Below, piece after piece: positions 1 to 64,000 of a stretch of DNA of 64,000 nt (the first letter of the stretch is position 1; every line of letters starts with the position of its first letter). Both the position numbers and the translations under genes were made by a program. The stretch comes from Calliopum simillimum. Taxonomy: Eukaryota; Arthropoda; Insecta; Diptera; Lauxaniidae. Below the pieces are notes generated by a model. That model ran no database searches. It was not told the DNA's origin and saw only the letters and a list, made by a program, of their open reading frames with translations. The stretch spans positions 80,954,909 through 81,018,908 of the forward strand of contig OX638368.1 in NCBI GenBank assembly GCA_951812925.1. The letters are read 5' to 3'.

Positions 1-9
1 ACACTTTTA

Positions 10-1925
10 TAGGGCTATTCTGGCTAAGACAGCAGAAAGTCTTTCTGAATACATGTCAGAATTACTTTCTAAGATTCCCGAAGACATTCAGTATTCTGGC
101 GCAGAAATCTTTTAGAAAAAGCTCATAAATTCACCACATAAAAGCTTTCGAGGTGAACTTGTCAAATTGAGCAAACTAACATGGTTGAATTGCTCTGGTT
201 GCAGCGATAACAAATGCTGCTTCTTCTTAAACTACCAAAATGTCAAAATTCTTTGTTTTGATTATAGACTTTTGATAGATAGCAAGGCAAGATGCCGGGT
301 TACATTTTTTATTTTGACATGCAAAATAAGTTCTTCCTGCGCGCCGCCATATAATATTGTGCAGAAATTGTTGCTATATGTTTTTACACAAACTTTTCTT
401 TTCTTTTGTAACTATTAGAACAAATATTAAACCAAAATAGTTCTAATTTTGTTTTTCCCTTTATCATTATCACTCATACAAACAAAAATTTAACAACTGC
501 CAAATCTTAGGCAACAATTTTACTTTAAAAACTGTTGTTGTTTTTTTATATTTTTTTTTGCCCAAATAGGACTCTCAAAATTAATTACAACAACAGCAAC
601 AGAAAGTTCTGGTCAAACCTACTTTCGGAGATATAGCCATCGGAAGATCGGGATATAGCTTTTATGAAAACCAGTAAAAGTTCAGAATCCCTTAATGTAT
701 TTTAATAATATTGGTGTCATATGAAAGGTATTTTAACTGGCTATAAAAACGATATGCAAAAGTTTTAAATCCGAGTCATGGTTTTGGAGATATGGCGAAT
801 TTTCGAAAATTTTTACCAGTTTTTTGTTTTTAATGCACTATTTTTCCAAAAATGTCTTATTAACAAAAACGGCATATGAAAGGTAATTTAATAAGCTACA
901 ATACTGAACAAAAAATTTTCTAAATCTGCTCGTAGTTTTCGAGATATTACGATTTTTCTGAAATTTGGGCCGATTTTTTTTCCCACAGTAATTTGGCATA
1001 AGAGTAGGAGTAAGTGGGCGGCTTCGGCCGCAGCTCCGGATTTAAAACTCCCAAAAATCCAATACCGGCTTCACGGCGGTCTTCGGCCGCGAATCAGTCT
1101 ATAATATATCCATCAAATAGTTTGCTAGCAAAATTCCAAATTTCCGTTGTTGTTGTTCATGAAAATTTCTTTGGCTTACTTTTTTGTTTTCCTATAAAAA
1201 AATGTGCTAATGAAGGAAATGAGGTATAAATTGCATATTAAATCAAATGAAATTGATTAGGATTTCATAATTTGTTACAAAAACTATAAGTTAATAAGAC
1301 ATTTTTTGGAAAAATAGTGCTTTAAAAATAAAAAACTGGTCAAAATTTTTGAAAATACGCCATATCTCGAAAATGTTGACTCGGATTTAAAATTTTTGTA
1401 AAACAATTTTGTAGTGTGTTAAAATACCTTTCATATGCCAGCAATATTATCAAAATCCAGCCAGCTGTTCCGAACTTATATCGGTTTTTATTAAAGCTAT
1501 ATCCCGATCTTTCGATGGCTATATCTCCGAAAGTAGATCCGACCAGACATTTTTGATTATAGTTTCTTTCTTAAAATTAAAAGTTTAATAAGCCAAATTA
1601 GGTTTGAAAAGAAAATATTAACAGTCGATAATCTAACATTAAGCCCAGCTGTTTTATGATAAAAAATTATAAACAAGCAATAAAATAAAATTTTTCATAA
1701 TTCTGCACTTTTCACATAATAAAAACCTGACAGCAAGCAACTAATAGTTTTAAGATCGCTCTAAGATCTCCTACGTAGCAGGTATTAAAAGTCGTATTCA
1801 TAAAGACGGAAAAGAGCTTTCGAAATGCTGCCAGAATACCAAAACATCTTCGTTGCTACTTTCGTAGCAGTGAATACTGTGGTGAGCTGTTTGACAGCTC
1901 TAATACTGTCGCCAGAATAGCCCTA
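10..1925. mobile_element. PIF/Harbinger-like palindromic foldback element, full length
   Basis: Both ends carry a 15-bp inverted repeat, TAGGGCTATTCTGGC, and are flanked by a TTA direct repeat (7-9 and 1926-1928). A TTA/TAA target duplication is the hallmark of PIF/Harbinger elements. The inside is also palindromic: the block at about 611-690 returns inverted at about 1460-1555, with a GC-rich centre near 1010-1090. No transposase is visible; the 71-codon frame across the centre is repeat DNA. A second copy in reverse, cut short, lies at 34841-35894. It is non-autonomous by sequence; the superfamily is inferred from the TSD only. Confidence 0.7.
180..330 (+). repeat. P-like element end fragment inside the foldback
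   Basis: Starting at CATGGTTGAATTGC this segment matches the left end of the P-like element at 3523. It then passes into a stretch matching the other end of that element (compare 6020-6090 read in reverse). It looks like a very short deleted P-like copy, or a recombinant of both ends, carried within the foldback. The terminal bases of the right end are not recognisable. The reverse foldback copy has the same insert at about 35590-35713, so it predates that copy's spread. Confidence 0.5.
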
Positions 1926-1928
1926 TTA

Positions 1929-2640
1929 ATCTCTTAAGAAAAGATTTCAACGGGTGCACATCGTGCGGAAATGAAAATGGCTTGGAAATTCGATTGGTTT
2001 TTACTCAAAAACGGATGGTTAATGATTTTGGTTTTTGCTGAAGCTTAATCGGAGCTTGGAGAGAACTTTTTAATTTTATGACTGGGACAAAATCAATTTA
2101 CTGAAACCTGATTGTTATTATTTTTATCAAAGACTCTTATTTTTAATTTAAAAAAAAAAATTCTATAAAAAAATTTAATAAATGGCCAAAGCCCATTTTT
2201 TGGTGATAAAGTGGGTTTGGAAATGACAAATTGTTACTGTGGACCCATTTAAATAAATTTATGGTGTATATTTTTATGTTTCCATTATTTTTTATTAATT
2301 TATTTCTGTTATTTCCATCAGCATATCAATTTCTATCATAAATATTGTATCCGCTGTTGCTTTGTTTCCTCTTTGGCGTACAAAGCAACACTAAATATTG
2401 ACAATTTATTGAACATGTAAGCACTAACTCGGTTTGACAAATTGATGACCAGATTGATGGCTACACTGATAATGTAAAAGGGGCTATTAAGACATGGTTC
2501 ACACGACAGACCAAAGAGTCTGGCGACACACGAGAGATTAGCTATCGGCCGATTCAAAAATCTCATTCTCAAAAAGGACTGAAACGATCGCAACCCGACT
2601 AAAAACTGGTCTAAAGGTCAACTCGCCATTGCTGCATATA
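1929..2640. other. AT-rich DNA without a recognisable gene
   Basis: No coding sequence, RNA gene or clear element end is seen. From about 2490 onward the composition changes and short words shared with 6350-6500 appear (a GGT-CACAC start and GCGAC/CGAC words), which suggests an old eroded repeat. The longest minus-strand frame (85 codons) shows no family features. Confidence 0.5.
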
Positions 2641-3150
2641 CAAGCGCCCACAAGACAGAATATATATATGATATAGACTATCGTCAGTTTTGCTCAAATT
2701 TTCTCTTGTTTGCGTGTGTGGCCGCTATTTTTCGTAAGTAATCAGTCAACCACAAAATGGTTTATGGCTGAGTCACAGTCAGCGGCCATATTTGTCTGAC
2801 GAACATGATCGCTAGTGTGTACCTCCTATAATATTACGGTTTCCCCTTATAATTCAACTAACGTCAAAGTGAGCAACCTTAAAGTCGGTACAGAGTATTG
2901 TTCAAAATGGTTTGTGGTTGAATGACAGCCAGCGGCCATATTTGAGTGACAAACATGATCGCTAGTGTGTACCTTCTATAACGAACTTGATCGCTCGATA
3001 CAGACCATCGATCAAGTACGTCAGTTTTTCTTAAATTTTTCATGCTTGCATGCGTGGCCTCCGTTTTTCAACAGTCATCAGTCAACCACAAAATGGTTGT
3101 GCAGCCATATTTGGCTGACGAACATGATCGCTAGTGTATCATCTTAATAA
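2640..3150 (+). repeat. degenerate tandem repeat, about three copies
   Basis: A block containing AACCACAAAATGG, a GCGGCCATATTT word and GAACATGATCGCTAGTGT occurs at about 2700-2830, 2900-2975 and 3045-3140. The first and third copies also share the upstream TGTGGCC-TTTTTC stretch, so the unit is around 120-150 bp with unequal decay. No coding sense is seen. It may be the internal part of an old foldback. Confidence 0.6.
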
Positions 3151-3514
3151 TGTCAGTGTCATTCAAAAGGTATTTTAACAGGCTAAAAACCTTGATTATT
3201 ACACCAGGACTCGACATGCAATTATTTATGTTATCATTTAAATCATAATTATTTTTTTATGTCAAAATTGGTGAGATTTGATGTTATGAAATTTTCATTT
3301 CATAACATTTTGGTGTCTCCACTAGATATTTTGACCTGAAGTATTGCATGATTTATTGCGGGGAGTAACTAAATCCAAATCTGAGAACCATTATATTAAT
3401 TTTTTTTTAAAATTGAAATCTGGGTAAATGCTAAATTTTCATAAAAAAAAAAAATTTTTAAAAAAAATCTTGCTCAAGTTTTAGAAAATATTCAATATCT
3501 TGAACAAAGAGCTT
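3151..3514. other. AT-rich spacer, target of the P-like insertion
   Basis: Nothing coding is seen. The sequence up to 3522 and that after 6123 read on from one another once the P-like element is removed, and this joined stretch looks like the eroded arm of another palindromic repeat. Confidence 0.4.
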
Positions 3515-3700
3515 AAATTTAGCATGGTTGAATTACCCTGGTTGCAATGATGACAAATGATGCTTCTTCTCCTAATTTCTTTAAACTACGAAAATGTCAA
3601 AATAAGTAACCAAAACAAAACAAAAATTGACAATTGAAATATAAATACAAATTATTCGAACATAAACATTTTCAATTTAATTGTGTGAATATAGTTAAAA

Positions 3701-4668
3701 ATGCCATTTTCGTGCTACATTTGTCGCACGATCGCTTCAAAAGAAAATGTGTCCATGTTTTGTGTTTCTGACAATGAATTTAGGCGTCTCCGCTGGACGC
3801 TTGAGTTCAGCAAATCTGCTCATGTTTGCCATAAGCACTTTGACCCAGAGGATTTTATTAATGGTCCTCCTGGCAACAAAAAGTGCAGACTGATGCCTGG
3901 AGCTAAGCTAAAACGACTCTTAGCTCGTTATTCAAAATCGGTTTCTAGCAGTAATTCGTGTGGTAAAACTTGTTCTTAAAGTTAGAAAACAGTTTTGTTT
4001 TTAGCACTTAAGCAGTAAACTTGTTGATTTTCAGAGTATGCTAATACTAATGGAATTGGTCAACCATTGGTTGATCTCCAAAACCTACCTGTACAGTTCA
4101 ACAGATGCAATGTATCTGGTAAGGTTAATGTACTATAATAAATTTTTTTATAAGATTAAAATTTCTTTTTAATCTGTTACAGTGAACATGTACCAAAACT
4201 TGTTGGGCATTCAAGAGTTACACATAGCTCTAGTAGCGAACGCTTCCGAATTACCAGTAACACATGCCGAGCTTGGAACCCAAACTGAGTATGAATGATT
4301 CCTGTTTATAAAACATTACATACGTAACAGGATCGCGTTTGCCTTTTGCATATTCTATTTTTTTAAACTTTTTTTCCTTAGAGTACTAATTTTTAAACAC
4401 GTATTTATAGTTTGCAGTTGTCAGAGATAATCAACCTGAAAAAACATATTAAAAAACTGGAAGCAGAGCTCAATGATGCGAAAAAGAAGCTTGCTGATAA
4501 GACCCAAGAAACGGTTGCCCTTGAAGAAAGCTTCAAACATATTTTTACAAAAGGACAAATTCAAAGGTTGAAGTACGTAACTTCAATTTTAATGTGGTGT
4601 TATTTTAAATATTTTCAATATTTTTCAGATATCCAAATATTTACAAAAACTGGTCGTGGGTTTGTTAA
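3701..4668 (+). CDS. THAP-domain/coiled-coil protein, P-transposase N-terminus-like (5 exons)
   Basis: Exons 3701-3962, 4035-4118, 4183-4288, 4411-4572 and 4629-4668 join in frame at GT/AG sites (introns 56-122 bp) to give 217 residues; the stop is TAA at 4666-4668. The N-terminus is a THAP zinc finger: C5, C8, C43 and H46 form the C2CH set, W32 is the conserved tryptophan, and a proline (P66) sits where the AVPTIF box ends. Residues about 153-190 form a lysine/glutamate-rich coiled coil, followed by a FTKGQI-QRLK motif and a K-P-N-W-W stretch like those after the leucine zipper of P-family transposases. The reading frame then ends, before any catalytic domain. In P elements such truncated proteins act as transposition repressors; this role is inferred here. 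It could also be a domesticated gene. An AATAAA follows at 4707. The start is the first ATG of the THAP frame. Confidence 0.8.
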
Positions 4669-4712
4669 TCTAACTGTATAATTTTGTATATTTATCGTGC
4701 TGTGCAAATAAA

Positions 4713-5339
4713 TGTGGTTTTTTGGACATAATTTCTTTTTCCACAATAATTTAATTCTTTTTATTTCCACTGAGCTATCGAGAGTATCGAAAGATATTGA
4801 AAAAATTCGGGACTGTGAATAAAAACACCAAATTATTATACTTATATGAATCCATAATTAAAAAGTGTTCATTAGTTACTTATTAGTAAGGTTCTGATTT
4901 TATTATGAAATTTGTTTCATTTTGAGTTATTGTCGTTTTTGATAGTTGTTGTGTTTTCATCATTTAAGAGCAACATTAGCGACTCCAAATTAACCATTTC
5001 GCTTTGCATTGATTCTTTTGTGCCCCAATGCCTTTTGCTGTTAGTAGCGAAACAATTTCAGTAGTTGAAAAATTTAAAGTTTCTGATATCAATGGGAGGG
5101 ATTTTTTTTCTTTTGCTGTCATTGCTTTCGTCACAAATTGATCCGAGAGTGTTTGTTGTTTTGCTGGAAATAAAAATTGATTAGCTCTTCAGGTTCTGGT
5201 GGTTCACCGATGGGTGCATGTGGGCTTAATGTTATATGGGTACCTTCGTATGCTGACCAATAGCAGCTGATGCTGGTGTTTCAACTGAACTGCGGTGACG
5301 TTTGGATTTTGATTTACTTTCATCATGTTTACGTTTTCC
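4713..5339. other. P-like element interior without a recognised gene
   Basis: This AT-rich stretch between the THAP gene and the right part of the element shows no family motif. On the minus strand about 5170-5400 has overlapping short frames, but part of the longest one is read from the dispersed repeat that starts near 5340, so I do not call a gene. Confidence 0.45.
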
Positions 5340-5560
5340 TTTTTTTTGCATAAAATTGCGTTTTGAATATATTTTTTGTATGGGCGGTAAGGGTGTCCGT
5401 TGAGCAATTTCGCTCATTTTCAATCCCGCGAGCTAACTTTGAAGACGGAGGCAGTGTACCAAACTTCATTGAATTATCTTGCTTAGTTTTTCCGTAAAAA
5501 ATATTTCCGCCTGCCAGCCAGACAGAGAATATATTTAAAAGTGAATATACCCTGGGTGTA
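5340..5560 (-). repeat. dispersed repeat shared with 59430-59760
   Basis: Read in reverse, this block matches 59430-59760: the CCCATACAAAAA-TATATTCAAAA stretch, the GTGTACC-AATTTCAT stretch, the GCCAGCC tract and the ACCCTGGGTGTAGGG end all recur. It is a noncoding repeat inserted into or captured by the P-like element. Confidence 0.65.
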
Positions 5561-5565
5561 GGGAA

Positions 5566-5935
5566 TTAAAAGCATAATAGCTCAAAATCACATACAAAAA
5601 ACTTAAAACGCATGTTACGAGTTTCACTTTCTGTTGTAAAAAAATAGTTGCCGCTAAAGTAAACTTGGTCCAATTGTTGGTGAAGCAAAATTGGGTCTTG
5701 ATGTACGTTTCCTGGTGCTGGTGTGGGTGTAATCGCTGCAGGAGCTAGTGATACAGCTATTGGTGAACTAGGAATATCAAGATGCAGAAAGTGATGTCGC
5801 TGAAGATGACAATAATAATGCTTGGCGGCACATTTCGCTGGTTTTCGGAAAGTGTTTCCTATCCATTTCCATTTGCGCAGCTAAATAGAAAACAATAATT
5901 TAGGAGTTATTTACGATGATAAACAAAAACCTTAC
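5566..5935 (-). other. candidate last exon and intron, unrecognised
   Basis: On the minus strand 5880 to 5566 is open for 105 codons to a TAA. It is preceded by a 55-bp segment (5881-5935) with GTAAGG at its 5' end and TTTAG at its 3' end, that is, a short fly-type intron. Splicing joins it in frame to an open stretch reaching back to about 6030, but I see no ATG there. The predicted peptide has a C/H-rich start and a Pro/Ala-rich middle and matches nothing I know. The same segment occurs at 21680-21954 and about 38690-38960 with an 11-bp deletion that breaks the frame. It may be a remnant of a P-family 3' exon, a captured gene end, or chance. Confidence 0.3.
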
Positions 5936-6123
5936 GTGCTTTTCTGCTTTCCTGAATATTAAAATTCTAAAAATGTTGGAACCAATTGAATTAAAAATTT
6001 TCAAATGACTTCTTTCTTTGTTTTGATTCTAGTCATTTGACAGATAGGAAGGCAAGATGCAGGGTTCCATTTTTTTATTTTGACAGCTTGCCATAACCAT
6101 TGTTATTGACCCATGAAATTTAG

Positions 6124-6670
6124 ATGTTCTTAATGCCAATATTGTAGCTTGTTAAAATATCATTCAGGAAGCATCAACATTTTTAAAATCCATTTAGGGG
6201 TTCCCATAATCCAAATATCCCATATCTCCAAAAATATATCAAAGCGACCCGTTTTTGTAAGAAAAAAAATTTATTTTTGAACAATCCCCGCGCCTTAAAA
6301 GAACCATTCCCGTCAATTTTTCAAACAATCTGCGAGTAATCGGCCAACTAATGGTCCACACAAAATTTGGCAATAACAATCCCGTTGCAGACTAAACAGT
6401 TACCCGACTTTATGACAAATGTGATTTTGCGCCGCGCGAGCGACTAAGGTGTTTCTGACACGAGCGAAACTTTTTTGTTAGTCGCGCGTAATCGTCAATC
6501 TAAAAACATTAAAATTGTGCCTAAAAACATTTACTTCCAAAATATTTCCAACTGTTTTGTTAATCTTTCGTAGACGATAGAGAAACTAGTTCGAGTTGTG
6601 CGCAAAAATTAATATTTATGGAGTTTACGGGTAAAGTAAAGTACAAAAGGACAATACCAGGAATCGTCCA
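6124..6670. other. non-coding stretch before gypsy C
   Basis: The left part continues the repeat interrupted by the P-like element. From about 6350 there is a GC-richer segment with repeated GCGCG and GCGAC words, then AT-rich DNA leading into the gypsy C remnant. No LTR pair could be matched here. Confidence 0.35.
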
Positions 6671-9650
6671 TTGATGCAACACAAAGACTTTCATTGGCAA
6701 AAAGATAATGCAGATGGTTTTGCTGTATGGACAGCTCTAGTGTCCAAACATATGAGTCGGGAAATGAAAGATAAAACGTTACGAATTTCAGACGACCTCT
6801 ACTCTAAATGGGGATTCCCTAACTGTATTGAAAAATCTGATTTTGACACACCAAAAATGCAGGACTTGACCAAAGAAGAACAGAAACAATTTGAACTAGC
6901 TAAAAATGAATTCAGATGCTACTCTAAATATGGCTTAGGAAAAACACACTTAGAATAGCATAGTATAGATACAGGAGACGCACCTCCAAGGAAAATGTGC
7001 TATTTTCCTATTTCGCCTGCTGTTCAGAAATCAACTTATGCTGAATTAGATAGGATGCTTAGCCTTGATGTAATTGAACCTGCAGAGCAAGCTAGCTGGA
7101 ATAACAGAACTACTTTAGTGATGAAACCAGGCAAGAATAGACTATGTTTGGACGCTAGGGAATTGAATCAGGTAACACTCAAAGATGCGTATCCGCTACC
7201 AAACATTGACGGACTCTTAAGTAGGCTCGGTGACCCGGTCTTTATTTCGGCAGTGGATTTGAAAGATGCATTCTGGCAAATCCCGCTTGAAAAGTCGAGT
7301 AGGCCGAAAACAGCATTTACCGTTCAAGGAAGGGACACATTACCAATTTAAGGTAATGCCCTTCGGCCTTTGTAATGTCGCTCAAAGACTCTGTATGCTC
7401 ATGGATAAAATCATACCATCTCAACTTAAAGACCGTGTATTTATGTACTTAAATGATCTGTTGATTGTTTCCCCTGATTTCAAAACCCATTGCGAAAGTT
7501 TAAAGGTAGTTGGTCAAAGATCATATACAGGCTTAACCATAAATATCCAAAAATCTATATTTTGTTTCACTGAGCTGAAGTATTTGGGATATCTTGTTGG
7601 TGGCGGCAAATTAAAGACAGATACTAGCAAAATTGGGGCCATAGTTCGGATAATCACACCTAAAAACGTGAAACAAGTTAGGCGATTTTTAGGTACCACT
7701 GGTTGGTACCGAAGGTTTATCTCGAACTATGCAACCCTCAGCGCACCAATAACAGATACCCAAAAGAAATCAGCGAAGTTTCAATTTACTACCGAAGCCA
7801 AGGCAGCATTTGGAAAATTAAAAGCAGCTCTCGTTTTAAGCCCTGTTTTAGTCAGCCCAAATTTTGATAAGAGATTTATGTTCAGTGTGACGCGTCTGAT
7901 GTAGACATTTTCAAGAAGATGAAACTGGAGAAGAGCATCCAATGGAATATTTCTCTCAGAAATTGAATGCTGCTCAGAAGAATTATTCAGTTACTGAAAA
8001 AGAATGCTTAGCAGTGATTGCCGTAATCACCAAATTCAGAGGATACATTGAACTAATGCCATTTACAGTGATCACTGATCACTCTAGTTTAAAATGGCTA
8101 ATGAAACAAAAGGACTTAAACGGTAGACTTGCGCGGTGGAGCTTGAAGCTTCAAGGTTTTGCATTCGATATCCACCATCGTAAAGGTTCCAAAAATATAG
8201 TCCCTGATATGCTTTCTCGGTTCGATATGGAAGAATTAGACTTGGATAGCCATAGCACAATTTAAGACGTGAACTCCGAAGCATTTACAAATGATAGATG
8301 CAAAACGTTGATTCAAACTATCGAAGAAAACAGTGACAGATTGCCTGATATGAAAGTTATCGATGGTTTTGTCTATAAGCGTACGAATTTTTACGATGGT
8401 GATCAGATCAATGAAGATCATTCATGGAAACTATGGATCCCTGACGAACTTACAAAAAATATTGTGAAGTATTCCCATACCTCAGATGCAGCCGTACATG
8501 GAGGGATAGCGAAGACTTTAGCCAGAATTCGAGAGTATTTTTACTGGACAGGCAAGTGCACCCAAGTTTGTGATTTTATTAGAATATGTGAAGTCTGTAA
8601 ATAATGTAAATCGACTAATCAGATCCTTCGCCCTACCATGGGTGCTGAAGTTGTAACAGTGAGAGCATTTCAAAAATTGTATATAGACTTCTTGGAGCCA
8701 TATACTAGGTCAAAAAGTGGCACTTCTTTTATTTTCATTGCTTTGGACCACCAGACTTCCGAAGTGTCAGCAAAAGCTGTAGTACATTTTTTAACCAACG
8801 AGGTCTTTCATAAGTTTGGAGTTGACAGTGATCAAGTGGAATGGGACCAAAATCTGTCGAACATCGAATGTGCTTCAAGGTCATCAGTGCACTCATCTAT
8901 AGGCGTTACACCATATTTTGCACTTTAAGGCAGTAACATGATAGCTCACATAAGTGCATACCATATTGCTCGCAAACTTATTGTTTTTGTAGACACCGAA
9001 GCAAACATTATCACGAAGTCTCAAAGGCTAGAACTCATTAGAACCGGGTCAAGAAGTATGTATACTAGGCCGGGTCAATTTGTTCGGGATGCAAAAAATT
9101 TGCAAAGAGTATAGCAACAAAAAAATCTATGGAATATTCTAAAAAACTTTGCCCAAGAAACCATGGGTCTAAAATCAATATCGAGCCGCCGTAAATTGCG
9201 TTGAAGTTTTGTATGTAGTTCTTTAAAATACAATAAGAAAAAGAAAAATTCAAATTTTTTTTTACTTGTTTCATATAAAATTATTCAAAGTATTTGAATT
9301 TTTTGTTTTTTTTATTGAATTTTAAAGTACTACATACAAAACTTCAACGCAATTTACGGCGGCTCGATATTGATTTTAGGCCCATGGTTTCTTGGGCAAA
9401 GTTTCTTAGAATTTTTCGTAGATTGTTTTGTTGCTATACTATTTGCCGCAAAAAAATTTTACCCTGCCTAATGTATACCGAAAAAATTTTATTCAAAGCG
9501 ATTTTTCTACGGGTATTAATTCTAACCTTTGTCGTCCTTGGTAAAAATGTCGCATCCCGGCTCGCGTTGGGAAAACATGTATGAAGTAGAAAGTATTCAG
9601 GGAAAGCGAGTAGAAGTCATACATGCGCAACACCTAAAGCAATAGAATTT
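6671..9650 (+). pseudogene. gypsy-type LTR retroelement C, decayed pol
   Basis: The order linker (6671-6958), reverse transcriptase (6995-7904), RNase H (7942-8265), integrase zinc-finger region (8269-8604) and integrase core/C-terminus (8638-8928, 9479-9650) is that of Ty3/gypsy pol. The RT has the LDAREL, AVDLKDAFWQ and MPFGLCN motifs, but its active site reads YLND instead of Y-DD, so it is dead. RNase H keeps EKECLAV and TDHSSLKWL; the integrase keeps the H-H-C-C finger ending in CEVCK. Most of the catalytic core between about 8830 and 8850 has been lost, and several frameshifts and stops occur. No gag or LTRs were recognised. A hAT-type MITE interrupts the integrase C-terminal part. Related debris lies at 22849-23158 and 24195-24645. 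Confidence 0.85.
9066..9470. mobile_element. hAT-type palindromic MITE, 8-bp TSD ATGTATAC
   Basis: Perfect 8-bp repeats ATGTATAC at 9058-9065 and 9471-9478 flank a 405-bp element. Its ends, TAGGCCGGGTCAA and TTTACCCTGCCTA, are inverted. The whole element folds back: 9105-9220 returns inverted at 9320-9440. The TSD fits the hAT target pattern nTnnnnAn. Removing it restores the gypsy C integrase sequence. Confidence 0.8.
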
Positions 9651-10235
9651 TGACACACGGATTTCAGTGTTCATAATGCTTTGGTTAAGAAAAATAAATA
9701 TCTAGGCCTTTCAATTACAAATTATTTCAAAAGGTCATACAAATAAATACGCAACCATAATAATACTAACGCAACCTTATGCATTGGCTATACTCTGCAT
9801 GCGTTACGTACTTCACAATGTTGATGACCTACTAATTTTACTCAATAGTAGGGTCTCGTTTTATACACTTGGTACATCTGAGCATATCATACAATCAGAT
9901 AGTACAAAAGAATCATATACTTATATCAAAAAAAAAAAAAAAAAAATTTATTTTGAATCTAAGAAAACACGGCTAAAACGTAATAAATACACAAAATGAT
10001 AGGCTAGACTGTCGAGTGCGATGTGTGGTAGCCTATGAGTAAACAAACACAAGCATAGGTATGGTGAGCACTATGGTCGTGCTCGTATGTCGCGTCGGAT
10101 TGATAGTTGTTCGTAAGATGAACGAGTTTTAAGTTTTTGACACTTGGTAGATAGCCCTTAATCTCATAAACTTAACAACATTCGAACTTAAGCATTATCA
10201 AGCATTTTAAATATCAAATAAAATTTAATAACTTA
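9651..10235. other. gypsy C 3' flank and A-rich tract
   Basis: No gene is seen. There is a long A run at about 9929-9947. Around 10150-10235 and again after 10763 the sequence could belong to a long-terminal repeat or leader of an old element, since it is continuous across the MITE, but I cannot match a partner. Confidence 0.35.
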
Positions 10236-10762
10236 TACCCTTTTCACAATGGCATCGAAAACGGCTCGTTTTTCATATTATTCGTTTTTGAGGCCAAAAC
10301 CAGTCAAAAACGGCTGGTTTTCCATACAAATTAAATGTCAAACGAAAACATCTCAGAAGCTGTTTTCTACAAAAACGAGCCAAACTGTCATTGAAAACAG
10401 CTGCAATTGTGAATAAATGTAGTAAATTGTGAATGAATGTAGTAAACTGTGAATTTTCACATGTCACATTTGACATTATTTATTTCAATTTGAAAAAAAA
10501 AAATCAAAACGAAATTGAAATAAATAAATAATTATATAATAAATAAAGCAACTAAGACTTTAGCTAAAACATCCATTTTTTGTGATTTTTTTACTAGCTG
10601 TTTTCACAATTTTCAGATTGTTTTTGTAATGTAAAGCTGACATCAGCTGTTCAGCTGTCATCAATAACGAGAAGTACAAGTGTGAATGTAATTTTTAAGT
10701 ATCTCCTTTTCAAAACCAATGACGCGAAACGAGCCGTTTTCAACGCTAGTGTGAAAAGGGTA
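10236..10762. mobile_element. PIF-type MITE, TTA target duplication
   Basis: The 527-bp element has inverted ends TACCCTTTTCACA and TGTGAAAAGGGTA and is flanked by TTA on both sides (10233-10235 and 10763-10765). Inside, an ACGGCTCGTTTT word near the left returns as AAACGAGCCGTT near the right. It has no coding capacity. The superfamily rests on the TSD. Confidence 0.75.
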
Positions 10763-12949
10763 TTAGCTTATTGGTGTGTCAACAACACTTGAATTCGTAT
10801 GCCTTGGCTGATTAAAAAGTCACGTATATTTGTAGCGGTGAGAGCCAAAATCGGAAAAATAAACATCAATCCTAAAAATATTAGAATGATATCGTATAAA
10901 TACAGCAAAAGAAAATCAAAAATAAGCAAAAATTACCATGTTGCCAAAAAAATTTAAATTTGTAATCGAAGCAGTTGAATCTTGTGAAAAAAAACCCTGG
11001 TTCATAGTAGGAACAACACCTAGTAGGAATGAATGATTTACACACGGAAAAGTTCCGAAGATAGTTTCTTTTAAATTTTTCGAACGCAGAAACAGTATGA
11101 TAATTCATTTTGTGATAGTACTCAACTCAAAGATAGGAGATACGTATGACTATAATTGTAATTACAAAATAAAGTAGTTTGAAAATGTTTTGAACAGACA
11201 CATTTATGTGCTAGTAGTTGCGAGATTCATCTCAGTAGAATAGACTTATTATTTGTCAGTGTACATTACCTTAATTTACATGTGAATTAGATTCATTCTT
11301 GGCATAAACACTTGGAAATTAATATGTTAGTATTCTGTATAAAAATGAAAGAGTAATGCTATGTAATGCAATAAGCTTGTACCGCTATTGGTTATTTTTG
11401 AAAACACAATGCTGTAAAGATACATGAGTTTACGACATCAGGGTCCAATCTTTGATGTTCCCGTGCCTCGACACTCATGAGTATTCGAGTCAAAGGGCCG
11501 GCTTTGTGGCGGACAGGTACCGTTTGCACAATCATTGTTCTGCCTGAACGGGGACAGTCATAGTAAACGTTCTGAAAGTGCACTACATTGCAAAGCAAAA
11601 AGATTAAAGTCAACCAACTTCGTAGAACTGGTTGAAAAAAGATGGGAGGTTGAGTTTCCGACATAGTGGCCGGTCGATCTTTCTGTTTGGAGAAGTCAAC
11701 GTGCAACTTCAGTATCATTAGAAAAGTTTGTTAAACTAAAATTAATGCAACTGTTTGCCTTACAAATATAAATTTTCTGGAGTGTGGAGTTACATGCAAC
11801 TTGCATCCAAAAGATAAAAGAAGAATACTGCAGCAAAAATTCCATTAATTTTGAGACAAGAAGTAAAGGGTTCTCTTACTAATAGTCAAATTACGAAAGG
11901 CGGTAGTCAGAAGAAAATCCTATCAAATTTATTTCCGCCGCACTGCCAAACTCATTGGACAATTATAAATCGTCGAAAGTAACAGCACGCTAGATTTCAT
12001 CACGATAAGTGGTCGGAAAATTCCCGCTTCTACACAACAATTTGTTCCTGCTATATGAGGCTTAGTTTTTGGTAACGCCATCAAGAAAATACTATCAAAG
12101 CTAAAATAGTGTTGTAGGCCCGGATACGAAAGCACAATACGTGAACAATAAAAAAACATCCGAAGACAATAGAACTAGCGACTACCAATTCTCATCATTG
12201 CCTACTAATATTCACCACGTTAATGCCATCAAGACAACTAAGCACATTCTGCAATACTTCATCATAATCCTTAGCATAATTCAGAAAGAAAGCCACGTCG
12301 ATCGGGGCCCACCACATCTGAAAATCCAACAAGCTACAACATTCAACCAAAAACAACACCAACAGTCGACAGCAAAATTGTCCGACTTGTGAAGGATTCA
12401 ATAAAATAAGCAATCATGGTGACAAAAAAATAAGTAAAAGAAATCACAAATTTTAAGTTGTTTGAAAAATATTGAAGGTTTGCAGAAAGTGAATAGGTTA
12501 GGGAGATCCAAAAAAAAAAAGGAAAAATGTAAATTGCCTAAAAAAAGAAAAACTATCATCACAAAAAGATATTTTTTATTGGTTTCTATAATTTTGTTTT
12601 ATTATTTAAATAATAAAAAGAATTCAAGAATAATTAACTAAAAATAAAAAAATTGGTAGAAACTAAAAAGAAAAAAATATAAATTAAGAAAATGTATGTG
12701 TCAAATTAGAGTAAGAATTAAGTGAAGAAATCAGCTACAGATATTGTATCAAGGTTTATTTATACGACGTAATTTTGTTTTTCTTTTCAAAATTTTTTTT
12801 GTGAGAAAATGTATATTTCACTATAAATTCAAAGTCTCTGTAGGAATTGGCCAAACCCTATAGAGTATATAAAGACTGCAGGATTTCTATAAAAGCGGAA
12901 ACGATTAACCGATAACTTTATCTTGCTATAAATAAACCTTATAGAGGAA
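10763..12949. other. unresolved 2.2-kb stretch with scattered frames
   Basis: I see no family motif on either strand. The longest frame is 108 codons on the minus strand (11392-11718), with a Cys/Arg-Pro-rich middle and no homology I can name. Frames of 72-83 codons overlap on opposite strands at 12141-12413. Composition is less AT-rich from 11390 to 12400 than in the flanks, which could mean decayed coding DNA, perhaps of a retroelement. From 12420 to 12949 the sequence is A-rich and empty. Confidence 0.35.
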
Positions 12950-13373
12950 GTTGATTTTATTTTAATTGAACTTTTAGTCATATATTTGCAAAGATCGATT
13001 TACATATAAATCTATCAAACATATGTCACTATAGCCGTGTTTTTAATCCGTTCCTTGATTTGTCATAATTATGTGTTAGAAAAACGCATTGATAGATTTA
13101 TATGTAAATCGATCTTTGCAAATATATGACTAAAAGTTCAATTAAAATAAAATCAATTTTCAATATAAAATGTCATTAAGTAACACACTTAAAAATTCTT
13201 AAAAGTTATTTGGGAGAACACGCCCTGATAAGGTGGAAACACCTGCAATCGGTATTGAATTTCTTCCAAAGGAACAACTATACCAAATATCAATAAATAA
13301 CACAAAACAACAATTATGATATATCAATACGTATTAACACACAAATAAAACTGGCAAAAAGTCGGCTTCGCAG

Positions 13374-13445
13374 CCGGGCAAGGCTGGTGCAGTGGTAACG
13401 ACTTCTGCTACCAACCTGGAGATCCTTGGTTCGTCTCCCGCCCAG
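13374..13445 (+). ncRNA. tRNA-like Pol III head, monomer 1
   Basis: TGGTGCAGTGG (13385-13395) fits the A box and GGTTCGTCTCC (13428-13438) the B box, 43 bp apart as in tRNA genes. The acceptor stem does not pair well, so this is a tRNA-derived promoter as in SINEs rather than a functional tRNA. Confidence 0.7.
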
Positions 13446-13531
13446 ACCAAAAACACAAAAAGTTTTCAAACTTGCAATTTTTCAATTATAATTAATTTAG
13501 TAAAATAAATATAATTATAATTACAACAAAA

Positions 13532-13578
13532 ATAGTCTGATGAGTCTTTGTGGCGAAAGACGAAACATATGTCACTAT
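13532..13578 (+). ncRNA. hammerhead ribozyme, type I, copy 1
   Basis: The invariant core is complete: CTGATGA (13537-13543) and GAAA (13562-13565). Stem II is GTCTTT/AAAGAC (6 bp, loop 13550-13555). Stem I is ATAGT (13532-13536) with ACTAT (13574-13578), 5 bp. Stem III is the self-complementary CATATG, followed by the cleavage triplet GTC with the scissile bond after 13573. Such a short palindromic stem III is known from animal hammerheads, which cleave best as dimers of tandem copies; here copies are in tandem. Self-cleavage is inferred from structure. Confidence 0.85.
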
Positions 13579-13836
13579 AGCCGTGTTTTTAATCCGTTCC
13601 TTGATTTGTCATAATTATGTGTTAGAAAAATGCATTGATAGATTTATATGTATATTATATTCTTAAAGTTATTTGGGAGAACACGCCCTGATAAGGTGGA
13701 AACACCTGCAATCGGTATTGAATTTGTTCCAAAGGAACAACTATACCAAATATCAATAAATAACACAAAACAACAATTATGATATATCAATACGTATTAA
13801 CACACAAATAAAACTGGCAAAAAGTCGGCTTCGCAG

Positions 13837-13908
13837 CCGGGCAAGGCTGGTGCAGTGGTAACGACTTCTGCTACCAACCTGGAGATCCTTGGTTCGTCTC
13901 CCGCCGAG
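13837..13908 (+). ncRNA. tRNA-like Pol III head, monomer 2
   Basis: The A box is at 13848-13858 and the B box at 13891-13901, identical to monomer 1 in both boxes. Confidence 0.7.
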
Positions 13909-13994
13909 ACCAAAAACACAAAAAGTTTTCAAACTTGCAATTTTTCAATTATAATTAATTTAGTAAAATAAATATAATTATAATTACAACAAAA

Positions 13995-14041
13995 ATAGTC
14001 TGATGAGTCTTTGTGGCGAAAGACGAAACATATGTCACTAT
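13995..14041 (+). ncRNA. hammerhead ribozyme, copy 2
   Basis: It is identical in core and stems to copy 1: CTGATGA at 14000-14006, cleavage predicted after 14036, and the stem I partner ACTAT at 14037-14041. Confidence 0.85.
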
Positions 14042-14160
14042 AGCCGTGTTTTTAATCCGTTCCTTGATTTGTCATAATTATGTGTTAGAAAAATGCATTG
14101 ATAGATTTATATGTAAATCGATCTTTGCAAATATATGACTAAAAGTTCAATTAAATAAAA

Positions 14161-14526
14161 TCCATTTTTAATAAAAAGCAAATTAAGGCTAAAATCAAAA
14201 ATGTGTTCGTCTCAATTGTTTTAAAAAAAAATTTAAATAATGAAATATATAAAAATATATTTGAAAAAAGTAAACATTGTGTCGTGATTTGGTAAACGCC
14301 AAAAAAGTGTCGTTGAATTGATTGATGACTCATCCAGGTAAAAGGTAAGAACGTGGTTCTGTGATTATCAAGATTTTCTGATTTAAGGCTGGTTAACCAG
14401 GCAAGTGAAAATAGGATATTAGACTTAGCAAAAAACTTTTTTTTTATCATCAACAAAATCAAAAAATTGCATTTATTTTAAATTAATATTATTAAAAACA
14501 AAAATTTTTATCTCTCAAGTATTTTA
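14161..14526. other. flank between array and P-like element (left arm)
   Basis: There is no gene. A CTGGTTAACCAGGCAAGTGA block at about 14390-14408 is one end of the TIR element that encloses the array in the right arm (47154-49353). Its partner is missing on the left because the inverted duplication breaks off inside the array. Confidence 0.6.
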
Positions 14527-14964
14527 AGCTATAACATGGTTCAGTAACAATGGTTATGGCAAGCTGTCAAAATAAAAAAATGGAACCCTGCATCTTGCCT
14601 TGCTATCTGTCAAAAGACTAGAATCAAAACAAAGAAAGAAGTCATTTGGGATTGCTGATTTGCAAGTGGTTGCGGTAGGACGTGTTTTTCTGTGATTTGT
14701 GATTTGATAAATTCAACTTGTGTAAATTAAGTATTCGCCATTTTGAGCTGCGAGGTTGGAAAATTTTGTAAGTTTTTTCAAAAACTTTTTTTATGATTTT
14801 TCAGCACCGTGCATTTGTTTTGCATTAACGTTTAAACTTTTTGTAGTGTTATTTTACATATTTATTTTTTCATTTATAGTGGTTAAATTTCTTTTTTATC
14901 TTTTTTGTCTTACCGCTCATTTTTTGTTTTTGCATCGCGTTTTTTGCGCTAAAAGTAGCACAAA

Positions 14965-15261
14965 ATGGTGTGGCCTGCGGACTACATCATACGTGAGGCA
15001 GACATTGATGGAAAAAATGAGGTTAGGGCTCCCCGGCCTCGTTGTTATTTGGACATTGATTATCCCAGATCTTTGGAAATAATTGTTCAATCTAAGGATA
15101 ATTCTTCCTTAAATGTAATGGGTATTAGTAAACATATTTATGCTAAATATAAAAATTTGGACATTTACTTCTTAACAAAGAAGAAGTTGAAGGTTGTCAC
15201 CCAGGTTTTTGATGTGGCCAACAAGATTGCCTCCGATGTTTTTTTACTTGAAAACTATAAT
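14965..15261 (+). pseudogene. LINE ORF1 (gag-like), N-terminal part, left copy
   Basis: About 99 codons from an ATG run until the hairpin MITE at 15264. The frame reads on into the MITE but this is not native. In LINEs of this class ORF1 is an RNA-binding protein that packages the element RNA. The second half resumes after the palindrome at about 16790. The right copy (46607-46311) is nearly identical. Confidence 0.7.
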
Positions 15262-15263
15262 AT

Positions 15264-15454
15264 CCCAGTGTGCCAGACGGTTCAAATCTCCGCTTTTTTA
15301 TCCGTTACGAATCCGTTACTGATCCGTTGGCGGGAGAGATTCCCAAAAAAAAAGTGAATCGTTTTTTTTTTTTTGGAATTTCTCCCGCAAACGGATCAGT
15401 AACGGATCCGTAACGGGTAAAAAAGCGAAGATATGAATCGTCTGGCACACTGGG
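15264..15454. mobile_element. hairpin MITE, copy 1
   Basis: This is an almost perfect palindrome starting CCCAGTGTGCCAGACGGTTC and ending with its complement, with GATCCGTTAC words and an A/T-rich centre. Flanks read AT on both sides. Copies occur at 23827, 46130, 51561 and (half) 62452. It interrupts LINE ORF1. Confidence 0.8.
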
Positions 15455-15455
15455 A

Positions 15456-16808
15456 TAGCCCAGGAAAATAAGACATTTCCTGCGAAAAAATTCCCAGTGG
15501 AAATTTTTCACCGGAATAGTCTTTATTTATGCATGATACATAAACTGTGAAAAGTCCATTGCAAAGTCGTGTGCGCATAAAAAGTTATTAAGGCTCAAAG
15601 GTCGCTAAAATCAGTTTTTTGCAAATATCTCGCTAATTCTAACTTTTACAGAAAAATGTTGGTCTTCAATTTTGTAGCATAGGAAATTTCCTACAAAAGT
15701 ACGTTAAAAGTATTTGCGTACGACTTCTAGTTTAGGATATCACCCAATTTAAAAAGTTGTTAACAGTTATGATATGAAATACTACCTATGAGTTCATATT
15801 AAAATATCTTACTTTTTAAATTGCAATAACTCTTCAATGAGAAGTTGTATTTACAAACAAAATTAAAATGCCGTTTGAAAGATAATTTAATTTTCTATAT
15901 ACCGTATACATTTTTTTTTTCGAACGGCTCATGACCTTAAAAATATTCTTGAATAACCGTTAAGGCTTCGAAATTACTGGTTTTTTAAGGATATCTGCGA
16001 ATTGGTAAGTACTACGATAAAAAGTAATGGGACCAAATTTGTAGAAAATTACAAGATCTACAAAAAATAAGCGATACTTGTACACATAGAAGTAACCGTT
16101 TAGAAGATATTCCAAAAAAACCCTTAAAATGCCAAAAAACCGGTTTCTATTGAATATCTTCTATACGGTTACTTCTATGTGTACACATATCGCTTATTTT
16201 TTGTAGATCTTGTAATTCTCTACAAATTTGGTCCCCTTACTTTTTATCGTAGTACTTACCAATTCGCAGATATCCTTAAAAAACCAGTAATTTCGAAGCC
16301 TTAACGGTTATTCAAGAATATTTTTAAGGTCATGAGCCGTTCGAAAAAAAAAATTTATACGGTATATAGAAAATAAAATTATCTTTCAAACGGCATTTTG
16401 TTTGTACAACTTCTCATTGAAGAGTTATTGCAATTTAAAAAGTAAGATATTTTAATATGAACTCATAAGTAGTATTTCATATCATAACTGTTAACAACTT
16501 TTTAAATTGGGTGATCTCCTAAACTAGAAGTCGTACGCAAATACTTTTAACGTACTTTTGTAGGAAATTTCCTGTGCTACAAAATTGGAGACCAACATTT
16601 TTCTGTAAAAGTTAGAATTAGCGAGATATTTGCAAAAAACTGATTTTAGCGACCTTTGAGCCTTAATAACTTTTTATGCGCACACGACTTTGCAATGGAC
16701 TTTTCACAGTTTGTGTATCATGCATAAATAAAGACAATTCCGGTGAAAAATTTCCACTGGGAATTTTTTCGCACAGAAGCTCTTTTTTCGTCTTATATTC
16801 CTGGGCTA
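15456..16808. repeat. 1.35-kb near-perfect palindrome inside LINE ORF1
   Basis: The arms of about 660 bp mirror each other around 16132. The outermost part, TAGCCCAGGAA, pairs with TTCCTGGGCTA on the right, and the right part also encodes LINE residues (the frame continues there). No target duplication was found. Short frames beginning at a GTGAAAAATTTCC stretch on both arms are not genes. Confidence 0.75.
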
Positions 16809-17462
16809 AATACACACATTCCTTCAGAATTATGTGAGGTGAAAGGGGTGGTTCTGATCCCTATTTCATACTCTGAAAAAGAGATTTTTGTTAATGGTTT
16901 TGGAAAGAACATGATGCAGTATGGGACTTTGTCTAAATACTGTAAACTAACGGAAGTGAAGCGTTTAAATAGGAAGGATGCTGCTAATCCGAGTGTTCGA
17001 ATCGATTCTGACTTGGTTCTGATTTGCTTTTCGGGGAGAATTTTACCGTCTCATGTGCATCTTGATGGGGTAAATTTTCCTGTTAATCCGTATCGGGAGA
17101 ACGTCATGCAGTGTAGGAAATGTTGGAGATTCAACCATTCGGAACGTGCGTGTAGTCGTGCAAACAAGTTGTGCTGTAATTGTGGTTTGCATCACGCGGA
17201 ATCTGTGTTTTGTAACACTTTTAAATGTGTTAATTGTGGCGGTGCCCATAAGGCATCAGATCAATCTTGCTCTATTTTTAAAAAAATTTTTAATATCAAG
17301 TCTGATAAGGCTAATAAAAGTAAGCCAACAGTTATTTCATTTGCTTCTTCATCTTATGCCAAACCTAATGAAGTTGAGTTTATTAATAATTTACCAAAAA
17401 GTAACCCTTTCAAATTTGATGTTGTGGACTTTCCCACAATTTCTTCAAGATTGAATCAATAA
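16790..17462 (+). pseudogene. LINE ORF1, zinc-knuckle half, left copy
   Basis: Three cysteine motifs are present (a C-x2-C-x4-H-x4-C knuckle starting CRKCWRF, then CCNCGLHH and CVNCGGAH), the usual nucleic-acid-binding end of LINE gag-like proteins. A deletion of about 220 bp relative to the right copy removes the C-terminus and brings a TAA at once. Confidence 0.75.
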
Positions 17463-17539
17463 TGTGTCTTCTTAGTGAGAGTGGTGCTCCTGAGGAGAGA
17501 GTTCGTAGAGACAGACTAAAGCCAGTTTTTAAATCTATT

Positions 17540-18400
17540 CTTGAAAACATTGAAACTGTTGATGAAGATTGTTCAGTTTAACTGCACAAGTATTCGTAAT
17601 AAAAACAACAAATTGAGCAGTGTTTCTTTGAAAATAAGATATCTTTGGGCTGTCTCTCGGAAACTTTTTTGTTGCCGTCTGACGATTTTGTAATTAAGAA
17701 TTTTAATATCATTAGGGCAGATCGCCCCTTTTCTGCTAATCGTGGTGGTGGGGTGGCGATTGTTTATGACAAGTTTTTAAAGGTTAAAAACCTTAATATA
17801 ACTTCGCCAATTGATTCAATTGAAGTCTGTGGATGTGAAGTTTTTACGGATAAGGGTGTCCTTACTGTACTTTCTTTTTATCTACCGCCAAATTGTAATC
17901 TCTCGGTCTCTAATTTGGATAGAATTTTGTCTGGTATAACATTTTCATCAATTATAATTTGTGGAGATTTCAACGCTCATAATATTTGTTGGGGTAGTCG
18001 TGTAACTGACTCTAGAGGTAGAAAGGTTTTGGATTTCATTGAGAGTCATGATTTCATGTTGCTGAACAATGGAGATCCGACCCATTTTGGTCATTCAATT
18101 TCTAGTATAGACTTGACATTTTGTTCAGGCAATATTGGATTATATTCTCTGTGGAGCGCCACGAAAGAAACGCTTGGCAGTTCGCATTGCATTATTAAAA
18201 TTGATTTTAACTTTTCTCCTCTTTTCAAAAGTTTTACAAAATTTATAGTTCCGAAGTCTATCGACAAAAGCTTTCTAAATAAAAAACTTTGCGAGGTTTT
18301 TATGTCTCCTAAGTTTGATTGTCCTTCATCGGATAGTAAGCTCGATATGTTTGCGCAAGTTTTTTTGATGCTTTTAAAATTAAAGCAAAAAATAAAATGA
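17540..18400 (+). pseudogene. LINE ORF2 endonuclease domain, left copy
   Basis: This is an APE-type endonuclease: GDFNAHN-WGS, SSIDLTF and LGSSH motifs lie in the expected order (about 17960-18190). It nicks target DNA to prime reverse transcription. A 10-bp insertion near 17565 and a frameshift near 17640 break the start of ORF2. Confidence 0.75.
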
Positions 18401-19802
18401 AAGCCCCGAACCCATGGTGGAATGCGGAGTGTAATAGAATTAGTGCTGTCCTTAGATCAGTAGTGAGAAAGTTTAAATTTTGTCTTTCAAGAAGTAATTT
18501 TGAGGAGTTGAAGAAAACAAAAAAGGATTATAGATATATTTTGAGAATAGAAAAAAGGAATGGATGGAGAAAATTTGTGAAAGCATTAACAGCAATATGA
18601 CTGTTGCTGAGCTATGGAGAACTGTTAAGTGTTTTAAGGGAAATTTTTCAAATAGTATTGCGAGTCTGGGAGAGTGTTTGTCTGAGTTTTGTGATGCTCT
18701 GGCTGGTCCTATGGGTCCTTTTTGCTTCGTATCACCTGGCATTGGTCATAATGATCATTTTTTGTTGCATCCAATTGCCTTTTCGGAGTAGGATAAAGCA
18801 ATTAGTGTATCCAAGAACTCTGCGCCTGGAATTGATGGGTTGCGAAATCAACATTTAAAATCATTTAATTCTGGTCACAGGTTTAAGTTGCTCGAGATGT
18901 TCAATGAGATTCTTACTAGTGGATTTATTCCTTATTGTTGGTTTCAGTACAAAATAATGCCCCTCAAAAAAAAAAAAAACTGCTCATCTACACTTGCCTC
19001 GTCTTATCGTTCTATCGCGTTGGGTTCGACCTTGCGGAAAATTTTTGAGCGTATTTTATGTGCCCGTTTGGAATGGTTTCTTGAGTCACAGTCTAAAATA
19101 AGTAACAGTCAGTCAGGTTTTAGGAAATGGAAGCCCACTGCCGATAATGTCATTACATTATGGTCTGCTGTGTAATTAACATTTCTTAAAAAAGAGAACA
19201 TGGTAGCTGTCTTTCTTGATATCAAGGGAGCATTTGATAATGTGAATATAAAACTCCTGTGGGCTAGATTAAAACTATTAGGTGTTCCTAACAAGTTTTG
19301 CGATTTCATTTATTGTCTCTTTCAATTTAAAGATTTATACATTCAAAATGATGACGGGTATGTAATCAGGCACTCCTTTACGGGCGTGCCCCAAGGCTGT
19401 GTTCTTAGCCCTATATGCTTTAATTTGTATATAGATGAAGTTTTTGGTGACATCATAGATGACGTGCACGTTTTGGGATATGCTGATGACATCGTAATTT
19501 TTTGTTCTCATTCTGATGTGTCTCTAGCAAGGGCCAAGGTTCAAACTGCTCTTTCTGCCATTGTGGGTCGCCTTTCAGAATTACAGTTGGAGTTGCCTAT
19601 TTCGAAACCTAAGGCAATGATTTTTACTAAAAGGACTAAAAATTTGCATAACACTTTGCCCCTGCATATTGGCTCAAATGACATAGCATTTGTTGACACC
19701 TTCAACTTTCTTGGGTTCACTTTTCATAAGCATCTGTTGTTAAGGCATCATGTTGATCGGCTAGTGAAGATGTATCTTGGGGCTCCGATCCTCATTGCAT
19801 GA
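18397..19802 (+). pseudogene. LINE ORF2 reverse transcriptase, left copy
   Basis: The linker (NPWWNAEC) leads into the RT. Motifs seen: APGIDGLRNQ, a SYRSIAL-type block, FLDIKGAFDNV, GVPQGCVLSP and the active site GYADD (about 19480). In-frame stops at about 18791 and 19173 and a poly-A slip near 18970 kill it. Confidence 0.8.
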
Positions 19803-21151
19803 TTCGTCTGTACATTGGATTGATAAGACCTAAGTTGGAATATATGGCTCCTCTGCTGTTGGATTGTTCTAAAAAGGATTTTCTGAAATTGCAACGTATT
19901 CAGTGGAAAGCATTGCGTATTTCACTTGGTGCTATGATTTCCACGCACACTCTTGATTTAGAACAAATAGCTAATGTTATGCCACTTCCGGAGCGTTTAG
20001 CATTTTTAACAGAGGGCGTCATAAACAAAATATGTTCAATTGATAGTCATCCTGCTAGGTCTTTTATATTTCAAATTCTTGAATTTTCAAATGTACCTTC
20101 TTTTTTTAAAAAATTTTCAGAGAAAATGCAAAAGGTGGAATTTATTCCTCACAATGCTCGCCCTTTTTTTACAGTTCCTTTTGAGGCTTTGTTGTTTAAA
20201 CCTGTGGTGAATTTTCTCCCGGTTTCTAAGGCAACGGCGTCAATAGATGAAGTCAAAGAAAAAATCAACAGATTTATTGCTCGAAAAAAAAAATTTAGAA
20301 AAGTCTTTACAGATGGTTCAAAAAGTTCTGATTCGGTTGGTAGTGGAATTTGGATGCCTGATATAGACATCGAGGCATATTTTTCCTCAAACCCAATTGC
20401 ATCTATTTATTCAGCTGAAGCGTTAGCAATTTTTGATGCTATTAAACTGGTTTCGGTACAAGATACGCGTAAATTTCTTATTATCTCAGACAGTAAATCT
20501 GCATTAATGGCTATATCTGGGTATTGTAGAAATGAAACTCATCCATATATTTTTCAGATCAAATCCCTTTTGTTGGAGCTTAGGAATAAGGGTGTGCAGA
20601 TTCATTTTCTTTGGATTCCTAGTCATATGGGAATTGAAGTATATGATTATGTGGACCAGGTTGCGTCGGGTCATTTGTTCACTCGGAGTGTTGAACGTCT
20701 TCCTGTTAACTTCACTGATGTTAGACCTGTTGATAAGCAGGTAGAATTCAACAAATGGCAATCTCGTTGGAATGATTCGGAATTTGGGCGGCATTTATTT
20801 CAAATAGCCTCTCTTGTTAACAAATCTGCTTGGTTTAGTAGTATAAATTTGCCTCGGAAATTTGTCACAATGATAAACAGGCTTAAGTTTAACCACTCTA
20901 GGTGTAAAAGTCATCTTTATAAAATCAATATAATAAAGTCTGAAGTTTGTACTTGTGGCGCAGTTCAAACTTCTGAACATCTTTTGTTTCATTGCCCTAA
21001 TTTGGACAATGCCCATAGAACACAACTTTTTAGCACAATGCACGGTGCTGAAATAACGTCTCGCAGCTTAACGGATCTGCTGAAATTAGGTAATATTGAC
21101 ATTTTTAGGTCAATTTTTCAGTTTTTTACGAAATGTGAAATTGATATCTGA
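19799..21151 (+). pseudogene. LINE ORF2 RNase H and C-terminus, left copy
   Basis: The frame is open for 450 codons. RNase H motifs TDGSK, SAEALAI, SDSKSALMAI and WIPSHMGI are present. A terminal C-x-C-x8-H-x4-C finger (CTCG to HCP) follows, as in I-type LINEs. It is out of frame with the RT upstream. Confidence 0.8.
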
Positions 21152-21954
21152 AAGATATCGCAAATTTGCAAATCAGCAATCTTTATGTTAAGTCCTTGTT
21201 ATTTTTTGTTGGTATATATTGTATGGTATATATGTTGTATTCTATGTATATCATAGTTCTTATATAAGTTCTCATGTTAATTCTTAAATAAGTTTTTTGT
21301 TACTTTTGTTACCTTTATAACGTTTTTGAAAAAAAAGAAACAAAAAAGTCGATAAAAAATTAAAATATCGAAAAAAAGAAAAAAATCGTAAAAAGAAAGC
21401 TATGACAAAGAAAAAAACAAAAAAAAAAAAACAAAAATTTTAATTAAGATTTAAAAGGTTAGAAATCTTAACATCGCTTCAAAATTAGGATTTCAAACAC
21501 AGATACAGTTTAATTGTATCGTATCATACATTACGCTAAAGGCTACGCTAAAAACTTCGAGTTTGAATTAGCCTTTTCTCGCCAGTCAACTGTGCTGTCA
21601 GATTGACAGCATAACTTAAGAAGAAAGAAGTCATTTAAAAATTTTTAATTCAATTGGTTTCTAAATTTTTAGAATTTTAATATTCAGGAAAGCAGAAAAG
21701 CACGTAAGGTTTTTGTTTATCATCGTAAATAACTCCTAAATTATTGTTTTCTATTTAGTTGCGCAAATGGAAATGGTTAGAAAACACCAGCGAAATATGC
21801 CGCCAAGCATTATTATTGCCATCTTCAGCGTCATCACTTTCAGCATCTTGATATTCCAAGTGCACCAATAGCTGTACCACTAGCTCCTGCAGCGACTACA
21901 CCCACACCAGCACCAGACAACGTACATCAAGACTCAATTTTGCTTCACCAACAA

Positions 21955-22134
21955 CGATATATGTCATTTACAAATTTATTGAATTAATACTTACCTGTGA
22001 ATATTTTTACGTTTGAATAATATTCACTTACCGCGTGTAGTGTAGTGACCATTTATTTGAAACTGAAATACAGAACACAAAAAAGAAAAAAAGGAATAAT
22101 ATTTGTATTTATTTTTAATCGTAATTCAATGTCC
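21955..22134. other. short AT-rich spacer at the inner duplication breakpoint
   Basis: The left arm of the inverted duplication ends at about 21954. The following bases match neither the P-like element nor the right arm. Nothing coding is seen. Confidence 0.4.
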
Positions 22135-22858
22135 ATTAGTGCGAGCCAATTTTTTCCACGACCAACCATCTAACGAAATGTAATCTACAGAACATTTTTC
22201 CAATAAACCATGGGGGTAAGATTAATATCAAGCTCCCGCTTTTAACGAGAACTTTTTGCATCATGATGTATATCAATCATTGGTTTTGTCAGCTTTCTGA
22301 ATCTATTTTTACCATGAATGATTTGTAATATTCAGGCCAAGATTCAAACAGGTTTTCTTGAAAACTGGTCAAAAATCCTGAAACTTCAGGATCAAAAAGT
22401 TGGAGCCAGCAATTTTTTTAATTGAAATTACTTTATTTTGGTGTTTAAAAACCAAGTCTAAAATCTCCATCGAGATCACTGTCGCATAAAAAGTTGTTCA
22501 GGCTCAAAGTTGACGAGGATATTTGTAAAAAACACTTTTAAAACGGAAGTGATATGGAGGATGATTTTTGACATTTGTTTTATAACACCAAATAAAGATT
22601 CCAATCAAAAAATTGCTGTTGCTTCTAAAACAGATTCAAAAAGTAGACAAAACTATACTTTTTTTAGGATGATGCAATAGTGTTTTCTAAAGAAGGTATC
22701 CTTTTAATATCAAAATGTCGTAGAACACTCTTCGCGTTAAAAATCGGGGGCTCGATATTAATTTCAGATCAATGTTTCACTGGCCAAATTTTCTTAGAGT
22801 TTTCCGTAGATAACTTTTTAGTTAAATGCTTGGCTGGGCCGACTATTTTATTTCGAAT
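22135..22858. mobile_element. old palindromic element related to the 9066 MITE
   Basis: 22135-22255 is mirrored, with many changes, by 22735-22858, and both resemble the inner part of the MITE at 9066 (AAACCATGGG, AATATCGAGC words). The ends are too eroded for a TSD. Confidence 0.55.
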
Positions 22859-23158
22859 AATCGCCACTGCCTGGTAATGTTTTGATGAGCCATCAAACCC
22901 TTGAAAAAGTTTATAAGCTGTAAAAGCAGCTTGACCCCACGAGACACATCGAACCTGATCGCCGTTAAATTCAGGAAGCGATTTAACTAGGTCGAGTGAC
23001 TCATCGCAATTTATACCTGGAACAATTTCTACTGCTTTATATTCTTCAACTCGTGTTGGCGTCTATAATTTGTTTAGTCTGTTAGTCAAGATTTGCATTT
23101 GTTGTTCAAAAGTATTCCTAGTAATTTCTGCTTCGTTTTGAACTGCCGCGGTCAACAT
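22849..23158 (-). pseudogene. gypsy gag fragment
   Basis: Read from an ATG at 23158, about 100 codons contain one stop (TAG) and then LDLVKSLPEFNGDQ and YQAVAIIR motifs typical of gag of gypsy elements of the mdg3/micropia type. It is cut off where the palindromic element begins. It may belong to the same family as gypsy C but is not collinear with the integrase piece at 24195. Confidence 0.6.
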
Positions 23159-23826
23159 GATTCTTTATGAAGATTCATCTATTTTTAAATTTTTTATGAA
23201 AATTAACGAAATTTGCAATCGGGCGGATTTATTTATTGCAAAATTGTAATTCACGATTTCAAAAACTTAACAGATTCAATAACAAATTGTGAGTCACTGA
23301 ATGTTTCAGTTACAGTTTTTTTAATTTGACAGCAAATGTCCCGATGATGTTCAGATGATGTCCTTTAATTTTTTTGGTAGATTTTTATTTTTGTTCTTTT
23401 ATTTGATTGTTGTTTTCTTCTTTTATTTTGTCTTTTCTTATTTTGTAAGGTAAAACTTCCAATGCAGTTTTAAGGTTATTCGTTATTTTGTTTTTATTTT
23501 TGCATTTTTACAATTTTCGCTTTTGTTGATTGTTTTCGTTTATTTTCTTCCTTATAATCTTAAAAGCTGATTCATTTACATATGCATAGTAAAATTTTCG
23601 ATTTTTCAGTGGAATTTTTCAGTTGGTTTTTTTTTTTTTTTTGTTGCCTTTTCGCCTTTTATGAGGGTACTTGTTTAATGTGCTTATTTTTTTCGTTGGT
23701 TTTGGTTTTAGATTTATTTATAAATTATAGTTTTTATATTTTGAAAATTTTTATTTTTCAATTTTATTCAATATCATTTTTCAAACTGAATTTTTTAATG
23801 TGAAAATTTATTTTTTTTTAATACAA
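23159..23826. other. T-rich non-coding stretch
   Basis: Nothing is recognised; it may be the leader or LTR of the gag fragment. Long T runs occur at about 23626-23642 and 23809-23818. Confidence 0.35.
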
Positions 23827-24003
23827 CCCAGTGTGCCAGACGGTTCAAATCTTCGCTTTTTTATCCGTTACGGATCCGTTACTGATCCGTTTGCGGGAGA
23901 AATTCCAAAAAAATAAACGATTCGTTTTTTTTTGGGAATCTCTCCCGCCAACGGATCAGTAACGGATAAAAAAGCGAAGATTTGAACCGTCTGGCACACT
24001 GGG
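23827..24003. mobile_element. hairpin MITE, copy 2
   Basis: A 177-bp palindrome with the same ends as copy 1; the flanks read AA on both sides. Confidence 0.8.
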
Positions 24004-24194
24004 AAATAACTAAATTTTATTTTATTTTAAAGTTATTTTTGTTAAGTTTTATCAGTTTTTTTGTAATTGTTTTCTATGTAAACTTGTTGACATTGCATAA
24101 AATAAGATACTGTAAAACTTGTATTACCTCGGGAACTCAAAATTTGTGAAAGACTTATATAACTAAATATTTCAATACATTTGCAGTTGTGGCC

Positions 24195-24645
24195 TCATTC
24201 ATAGCTTTCAAAAATGTGAATTTTGCCATGTAATCCACCACTATAAAAATATAGGAATTTCCCTCGTTTGACCTCGTGTATTTTCTGAAACGGCCTACTT
24301 GTTACGACTTCACACCCTATACTTGGCCTCAAAGTTTTGTTTGATGACTTTGACACTTTGCAAGTTAGGCAGCTACGTATATAATTCCTTGCTTGCAAAG
24401 TCATAGTTTCATTGCCGTAAGCGGTGCAAAGTTTTTGCTACTCCTCCATGGCTGCATGTTTCCGGCTCGTGTGCTCTGGCAATCAACGTCGAAGTTAACG
24501 CTTCTGGAACCCAGAGTTTCCACTTTAGCTTTCCCCTATCCTCTTGTTCAAATTTTACTCTTTTATATGTTATGTTATCTTCCACATTCCCAACGGACAA
24601 CTTTGCCTGATTCGCTTGTATGGTTCTCGCAAAAAGAGTCCACAA
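24195..24645 (-). pseudogene. gypsy integrase fragment (gypsy C-like)
   Basis: The minus strand gives the integrase zinc-finger region (HGGVAKT followed, after a frameshift, by CLTCKVSKSSN) and the beginning of the core. It resembles 8440-8700 in gypsy C. No flanking gypsy parts are attached. Confidence 0.7.
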
Positions 24646-24768
24646 AAACTCAGTTAATTATTAATATGGTTGGAAATTACGAAAAAGTACAAGTATAAGA
24701 TTTTACAGTTTAAAGATTCATTTCACAATGACTAAGTACCTATGTAATTTTTAACATTAAGTTTACTT

Positions 24769-24948
24769 ATTTAATAACGAAAAACTTTTTCTTAATCGGT
24801 GATTTCTGTTCGCCAGTCGTTATAAAAGTGACGCTATTTTATTTAAAACTTCATGGCATTGACAACATATAATTTTACAACTGTCATTATGAAAATATGT
24901 TCAAATATAGATGGCGTTATTTGACATTTAAGTCCTGAACACATTACA
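24769..24948 (-). repeat. gypsy B 3' LTR
   Basis: About 180 bp match 37342-37519 closely in the same orientation. On the minus strand the LTR starts TGTAATGTGTTC and is preceded by a purine run (about 24949-24961) that would serve as polypurine tract. Confidence 0.75.
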
Positions 24949-25003
24949 TTTCCTTGTCCTCAATCATCGAATATATGACTTTACAAAATTCTTACAACTA
25001 CTA

Positions 25004-25448
25004 TTAATTAATAAAGTGTGGTTCATAATCAACAGTAGCCACAGACCTGGGATCCTCCTTTAGTGTCAACCATTTCCTTATTTTATTAGACTCAACTACT
25101 CCATTATAGGGTAACTGAGTCACTTGACAGTTCTCTTTATCTTTGACCACATAACGATCATTCGGTAAAATTTTATGAATAATGTAAGGACCGCGATATT
25201 TTTGTATAAACTTTTTATTGGTTCCCATTGAGCTATCGACGTGACGTATTACAATATAATCGCCGACAGAATATTGCCTTGCTGACGCACTGCATCTTAA
25301 AAATTGTTTCAAATTATATTCTTGTGACTTTTCAATATTTTTCAATGCAGTCAAACGGTCACTTGTCAGATCACGGTTGGTACTTCTACTTTGTTTTGAA
25401 TCTAAATGCTCTGAAAATTCATCAATAATTTTACCACGTTGATTTACC
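25004..25448 (-). pseudogene. gypsy B integrase C-terminal part
   Basis: This is an integrase tail with the GPY-type module (YRGPYIIHKILPNDRY) and the end of pol, close to the equivalent part of gypsy A at 31200-31440. The frame starts at the gypsy A insertion point; the rest of the integrase lies at 31532-32730. Confidence 0.8.
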
Positions 25449-25470
25449 GCTGTAGTAAATTTTAGTCTTA

Positions 25471-26397
25471 GGGCCAGTTTTTCAGTGCAAGTTTAAACTT
25501 CGTTTAAACGACGTTTTATTAAACGCGTTTAAATTGTTAAACTCGTTTAAATATGAAATGACTTTTTCAGTGCGAGTTTAACTGAAATTCGTTACTTTGA
25601 TTTTTAGTAGGCATTACTGAAAAATGACAAGCAGTTGACTTATAAATATTGAAATTTTTTGACAACTCGCAGCGAGAGATTTAATTTTTAGAAAAGTTTC
25701 CCTAAATTCCTTCTGATCCTTCTGGGAAGCTGAGAAAATGTCAGGAGCAGCATCAGCAACAACAAAGCAGCGGGTGGCTACAAGAAAATTTCGATTGCCC
25801 GTATTCCTGCGAAAATTTATTTCTCAGGCTTTCAATTATTGGTGCTTGGCCACCACAACAGTTGGCCTTTTTAACTATATCACCGCTGAAGAAGCTGATT
25901 TAATGAAAAATGTACCTGGTTGGGACGTTGGTGCCTGGTAAAGGGAGCCAGTATCAAAGCTTTGCCCAGGAGCATCTTGGTTGCTCCAATGTTTAAGGAA
26001 TTTCATGGTCATACTGATTGAAAATCATATGCAGAACGTAATCACATGAAATAGTGGTCAAAAGTGAAGTTTGTGAATTACTTATTTTCAAAATAAAATA
26101 AAAGACGAAGGATAAACTTCAGAACTGAAATAAATTCTTCTCTTCCAAATTATGGATTTTTTTTATTCATTTATTTATTTGTTTTTTCCTGTTTAATTTT
26201 TTAAAAATGTGTCAATTTTGATTTATTTATCAAAAGTTGTCAAAACAAAATTATAAGTTAAACGGAATTTAAACGGCCAATATTGTTCAGTTAAAGTTAG
26301 TTTAAACTACGTTTAACATTAACTGAAAAACACATTCCAGAGTTTAAACTTAGTTTAAACCAGAAAATGAGTTTAACTTGCACTGAAAAACTGGCCC
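25471..26397. mobile_element. PIF-type MITE with captured gene-like insert, TTA TSD
   Basis: The ends are GGGCCAGTTTTTCAGTGC and its complement, flanked by TTA (25468-25470 and 26398-26400). Beyond the ends the arms are rich in GTTTAAAC words. The middle (about 25640-26130) is not palindromic and looks like the transcript of a cellular gene (next entry). Confidence 0.8.
25738..25941 (+). pseudogene. small cellular-gene-like fragment carried by the MITE
   Basis: The 67-codon frame begins with a basic, hydroxylated N-terminus (TTKQRVATRKFR) and a hydrophobic stretch (NYWCLATTTVGLFNYI), then EEADLMKNVPGW. This resembles a small mitochondrial inner-membrane protein in style, but I cannot name it. 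It ends at TAA after VGAW; a frame downstream (about 25942-26040) looks like its decayed continuation. Composition and the presence of AATAAA words at about 26093-26100 suggest a processed transcript or captured exon. Function unknown. Confidence 0.45.
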
Positions 26398-26748
26398 TTA
26401 GTATATTTAAATAGTGTATACGCGCCCTTACAATATCCGAAGTAAGAGGCATCCCTGTATTGTTATTGATTATTGGTAACCTTGAAAAACAGATCAGAGA
26501 TCGACATTTTGTTTTGTAAAAAGAAGATTAATTCGATTTTTCCGAGTTGATTTGTAAGCGTATACGCATATAGAGAAAATAGAGAAATAAAACAATTTAG
26601 AGAAATAAAACAATTTAAAACTTAAATCTAATTAATTTATTCTTTAAAAGAGCCTTTATAACTTTCAAAAGTGGGATAACCAAGAATATAAAAGTTTTTC
26701 TTGTACAAAACTGAAATAAATTGACAGTGAAAAATACCGACGCTTGCC

Positions 26749-28025
26749 ATGGAAAATCAGTTAAACCGTCGTGAGTTGCTTCGTGTATTGGCAGATGCAA
26801 ACGTTGATGTACCCGAAGGCGCTTGAGTCGCAGATGTAAGGCAGTTGATCAGAAATAACCTTCAATTGTTTAGTGAAGGAAACGACGTCGATTATGGTGC
26901 AGAGAAAGCAGAGTCTGAAGTGGAAGATGATCCATTAGGAGCTGCTGCGTACAATAGCAACGTGCTACAACAACAACAGCAGATAAATGAAAACCGACGC
27001 AACGTAGTTGATGACGCCCAAGTACAACAACAGCAGCAAAATGAAAACCGACGCAACGTAGTTGATGACGCCGAAGTACAACAACAACAGCAGATAAACT
27101 CAAACCGACGCAACGAATTTAATGAAGCCGAAGCACAACAACAACAGCAGTTAAATGAAAACCGACGCAAAATTTTAGAAGACTCCAAAGTTTTGGAAAC
27201 TGAGTTGATAAATTTGCAACGAAAACATGAAATTTTGCGATTGAAACGTGAAATCGGTGGATGGAGCGTGGTGAATTTAATCCGAGACACACGGTGCCAT
27301 CTGTTCCTGTTGGTGTGCGCAAAGTAAATTTTAATGATCGTAAAATTTAGTGGCGCTGAGCGTATGTTTAGTGTGAATGAGCAATGAATGGAGCAAATAT
27401 TTAAACAAGTACATGCTGACGAATTGCTGAAGTCTTTAACGCTACGAAATTCATTAATAGGATCAGCCCGCCTGTTGTTAAAGGGGAACGCCTTTTCATA
27501 TGATGACTTAAAAGCAATCCTTTTAAAGGAGTTCGGTCGAACGATTAGCCGCCAGGAAATTTATCAAGCACTCAGAAGTCGAGCAAAGAAACCGACAGAG
27601 AGTATTCGGGCTATGTCATGGAAATGGAATCTATCGCACACCAGAGTGACATCACTGATACCGAGTTAGTGGTGTTCATCCAGGAAGGTTTGCACGGTCG
27701 AATAAATGATTATTCCATTTTTATGACTGCACGTACAATCGAAGGTTTGAAGAATGTCATTGATTTACTGGAACAACGTCAAGCCATACGAAGCACCGAT
27801 GTCAAACATGAGTTCAAAGGCGAACATAGAGCAAAACCTTCATTTAAGCAAGCTACTGATACATCTTCACTTGCTTCTAATAGTAACGATCGATGTTATA
27901 ATTGTTCCCGTAAGGATCACTGACGGATTAACTGCCCTTATGAACTGCGACCAAAGGATGTTTGCTTCAACTGTTGGAAGCAAGGTCATGACCGTAAGTC
28001 CTGCCCAGGCCCGAAGTACGTCCAA
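26749..28025 (+). pseudogene. gypsy A gag
   Basis: Gag starts at an ATG at 26749. A TGA at 26824 interrupts the frame after 25 codons, and the main frame resumes until 27327. A stretch at about 26968-27175 encodes four copies of an Asn-Arg-Arg/Asp-Asp/poly-Gln unit of about 20 residues. Further gag frames run 27388-27669 and 27618-27923. Two CCHC knuckles (CYNC at 27894, with a stop inside, and CFNC at about 27961) close it. Confidence 0.75.
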
Positions 28026-28028
28026 AAG

Positions 28029-28472
28029 ATGAAATCAACCATAGCTGCAGTAAATTCACCAGACGATTGGTTTGTTGGAGAAGATGGAACGGAACATCAA
28101 GGACATGTTGACATAACAGCCGCTGCTAAGTCTTTAAGTGCTATAAATTTGGTGTTGCCTTTATTGACTGTGAGATCGATTGCAGTGCTAACTCAACTCT
28201 ATTTTTTTTTTGATACTGGTAGTCCCGTTAACCTCATTCAACGATCAGCCGTCCAAGCCGAATTAAATAATAAATTAATTGAAACGAAGTTTAACGGACT
28301 TGGACGAACAAAAATTTATACTCACGGTAAATTAAATTGCAAAATAACATTTAGAAATCGTAGTCAAAAAGTAATTTTAATTGTTGTTCCAGATGAAGTG
28401 CTACCAGTGCCTTTACTTTTGGGGCGAATAGCTTTGCAAGAACTAGGCATCGGCTTATATATGATAGATTGA
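28029..28472 (+). pseudogene. gypsy A protease
   Basis: An aspartic protease with the active-site motif FDTGSPVNLI and a downstream LLLGR-ALQELGI block. The catalytic Asp is kept. The frame is separate from gag and RT. Confidence 0.7.
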
Positions 28473-28517
28473 AAATCTTTAAGTTTATTTTCTGTTAATT
28501 TAAATAAGTTTAATAAA

Positions 28518-30456
28518 ATGAATAAAACCGAAGAGTTGTGTTTTTGCTCGGTTGATCTTAGTGTCTCTAGAAAATTAGCTTCAGCAAGTATTGATTTGAT
28601 ACCTACAGCACTGGTTTCGGATAAAATTAGTCAGTTTAGTAAAGAGGAAAGTCAGAATACAAAACCACGTAGTACAATAAGAAAGCAAAATAGTTTTGAC
28701 GCAAAAGGTTTTGAGCAAGGTAATTTTAAGCAAAATAATTTTAAGCCAAATGTTTACAGCGATAGATTGGTCGTAATAAGATCTAATTCTAATGACAGTA
28801 GTTACCCTGACTGTATCACTGAACCACTTTGTACTTTTGAAGCTGAAGCTTCTGCGCTTTGTTCCATAGATTATAAGCAAAACCCGAATGAGATAGACAT
28901 AAACCCACAATTAACAAAGTCGAAAGGGGAGACGTTGCAGCGATTAATTTCTGATGAGTATTTATGTACAGACACTGAAGTCACGCCGCTTGATTATGAA
29001 ATGAAAATACGATTGGAATCGGAAGTGCCATTTCACTGTTCTCCGCGACGTTTTTCATATGAAGAACGAATTGCATTGAAAGAGATTACAGATGAATATG
29101 TAGAGAAAGGTATCATAAGGCCTAGTTACTCACCGTATGCTTCAAATGTTGTAATAGTAAGAAAGAAAAATGGGGAATACCGAAAATGTGTAGATTATTG
29201 GACCTTGAACAAAATAACATTCCGCGATAATTTTCCACTACCACTTATAGAAACGTGTCTTGAATATTTAGGAGGAAAAAAATACTTCACAACATTAGAC
29301 CTCAAAAATGGATACTATCATGTCAAATTAGCTGAAGACTCGAAGAAATACACTTCGTTTGTTACACCATATGGCCAGTTCGAATACGAAGTAATGCCCT
29401 TTGGACTAAGGAATGCTTCCACCGTATTTATGCGATTTATTTATTACGCTCTGAGGGATCTAATTGATCAAGGAAAAATAATAGTGTATATGGATGATAT
29501 CAGCGTTGCAACTGAAACCTGTGAGTCTCATTTAGATTTGCTCGTTCAAGTTTTACGGAGGTTGGCGAAACTTGGGTTGGAGCTGAACTTAAAAAAATGT
29601 AAATTTGCATATGAACGTGTTGATTTCTTAGGATATTCTGCAAGCAAAGATGGAATATTACCAAACGATGCGCATATCCGATCGATTGCTAGCTACCCTG
29701 GCCTAAAACACCAAGGCAGATACGCTCATGTCTCGGACTATTCTCATATTTCCGAAAATTTATACCGAACTATTCTAAAATCGATCATCCGATGCAAGAA
29801 CTACTTCGAAATGGAGTAAAATTCAACTTTAATGAGAAATGTTTGGAGTCATTTAGAGAATTAAAAGCGAAGCTTATCTCTCCACCCGTATTAGCTATTT
29901 TTAACCGAAAACGGGAGACCGAATTACATACTGATGCAAGCAAGGTTGGATTTGGTGCGGTGCTGTTACAACGGCAGGATGACGGAAAATTTCATCCAGT
30001 TTATTTTTTTTCACAAGCGACAACGGCCGAGGAGACAAGAATGCATAGCTATGAGTTGGAGACATTGGCGGTAGTTTATGCATTGCATAGGTTCAAAAAC
30101 TATTTGCACGGTATTTCATTCAAAATTGTCACCAATTGTAGTGCCCTTTCACTTGCATTCGAAAAGAAGACAATGAATTCAAAAATTGTACGCATCGCAG
30201 TGGCGTTTCAATGGGGCATGCTGACGCACTTAGCCGAAGTAACGAAACCGACGACACTGAACCTGAAGATTTCCACTCGAAGGTGATGAACAGAGTTATA
30301 GCGATATGTGATCAAAGTGGAGCTGAAGTGAGAAATGCAAGTGAAGAAACCGAATTCAGCAAGGAGAACGTCAAAAAGATACCATGTAGAACTATAACCC
30401 CAGCGATGGTTGAAGAGCTTGTTTTTTTTTATACAGGCCACTCAAAATTGAGATGA
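28518..30456 (+). pseudogene. gypsy A reverse transcriptase and RNase H
   Basis: The RT frame (28518-29819) keeps YRKCVDYWTLNK, TTLDLKNGYY, VMPFGLRNAS and the YMDDI active site. RNase H (29792-30286) keeps TELHTDASKVGFGAVL and SYELETLAV, followed after a frameshift by the tether (GHADALSR, 30211-30456). The RT ends by frameshift near 29700. Confidence 0.8.
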
Positions 30457-31441
30457 GAAAGATATGTGAGCAGCTGAAAAAAAATTATTGGTTTGATAAA
30501 ATGAAAGAAAAAGTCGACAAATACATAAAAAACTGCCTACGATGTATAATGTGTTCTCCACCGCCCCAATAAATGAACACAATCTGAATAGCATTCCGAA
30601 AAAGGCTGAACCATTCCATACACAACATGTAGATCATTTTGGGCCGCTGCCAGCAATTCGCTCATTACGTAAACATCCATTTGTGGTTATCGATTCTTTT
30701 ACTAAGCACGTGAAACTTTTCCCAGTGAAGTCTACAAGCACAAATGAAGTTAACGCATGTTTAAAAAAATACTTTCAAGATTATTCGCATCTTAAACGAA
30801 TAATTAGCGACAGAGGGACTTGTTTTACTTCGTTACAGTTCAGTTCGTTTAAGTTAGAATAAAATATGGAGCATATCAAAGTGGCAGTCGCATGACCGCA
30901 AGGTAATGGTCAAGTGGAGCAAGTTAATCGAGTTTTAAAAGCCATGTTGAGCAAAGTTACCGAACCAATGACGCATGATGATTGGGTTAGTATGCTTGGT
31001 CAACTCGAGTTTGCACTGAACAATTCAACACATAGTACAACCAGAAAAACACCAAGTCAGTTGCTGTTTGGTGTGGATCAAAGAGGGAAGGTCATTGATC
31101 ACCTTACCGAATATCTACAGGAGAAAAACTCCGATGAAAATAATCGAGATTTGAGGCAAATGAGGCAAGACGCCTCCGAAGCTAATCTAAAGAACTTCTC
31201 AAAGAGAAGTAAGCCACCGAAGTCATACTTAGAAGGGAAGTTTGTTGTCATTAGAAATGTAGACACGACCGCGGGAACAAACAAGAAATTTATTGAGAAG
31301 TTTCGTGGTCCATATATTATTCATAAAGTTTTGCCAAATGACCGTTATGTTGTTCGCGACAAAGAAAACTGTCAAATTACCCAGTTGCCATACGATGGCG
31401 TAATAGAAGCCTCACGAGTTCGTAGATGGAAAGTGCAGTAG
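30457..31441 (+). pseudogene. gypsy A integrase
   Basis: The zinc-finger region (30457-30560) is broken. The core shows HVDHFGPLP, IISDRGTCF and, after a stop at about 30859 and a change of frame, GNGQVEQVNR, so the D-D-E residues are present in pieces. The tail (FRGPYIIHKVLPNDRY) ends at 31441 just before the 3' LTR. Confidence 0.75.
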
Positions 31442-31531
31442 GTGCAAGATCGATGCGCATATAAAAAATAGAGAAATAAAACAATTTGAAACTTAAATCT
31501 AATTAATTTATTCTTCAAAAGAGCCTTTATA

Positions 31532-32731
31532 CCCCAAAAAGAAGTTGACTTGGTGTTTTTTTTGGGCTACTATGAAACACAATCAGCATGCTCAATCGGT
31601 TCACTTATTTTACTTAACATTGATTTAATCGCCCTGTTCACACCCTCTACCTGCCCGTTTGCCTGAGGTGAAGCCACAGCTACTTTAACATGTAATATTA
31701 GGGTGTCTCTTATTTGGGAAAAGTCAAAATTTTATGCCGCGCTCCCCCAGAATCGAAAGACTTTGAGAAAAAAATGAGATCCCCTAAACGACAGGTTTTT
31801 TTAAACGAATTAACCTGTGTCACGAAGACATTCAAATTTATATGAAAATTAACATAGATTTTATATACTTCTTGTTTTAACTTGCTGGGAATCGCGTTGC
31901 CTGAAATATTTTTCGCCATCAAATGTGTATCTTATTGTTTTTCGGGTCGCTGAACACGATACAAGTATCAAAATTAAATTTTGACAGCTGTCAACGGCTA
32001 CACGTGTCGACACAAGCTACTGGTTTAACCTCCATTGGTGTTTTGATTTGAAATCAGCTGTCAAAATTTAATTTTGACACTTGTATCGTGTTCAGCGACC
32101 CGAAAAACAATAAGATACACATTTGATGGCGAAAAATATTTCAGGCAACGCGATTCCCAGCAAGTTAAAACAAGAAGTATATAAAATCTATGTTAATTTT
32201 CATTTAAATTTGAATGTCTACGTGACACAGGTTAATTCGTTTAAAAAACCTGTCGTTTCGGGGATCTCATTTTTTTCTCAAAGTCTTTCGATTCTGGGGG
32301 AGCGCGACATAAAATTTTGACTTTTCCCAAATAAGAGACACCCTAATGTAATATACTATTACGATGTAAAAAGTTACTAAATTCGTTTGATGTGAAACAA
32401 GTGCCTCTATCAGAAATTATTCGCCTAGGCTGACTATAGTAACTGAAATATTAATCTAATGCGCAACAAACTTCCTTTGTACTTGTAGAATTTACGGGAT
32501 ACAATCTTACAAATTTCGTGAACGTTATTGATGGTAAAGGACCAATAATTTTTCCTTACTCATCGTAACACTTATCTTTTCCCAAATGTCCAATTTTCTC
32601 ATGAATCATTCTTATTATATTATCTTCCATCTCACTAGGGACATACAACAACAATTGGTCATTAGAACATTTGCGAAAAACTAACCCATTACACAATTCA
32701 AAATTTTCCACCTCGCCAATTTCAAGTTTGT
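31532..32731 (-). pseudogene. gypsy B integrase, N-terminal and core part
   Basis: From 32731 downward the minus strand shows the integrase finger region and an IISDRGTCF block up to about 32355. It is then interrupted by the foldback at 31699-32345, and continues with ASPQANGQVEGVNR and TPSQLLFG to 31532, where gypsy A is inserted. Several stops are present. Confidence 0.75.
31699..32345. mobile_element. palindromic element with 9-bp TSD ATGTAATAT
   Basis: The inverted ends are TAGGGTGTCTCTTATTTGGG on both sides and arms of about 300 bp mirror each other around 32020. ATGTAATAT stands at 31690-31698 and 32346-32354. Removing the element restores gypsy B integrase. A 9-bp TSD fits Mutator-like or Merlin-like elements better than hAT; no transposase is present. 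Frames of 65-70 codons reading MMAKNISGNAIPSKLK occur on both arms and may be the start of a lost gene. Confidence 0.8.
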
Positions 32732-34237
32732 TTAAAAGTTCTTTAATAGTTTCAACTCGACTTGAGCTATTTGAATCTGAAAATCGACATCACTGCTATT
32801 GACTATAGCAACAAGGGAATCTCCATTATTAGCTTGGATATAAGTAGATTTGGTATCAAAACTACTTTGTTTGGGATGACAGCGGCAGAGAGCATCCACA
32901 TGACCCATTAAATTTCCCGAGCGATGATGTATCGAATAGTTATAATTTTCCAGTTTCAATGCCTATCGAGTTAGCTATTCGTGGATTTAATTGTTTCTTA
33001 GTCAAGGTCATAGTTAAAGAATTGCAATGGGTAATTATCTTGAACGGGATTCCTTCAAGATACACACGAAATCTTCGTAATGCATATAAATATTATCGAA
33101 AGAGATTCCGACTCAAAACTATGATATTTCGATTCTGCTAAAGTAGCAGATTTAGAAAAATAAGTTACAGGATGAAATTTACCATCATTTTGTCTCTGTA
33201 GTAATGCAGAACCAAATACTAAACTACTAGCATCGTAATGCAGCTCAGTTTCTGACATCGGATTATAAATTGATAGAATAGGAGCAGCGGCCAGACGATC
33301 ACGTAACTCAAAAAATGCTGCCTGGCATGTATCGGAAAAATCAAATGGCACATTATTTTTCAACCAGTTGAGAAGTGGCTTAGCAATTTTTGAAAAAGAT
33401 GGCACAAATCTACGAAAATAAGAAAACAAACCTATAGCAGTATGCAAATCTTTTTGGCTCTTTGGAATAGGATATCTTTCAATAGCTTTGACATGCGAAT
33501 TACTTGGATGTATCCCATGCACTGAGACTGAATACCCAAGGTATTCAATTTCTCTGAAACCGAACTTACATTTTTTAAGTTTTAATTCTAAACCCTATTC
33601 ATATATTCGACTTAAAACTTCTTTAACAATCTCAAGGTGTGAATCAAAATCAGTAGATGCAATTAAAATATCGTCAATATACATAATAATTTTATTTGAA
33701 TTTATCAAATCTTGAAAAATATTATACACAAATCTTTGAAAATTAGAGGGTGCAGTTTTTAGCCCAAATGGCATTTTTAAAAATTCAAATTGTCCGTACT
33801 GAGTAACGAAAACAGGAAAGGGGATGGAATCTTCATCCATCGCACATTGATAAAAGCCATCTTTCAAATCAAGTAAAGTAAACCAAGACTTACCAGCCAT
33901 ATATTCAATACAATCCTCAATATGAGGAAGAGGGAAATTATCTCGCACTGTTTTCTTATTTAAACATCGATAATCAACACACATTCTAATTTCACCAGTC
34001 TTTTTTTTTCACTAAAACTATTGGCGACGCATATGGAGATTAACTAGGTCTAATAATTTGTCTAGATAGTAAATCGTCAGTAATTTTTCGCACTTCTGTT
34101 CGGTTATAAAAAGATAAGCGACGTAGTGAACTATGAAATGGTATATCATCCGTTAACCGAATTTTCATTTTATAACTATAAGGCTTCAGTTCAAACTCTA
34201 CTGGTTGTAAATAATAATTGGCTATAATCATCTTCAC
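32732..34237 (-). pseudogene. gypsy B reverse transcriptase and RNase H
   Basis: From 34237 the RT begins (DIPFHSS, then MCVDYRCLNK, FTLLDLKDGFY, KMPFGLKTAP and active site YIDDI at about 33683-33697). RNase H follows (33522-33055: ELHYDASSLVFGSALLQRQ), then the tether (MGHVDALCRC, 32959-32732). Frameshifts separate the blocks, but the active-site aspartates are kept. Confidence 0.8.
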
Positions 34238-34415
34238 TTATCAGCTTGTTTATTAGAAATATCTTGGCACAAATTAATATTATATTGACACACACCAACA
34301 TCGATAGCACAAAGCTCCGTAAAAATTTCATCGATATGGTTCTCTGAATGATTAGAACTACTTGACGCGACCTGATTATAACTTTTACTTTCGTTAATCT
34401 CTAATTGTTTGGCAC

Positions 34416-34840
34416 TAATTGTTTAAAATCAGGTAATAAATACGATTTCTATGAATTTTTCTTTTATCGACATTAGCAAAATTGCCGCAAAATGCTATTC
34501 TACTACATATGGTATTTTGCGGCAATTTTGTTAATGCCGTAAAAGAAAAATTCATAGAATTCGTATTTATTACCCGATTTTAAACAATAACAGCTTGTTG
34601 GAAAGGTATTTCAATTTGCTATAAGATAAAGTTATGCTTTGACTAATTTAATTAAGTTTAAAAAAAATTTTCATTATGTTTTGCCTGAAACCTCAACTTG
34701 ATCTTGACCTCTCTTGCGGGCCGGGTTATCGTTATCCGATCGCCGTAAAACTTCATAGTATTTGTTTTTATGACCATTAGAAGGATTTCAGGGGGCGGCA
34801 TGAACGAAAATCAGAAAATCGTAAAATAAGCGCATGCCTA
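34416..34840. mobile_element. hAT-type MITE, truncated copy
   Basis: This matches 39921-40344 of the complete MITE, ending at TAAGCGCATGCCTA (34827-34840). Its left arm is missing. It sits between gypsy B sequence and the centre of the reverse PIF-like foldback, so a deletion has removed the junctions. Confidence 0.75.
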
Positions 34841-35894
34841 ATATATTATAGACCGTGAAGCCGGTATTGGATTTTTGGGAATTTTAAATCCTGAGCTGCG
34901 GCCGAAGCCGCCAACTTACCCATACTCTTTTGCCAAATTACTGTGGGAAAAAATCGGCACAAATTTCAGAAAAGTCGTAATATCTCGAAAACTACGAGCC
35001 AGATTTAGAAAATTTTGTGTTCAGTATTGTAGTTTATTAAATTACCTTTCAATAAGAAATAGTGCATTAAAAACAAAAAAACTGGTAAAAATTTTCGAAA
35101 ATTCGCCATATCTCCAAAACCATGACTCGGATTTAAAGCTTTTGCATATCGTTTTTATAGCCAGTTAAAATACCTTTCATATGACACCAATATTATTAAA
35201 ATCCATTAAGGGATTCTGAACTTTTACCGGTTTTCATAAAAGCTATATCCCGATCTTCCGATGGCTATATCTTCGAAAGTAGATTTGACCAAAACTTTCT
35301 GTTGTTGTAATTAGTTTTGAGAGCCCTATTTAGGCAAAAAAAAATATAAAAAAACAACAACAGTTTTTAAAGTAAAATTGTTTCCTAAGATTTGGCAGTT
35401 GTTAAATTTTTGTTTGTGTGAGTGATAATGATAAAGGGAAAAACAAAATTATAACTATTTTGGTTTAATATTTGTTCTAATAGTTACAAAAGAAAAGAAA
35501 AGTTTGTGTAAAAACATGTAGCAACAATTTCTGCACAATATTATAGGCGGCGCGCAAGAAGAACTTATTTTGCATGTCAAAATAAAAAATGGAACCCGGC
35601 ATCTTGCCTTGCTATCTGTCAAAAGTCTAGAATCAAAACAAAGAATTTTGACATTTTCGTAGTTTAAGAAGAAGCAGCATTTGTTATCGCTGCAACCAGA
35701 GCAATTCAACCATGTAATTTTGCACAATTTGACAAGTTCACCTCGAAAGCTTTTGTGTGGTGAATTCATGAGCTTTTTCTAAAAGATTTCTGCGCCAGAA
35801 TACCGAATGTCTTCGGGAGTCTTAAAAAATCTTAGAAAGTAATTCTGACATGTATTCCGAAAGTTTTTCTGCTGTCTTAGCCAGAATAGCCCTA
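34841..35894 (-). mobile_element. PIF-like foldback, second copy, truncated
   Basis: Reverse copy of 10-1925, from its centre to its end (AGAATAGCCCTA at 35883-35894), followed by TAA, the expected 3-bp target word. The other half was lost when the hAT MITE region was joined. It interrupts gypsy B protease. Confidence 0.8.
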
Positions 35895-37131
35895 TAAGAC
35901 TAATTGGGCTGCCCGAATTAATAAGAGAAATAATATTTACGGAGTCAATGCATCTATCTTGATTGGTAACATAAAAAACCACACTCACCATTTCATTATA
36001 ATGCACAAAATCGTCTTCATCATAAATAATAGCAGCGGCAACTTTTGCTGGATTAGCTTTTGCACCTGCTACACGATTGCGTTCCAATCTGGGACAATTC
36101 TGGTGAAAATGGCCCATCTGGTGACAGTTGAAACAAGATCCTGCAGGACGTATTGGCTTTTGGCAATCACTTTTGTAATGCCCAAACTTAGAGCAATTGA
36201 AAAAACGAATTTTCATATCTATTTTAGAAACGTCAGCATGAGAATTATCATTTTGAACTGCAGCTTTTGATTTTATATTCATTTTACTAGAATTTGTGAT
36301 GCACGACGCTGCTCATAACGACTCAGACGATGAATTAAATCATCAACACTAGAAGCACCATAAAGAAGAGCAATATCATTGCTACTATCAGGTATTCCAT
36401 CAATGACCATATCTACCAATTCCTGTTCCTCAATATCAGTTTGATTAGCAATTGATAGCAATAACATAACTCAAGCATGACTCATTTGGTTTCAAAATTC
36501 GAGTGCGTAATTGTTTTTAAACTTCTTGGCGTGTTACGGTACGCTTGAAAGTTTTTATAAGATTTGTCTTTAAGGATTCATAATTAGTAAACCCTAAATT
36601 CACAACAATTTGGCCATTACATCTAAGTGACGGCGTACAGCCAAACAGTTTCTCGGTCATTGTATCCACACACTTTAGCATAATCTTCATACTGATTAAA
36701 CCATTTGCATACTATATATCATAATAGTTGCTTCCACAAAATTTTGGAATTGCAACTCCTAACACTTCAAAATTAATACGTCGAGCGCCAGGTGAGGAAG
36801 TAATACCACTTTCCATCATTTGAATCTGATTCTGAATCTCAAGCATTTCGCGACGCAACTGCAATATTTTTAATTTTTCTTCCAAATTACAAACCTCACT
36901 ATTTGGCATAATTTTTCCACGATCTTCAGAGGAAGATGCATCAGAATCAGTCAGTAGTAAGTCACTTGCATTTCTTTTCATTTCGATGCTAGCAATAACA
37001 GAAGGGTCAGCAGCAAAAGCAACGGGTGCTCCCATTGCGACAGCACCGACAGTAGATGAATTGACGGCAGGAGCAGGGACAACAGAGACAGCAGATGTTT
37101 CAGCGGCAGCAACAGTGACAGTAGGAGACAT
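35895..37131 (-). pseudogene. gypsy B gag and start of protease
   Basis: Gag starts at 37131 with an Ala/Val-rich region and a coiled-coil-like stretch (EEKLKILQLRREML), continues in a second frame (36467-36279), and ends with two CCHC knuckles (36282-36080). The first knuckle has lost its leading Cys; the second, CFNCHQMGHFHQNC, is intact. The protease motif reads LINSGSPISLI, with Asn for the catalytic Asp. The frame then runs into the PIF-like foldback. Confidence 0.75.
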
Positions 37132-37341
37132 TGAGTGTCTCGTTTTGCTCAGTTGTAACTTTCGATTCAGCTTCCATAACCAAAGTTTTGTGCAACGATC
37201 TAATTTAAGCTAAACTGGTTCCGACTGGGACTTCTTTGTGTGCAGCAATTAACTCTTCAATAAATTTTCCTTCGATAAACGTTGGCTCATAACGATTGAA
37301 ATTTGTAAAAGAGATTTGGAGTTGAACCCCACACCTGAATT

Positions 37342-37519
37342 TTTAATAACGAAAACTTTTTCATAATCGGTGATTTCTGTTCGCCAGTCGTTATAAAAGT
37401 GACGCTATTTTATTTAAAACTTCATGACATTGCCAACGTATAATTTTAAAATTGTCATTATGAAAGTATGTTCAAATATAGATGGCGTTATTTGACATTT
37501 AAGTCCTGAACACATTACA
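37342..37519 (-). repeat. gypsy B 5' LTR
   Basis: Partner of 24769-24948; on the minus strand it starts TGTAATGTGTTC. Gag begins about 210 bp further on. The two LTRs differ at several positions, so the insertion is not recent. Confidence 0.75.
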
Positions 37520-37719
37520 TTTCCTTATGCTCTATACACACTACATTTTTATATTACACTTATTATAGCTCATAGTTGCACCGATAACAAATTATGCTTC
37601 TTCTTATAATTTTTTTAAACTACGAAAATGTCAAAATGAGTAACCAAAACAAAACAAAAATTGACAATTGAAATATAAATACAAATTATTCGAACATAAA
37701 AATTTTCAATCTAATTGAG

Positions 37720-38563
37720 GGGGTTAGAAGCAAAGGGGTACAAGTGAAAAATTACGAAAAATTGAATTAGGTATGAGAATAGGTAGTGGGAGCTTTGCTT
37801 TATTTATGAAACAAACATTACCTAAGCTTTTGAGTTCCTACACCTCTATAGAGCCCCATTGAGGTAAGCCAGTTCACAAAATTATAGTTTTGCTTTAAAA
37901 CAAAATTCAAAAAAATTTTTTTCTAGTAAATAAGAAGCAAAGTTAGCGCAGCGTAAAATCTAACATAGATTAAGAAAAAAATTATATACCTCAATTTTAA
38001 GAATCCTTGAAAAATTCCCTTTTTAAAGTATTTTTTAAAAATTTTCTAGATGTCTGTTTTTAAAAGTTATTAGTACTTTAGTGAAAGTCTACCGCACTTG
38101 TACCCCTTTGCTTCTAAACGAGTTTAAAATACTGAATAAAATATTTTCGTTTTGAAATGAAAAGTAAAGAGTGCGGCAGGCTTTCAGTAAAATACTAATA
38201 ACTTGTAAAAGCGGACCTCTATAAAAATTTAAAAAATACCTTTAACAGAGAACGTTTTAAGGATTCTTAGAGTTATGGCACTTAGTTTTTTCTTTTGCTA
38301 TGTTAGTTGCAACACGGTGCTAGCTTTACTCCATTTTTACTACAAAAAAAAAATTTCAGTAAAATGGTGTAGGCTTTCACTGAAATACTAATAACTTTTA
38401 AAGGGGGACTCATAGAAAAAATTTGAAAAAAAAAATTAGATGGAGCATACTTTAAATGTTATTTGACGCGCAATATTTTATTTTTTAACTCACTCTGCAA
38501 TTTATGAAGCAACGTTAACTTTAACTATATTTTTGTTACTTGTACCCCTTTGCTTCTAACCCC
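37720..38563. mobile_element. foldback element with GGGGTTAGAAGCAAAGGGG ends
   Basis: The two ends are inverted copies, and a third end-like word lies inside at about 38095-38125. The interior repeats a block with an AAAGTTATTAGTA-type word several times in both orientations. It splits the 5' flank of the THAP exon of P-like copy 2. The TSD is unclear. Confidence 0.7.
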
Positions 38564-38578
38564 TTCAATTGTGTAAAT

Positions 38579-38686
38579 ATAGTTAAGAAGGGCATTTTCG
38601 CGCTACATTTGTCGCGCGATTGCTTCAAAAGGAAATGTGTCCATGTTTTGTGTTCCTGCCAATGAATTTAGGCGTCGACGCTGGAC
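38579..38686 (+). pseudogene. THAP exon remnant in P-like copy 2
   Basis: This matches 3682-3798 of copy 1. The ATG is replaced (AGAAGGGC for AAAAATGCC) and the exon ends at the deletion junction, so only the first part of the zinc finger remains. Confidence 0.75.
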
Positions 38687-39669
38687 AAAAAAACTTAAAA
38701 CGCATGCTACGAGCTTCACTTTCTGTTGTAAAAAAATCGTTGCCGCTAAAGTAAACTTAGTCCAATTGTTGGTGAAGCAAAATTGAGTCTTGATGTACGT
38801 TGTCTGGTGCTGGTGTGGGTGTAGTCGCTGCAGGAGCTAGTGGTACAGCTATTGGTGCACTTGGAATATCAAGATGCTGAAAGTGATGACGCTGAAGATG
38901 GCAATAATAATGCTTGGCGGCATATTTCGCTGGTGTTTTCTATCCATTTCCATTTGCGCAACTAAATAGAAAACAATAATTTAGGAGTTATTTACGATGA
39001 TAAACAAAAACCTTACGTGCTTTTCTGCTTTCCTGAATATTAAAATTCTAAAAATTTAGAAACCAATTGAATTAAAAATTTTTAAATGACTTCTTTCTTC
39101 TTAAGTTATGCTGTCAATCTGACAGCACAGTTGACTGGCGAGAAAAGGCTACTTCAAACTCGAAGTTTTTAACGTAGCCTTTAGCGTAATGTATGATACG
39201 ATACAATTAAACTGTATCTGTGTTTGAAATCCTAATTTTGAAGCGATGTTAAGATTTCTAACCTTTTAAATCTTAATTAAAATTTTTGTTTTTTTTTTTT
39301 TTGTTTTTTTCTTTGTCATAGCTTTCTTTTTACGATTTTTTTCTTTTTTTCGATATTTTAATTTTTTATCGACTTTTTTGTTTCTTTTTTTTCAAAAACG
39401 TTATAAAGGTAACAAAAGTAACAAAAAACTTATTTAAGAATTAACATGAGAACTTACAATATATACCAACAAAAAATAACAAGGACTTAACATAAAGATT
39501 GCTGATTTGCAAATTTGCGATATCTTTCAGATATCAATTTCACATTTCGTAAAAAACTGAAAAATTGACCTAAAAATGTCAATATTACCTAATTTCAGCA
39601 GATCCGTTAAGCTGCGAGACGTTATTTCAGCACCGTGCATTGTGCTAAAAAGTTGTGTTCTATGGGCAT

Positions 39670-40344
39670 TAGGCATGCGCTTATATTGCGATTTTCTGAT
39701 TTTCGTTCATGCCGCCCCCTGAAATCCTTCTAATGGTCATAAAAACAAATACTATGAAGTTTTACGGCGATCGGATAACGATAACCCGGCCCGCAAGAGA
39801 GGTCAAGGTCAAGTTGAGGTTTCAGGCAAAACATAATGAAAATTTTTTTTAAACTTAATTAAATTAGTCAAAGCATAACTTTATCTTATAGCAAATTTAA
39901 ACACCTTTCCAACAAGCTATAATTGTTTAAAATCAGGTAATAAATACGATTTCTATGAATTTTTCTTTTATCGACATTAGCAAAATTGCCGCAAAATGCT
40001 ATTCTACTACATATGGTATTTTGCGGCAATTTTGTTAATGCCGTAAAAGAAAAATTCATAGAATTCGTATTTATTACCCGATTTTAAACAATAACAGCTT
40101 GTTGGAAAGGTATTTCAATTTGCTATAAGATAAAGTTATGCTTTGACTAATTTAATTAAGTTTAAAAAAAATTTTCATTATGTTTTGCCTGAAACCTCAA
40201 CTTGATCTTGACCTCTCTTGCGGGCCGGGTTATCGTTATCCGATCGCCGTAAAACTTCATAGTATTTGTTTTTATGACCATTAGAAGGATTTCAGGGGGC
40301 GGCATGAACGAAAATCAGAAAATCGTAAAATAAGCGCATGCCTA
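39670..40344. mobile_element. hAT-type palindromic MITE, complete, TSD ATGGGCAT
   Basis: Perfect 8-bp repeats ATGGGCAT (39662-39669 and 40345-40352) and 14-bp inverted ends TAGGCATGCGCTTA. The 675 bp fold into one large hairpin centred near 40007. The TSD fits nTnnnnAn. The empty site is seen in the left LINE copy at about 21008-21015, which proves insertion. Confidence 0.9.
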
Positions 40345-40352
40345 ATGGGCAT

Positions 40353-41562
40353 TGTCCAAATTAGGGCAATGAAACAAAAGATGTTCAGAAGTTTGAACTG
40401 CGCCACAAGTACAAACTTCAGACTTTATTATATTGATTTTATAAAGATGACTTTTACACCTAGTGTGGTTAAACTTAAGCCTGTTTATTATTGTGACAAA
40501 TTTCCGAGGCAAATTTATACTACTAAACCAAGCAGATTTGTTAACAAGAGAGGCTATTTGAAATAAATGCCGCCCAAATTCCGAATCATTCCAACGAGAT
40601 TGCCATTTGTTGAATTCTACCTGCTTATCAACAGGTCTAACATCAGTGAAGTTAACAGGAAGACGTTCAACACTCCGAGTGAACAAATGACCCGACGCAA
40701 CCTGGTCCACATAATCATATCCTTCAATTCCCATATGACTAGGAATCCAAAGAAAATGAATCTGCACACCCTTATTCCTAAGCTCCAACAAAAGGGATTT
40801 GATCTGAAAAATATATGGATGAGTTTCATTTCTACAATACCCAGATATAGCCATTAATGCAGATTTACTGTCTGAGATAATAAGAAATTTACGCGTATCT
40901 TGTACCGAAACCAGTTTAATAGCATCAAAAATTGCTAACGCTTCAGCTGAATAAATAGATGCAATTGGGTTTGAGGAAAAATATGCCTCGATGTCTATAT
41001 CAGGCATCCAAATTCCACTACCAACCGAATCAGAACTTTTTGAACCATCTGTAAAGACTTTTCTAAATTTTTTTTTTCGAGCAATAAATCTGTTGATTTT
41101 TTCTTTGACTTCATCTATTGACGCCGTTGCCTTAGAAACCGGGAGAAAATTCACCACAGGTTTAAACAACAAAGCCTCAAAAGGAACTGTAAAAAAAGGG
41201 CGAGCATTGTGAGGAATAAATTCCACCTTTTGCATTTTCTCTGAAAATTTTTTAAAAAAAGAAGGTACATTTGAAAATTCAAGAATTTGAAATATAAAAG
41301 ACCTAGCAGGATGACTATCAATTGAACATATTTTGTTTATAACGCCCTCTGTTAAAAATGCTAAACGCTCCGGAAGTGGCATAACATTAGCCATTTGTTC
41401 TAAATCAAGAGTGTGCGTGGAAATCATAGCACCAAGTGAAATACGCAATGCTTTCCACTGAATACGTTGCAATTTCAGAAAATCCTTTTTAGAACAATCC
41501 AACAGCAGAGGAGCCATATATTCCAACTTAGGTCTTATCAATCCAATGTACAGACGAATCAT
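40353..41562 (-). pseudogene. LINE ORF2 RNase H and C-terminus, right copy
   Basis: Same domain as 19799-21151, with the same TDGSK, SDSKSAL and WIPSHMGI motifs and a few substitutions. The MITE cuts it after the HCPNLDNAH stretch; the tail continues at 39661-39529. Confidence 0.8.
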
Positions 41563-42797
41563 GCAATGAGGATCGGAGCCCCAAGATACATCTTCACTAG
41601 CCGATCAACATAATGCCTTAACAGCAGATGCTTATGAAAAGTGAACCCAAGAAAGTTGAAGGTGTCAACAAATGCTATGTCATTTGAGCCAATATGCAGG
41701 GGCAAAGTGTTATGCAAATTTTTAGTCCTTTTAGTAAAAATCATTGCCTTAGGTTTCGAAATAGGCAACTCCAACTGTAATTCTGAAAGGCGACCCACAA
41801 TGGCAGAAAGAGCAGTTTGAACCTTGGCCCTTGCTAGAGACACATCAGAATGAGAACAAAAAATTACGATGTCATCAGCATATCCCAAAACGTGCACGTC
41901 ATCTATGATGTCACCAAAAACTTCATCTATATACAAATTAAAGCATATAGGGCTAAGAACACAGCCTTGGGGCACGCCCGTAAAGGAGTGCCTGATTACA
42001 TACCCGTCATCATTTTGAATGTATAAATCTTTAAATTGAAAGAGACAATAAATGAAATCGCAAAACTTGTTAGGAACACCTAATAGTTTTAATCTAGCCC
42101 ACAGGAGTTTTATATTCACATTATCAAATGCTCCCTTGATATCAAGAAAGACAGCTACCATGTTCTCTTTTTTAAGAAATGTTAATTACACAGCAGACCA
42201 TAATGTAATGACATTATCGGCAGTGGGCTTCCATTTCCTAAAACCTGACTGACTGTTACTTATTTTAGACTGTGACTCAAGAAACCATTCCAAACGGGCA
42301 CATAAAATACGCTCAAAAATTTTCCGCAAGGTCGAAGCCAACGCGATAGAATGATAAGACGAGGCAAGTGTAGATGAGCAGTTTTTTTTTTTTTTGAGGG
42401 GCATTATTTTGTACTGAAACCAACAATAAGGAATAAATCCACTAGTAAGAATCTCATTGAACATCTCGAGCAACTTAAACCTGTGACCAGAATTAAATGA
42501 TTTTAAATGTTGATTTCGCAACCCATCAATTCCAGGCGCAGAGTTCTTGGATACACTAATTGCTTTATCCAACTCCGAAAAGGCAATTGGATGCAACAAA
42601 AAATGATCATTATGACCAATGCCAGGTGATACGAAGCAAAAAGGACCCATAGGACCAGCCAGAGCATCACAAAACTCAGACAAACACTCTCCCAGACCCG
42701 CAATACTATTTGAAAAATTTCCCTTAAAACACTTAACAGTTCTCCATAGCTCAGCAACAGTCATATTGCTGTTAATGCTTTCACAAATTTTCTCCAT
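41559..42797 (-). pseudogene. LINE ORF2 reverse transcriptase, right copy
   Basis: The frame is open from 42797 to a TAA near 42186 and again from 42161 to 41559. It has the GVPQGCVLSP and GYADD motifs. Unlike the left copy the stretch around 42620 is open (SELDKAIS), so the left stop there is private. Confidence 0.8.
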
Positions 42798-43889
42798 CCA
42801 TTCCTTTTTTCTATTCTCAAAATATATCTATAATCCTTTTTTGTTTTCTTCAACTCCTCAAAATTACTTCTTGAAAGACAAAATTTAAACTTTCTCACTA
42901 CTGATCTAAGGACAGCACTAATTCTATTACACTCCGCATTCCACCATGGGTTCGGGGCTTTCATTTTATTTTTTGCTTTAATTTTAAAAGCATCAAAAAA
43001 ACTTGCGCAAACATATCGAGCTTACTATCCGATGAAGGACAATCAAACTTAGGAGACATAAAAACCTCGCAAAGTTTTTTATTTAGAAAGCTTTTGTCGA
43101 TAGACTTCGGAACTATAAATTTTGTAAAACTTTTGAAAAGAGGAGAAAAGTTAAAATCAATTTTAATAATGCAATGCGAACTGCCAAGCGTTTCTTTTGT
43201 GGCGCTCCACAGAGAATATAATCCAATATTGCCTGAACAAAATGTCAAGTCTATACTAGAAATTGAATGACCAAAATGGGTCGGATCTCCATTGTTCAGC
43301 AACATGAAATCATGACTCTCAATGAAATCCAAAACCTTTCTACCTCTAGAGTCAGTTACACGACTACCCCAACAAATATTATGAGCGTTGAAATCTCCAC
43401 AAATTATAATTGATGAAAATGTTATACCAGACAAAATTCTATCCAAATTAGAGACCGAGAGATTACAATTTGGCGGTAGATAAAAAGAAAGTACAGTAAG
43501 GACACCCTTATCCGTAAAAACTTCACATCCACAGACTTCAATTGAATCAATTGGCGAAGTTATATTAAGGTTTTTAACCTTTAAAAACTTGTCATAAACA
43601 ATCGCCACCCCACCACCACGATTAGCAGAAAAGGGGCGATCTGCCCTAATGATATTAAAATTCTTAATTACAAAATCGTCAGACGGCAACAAAAAAGTTT
43701 CCGAGAGACAGCCCAAAGATATCTTATTTTCAAAGAAACACTGCTCAATTTGTTGTTTTTATTACGAATACTTGTGCAGTTAAACTGAACAACAGTTTCA
43801 ATGTTTTCAAGAATAGATTTAAAAACTGGCTTTAGTCTGTCTCTACGAACTCTCTCCTCAGGAGCACCACTCTCACTAAGAAGACACAT
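42761..43889 (-). pseudogene. LINE ORF2 start and endonuclease, right copy
   Basis: ORF2 begins near 43889 and shifts frame near 43690; the endonuclease frame 43716-42961 keeps GDFNAHN, SSIDLTF and LGSSH. The 10-bp insertion of the left copy is absent. Confidence 0.75.
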
Positions 43890-43937
43890 TATTGATTCAA
43901 AAAAAGGTTTAATAATTTTAACAGTATCTGCACTGGA

Positions 43938-44820
43938 TTAACTGACCTGAGCCTCTATGATCATTTTAAGATCATCCAAGCCAGACGAATTGTCAGCAGA
44001 AGCTACACTACCGGTTCCAACAATTACAACTTCATCATCAACAACAGCATCTGAAGCAGCTTCATCGAGACGCAATCTCTTAGAAGGCACAGCAGGCTTA
44101 TTGGAGTTTTTCTTAGGATGCAATCTTGAAGAAATTGTGGGAAAGTCCACAACATCAAATTTGAAAGGGTTACTTTTTGGTAAATTATTAATAAACTCAA
44201 CTTCATTAGGTTTGGCATAAGATGAAGAAGAAAATGAAATAACTGTTGGCTTACTTTTATTAGCCTTATCAGACTTGATATTAAAAATTTTTTTAAAAAC
44301 AGAGCAAGATTGATCTGATGCCTTATGGGCACCGCCACAATTAACACATTTAAAAGTGTTACAAAACACAGATTCCGCGTGATGCAAACCACAATTACAG
44401 CACAACTTGTTTGCACGACTACACGCACGTTCCGAATGGTTGAATCTCCAACATTTCCTACACTGCATGACGTTCTCCCGATACGGATTAACAGGAAAAT
44501 TTACCCCATCAAGATGCACATGAGACGGTAAAATTCTCCCCGAAAAGCAAATCAGAACCAAGTCAGAATCGATTCGAACACTCGGATTAGCAGCATCCTT
44601 CCTATTTAAACGCTTCACTTCCGTTAGTTTACAGTATTTAGACAAAGTCCCATACTGCATCATGTTCTTTCCAAAACCATTAACAAAAATCTCTTTTTCA
44701 GAGTATGAAATAGGGATCAGAACCACCCCTTTCACCTCACATAATTCTGAAGGAATGTGTGTATTTAGCCCAGGAATATAAGACGAAAAAAGAGCTTCTG
44801 TGCGAAAAAATTCCCAGTGG
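43938..44820 (-). pseudogene. LINE ORF1, zinc-knuckle half, right copy
   Basis: Keeps the C-terminus deleted in the left copy (about 43899-44121 is absent there), ending at 43938. The three cysteine motifs are as in the left copy. The first few codons of the open frame come from the palindrome. Confidence 0.75.
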
Positions 44821-46128
44821 AAATTTTTCACCGGAATTGTCTTTATTTATGCATGATACACAAACTGTGAAAAGTCCATTGCAAAGTCGTGTGCGCATAA
44901 AAAGTTATTAAGGCTCAAAGGTCGCTAAAATCAGTTTTTTGCAAATATCTCGCTAATTCTAACTTTTACAGAAAAATGTTGGTCTCCAATTTTGTAGCAC
45001 AGGAAATTTCCTACAAAAGTACGTTAAAAGTATTTGCGTACGACTTCTAGTTTAGGAGATCACCCAATTTAAAAAGTTGTTAACAGTTATGATATGAAAT
45101 ACTACTTATGAGTTCATATTAAAATATCTTACTTTTTAAATTGCAATAACTCCTCAATGAGAAGTTGTACAAACAAAATGCCGTTTGAAAGATAATTTTA
45201 TTTTCTATATACCGTATAAATTTTTTTTTTCGAACGGCTCATGACCTTAAAAATATTCTTGAATAACCGTTAAGGCTTCGAAATTACTGGTTTTTTAAGG
45301 ATATCTGCGAATTGGTAAGTACTACGATAAAAAGTAAGGGGACCAAATTTGTAGAGAATTACAAGATCTACAAAAAATAAGCGATATGTGTACACATAGA
45401 AGTAACCGTATAGAAGATATTCAATAGAAACCGGTTTTTTGGCATTTTAAGGGTTTTTTTGGAATATCTTCTAAACGGTTACTTCTATGTGTACAAGTAT
45501 CGCTTATTTTTTGTAGATCTTGTAATTTTCTACAAATTTGGTCCCATTACTTTTCATCGTGGTACTTACCAATTCGCAGATATCCTTAAAAAACCAGTAA
45601 TTTCGAAGCCTTAACGGTTATTCAAGAATATTTTTAAGGTCATGAGCCGTTCGAAAAAAAAAATGTATACGGTGTATAGAAAATTAAATTATCTTTCAAA
45701 CGGCATTTTAATTTTGTTTGTAAATACAACTTCTCATTGAAGAGTTATTGCAATTTAAAAAGTAAGATATTTTAATATGAACTCATAGGTAGTATTTCAT
45801 ATCATAACTGTTAACAACTTTTTAAATTGAGTGATCTCCTAAACTAGAAGTCGTACGCAAATACTTTTAACGTACTTTTGTAGGAAATTTCCTATGCTAC
45901 AAAATTGAAGACCAACATTTTTCTGTAAAAGTTAGAATTAGCGAGATATTTGCAAAAAACTGATTTTAGCGACCTTTGAGCCTTAATAACTTTTTATGCG
46001 CACACGACTTTGCAATGGACTTTTCACAGTTTATGTATCATGCATAAATAAAGACTATTCCGGTGAAAAATTTCCACTGGGAATTTTTTCGCAAGAAATG
46101 TCTTATTTTCCTGGGCTATCCCAGTGTG
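44790..46128. repeat. palindrome inside LINE ORF1, right copy
   Basis: Reverse copy of 15456-16808, with the same off-centre differences between its arms, so it was duplicated rather than formed again. Confidence 0.75.
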
Positions 46129-46129
46129 C

Positions 46130-46309
46130 CAGACGATTCATATCTTCGCTTTTTTACCCGTTACGGATCCGTTACTGATCCGTTTGCGGGAGAAATTCCA
46201 AAAAAAAAAAACGATTCACTTTTTTTTTGGGAATCTCTCCCGCCAACGGATCAGTAACGGATTCGTAACGGATAAAAAAGTGGAGATTTGAACCGTCTGG
46301 TACACTGGG
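46130..46309. mobile_element. hairpin MITE, copy 3 (right arm)
   Basis: Counterpart of 15264-15454 with the same CCCAGTGTGCC ends and flanking AT/AT. Confidence 0.8.
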
Positions 46310-46310
46310 A

Positions 46311-46607
46311 TATTATAGTTTTCAAGTAAAAAAACGTCGGAGGCAATCTTGTTGGCCACATCAAAAACCTGGGTGTAACCTTCAACTTCTTCTTTGTTAA
46401 GAAGTAAATGTCCAAATTTTTATATTTAGCATAAATATGTTTACTAATACCCATTACATTTAAGGAAGAATTATCCTTAGATTGAACAATTATTTCCAAA
46501 GATCTGGGATAATCAATGTCCAAATAACAACGAGGCCGGGGAGCCCTAACCTCATTTTTTCCATCAATGTCTGCCTCACGTATGATGTAGTCCGCAGGCC
46601 ACACCAT
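46311..46607 (-). pseudogene. LINE ORF1, N-terminal part, right copy
   Basis: About 99 codons from an ATG at 46607, as in 14965-15261, with a one-base change of frame near 46375. Confidence 0.7.
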
Positions 46608-47528
46608 TTTGTGCTACTTTTAGCGCAAAAAACGCGATGCAAAAACAAAAAATGAGCGGTAAGACAAAAAAGATAAAAAAGAAATTTAACCACTATAAAT
46701 GAAAAAATAAATATGTAAAATAACACTACAAAAAGTTTAAACGTTAATGCAAAACAAATGCACGGTGCTGAAAAATCATAAAAAAAGTTTTTAAAAAAAC
46801 TTACAAAATTTTCCAACCTCGCAGCTCAAAATGGCGAATAATTAATTTACACAAGTTGAATTTATCAAATCACAAATCACAGAAAAACACGTCCTACCGC
46901 AACCACTTGCAAATCAGCAATCTCAAATGACTTCTTTCTTTGTTTTGATTCTAGTCTTTTGACAGATAGCAAGGCAAGATGCAGGGTTCCATTTTTTTAT
47001 TTTGACAGCTTGCCATAACCATTGTTACTGAACCATGTTATAGCTTAAAATACTTGAGAGATAAAAATTTTGGTTTTTAATAATATTAATTTAAAATAAA
47101 TGCAATTTTTTGATTTTGTTGATGATAAAAAAAAAGTTTTTTGTTAAGTCTAATATCCTATTTTCACTTGCCTGGTTAACCAGCCTTAAATCAGAAAGTC
47201 TTGATAATCACAGAACCACGTTCTTACCTTTTACCTGGATGAGTCATCAATCAATTCAACGACACTTTTTTGCGTTTACCAAATCACGACACAATGTTTA
47301 CTTTCTTCAAATATATTTTTATATATTTCATTATTTAAATTTTTTTTAAAACAATTGAGACGAACACATTTTTGATTTTAGGCTTAATTTGCTTTTTATT
47401 AAAAATGGATTTTATTTAATTGAACTTTTAGTCATACATTTGCAAAGATCGATTTACATATAAATCTATCAATGCATTTTTCTAACACATAATTATGACA
47501 AATCAAGGAACGGATTAAAAACACGGCT

Positions 47529-47575
47529 ATAGTGACATATGTTTCGTCTTTCGCCACAAAGACTCATCAGACTAT
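47529..47575 (-). ncRNA. hammerhead ribozyme, copy 3
   Basis: Core and stems are as in copy 1, read on the minus strand. The tRNA-like head of this monomer has its B box at 47670-47680 and A box at 47712-47722. Confidence 0.85.
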
Positions 47576-48075
47576 TTTTGTTGTAATTATAATTATATTT
47601 ATTTTACTAAATTAATTATAATTGAAAAATTGCAAGTTTGAAAACTTTTTGTGTTTTTGGTCTGGGCGGGAGACGAACCAAGGATCTCCAGGTTGGTAGC
47701 AGAAGTCGTTACCACTGCACCAGCCTTGCCCGGCTGCGAAGCCGACTTTTTGCCAGTTTTATTTGTGTGTTAATACGTATTGATATATCATAATTGTTGT
47801 TTTGTGTTATTTATTGATATTTGGTATAGTTGTTCCTTTGGAACAAATTCAATACCGATTGCAGGTGTTTCCACCTTATCAGGGCGTGTTCTCCCAAATA
47901 ACTTTAAGAATTTTTTTTAAGTGTGTTACTTAATGACATTTTATATTGAAAATTGATTTTATTTAATTGAACTTTTAGTCATATATTTGCAAAGATCGAT
48001 TTACATATAAATCTATCAATGCATTTTTCTAACACATAATTATGACAAATCAAGGAACGGATTAAAAACACGGCT

Positions 48076-48122
48076 ATAGTGACATATGTTTCGTCTTTCG
48101 CCACAAAGACTCATCAGACTAT
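48076..48122 (-). ncRNA. hammerhead ribozyme, copy 4
   Basis: Core and stems are as in copy 1, on the minus strand. The B box is at 48216-48226 and the A box at 48259-48269. Confidence 0.85.
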
Positions 48123-48894
48123 TTTTGTTGTAATTATAATTATATTTATTTTACTAAATTAATTATAATTGAAAAATTGCAAGTTTGAAAACTTTTTGTG
48201 TTTTTGGTCTCGGCGGGAGACGAACCAAGGATCTCCAGGTTGGTAGCAGAAGTCGTCACCACTGCACCAGCCTTGCCCGGCTGCGAAGCCGACTTTTTGC
48301 CAGTTTTATTTGTGTGTTAATACGTATTGATATATCATAATTGTTGTTTTGTGTTATTTATTGATATTTGGTATAGTTGTTCCTTTGGAACAAATTCAAT
48401 ACCGATTGCAGGTGTTTCCACCTTATCAGGGCGTGTTCTCCCAAATAACTTTAAGAATTTTTTTTAAGTGTGTTACTTAATGACATTTTATATTGAAAAT
48501 TGATTTTATTTAATTGAACTTTTAGTCATATATTTGCAAAGATCGATTTACGTATAAATCTATCAATGCATTTTTCTAACACATAATTATGACAAATCAA
48601 ATCATTTGCAATCGGTATTGAATTTGTTCCAAAGGAACAACTATACCAAATATCAATAAATAACACAAAACAACAATTATGATATATCAATACGTATTAA
48701 CACACAAATAAAACTGGCAAAAAGTCGGCTTCGCAGCCGGGCAAGGCTGGTGCAGTGGTAACGACTTCTGCTACCAACCTGGAGATCCTTGGTTCGTCTC
48801 CCGCCCAGACCAAAAACACAAAAAGTTTTCAAACTTGCAATTTTTCAATTATAATTAATTTAGTAAAATAAATATAATTATAATTACAACAAAA

Positions 48895-48941
48895 ATAGTC
48901 TGATGAGTCTTTGTGGCGAAAGACGAAACATATGTCACTAT
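48895..48941 (+). ncRNA. hammerhead ribozyme, copy 5
   Basis: Core and stems are as in copy 1, on the plus strand; cleavage is predicted after 48936. The A box is at 48748-48758 and the B box at 48791-48801. Confidence 0.85.
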
Positions 48942-49110
48942 AGCCGTGTTTTTAATCCGTTCCTTGATTTGTCATAATTATGTGTTAGAAAAATGCATTG
49001 ATAGATTTATATGTAAATCGATCTTTGCAAATATATGACTAAAAGTTCAATTAAATAAAATCAATTTTCAATATAAAATGTCATTAAGTAACACACTTAA
49101 AAAAAATTCT

Positions 49111-49739
49111 TTATTAAAAATGTTTTATTTGTTTACATTTTGCATTTGTCAAAAGAAAAGGAAATTTCCTAATTTTCCTGGAATTTTTTAGCTTGGAGAT
49201 GCCACCTGCCGATTTTTTGGGTTAAATGATCCAATTGTTTAAAAACTAGCTAATCTTTTCCATACAAATCGAAAAGCTTTTTATATGGAAAACTACCAGT
49301 TGGTGCTTAATCAGCATTCATCTGGTTAACCAGGCAAGTGAGAATAGGGTATAGCTGTAGTATTTTTTGTTATTTTGGAATTTATTGCATTATAATTGCT
49401 TTAAAAGAAAAAACAAAACCGAAAAGAGTGATTTCAACGAATAGAAATATTTATTGCCGAAACTAACATAAAAAAGAAGAAATTTAATCTTCTTTGGTTT
49501 TAATAGTTTTAATTGAAATTAATAATTTTTTTCTTCAAAACCAATAATGAGAAGAGCACTGCTGTACAAAAGTGATTTAAAAAGTTAAATGTTTTTATAA
49601 GATACTGTAGTCATTAACAGCACTTAATAATGAAAACAAAGATTCAATTTTATCAAAAAGTAAAAAGTAATGCAACTTTTTAAAGTTAATTTTTTTACTA
49701 TACAAATTTTATCATTTCTTTTAAGGGTTCTTAACTTTT
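49111..49739. other. AT-rich stretch, no gene seen
   Basis: Apart from the end of the TIR element near 49322-49353 nothing is recognised. Confidence 0.4.
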
Positions 49740-50726
49740 CACACTGCTCCTGAACAAACGATAGGTTGCATGAAAATGACACCAAAAACGAACAATGCCC
49801 CTTTATTCGTAATCATTCACTGAGTAAAAATCAACTTTATTTGAAATCTTAGCTGCTCCTTTTTTGAAAATATCTCGATTTTTCCAATAGGGGCATTTTC
49901 CCATACAAAAAGAAAAAAAAAAATTTTTTTAACTACATTAAACTAAAATTAAAATAATCACAATCGATGTGTTTTGCGATGCTAAACGCGAATCCAACCT
50001 CAGAATTGCTTTATCGTGTATAGTTTATGAGATATTGTAACCTAAAGACCAAAAAAAGTCGTTTTTTTGCCATTTTTTGAAGCTATATAACTATGTTACA
50101 TATCATTTATTCGTCAAATGTGGCCTAAATACTGAAAAGCCCAATATTCTCCTTTAAAACATTATTTAAATTATGTTGATATCTTTTTTTTCCTCAAAGA
50201 TATCCTAACCTAAAAAGACACAAAAGTGCAAAAAACCCGTTTTGACAATATTTCGGTCTACGACATCTCTTAGAAGCATGAAGATATAAATATAATTTAA
50301 ATTAGGTTTTAAAGGAAAAAATTGGGGCTTTTCAGTATTTAAGCCACATTTGACGAATAAATGATATGTAACATAGTTATATAGCTTCAAAAAATGGCAA
50401 AAAACGACTTTTTTTTGGTCTTTAGGTTACAATATCTCATAAACTATACACGATAGAGCAATTCTGAGGTTGGATTCGCGTTTAGCATCGCAAAACACAT
50501 CGATTGTGATTATTTTAATTTTAGTTTAATGTAGTTAAAAAAATTTTTTTTTTCTTTTTGTATGGGAAAATGCCCCTATTGGAAAAATCGAGATATTTTC
50601 AAAAAAGGAGCAGCTAAGATTTCAAATAAAGTTGATTTTTACTCAGTGAATGATTACGAATAAAGGGGCATTGTTCGTTTTTGGTGTCATTTTCATGCAA
50701 CCTATCGTTTGTTCAGGAGCAGTGTG
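49740..50726. mobile_element. 987-bp palindromic foldback
   Basis: The ends CACACTGCTCCTGAACAAAC are perfectly inverted and arms of about 480 bp mirror each other around 50215. Flanks read TTTT on both sides, which is weak as a TSD. There is no coding sequence. Confidence 0.7.
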
Positions 50727-51198
50727 TTTTAACAGCAGGAAATATGTGAAAAAATATTTTTCACAGAAATGCAAAGGCTTTCTCTTACAAAACTCCCACA
50801 TTTCGTTTGGTTAGGTCTGGTATCACCAAAAATTACTATTTTCGTGTGGTGAGTGAAAATATTGCAAAATTCATATAGCTGGAACACAAAGCGGCAGTGT
50901 TTTTTTAGAAACATTGTGTTTCAACAGTAGCACTTACCTAAGACAAGTAGCAGTAAGCAGTACTGTCATGCTTAGCTCTATTTCTAAATTAACTGCTACT
51001 GCTGCAGTTACCAAACAAACGGAAAATTAAGGGAGGCAACACTGTAATTATTAAAAGACAAATAAAAAACAGATGATCACTGCTGCTACCGCTGACACTG
51101 CCACTGCTTTATTGTAAGTTGTAAGCAGTAAAATACGAAAGAGCTATTTACTGCCGCTGCTACTCACACTGCCGCATTGTTTTTCTGTTAAAAGAAAT
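50727..51198. other. stretch with GCAGTA/CTGCTACTGC words
   Basis: Many short CTGCTACTGC-like words in both orientations between 50940 and 51180 suggest an eroded palindrome; no gene is seen. Confidence 0.35.
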
Positions 51199-52009
51199 CT
51201 GTAGACTTTTGACAAAACAACCTAACTCGATTTTGGCAGCTTTTCAGGAGAGCAAAAAAAACTACTTTGATGCTTCTCAATTCTTTTTGTGTATGAATTA
51301 GAACAAATGTCACAGTTTTTTATTATAAATGAATATTAAACAAATATTTTCCATTAACTTTTTTAGCTCTAAGGTCAATAGTATTTAATAAAATTGAAAA
51401 AAGATGTTTTTGTGATATATTTTTTATTTAAAAAATTCTGCTTCTTTCCATAGAAAGACTAACTTATTTTGAAGAAGTGGTTTTGTGAATTTTTTTTTTT
51501 TTTTTTGCCATTTCTCGACTCAAGATGTTTTGTAAAGAAAAATACATTTTCTTATGTCAACCCAGTGTGCCAGACGGTTCATATCTTCGCGTTTTTACCC
51601 GTTACGGATCCGTTACTGATCCGTTGGCGGGAGAGATTCCAAAAAAAAAAAGCGAATCGTATTTTTTTTTTGGAATTTCTCCCGCAAACGGATCCGTAAT
51701 GGATGAAAAAGCGAAGATATGAACCGTCTGGCACACTGGGAAAGTTGTTTTGTGAAAAGCATTTGTAAAAGTTTTTTGTTGTTGCAAATGCTTGAAATTT
51801 TTATCCTATTTGAGATAAGATGTTTTGTCAAATGCAATTCGAAATAAAACATCGAGATAGGTTGATTTTCGATTCTATATCTCTGCAACTAAAAGTCATA
51901 GAGATATGGCGATTTCACCAAACGAAGCGTATTTAAGTTATATGTTTATGATTAAAATCCTGGAAAGTTGTCTTATTTCGAGTTAGGTTGTTTTGTCAAA
52001 AGTCCACAG
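51199..52009. mobile_element. TIR element with 31-bp ends, TSD AAAT
   Basis: CTGTAGACTTTTGACAAAAC at the left and its complement (one change) at the right extend to 31 bp; AAAT stands at 51195-51198 and 52010-52013. It holds the hairpin MITE copy 4 (51561-51740). No transposase is visible. Confidence 0.65.
51561..51740. mobile_element. hairpin MITE, copy 4
   Basis: A 180-bp palindrome with CCCAGTGTGCC ends; flanks AA on both sides. Confidence 0.8.
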
Positions 52010-52120
52010 AAATGCTTTTTCGAGTCGAAAGTACTTCTAAGTACTGATCAGTACTTTTGTCAGGTCAATAGTGCCAAAAAAAGTACGATTACACTATAAA
52101 TATCATCCCTGGGCCAAAAT

Positions 52121-52176
52121 GTGTTGTTTAAAAGCAATTGGTAGCACTTTAACCAATAGAAAGCGTCCATGTATTG
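52121..52176 (+). repeat. 56-bp direct repeat, distal copy
   Basis: This differs at one base from 53976-54031, 1.8 kb downstream. It contains CCAAT-N9-CCATG at 52153-52171. Confidence 0.8.
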
Positions 52177-53110
52177 ATAGTAATGCCAGATCGTGGGTAA
52201 TTACCCATTTTATGGTTATTTTCGACTCAGAATTACCTAAAAGAGTATTTTGGGTCCCGAAAAACTTCTTCAAAGAAAAAATGGGTATTTTTTTAACAAG
52301 TCCCCGAAAATGTTAGGAAAATTTTTTTGTGGTATGTAATTATTTTCTCAGTAGAAATACTGCAGAATATCAGCATGCCTGATACAATTTATGATAGGAT
52401 TGAACAATTCGAAAACAAAGCTTGCTTTTACTTTCTCAAATTAGTTCTTCGCTTCTTCAATTATTGGATTGTTTCATAGTAAAAAAGTATTGATGGATTA
52501 GCACAAAGAGCCATAGCTTAAAAAAAAATATTTTAAAACCAGATTTTTTTTTTTTAATGTCATGGATATCAAAGTATTTGAAAACCCATGTGAATATATT
52601 CTCAATATAAACGATGGTTTTTGTTCTTAATATGTGCGAAGATCATTTGTGTCGTTAAATATCAAAACTGCCTCAGTCCCTCTCTGATACGAAGGCAAAA
52701 TAAAATAAATTAAAATAAAATTATTGAAATTTATTTTATTTTGCCTACATATCAGAGATGGACTTAGGCAGTTTTGATATTCAACGACACATTTGTGGAA
52801 GGTAAGTTCTATTGAAAAATTGGTAATTAAGGAAAAATGTCAAAATTTTTATGAAGTTAATATTTTTGAACGATATATTTGAAGAAAATAAGCTTAATAC
52901 AAATAATTTCTAATTTTATGTACAAAAATTTACCGCTTAGGAGTTATTTAATAAAAAATTATTTTTTGACGTTATCGGCGCTTAACATTAAACGGAAATT
53001 AATCAGAGCATGTGATTCTCCATAAAAAAGACCACTGTACTTTTTATCATTCGAATCACCGTGTATGAGTTATCGCAATTTTGAAATTAACATGGTTTTC
53101 AAATTTTGTT
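52177..53110. other. no gene; one clear hairpin
   Basis: 52648-52797 is a hairpin (a GTGTCGTTAAATATC start mirrored by GATATTCAACGACAC). The rest is AT-rich without recognised content. Confidence 0.5.
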
Positions 53111-53115
53111 TTTTA

Positions 53116-53327
53116 GGAGGTTTAACTAACCAATTATTTCCAATTGTAAATTAAAACATTTTAATAATTTTAAAACATCAAAATCAATGTTATGTGATTT
53201 TTTCGGGTTAGTTTTTAATTAAAACATTTTAATTTACAATTGGAAATAATTGGTTAGTTAAACCTCCTGAAAAACAAAATTTAAAAATAAAAACTAACCC
53301 GAAAAAATCACATAACATTGTTTTTGA
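53116..53327. repeat. interleaved inverted repeats (A-B-A'-B')
   Basis: A block with GGAGGTTTAACTAACC (from 53116) returns inverted ending near 53271. A second block with TTATGTGATTTTTTCGGG (from about 53190) returns inverted near 53295-53327. The pairs are interleaved rather than nested. Confidence 0.7.
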
Positions 53328-53975
53328 TGTTTTAAAATATAACTCGAAATTGAGTAAGAATATAAACTATGGACTAAATGTGTGAATATGCGAAATTATA
53401 ACGAAAAATTGATATTAGGAAACTAAAAGGGACTATCCGATAGACTTCGGATAGAAGGTATTTTGTTTTATAAAAAAAATAGTGTAAAATCTCTTTACAA
53501 AAGAAGTAACAAGGCTTTAAGCTTTTTCGAAGGCATCGAATAAATCGCTTGACTTTGAAGTTAAAAAAGAGCATTTACTTCTATTGTAATGCAAATAATT
53601 TGTATTTAAAAATTATATGTACTAATATTGTACATATTGCCACCTTAATAATACAACTAGGTAACTCCAATTTTCTAGTTTTGAGAAAGTTCAATTTTAA
53701 AAGAAAAAAAAAAAAAATATTATTGAAAATTTGAATTTACACTGATTTTCAACTTTTCTTGTTTAGTTTGTGAACTGAAATCTACATAATTTTTGTTATT
53801 GTATATACGTATTTATTTCTATTTTTTCTGCATTTAATGCCATAAAACTCTTTTTGATATTACATTGTAATATTGTATAATTTATAAATCAAATATTTTC
53901 ATAAAGTTTATAACACCTTTTTGTTCGTAGGAGATTCGTGGGATTTTTTCAACAGAACTATGGGAATTTTTTTTC
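53328..53975. other. AT-rich upstream region of the calreticulin-like gene
   Basis: No genes or elements are recognised; frames of 60-67 codons show no features. Confidence 0.4.
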
Positions 53976-54031
53976 GTGTTGTTTAAAAGCAATTGGTAGC
54001 ACTTTAGCCAATAGAAAGCGTCCATGTATTG
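53976..54031 (+). promoter_or_regulatory. ERSE-like site in 56-bp repeat upstream of calreticulin-like gene
   Basis: CCAAT at 54008-54012, nine bases, then CCATG at 54022-54026. The ER stress response element known from mammalian ER-chaperone promoters, including calreticulin, is CCAAT-N9-CCACG, so nine of ten fixed positions agree and the spacing is exact. It lies about 140 bp before the ATG. Function is inferred; fly use of this element is not established by the sequence. Confidence 0.4.
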
Positions 54032-54163
54032 GTTTCTTGTCACAAAGAATTTGTACAATAGCTGAACAGCATCAACTTTAATCATTCATTTTCGGCATTT
54101 TAACGTGACTGGGTAGGGTTTGTGCTTTGAACTATTTTTTTTGTAACAGTTAAAAGAAAAAAA

Positions 54164-54424
54164 ATGCATAAATTATTTAATATAGCGATTATAGCGCTTG
54201 CATTTTGTTCAAATATAAATGCAAAAGTATTTTTTGAAGAAAATTTTAAGGATGGTAAGTTGTAGTATATAAGAATAAAAATAAGCGACATACTTATTGT
54301 ACGCATTTCCATATTCTAGATTCTTGGAAGGATACCTGGATTTATAGCAAGCACCCTGGAAAGGAGTTTGGAAGCTTCGTTCGAAGTGCAGGGAAGTTTT
54401 ATAACGACGAAGAAAACGACAAAG
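54164..54424 (+). CDS. calreticulin-like protein, first two exons (continues beyond intron 2)
   Basis: Exon 1 (54164-54254) encodes a signal peptide ending in INA and then KVFFEENFKD. Exon 2 (54320-54424) encodes DSWKDTWIYSKHPGKEFGSF and a KFYNDEENDK end. The W-TW-SKH and GKFY-DEE-DKG patterns are those of the calreticulin N-domain, an ER-lumen lectin chaperone and calcium buffer. The splice sites GTAAGT and TTCTAG delimit a 65-bp intron in phase 1, and a second donor GTAAGT follows at 54425. The next expected block (starting QTSQDARFY in calreticulins) is not found in the remaining 9.6 kb, so either intron 2 is very long and full of repeats or the gene is truncated. It differs enough from a canonical calreticulin to be a paralogue. 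The ATG is the first in frame with the signal peptide. Confidence 0.8.
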
Positions 54425-55262
54425 GTAAGTGCTGACTCCAAATAAAGAAAATTGTTTTTTCGGCGGTTGAAGTCTTAAACAACTTTGATTTTGCATGAAC
54501 ATAACAAAAAGGGATGAATAGTAGGAACACTAAGTACAGAGGCTCCATCGCATAATCGGACAAGACTTTGTTGGATATAAATGTGCTTTAACTTGAAAAA
54601 AATTGCTAAATATATTGTTTTTTGGTGTTGGCGATGTAACTCCACGAGTGGCCAAATAATTCTCTGAACCTTTTGGAGATTCCAAAAGCTATTGGAGTAA
54701 CTCCCAACCAAAAAAAGATATGGTTTTTTCGCTTTTGTTTAAACTTCATATTCTCTTCCTGAACAATAAAAAAAAAACAATTTTTCCATTGATAACTGTA
54801 AATTTACACTAAAACCCAAAAATAGTTAAGTTCCCTGTTTTTTTTTTTTATTGTTCAGAGAGATATGAATAGAATAGAGAATATGAACTTTAAATAAAAG
54901 CGAAAGAACCATATCTTTAGCATATTTTTTTTTTTTCAAGTAGAGCACATTTATATCCAACAAAGTCTTATCCGATTATGATGGAGCTACTTTAGTAGAA
55001 ATAACATAGCTTAAAAAGTGCTTAAGTGTATATTTGACACTGCCAAAACCAACATTAATCTTTAAAGTAGAATTTTCAGATTTTATGTTGGGTTTTATTT
55101 TGCAAACTTTTATATTTAATTCGATAGATGGGATAAAAATAATTTTTTCGGAATTTACATCTAATCTTCTCTACCCATATTTAAACATTAACCTCAATTT
55201 TCAAACTACCTTTGGTGAACTTTACAACTCAAGTTTCGGAGCAAGTCTAGTTTACGGATAGT
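54425..55262. repeat. foldback in putative intron 2
   Basis: 54540-54600 (GGCTCCATCGCATAATCGG to CTTGAAAAAA) is mirrored at 54935-55000. Two shorter mirrored blocks lie between. The frame 55034-55261 has no features. Confidence 0.6.
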
Positions 55263-55530
55263 TATTTTAATTTCTATAAGGGTAAAGGAAATTACAACAA
55301 CAGAAGGTGTTGGGCCACAGTTATAGAGAAATTAAAACTACTCAGTTGGGCCAGTCTCCAAGAAATCATCAATGACGGGTGCACGACCATATCAAATCAT
55401 TGATGATGGATGAGTGAGGCGTATAGAAACAAAGGCGACAATCTCCACTTTTCTGATTTTTGTAAAAACTAACAAAAACGTGTATCTCTGAAGATACACG
55501 CATTTATTATATTATATGTTTTGCGATTTA

Positions 55531-56563
55531 GAGCCAATTTCACAGTTGAAGCTTTAGCTTAGCTAAACCGATAGTGTAGGTTAAGCGGCCCTTAAATAAT
55601 TTTCAATTTCACGTCTTTGTATTAATAAATCTCGTCATTGTTGATAAACTCAACTGGGTCCTTGCACAGCAAACGTGTGCTCCATTTCTAACAGATAATA
55701 AAAAGTATTTTTTGTATTTTTTTAGTATGGGGGGTGCAACCCCCGTTCCCCTCAGTGGCATCTCACCCCCTTAAGAACCTTCCACAGACCACAACAAACA
55801 ATTTAAAAAAAAATTATGTAAATCGGCCGTGTAGTTTCCGCGTTCATAAGCTACATACGGACACCATTTCATTTTTATATATATAGATTTATATTATATA
55901 CTTACGAAATTTCTTCAATTTACCCCAAAATTTCTATAGTTCTCATTTGAAAATATTAAATTTATTTTGAAATTTAATTTTATTTATTTTAAATTTTTGT
56001 CATTAGCTATGTTGTTCTTTTGACGCGTAAATACAATTGTGGTAATTTTCAAATTGCGCTATCTTTTCTGAACGGTGAGGCGTACGATAAAAAGTCCAAG
56101 AATCTTTTTCAGGGAGAACCCCATGCTATACAAATAATTTTAACCTTTTGTAAACAAAAAATAATTATTTAGAAGCTATTTAAAAAAAAAGTGATTTTTT
56201 GCCGTTTATCGGCGCTTAACCAGTGTTTATAAAATAAGTCCTAAAAGATAAATTTTTTTAAATATAAAATGAAAAGTTTTTGTAGAGAACGTGAGTCTCC
56301 ACAAAAAAGTTCGTTAGAGTTTTATTTTTGTAACTCACTGTTCATGAGTTATCGCAATTTAAAAATATCCATAGTTGTATATACGCGTCAAAAGAAACAC
56401 GGCTATTGTCAATTGTGACATAAGCGCCGCTTAAACCTCCCTAACTTTTAGAGTGTCGATTGACTGACGCTTAAGCGGCCCTTAAATTAAAATGACTGTG
56501 AAAATGAAATTTGGAGCTAAATTACACTCATACGCTTAAGCTTACACTGTGAAATTGGGCCCT
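55531..56563. mobile_element. TIR element with CCAATTTCACAGT ends
   Basis: GAGCCAATTTCACAG at the left and CTGTGAAATTGGGCCC at the right are inverted, and AAGCGGCCCTTAAAT words occur near both ends. The TSD is not clear. Inside, about 55690-55890 has an AAATCGG-CGTTCATAAGC stretch followed by TTTTTATATATATAGAT, as seen at the 3' end of some RTE-type retroposons. Confidence 0.5.
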
Positions 56564-57985
56564 AGTAGAATAGAGTTAGATGCAGATGTAAACCAAGTTT
56601 TAACCAAGTCCTCAAAAAGGTTTATGGATAAGAAAGTTGGAGATTTTCCTGTTTGTTTCAATCAATGTCCAATTGCTGGGTTTGTAATAATCGAACTACC
56701 ACATCCTCTGCGATTTTGCTGAAATTCGGTACGTGGATTCGTTAGCTGCCAAATCCAATAAAAATGGCAAAAAAAAAAAAAATCAGTAAATTGTAAAAAA
56801 CACTCCTTAAAAAAATTGTCCAAAACTTGGACATTTCTTAACCGGATTTTTATATTCAGACCTTTTTTGGAAAGGTATTAAATCAGGAAAACTTTTTCAT
56901 ATATGGAAAAAAATACTTAATTGAGTACTATTTTAGTACTCCAATGGAGATTGCTGTTTTTGTTTTGATTGCCAGTTTTTGACCATAGATATGTATTGGG
57001 TGGGTAGAGACGTATTTGGTATTGCAAATTTCACTGATCATAAACTTTCATTAAATGCAACTTGATGGCATTCTCAGATGCATTCATGAAAAAGATGGAG
57101 ATTATCGCCTCTGTTTCTATACTCCTAAAGTATTTTTGTATGGAGATCGTTAACGATATTTTCATACAAGTATCCCTTATTTCATCAATGACAGTTTCCC
57201 TTACGTTGTCGTTGATGAACACAATTTTTACATATTTTCGTTGATGACATTAAGAGCTACAGTTTCTGAAATCTTTTCATTGATGACATTAAGTGGGGCA
57301 AATTTTACATATTTTCACCAACGACAACATTAGCGACTGTGTCCAAACATTTTCATTAATGACAATTTTGTGTAAAACTTTGGAAATATCATCCCAGTTT
57401 GATGTCCGAAATCCTAATTTTCTCATGATGTGTAAACCCATGCATGTTTGGATTCTGGAAGTATGTACATATGTTTGCATGCATATTGAAACGACGAAGA
57501 GAGTTTACGATATGAAATACATCTAATGAAGATAAGTGTGATTGCTTTGTTTTCCTAACACCTCGATAAACCGTCTTCGCCGTTTTAATATACCTCCAAA
57601 GTGCAAATTTATGTATATTTTGCGATTATTCACCATGACGAAATTAGGATTTTGTTCAGTTCCTTCAAACTGATTTGATTCGATGGCATGAAACAGGTCT
57701 GATGCTTCCAAAATCCAAATCTTGAAACGAGACGCCGATAAACTAAAACGGCAACACTGGCATAGTGGTGATTACAAAAACGGTATGTCAAGAAAGTCTT
57801 TTCACATTGAAAATAAATTCATATTTCTACTTCTGCTTCTTACATTTTTGCCAAACTTTTTTTAATGAATAATAGTTGCTTACTATATTTAAAAACAATT
57901 CGTGAAAAAAAAAATTTGCAAATTCAATGCAAAATAAAGCAAAAATAGAAAAAAAAAAAAATTAAAAAATAATACTCGATTTTTG
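56564..57985. other. no gene; degenerate GATGACATT repeats
   Basis: Between 57060 and 57360 the words CATTGATGACATT and TTTTACATATTTTC recur five or six times at irregular spacing, suggesting a decayed short tandem repeat. The frames here (60-77 codons, both strands) are by-products. Confidence 0.4.
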
Positions 57986-58192
57986 AAGTGTCACGTATGT
58001 CTTTTCACAAATGAAAATAAATGTTTTTATATTAAATTTTTAGTATCTTCTTTGTTTACAGCCATCTTTGAATGACCACCATAAGCATCTACCACACATT
58101 ATAGATTTTTTTACATAGAAGCGACCTTTTTCTTTAAATAGACCCACAAATTTTCGATAGGACTATAGTCGGGACTTCGGACTTATGCATCC
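57986..58192 (-). pseudogene. Tc1/mariner-like transposase C-terminal remnant
   Basis: On the minus strand SPDYSPIENLWVYLK is the signature before the last catalytic residue of Tc1-like DDE transposases (usual form SPDLNPIENLW). Further codons to about 57990 fit its C-terminus with several stops. A GTATGTC-AAGTCTTTTCAC word at about 57783-57803 recurs loosely at 57995-58010 and may be an end of the element. Confidence 0.65.
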
Positions 58193-58950
58193 ACCGGACC
58201 GAAAAATTAAAAAAAAAATTGATACTTATTTATTTTCATCAAAAACAATTTTATTACGAAAATTTCGAGCCTTATTTTAGATTTAGTGAAAGAACCTTCT
58301 AAATTACTGCCTTCTCAATTGATAGAATAAATAAATATTGAAGACTAGACCTAAGTTGGAAACGTATTTTTTGCGTTATAAAAAGGTCATAACTTTTGAA
58401 TCAGATGACCTTTTCTAATAAATTAGTCATAATTTCATACTACGCAACAACACCTTTCCAACAGTGTCAATATCTTAGCAATACAACAAATCGTTGGAAA
58501 ATTTAAATTTTCAAACCCAATCTCGCAATCAAAAAAACACTCAAAATTTCAAGCGATTTTAAGGCACCTTGAAATTTACAATTCCGAGAAGTTTCTAACT
58601 AAGATTTTAACGCAGAATCCGAAACTGAATGAAAGCAGTTTAAAAAATAAATTGTTCCTCTGTAGTATATATGAAGCAAAACACGCCAAGTATACCGGCT
58701 GTAAATACTTTTGTGGCCGATTTTGCTCAAATTCGGCAATATTATAGTGCCGGTGTGCAACATAAATAATTTCGGGTGGATTTTGTCCTAGTATAATTTG
58801 TTATAAAAATACAGGGTGTTGAAGTGATTTTTGTGATTTTCATAGAGAAACTGTTTTTAAAAAATTCATAGCTTACGAAGTTTAGTGAATCGATAATTGT
58901 ATGTATTTTATTCTATTCATTTTCAAATGTTCTTTTCATCAAAAAAATAT
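58193..58950. other. AT-rich stretch, no gene seen
   Basis: Nothing is recognised on either strand. Confidence 0.35.
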
Positions 58951-59429
58951 TACTTAGCCCAGATAGCGCCCCTGTCCTTTTAAAAGGTCCAAAAATCGTC
59001 ATTATAAATAAGAGAAATGTGCCATTATTATTATAACCTCTACTATCAAGTTCGAACGCGTTATTTGTAGAAATCGGTTCAGAACGGGGTGGTTCCAAAA
59101 AAGTGTTTTGTGCACCGTTAGTTTTCTAATAATGCGATATGGAAAAAAATATGTAAGTAGATACATTTTTTCCAACTAACGGTAGAATTATGTTATACAA
59201 TTAGCGTCTTTAAGCATATTATTTAAACAACTAATTAATTAAAAGTGGATATATTCTGCTGTTCGAATGTAAAGTGTATTGTCCTTTTAAAAGGACATTC
59301 GCCTTTGTAATTGAAAAAAAAAAAAACACTTTAAAAATTTTATTATGAGAAAACTATTATATTTATTGACAAAATTTCTTTTGGACATTGTTAAATATTG
59401 TCTAAAAAGTATGAAAAAATGTTTAGTTA

Positions 59430-59760
59430 TACCCTACACCCAGGGTATATTCACTTTGTCCTTCCGTTTGTAACGCAGAGAAGGAGGCGTGGCAGGTATA
59501 GAAAAGTATATATATTCTTGATCAGCGTCACCTCCTGAGTCGATATAGCCATGTCCGTCTGTCTGGCTGGCTGGCTGTGTGTTGAAATACACTTTTTGGG
59601 AAAACTGAGCAAGGTAATTCCATGAAATTTGGTACACTGCCTCCGTCGTCAAAGTTAGCTCGGGGGATTGAAAATGAGCAAAATCGGTCAACGGACACGC
59701 CTACCGCCCATACAAAAATTATATTCAAAATGCAATTTTAGAAGTATTTTTCACGACAAT
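59430..59760 (+). repeat. dispersed repeat
   Basis: It begins ACCCTACACCCAGGGTATATT, has a GTCCGTCTGTCTGG tract and a TGAAATTTGGTACACTG block, a pattern common in fly noncoding repeats. The inverted partial copy is at 5340-5560. Confidence 0.65.
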
Positions 59761-59799
59761 GCAACCACAATACATATAAGTACTACGAATTGTAAGCGC

Positions 59800-60450
59800 A
59801 AGCTCTGATAAAAAACTGAGCGAATTCGGACAAGAGGGCGTGGCACCTCCCATATAAGCAAAAGCTTCAAAACGCTATACTGAAAGCGTTTTTTGAGATA
59901 TTCGAACCAACTTTGACTCAGACACTAAGAGTCATAAATGAAAGCTCTCAGCAAAAATTGGTTGAAATCGTACAAGGGGGCGTGGCACCTCCCATATAAG
60001 CAAAAATTTCAAAATGATATACTGAAAAAGTTTTTTGAGATAATCCAACTAAATTTCACTCTGACACTAAAAACTATGAATGCAAGCTCTGAAAAAAAAC
60101 TGGGTGTACTCGCACAAGAGGGCGTGGCACCTCCCATATAAGCAAAAGCTTCAAAACGCTTTACTGAAAGCGTTTTTTGAGATATTCGAACCAAATTTGA
60201 TTCAGACACTAAAAATTATAAATGAAAGCTCTCAGCAAAAATTGGGTGAAATCAGACAAGGGGGCGTGGCACCTCCCATATAAGCAAAAGATTCAAAATG
60301 CTATACTGAAAGAGTTTTTTGAGATAATCCAACAAAATTTCACTCTGACACTAAAAACTATAAATGCAAGCTCTGAACAAAAACTGGGTGTACTCGGACA
60401 AGAGGGAGTGGCACCTCCCATATAAGCAAAATTTTCAAAATACTGCAGTG
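59800..60450 (+). repeat. 142-bp minisatellite with a two-monomer higher-order unit
   Basis: Monomers start with AAGCTCT at 59800, 59942, 60084, 60226 and 60368 and are exactly 142 bp each; the fifth is partial. Monomers 1, 3 and 5 (TGA after AAGCTC, GATATTCG) are one type and 2 and 4 (CAGC, GATAATCC) another, so the real unit is 284 bp. All contain GGCGTGGCACCTCCC (GGAGTGG in the fifth). Frames of 66-67 codons across it on both strands are not genes. Confidence 0.85.
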
Positions 60451-61776
60451 TAGGGTATTTATTTTTTGGCCAGGCCAAAATTTACACCCTTACTAGTTTT
60501 TATTTTTAGTTTCCCTTAGCTGCTGTAGAGGGCGTCATCCAAAAGTTACTTTTTAAACGGTAGGACATGCATGTTGTAGACCTCCTGTAACAGATTTTTG
60601 AAAAATTCAAAATGGATTTTATTCTTGAGACTCAAAACTATACAATAAGCCTCTAATACTTTTTTATATTTTGAAGTTTTTGTATGAATATTTATGAAAA
60701 ATGCGAAAAAATTACATATTTTGAGGGTATGTCACACCCCCGTAAAAAAAAGGGGCGGGGTATTTTTTTAAAACTTTCAGAGGCTTATTGTTTAATATTT
60801 TTTATGAGTAATCGAATGCTCTTTGGTTTTTTAAAATCGGTCGAGTAGATTCGGAGAAAAATTTCCTACCAGTTTGAAAAGTAACTTTTGGATGACGCCC
60901 TCTGCAGCAGCCAAGGGAAACTAAAAATAAAAAAAATAAAATTTTTTCGTATTTTTTGGACAATATTTAACAATGTCCAAAAGAAATTTTGTCAATAAAT
61001 ATAATAGTTTTTTTATAATAAAATTTTGAAAAAGTGTTTTTTTTTTCAATTACAAAGGCGAGTGACCCCTTAAATGGTCGCCCAAAAAAAATTCGCGGTA
61101 CCATGCCTCGCTAAAAATAATTCGTTATGTCTGTTGATCTACTTCAAGTAGGTAATTGAAACTTGGTACATTCATAAAGTACATGACGATAAATATTTTT
61201 CAGTGCAAAAGTGGGCAGTGATACGCCCCCAAAGAAATTAATTTAACATATCTCTGAAAATATTAAACGGACAAGAATGAGATTTAATATATATATTAAG
61301 AGTACCGGGACAAATAATGTACATTGGAAAAATTGGCGGTACCACGCCCTTAAAAAAATGTAGTCATAATCACTGAAACTATGTATTTAACAAACATAGA
61401 TGAGAATTTCATCTTAACATTTTACATCCTTTGAAAAAATTGGTGATGCTCCGCTCCCTATACAAGACACCCTGAAGCAACGTACACCAGGAAATGCTAG
61501 TTTGAAATAAAACTCAACTTTTTCAAAATAAATAAATTTCGACGCTATCTGGGTTAAAACAGAAAAATTTTCACCAAAATTTTGTTAATTTAAATTTATA
61601 TTTTTTTTAAAGAAGCGTTAAAATAGTATAAGACTCAAGATGATGGGATTCGCTCGCTAAATGAGATTTTTTGTCTGTTGAACACCCGAGGTAGGCAAAA
61701 CGCTTTTTTTTTCTCAAGAGCAAGGCGTCTTACGAAAAAAGTGCATCAGGCTTAAAATGCTTAGAATATTCCAAAG

Positions 61777-62407
61777 CAAGGGTGTCAGCGTAGAACAAAA
61801 GTGAGCCAATTTTGGCTCGACACCAACAACATCAATATTTCTGTACAACATTCACAGAAATAATTTTTGTTGTTTTTTTTTTTCACGCTCGTCAAAATTT
61901 CGCGTTTTTGTTGCTTTCTTGCGTACACACAAAATCGAACTCGAACCAACATAAAACAACAACAACGACTTCGTCGCATCAAAATCAAAAACAACAAACA
62001 ATATGGGTATTAATGCGTCGATGCGCAGTTGCGAAAATGCAAGTCTTTTACGCACTAACGCCTGAACGTTCAATGTGAATATTTCCATTTGAGAAATTGC
62101 AGAAGCAGTGCGAAATTTTCGGCAATGTGTTTGATGTTTTACAAATGTCAAACTTTCGCAAACCGCACTTCTGCAACGACGCAAGAGCATTGCGCATCAA
62201 CGCGTGAATGCCCCTACTTTTTGTGTGTGTCCCAGTCCTTAGAAATTTTGAAAATTGTTGAAATATTATTGTTGTAAACGAGGCTTGAAAAAACAACAAA
62301 AAATTGTTTTTGTGATTGTTTAATTCGAATTTGAAGTTGTTGTAGCGAAGCGAAAATTTTGCGCTGCATGCGCTTGGCTCATTGATTTGAAAACGCTGAC
62401 ACCCTCG
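61777..62407. mobile_element. hAT-type foldback, TSD TTCCAAAG
   Basis: TTCCAAAG at 61769-61776 and 62408-62415 flanks ends CAAGGGTGTCAGCG and CGCTGACACCCTCG. Inside, GAGCCAA words near the left return inverted near the right. The TSD fits nTnnnnAn. Frames of 88-141 codons inside are low-complexity by-products. Confidence 0.75.
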
Positions 62408-62451
62408 TTCCAAAGTATACGTGTGATTTTTCGAAATATTTTGTATTCTTT

Positions 62452-62523
62452 CCCAGTGTGCCAGGCGGTTCAAATCTTCGCTTTTTTATCCATTACGGAT
62501 CCGTTACTGATCCGTTGGCGGGA
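62452..62523. mobile_element. hairpin MITE, half copy
   Basis: CCCAGTGTGCCAGGCGGTTC to TTGGCGGGA matches the left half of the hairpin MITE; the right half is missing. Confidence 0.75.
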
Positions 62524-63160
62524 TATATTTTTTAGTTGACCAATTTTCAAAAAAAAAAAATTAAAGCGTTCAAAAAAATGCACTTGTTCCTTGGACTAGA
62601 GCTGCGACATCGACATCGATGTTGATGAAAAAACATCGACTGTTTTTAACATCGATGTTTAGATTCGATTTTTTTGCAAAATCGATTGTTAGCGTCGATG
62701 TTTTCACAAATTTTGTTTAACCAATGCGCATTCAAAATTCTTTTAATGGTAATGAAAAATTGTTGACTATTAAAAATGGAAAAAATTGGCACCTCAAATC
62801 AGTTTATTGTAAATATCTTTCTAACGGTTACTTTAGGAGAAAAATATTGGTAGACTATATTGGAGCTTATAAAATTTCATATCAAAATTGTTTTCGTTCG
62901 AGTTATAGCTGAGGAGATGTCTAAATTAGAAAACTGTCAAATTTGGAAGCGTATACATGCGGCTTATGAATTTTCATACAAATTTGTTGATTTTTGAATT
63001 GGCATAACTCATGAACGGTGAGTTGCATAAAAAAACAAAACCACCTGCTTATAGGGAATTGTAGCTTTAAATGATAAGTCACATATGAGCACATTCAATT
63101 CTTCGTTTAGGAGTTATTTCATAAAATATAAGAAAACATAGAAAAACTGTTTTTATGGAA
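62524..63160. other. no gene; CATCGATG-rich patch
   Basis: At 62606-62702 ACATCGATGTT and related words recur in both orientations six times, like subterminal repeats of a transposon end. The matching other end is not in the window. Confidence 0.4.
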
Positions 63161-63166
63161 CAATAT

Positions 63167-63380
63167 AATATATCGTCCATATACAAGCGAAAAGTACTAA
63201 GTCAGTTTTTCCGAGTTTTGAGTTGAGTTTTGAGTTATTGGGTATTAGATAGTTTGATAATACCTATTCCTTATACCGATTTCCATACAAAAAAACAAAA
63301 TCTAATTTTTTGAACATCAAATAATACAAAATTTGAAAAACTGACTTTGTACTTTTCACTTGTATAGGGACGATATAATA
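63167..63380. repeat. hairpin
   Basis: ATATCGTCCATATACAAGC and AGTACTAAGTCAGTTTTTC at 63171-63210 are mirrored, with a few changes, at 63325-63375. Confidence 0.6.
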
Positions 63381-64000
63381 TATGTATGTATCTATTTAAA
63401 GTTAAACTGAAAAGGATGTCAATAAATCGGTACTACATACTTCCAAAAAATTGTCTAATTTCATAATCGGAAGATGGTTGCATTGGATAAAAGTTATTAT
63501 AGAAGAGTAGCATATTTATGTATGTATTGGGTTGCATTGAACACAGAAAATTATTTTTGTATTTTTCACTTCACAACTGGAAACCTATACGATTTCATTA
63601 TCTTAGCGATTCGAGTCAGATGGGTCTTTGTGGATAGAAAATAGATATAGATTTTCAAATGTATCAGAAAAATTAAGCTTTATATTCGCAGGACTTCACA
63701 GGGACATTCAAGATCCAAAACTTGTGTTTTTGCGTCTTTGTAGCAAGTGCAGCAGTCTTCCACGTCCTTACAATTGTCAAGCACTTTTTGATTGACCGTG
63801 TTCCGTTGGTCATTAAAAGAAAAAATTATGGAATTTTTTTTTTTCGTAGAATTTTTATTTTTCCATATTTTTACGTAAAATACTGACAAAAATGATTTAT
63901 TCGAAGTAAATTAAAGAAAGAAACTATACAGAAACCATGCATGCATGGTGAATTTTCAACCAATTATTTGAAACAAAAATAGTTCAGCCAAACTAGGTAA
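63381..64000. other. window end; one Cys-rich minus-strand frame
   Basis: The 69-codon minus-strand frame (63889-63680) ends in a Cys-rich stretch (NCKDVEDCCTCYKDAKTQ). A second frame is open over the same bases. No splice site or family was recognised, so I do not call a gene. Confidence 0.3.

What the first reader, a model, noticed from the sequence alone, without database searches (positions are those of the whole stretch)
13532..14041. Tandem monomers each carry a complete type I hammerhead ribozyme
Five copies in the window (13532, 13995, 47529, 48076, 48895) have the full CTGATGA/GAAA core, a GTC cleavage site, a 6-bp stem II and a 5-bp stem I that pair perfectly. Stem III is the palindrome CATATG, which favours dimeric cleavage, and the copies are in tandem. 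The monomer boundary set by cleavage gives circularisable units of 463-547 nt. This is the pattern of retrozymes and of hammerhead satellites, and it is far from chance.
Basis: partly seen in the sequence, partly recalled or inferred. Interest (0 to 1): 0.92.

Follow-up and report, generated by a model that had tools for sequence, protein, structure and literature searches.

The report
Ribozyme-bearing jumping RNA in an insect
These repeats belong to a large family of small jumping sequences that carry a self-cutting RNA motif, and the scars they leave in the genome suggest that each jump copies one small RNA, probably a circle, from both cut DNA strands, as Penelope-type elements do.

Summary
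The Rfam score is weak (21.5 bits, gathering 34), since stem III is only 2 bp in cis; the palindrome ACATATGT suits cleavage as a dimer.
The window lies in a 690-Mb genome with 1,478 exact copies of the 37-nt motif. I compared 59 loci. Insertions are not simple tandem repeats: 38 of 62 clusters are two head-to-head arms with RNA-3' ends outward, one ending at unit position ~130 (A), the other at ~178 (B); A+A 0, B+B 1. Flanks carry target duplications, a 13-nt one in the window. Head-to-tail units differ far less than loci do, and both arms carry the same family variants (123/126 against 63%).
This is the insertion signature of Penelope-like elements (PLEs) with their one-sided 'tail'. Best reading: a non-autonomous animal retrozyme copied from one circular or self-identical RNA by a PLE enzyme. 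PLE-like genes with hammerheads exist here, but no matching partner was found. Cleavage and circles are untested.

The parts
47534..48080 (-). reference unit U, 547 nt, from just after one cleavage site (GTC|ACTATAG) to the next
13531..13577 (+). hammerhead ribozyme motif, copy 1
13994..14040 (+). hammerhead ribozyme motif, copy 2
47530..47576 (-). hammerhead ribozyme motif, copy 3
48077..48123 (-). hammerhead ribozyme motif, copy 4
48894..48940 (+). hammerhead ribozyme motif, copy 5
47408..49109 (.). two-armed insertion with target duplication: A end at 47408, B end at 49109 (limits set by the duplication)
47408..48600 (-). A arm: about 2.2 units head to tail, outward 3' end near U130-141
48607..49109 (+). 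B arm: from U218 through the hammerhead to U~175
47395..47407 (.). target-site duplication, left copy (TTTATTAAAAATG)
49110..49122 (.). target-site duplication, right copy (TTTATTAAAAATG)
12939..14177 (.). left array: A-type ends on both sides, units of 546 and 463 nt, no duplication seen by eye; largely an inverted copy of the A-arm side of the right insertion, at the edge of a 9-kb inverted duplication
13376..13442 (+). tRNA-like module with pol III type A box (13385-13395) and B box (13428-13438)
   Evidence: not called by ARAGORN or by Rfam
13839..13905 (+). tRNA-like module, A box 13848-13858, B box 13891-13901
47665..47731 (-). tRNA-like module, A box 47712-47722, B box 47669-47679
48216..48269 (-). 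A box 48259-48269 and B box 48216-48226 of a variant tRNA-like module
48739..48805 (+). tRNA-like module, A box 48748-48758, B box 48791-48801
49084..49100 (+). hairpin TTAAGT-AACAC-ACTTAA inside the 'tail' between the A and B ends (also 13176-13192 +, 48464-48480 -, 47917-47933 -)

Best explanation
A non-autonomous retroelement of the metazoan retrozyme type in an insect genome (perhaps a fly). Its ~547-nt RNA carries a dimer-type type I hammerhead, is read as multimers, cuts itself into units and is closed into a circle (inferred). A Penelope-like enzyme nicks both strands of a target roughly 8-15 nt apart and starts reverse transcription on that RNA at two fixed internal sites, A (U~130) from one strand and B (U~178) from the other (inferred from the scars). 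Each cDNA runs 5'-ward, sometimes several times round, until it stops; the two cDNAs are then joined head to head, which leaves a two-armed insertion with an A end, a B end (= A plus a ~48-nt tail) and a target duplication (structure shown). Both arms come from one RNA sequence (shown, gene conversion aside), so probably from one molecule (inferred).
For: Two-armed A+B in 38 of 62 clusters, A+A 0, B+B 1; one-armed A 10, B 4; other 9; independent ends would give 19.5 mixed of 39, P 7e-11. Shared word of 8 nt or more at the two flanks in 32 of 40 clusters against 13% of 1,560 mismatched pairs; 10 nt or more 27 of 40 against 3%. Head-to-tail units differ at 8 of 8,848 sites, loci at 3.07%; the two long arrays L046 and L048 give 0 of 7,112 of these, the seven other multimeric loci 8 of 1,236 (0.65%), three comparisons between separate clusters 0 of 500. 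L048's five units do not differ among themselves (U118-184 left out) yet lie 4.4% from U. At 14 family-variable sites opposite arms agree 123/126 against 63% between loci, and opposite-arm differences are mostly private (80 of 92; between loci 54%). Neighbouring hammerheads within 4 kb among the first 100 listed places: -+ 8, +- 0 of 21 pairs; GIY-YIG hits -+ 4, +- 0 of 6 pairs among 51. PLE precedent: the Anolis PLE protein cuts both strands and starts RT at two adjacent internal sites, which explains the tail (PMC11167929, parts 1-2 of 4 read); Adineta PLEs have inverted pLTRs, a 31-bp tail on one of them and 8-10-bp duplications (PMC3846280, passages). GIY-YIG frames up to 841 aa in this genome, 13 of 15 3' flanks with CTGANGA..GAAA motifs (no shuffled control), and a 32-nt difference by eye between copies of one such family (L074 against L072).
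Against: No PLE sharing the A/B region was found among 16 fetched flanks of 51 listed hits; the best match, L080 275-306 to U104-137 (85%, E 5e-4), is AT-rich and not convincing. The tail (~48 nt) is longer than the 30-40 bp reported. Exceptions: outer 3' ends at U73-80 in L041, L067, L069, at U100 in L033, at U547/U2 in L054, at U426 in L058. The window's left array has A ends on both sides and no duplication. Opposite arms differ at 71 of 4,776 sites (1.5%), more than units of one arm, which I read as later private mutations. Five of 48 stops at U1-8 (0.96 expected) hint at cleaved templates, but the window was chosen after the fact. No RNA data. Shared alleles of the arms could in part reflect gene conversion between arms or two RNAs from one locus.
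Confidence: 0.7

Rival explanations
1. A tRNA-derived SINE moved by a LINE, with inverted arms made by ordinary twin priming; the hammerhead is a passenger.
For: tRNA-like module with A and B boxes; a LINE lies in the window; duplications of about 10 nt are also seen for LINEs (recalled).
Against: In LINE twin priming (recalled) the inverted part starts at a site that varies from copy to copy; here both arms mostly start at two fixed sites, one A and one B. The window's self-comparison shows no match of 60 bp or more between the unit and the LINE (a shorter shared 3' end would be missed). Identical head-to-tail units crossing the cleavage site need a circular or multimeric template. T4 and T5 runs at U437 and U452 should hinder pol III between the B box and the hammerhead (terminator rule recalled).
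Confidence: 0.12
2. Fragments of the pLTR of an autonomous PLE rather than a family of its own.
For: PLEs carry hammerheads, tails and inverted arms, and PLE-like genes here carry similar motifs.
Against: The unit recurs as a closed repeat with no long reading frame shared among loci; none of the 16 fetched PLE-like flanks matches it convincingly.
Confidence: 0.1
3. DNA-level origin: a satellite spread by unequal exchange, or a foldback or Helitron-like DNA transposon with the unit in its ends.
For: Inverted ends, tandem units, palindromes elsewhere in the window.
Against: Inner arm ends are scattered while most outer ends are fixed; the two ends differ; units within an arm are near identical while loci differ by 3%; target duplications.
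Confidence: 0.05
4. The hammerhead is inactive or dispensable and the insertions need no ribozyme.
For: Weak Rfam score; in the Anolis PLE the ribozyme was not needed for insertion in vitro (PMC11167929).
Against: Descriptor hits far above shuffles; 1,478 exact copies; 13 of 15 PLE-like flanks of this genome carry a similar motif. The exact-motif count cannot show selection, because loci were chosen for it.
Confidence: 0.15

Closest known systems
Metazoan non-LTR retrozymes (Cervera and de la Pena 2020, PMC7229834)
   Same: Type I hammerhead, short multimers, thousands of copies, non-coding
   Different: Unit 539-568 nt here, ~170-400 there; tRNA-like module here; PLE mobilisation was only a 'strong candidate' there, and in the sections and passages I read insertion structure is not described ('target site' and 'inverted' do not occur in the text)
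Penelope-like elements and their hammerheads (PMC11167929, PMC3846280)
   Same: Two RT start sites giving a one-sided tail, head-to-head arms, target duplications of about 10 nt, hammerhead with a very short stem III
   Different: No coding capacity; tail ~48 nt; A+B pairing nearly obligatory; the PLE-like flanks fetched from this genome share no clear sequence with it
Schistosoma SMalpha
   Same: Hammerhead in an element called SINE-like (passages of PMC8490949); its pol III boxes are recalled
   Different: No sequence or end comparison made
Dolichopoda pDo500 satellite (PMC2837043, search listing and start of abstract only)
   Same: Hammerhead in an insect repeat, recalled length ~500 bp
   Different: Described as satellite DNA; here dispersed insertions
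Plant LTR retrozymes (PMC4918200, listing only; features from PMC7761336 passages)
   Same: Non-autonomous, hammerhead, circRNA intermediate
   Different: Type III hammerheads and LTR features there; type I and no LTR apparent here

Membership tests
Hammerhead ribozyme, type I | CUGANGA and GAAA core, NUH site, three stems, open stem I | tested here: met
   stem III only 2 bp in cis
Hammerhead ribozyme, type I | Rfam RF00163 at gathering score | tested here: not met
   21.5 of 34 bits
Hammerhead ribozyme, type I | Self-cleavage | not testable with these tools
   folding only: the monomer prefers another fold; dimer hammerhead with 8-bp stem III -21.1 kcal/mol, unconstrained cofold -23.4
Metazoan retrozyme | Non-coding unit bounded by type I hammerheads, present as multimers | tested here: met
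   five motif copies at 544-nt spacing at C1:54422858-54425070
Metazoan retrozyme | No LTR, PBS or PPT | not tested
   none apparent in the unit, no search made
Metazoan retrozyme | Circular RNA in the animal | not testable with these tools
   only indirect: near-identical head-to-tail units
Metazoan retrozyme | Unit of ~170-400 nt | tested here: not met
   539-568 nt; the same paper also speaks of circles of 150 to >1000 nt
PLE-type insertion | Two fixed RT start sites, extension on one side only | tested here: met
   38 A+B, 0 A+A, 1 B+B of 62 clusters
PLE-type insertion | Short target duplication | tested here: met
   window 13 nt
PLE-type insertion | Partner PLE with the same RT start region | tested here: inconclusive
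   not found in 16 flanks next to 15 of 51 listed GIY-YIG hits
Penelope-like element (autonomous) | RT plus GIY-YIG ORF in the unit | tested here: not met
   no frame of 150 aa or more over the arrays of the window; it is not itself a PLE
tRNA-derived SINE | A and B boxes, tRNA-like fold | tested here: inconclusive
   boxes present; B box GGTTCRACTCC in many copies, T at the invariant A in the youngest subfamily; no ARAGORN or Rfam tRNA call

The most novel reading that the evidence does not exclude
Each insertion is a record of one hammerhead-made RNA circle used as template by both subunits of a PLE enzyme at once, one starting at site A from one DNA strand and one at site B from the other, so that A+B pairing is obligatory; PLEs are thus the missing movers of animal retrozymes.
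Probability: 0.4. Interest if true: 0.8.

Novelty: new variant of a known kind. Interest (0 to 1): 0.62.

Why it matters
How animal retrozymes get back into DNA is open; PLEs were proposed on circumstantial grounds (PMC7229834). Many insertions in one chromosome-scale genome let that be read directly: fixed A and B start sites, a one-sided tail, target duplications and two arms from one RNA sequence. The near-obligatory A+B pairing adds a constraint on PLE chemistry itself: in vitro the start sites did not differ between strands, whereas in these scars each two-armed insertion takes one of each. Among the papers listed by the searches (up to 20 shown per search, open-access library only, mostly seen as title and start of abstract) I saw none that reports this for a retrozyme.

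Tried and rejected
Copies elsewhere: degenerate hammerhead patterns gave 0 in viral contigs and 0 in genome contigs (records of the window's own genome may be left out there). Simple satellite: rejected by dispersed, two-armed insertions with duplications. A large composite element: the 5 kb between L037 and L038 is a Ty1/copia element nested in one A..B insertion, with CATATCCTTTTAC at both outer flanks by eye. Stops at the cleavage site: my first stop positions were distorted because the query began at U1; redone with a rotated query. In one search I listed 52 arms (48 stops) by hand; one of them (B arm of L025) should have been left out, because its partner arm lacks the hammerhead, and L044 (a stop at U1) was left out as unclear. 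Result: 5 of 48 stops at U1-8, 0.96 expected, P 0.003 uncorrected; U1-2 2 against 0.23; U1-14 5 against 1.7; suggestive only. B arms stop at U101-133, at the A site, 9 times against 3.2 expected; over all arms that stretch has 9 against 5.8 (P 0.14), and A arms in the like-sized stretch U90-122 have 1 against 2.8; suggestive only. Without the 80-column filter, one search counts 30 same-arm differences (24 private); most (L013 9, L022 4, L047 2) lie at arm ends next to the inversion point and look like alignment overrun. Pol III as the promoter of the whole unit: doubtful, because T4/T5 runs follow the B box. Host: LINE relatives include Haematobia (42%) and moths at 27% or less; the gypsy RT gives mixed arthropods; so 'perhaps a fly' is weak. 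Count of the tRNA-like module outside the unit: not completed. Bias of the sample: the loci lie in the first 55 Mb of C1 and were picked for at least one exact 37-nt motif; conclusions on end structure should not depend on the motif, those on ribozyme conservation would, so I make none. Segments under 60 nt or under 85% identity to U were left out.

Full report
OBSERVATION. The five hammerhead copies are real; exactly five descriptor hits exist in the window, and shuffles give 0.01 per window. Rfam supports them only below its cut-off. Stem I is AUAGU/ACUAU, stem II GUCUUU/AAAGAC, and stem III is A-U plus C-G around AUAU in cis, or the 8-nt palindrome ACAUAUGU between two molecules. ViennaRNA prefers another fold for the isolated monomer (-8.9 against -5.0 kcal/mol for the hammerhead); one hammerhead of the dimer, drawn with the 8-bp stem III, evaluates to -21.1, and the unconstrained cofold optimum, which is not a hammerhead, to -23.4.

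GENOME. The window is part of a 690-Mb, 334-contig genome with 744 + 734 exact 37-nt motifs, of which the first 100 places were listed. I fetched 60 stretches from the first 55 Mb of contig C1 and three longer ones. After replacing L037 and L038 by L049, which spans both, and leaving out L050 and L051 (repeats of L046 and L048), 59 loci gave 62 clusters.

INSERTION ANATOMY. With U as the 547-nt unit that starts after the cleavage site, 38 of 62 clusters have two arms that point away from each other. One arm ends outward at U116-152 (A, typically ..AAATCAATT or ..AATCAATTTTC), the other at U160-190 (B, typically ..CACTTAAAAATTCTTAAA). A+A 0, B+B 1 (L044, unclear), one-armed A 10, one-armed B 4, other 9: L033 and L067 (one-armed, ends at U100 and U74), L041 and L069 (ends at U80 and U73 opposite a B and an A), L054 (U547/U2 opposite a B), L058 (U426 opposite an A), L046 (ends hidden by neighbouring older repeats; A and B by eye), second half of L049 (B end of the split insertion), first cluster of L070 (partial). 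The one-armed A count holds L017 twice (one insertion in a duplicated stretch) and the first half of L049. Independent ends would give 19.5 mixed of 39. Inside, the arms stop at scattered places.

TARGET DUPLICATIONS. In the first 40 clusters (L037 and L038 still apart, L017 twice, L046 and the window left out) a shared word of 8 nt or more joins the flanks in 32, against 13.1% of 1,560 mismatched flank pairs; 10 nt or more in 27 against 2.9%. Because ends and targets are AT-rich, exact lengths are uncertain. In this window the right-hand insertion has TTTATTAAAAATG at 47395-47407 and 49110-49122.

TEMPLATE. Units head to tail within an arm differ at 8 of 8,848 aligned sites (33 comparisons), different loci at 3.07% (6,950 comparisons), opposite arms of one insertion at 71 of 4,776 (36 comparisons) (U118-184 and overlaps under 80 columns left out). 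The low first figure rests on two arrays: L046 and L048 give 0 of 7,112; three comparisons between separate clusters (L017, L070) 0 of 500; the remaining seven loci 8 of 1,236 (0.65%). Opposite-arm differences are mostly private (80 private, 12 shared) while 46% of between-locus differences are shared family variants. At 14 sites with a minor allele in at least 5 loci, opposite arms agree 123 of 126 times, same arms 223 of 225, different loci 18,351 of 29,166; 25 of 28 informative loci agree fully. So each insertion copies one RNA sequence, on both arms and over several rounds. A monomeric circle explains this most simply; a multimer from a homogeneous locus, two RNAs of one locus, or later gene conversion between arms are not excluded. 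Comparisons within a locus are not independent of each other.

PLE LINK. The PLE protein of Anolis cuts both strands and starts reverse transcription at two adjacent internal RNA sites, which makes the 30-40-bp 'tail' (PMC11167929, parts 1-2 of 4). Adineta PLEs show inverted pLTRs, a 31-bp tail on one of them and 8-10-bp duplications (PMC3846280, passages). The retrozyme shows the same architecture with a ~48-nt tail that contains the hairpin TTAAGT-AACAC-ACTTAA. The genome has 51 listed GIY-YIG matches (a lower bound: 150 of 209 candidates scored) with open frames up to 841 aa. Of 15 fetched 3' flanks, 13 have CTGANGA..GAAA downstream of the frame (nine with GAAATGCAT, one with GAAACGTC, three of one family with GAAATATT), one is degenerate (L087) and one has none on that strand (L076). 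No shuffled control was run for these, and CTGANGA alone also occurs elsewhere in some flanks; most have one extra base before stem II. I did not test these genes for the RT domain, so 'PLE' rests on GIY-YIG, frame length, hammerhead and tail. One family shows a copy without (L074) and a copy with (L072) a 32-nt extension, by eye. Neighbouring GIY-YIG hits are -+ 4, ++ 1, -- 1, +- 0; the first 100 listed hammerheads -+ 8, ++ 7, -- 6, +- 0. No PLE with the retrozyme's own A/B region was found, so the partner is unknown.

tRNA-LIKE MODULE. U338-430 has an A box (TGGTGCAGTGG) and a B box (GGTTCGTCTCC in the youngest subfamily, GGTTCRACTCC in many others; box consensus recalled). Eight of the 14 variable sites lie in U372-420. 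Neither ARAGORN nor Rfam calls a tRNA. T4 at U437 and T5 at U452 make full-length pol III reading doubtful. Its role is open.

WINDOW CONTEXT. A 9-kb inverted duplication (13.0-21.95 kb against 39.5-48.1 kb, ~99%) holds a LINE with endonuclease, RT and RNase H; the right-hand insertion lies upstream of that LINE, and the left array is largely a rearranged inverted copy of its A-arm side.

LITERATURE. PMC7229834: abstract, sections 14 and 17, and passages; PMC7761336: passages; PMC8490949: passages; PMC10886601: abstract and outline; PMC2837043 and PMC4918200: listing only. The 2014 PLE hammerhead paper and the 2017 dimer paper are not held and are known to me from citations and recall. Searches.

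VERDICT. Ordinary in class (animal retrozyme), unusual in what the scars show. Shown: motif, copy number, two-armed A+B structure, duplications, one RNA sequence per insertion (gene conversion aside). Inferred: cleavage, circle, PLE enzyme, one molecule per insertion.

Noticed in passing
window 13017-21954 and 39456-48091: About 9-kb inverted duplication, ~99% identical, holding a LINE; several near-perfect palindromes (15481-16773, 31697-32347, 39667-40347, 49740-50726) lie in the same window.
   Followed up: partly
L046 500-940 and 2830-3020: Diverged hammerhead relatives beside a gene whose frames read like pumilio (recognised by eye): short units that fold back on themselves with the core on both strands, and a relative with a changed but still pairable stem II.
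   Followed up: no
G000 contigs C183 and C104: GIY-YIG matches of 44-47 bits in 612- and 622-aa frames could be bacterial UvrC (guess from length), so these contigs may be a symbiont or contaminant.
   Followed up: no
L041, L067, L069: Outer 3' ends at U73-80 in three loci, a possible third start site or deletions.
   Followed up: no
L046 tandem units: Two consecutive full units have 564 and 568 nt although they show no differences outside U118-184, as if a run in the tail slipped anew on each round.
   Followed up: no
window 59798-60441: Separate tandem repeat with a 142-bp period.
   Followed up: no
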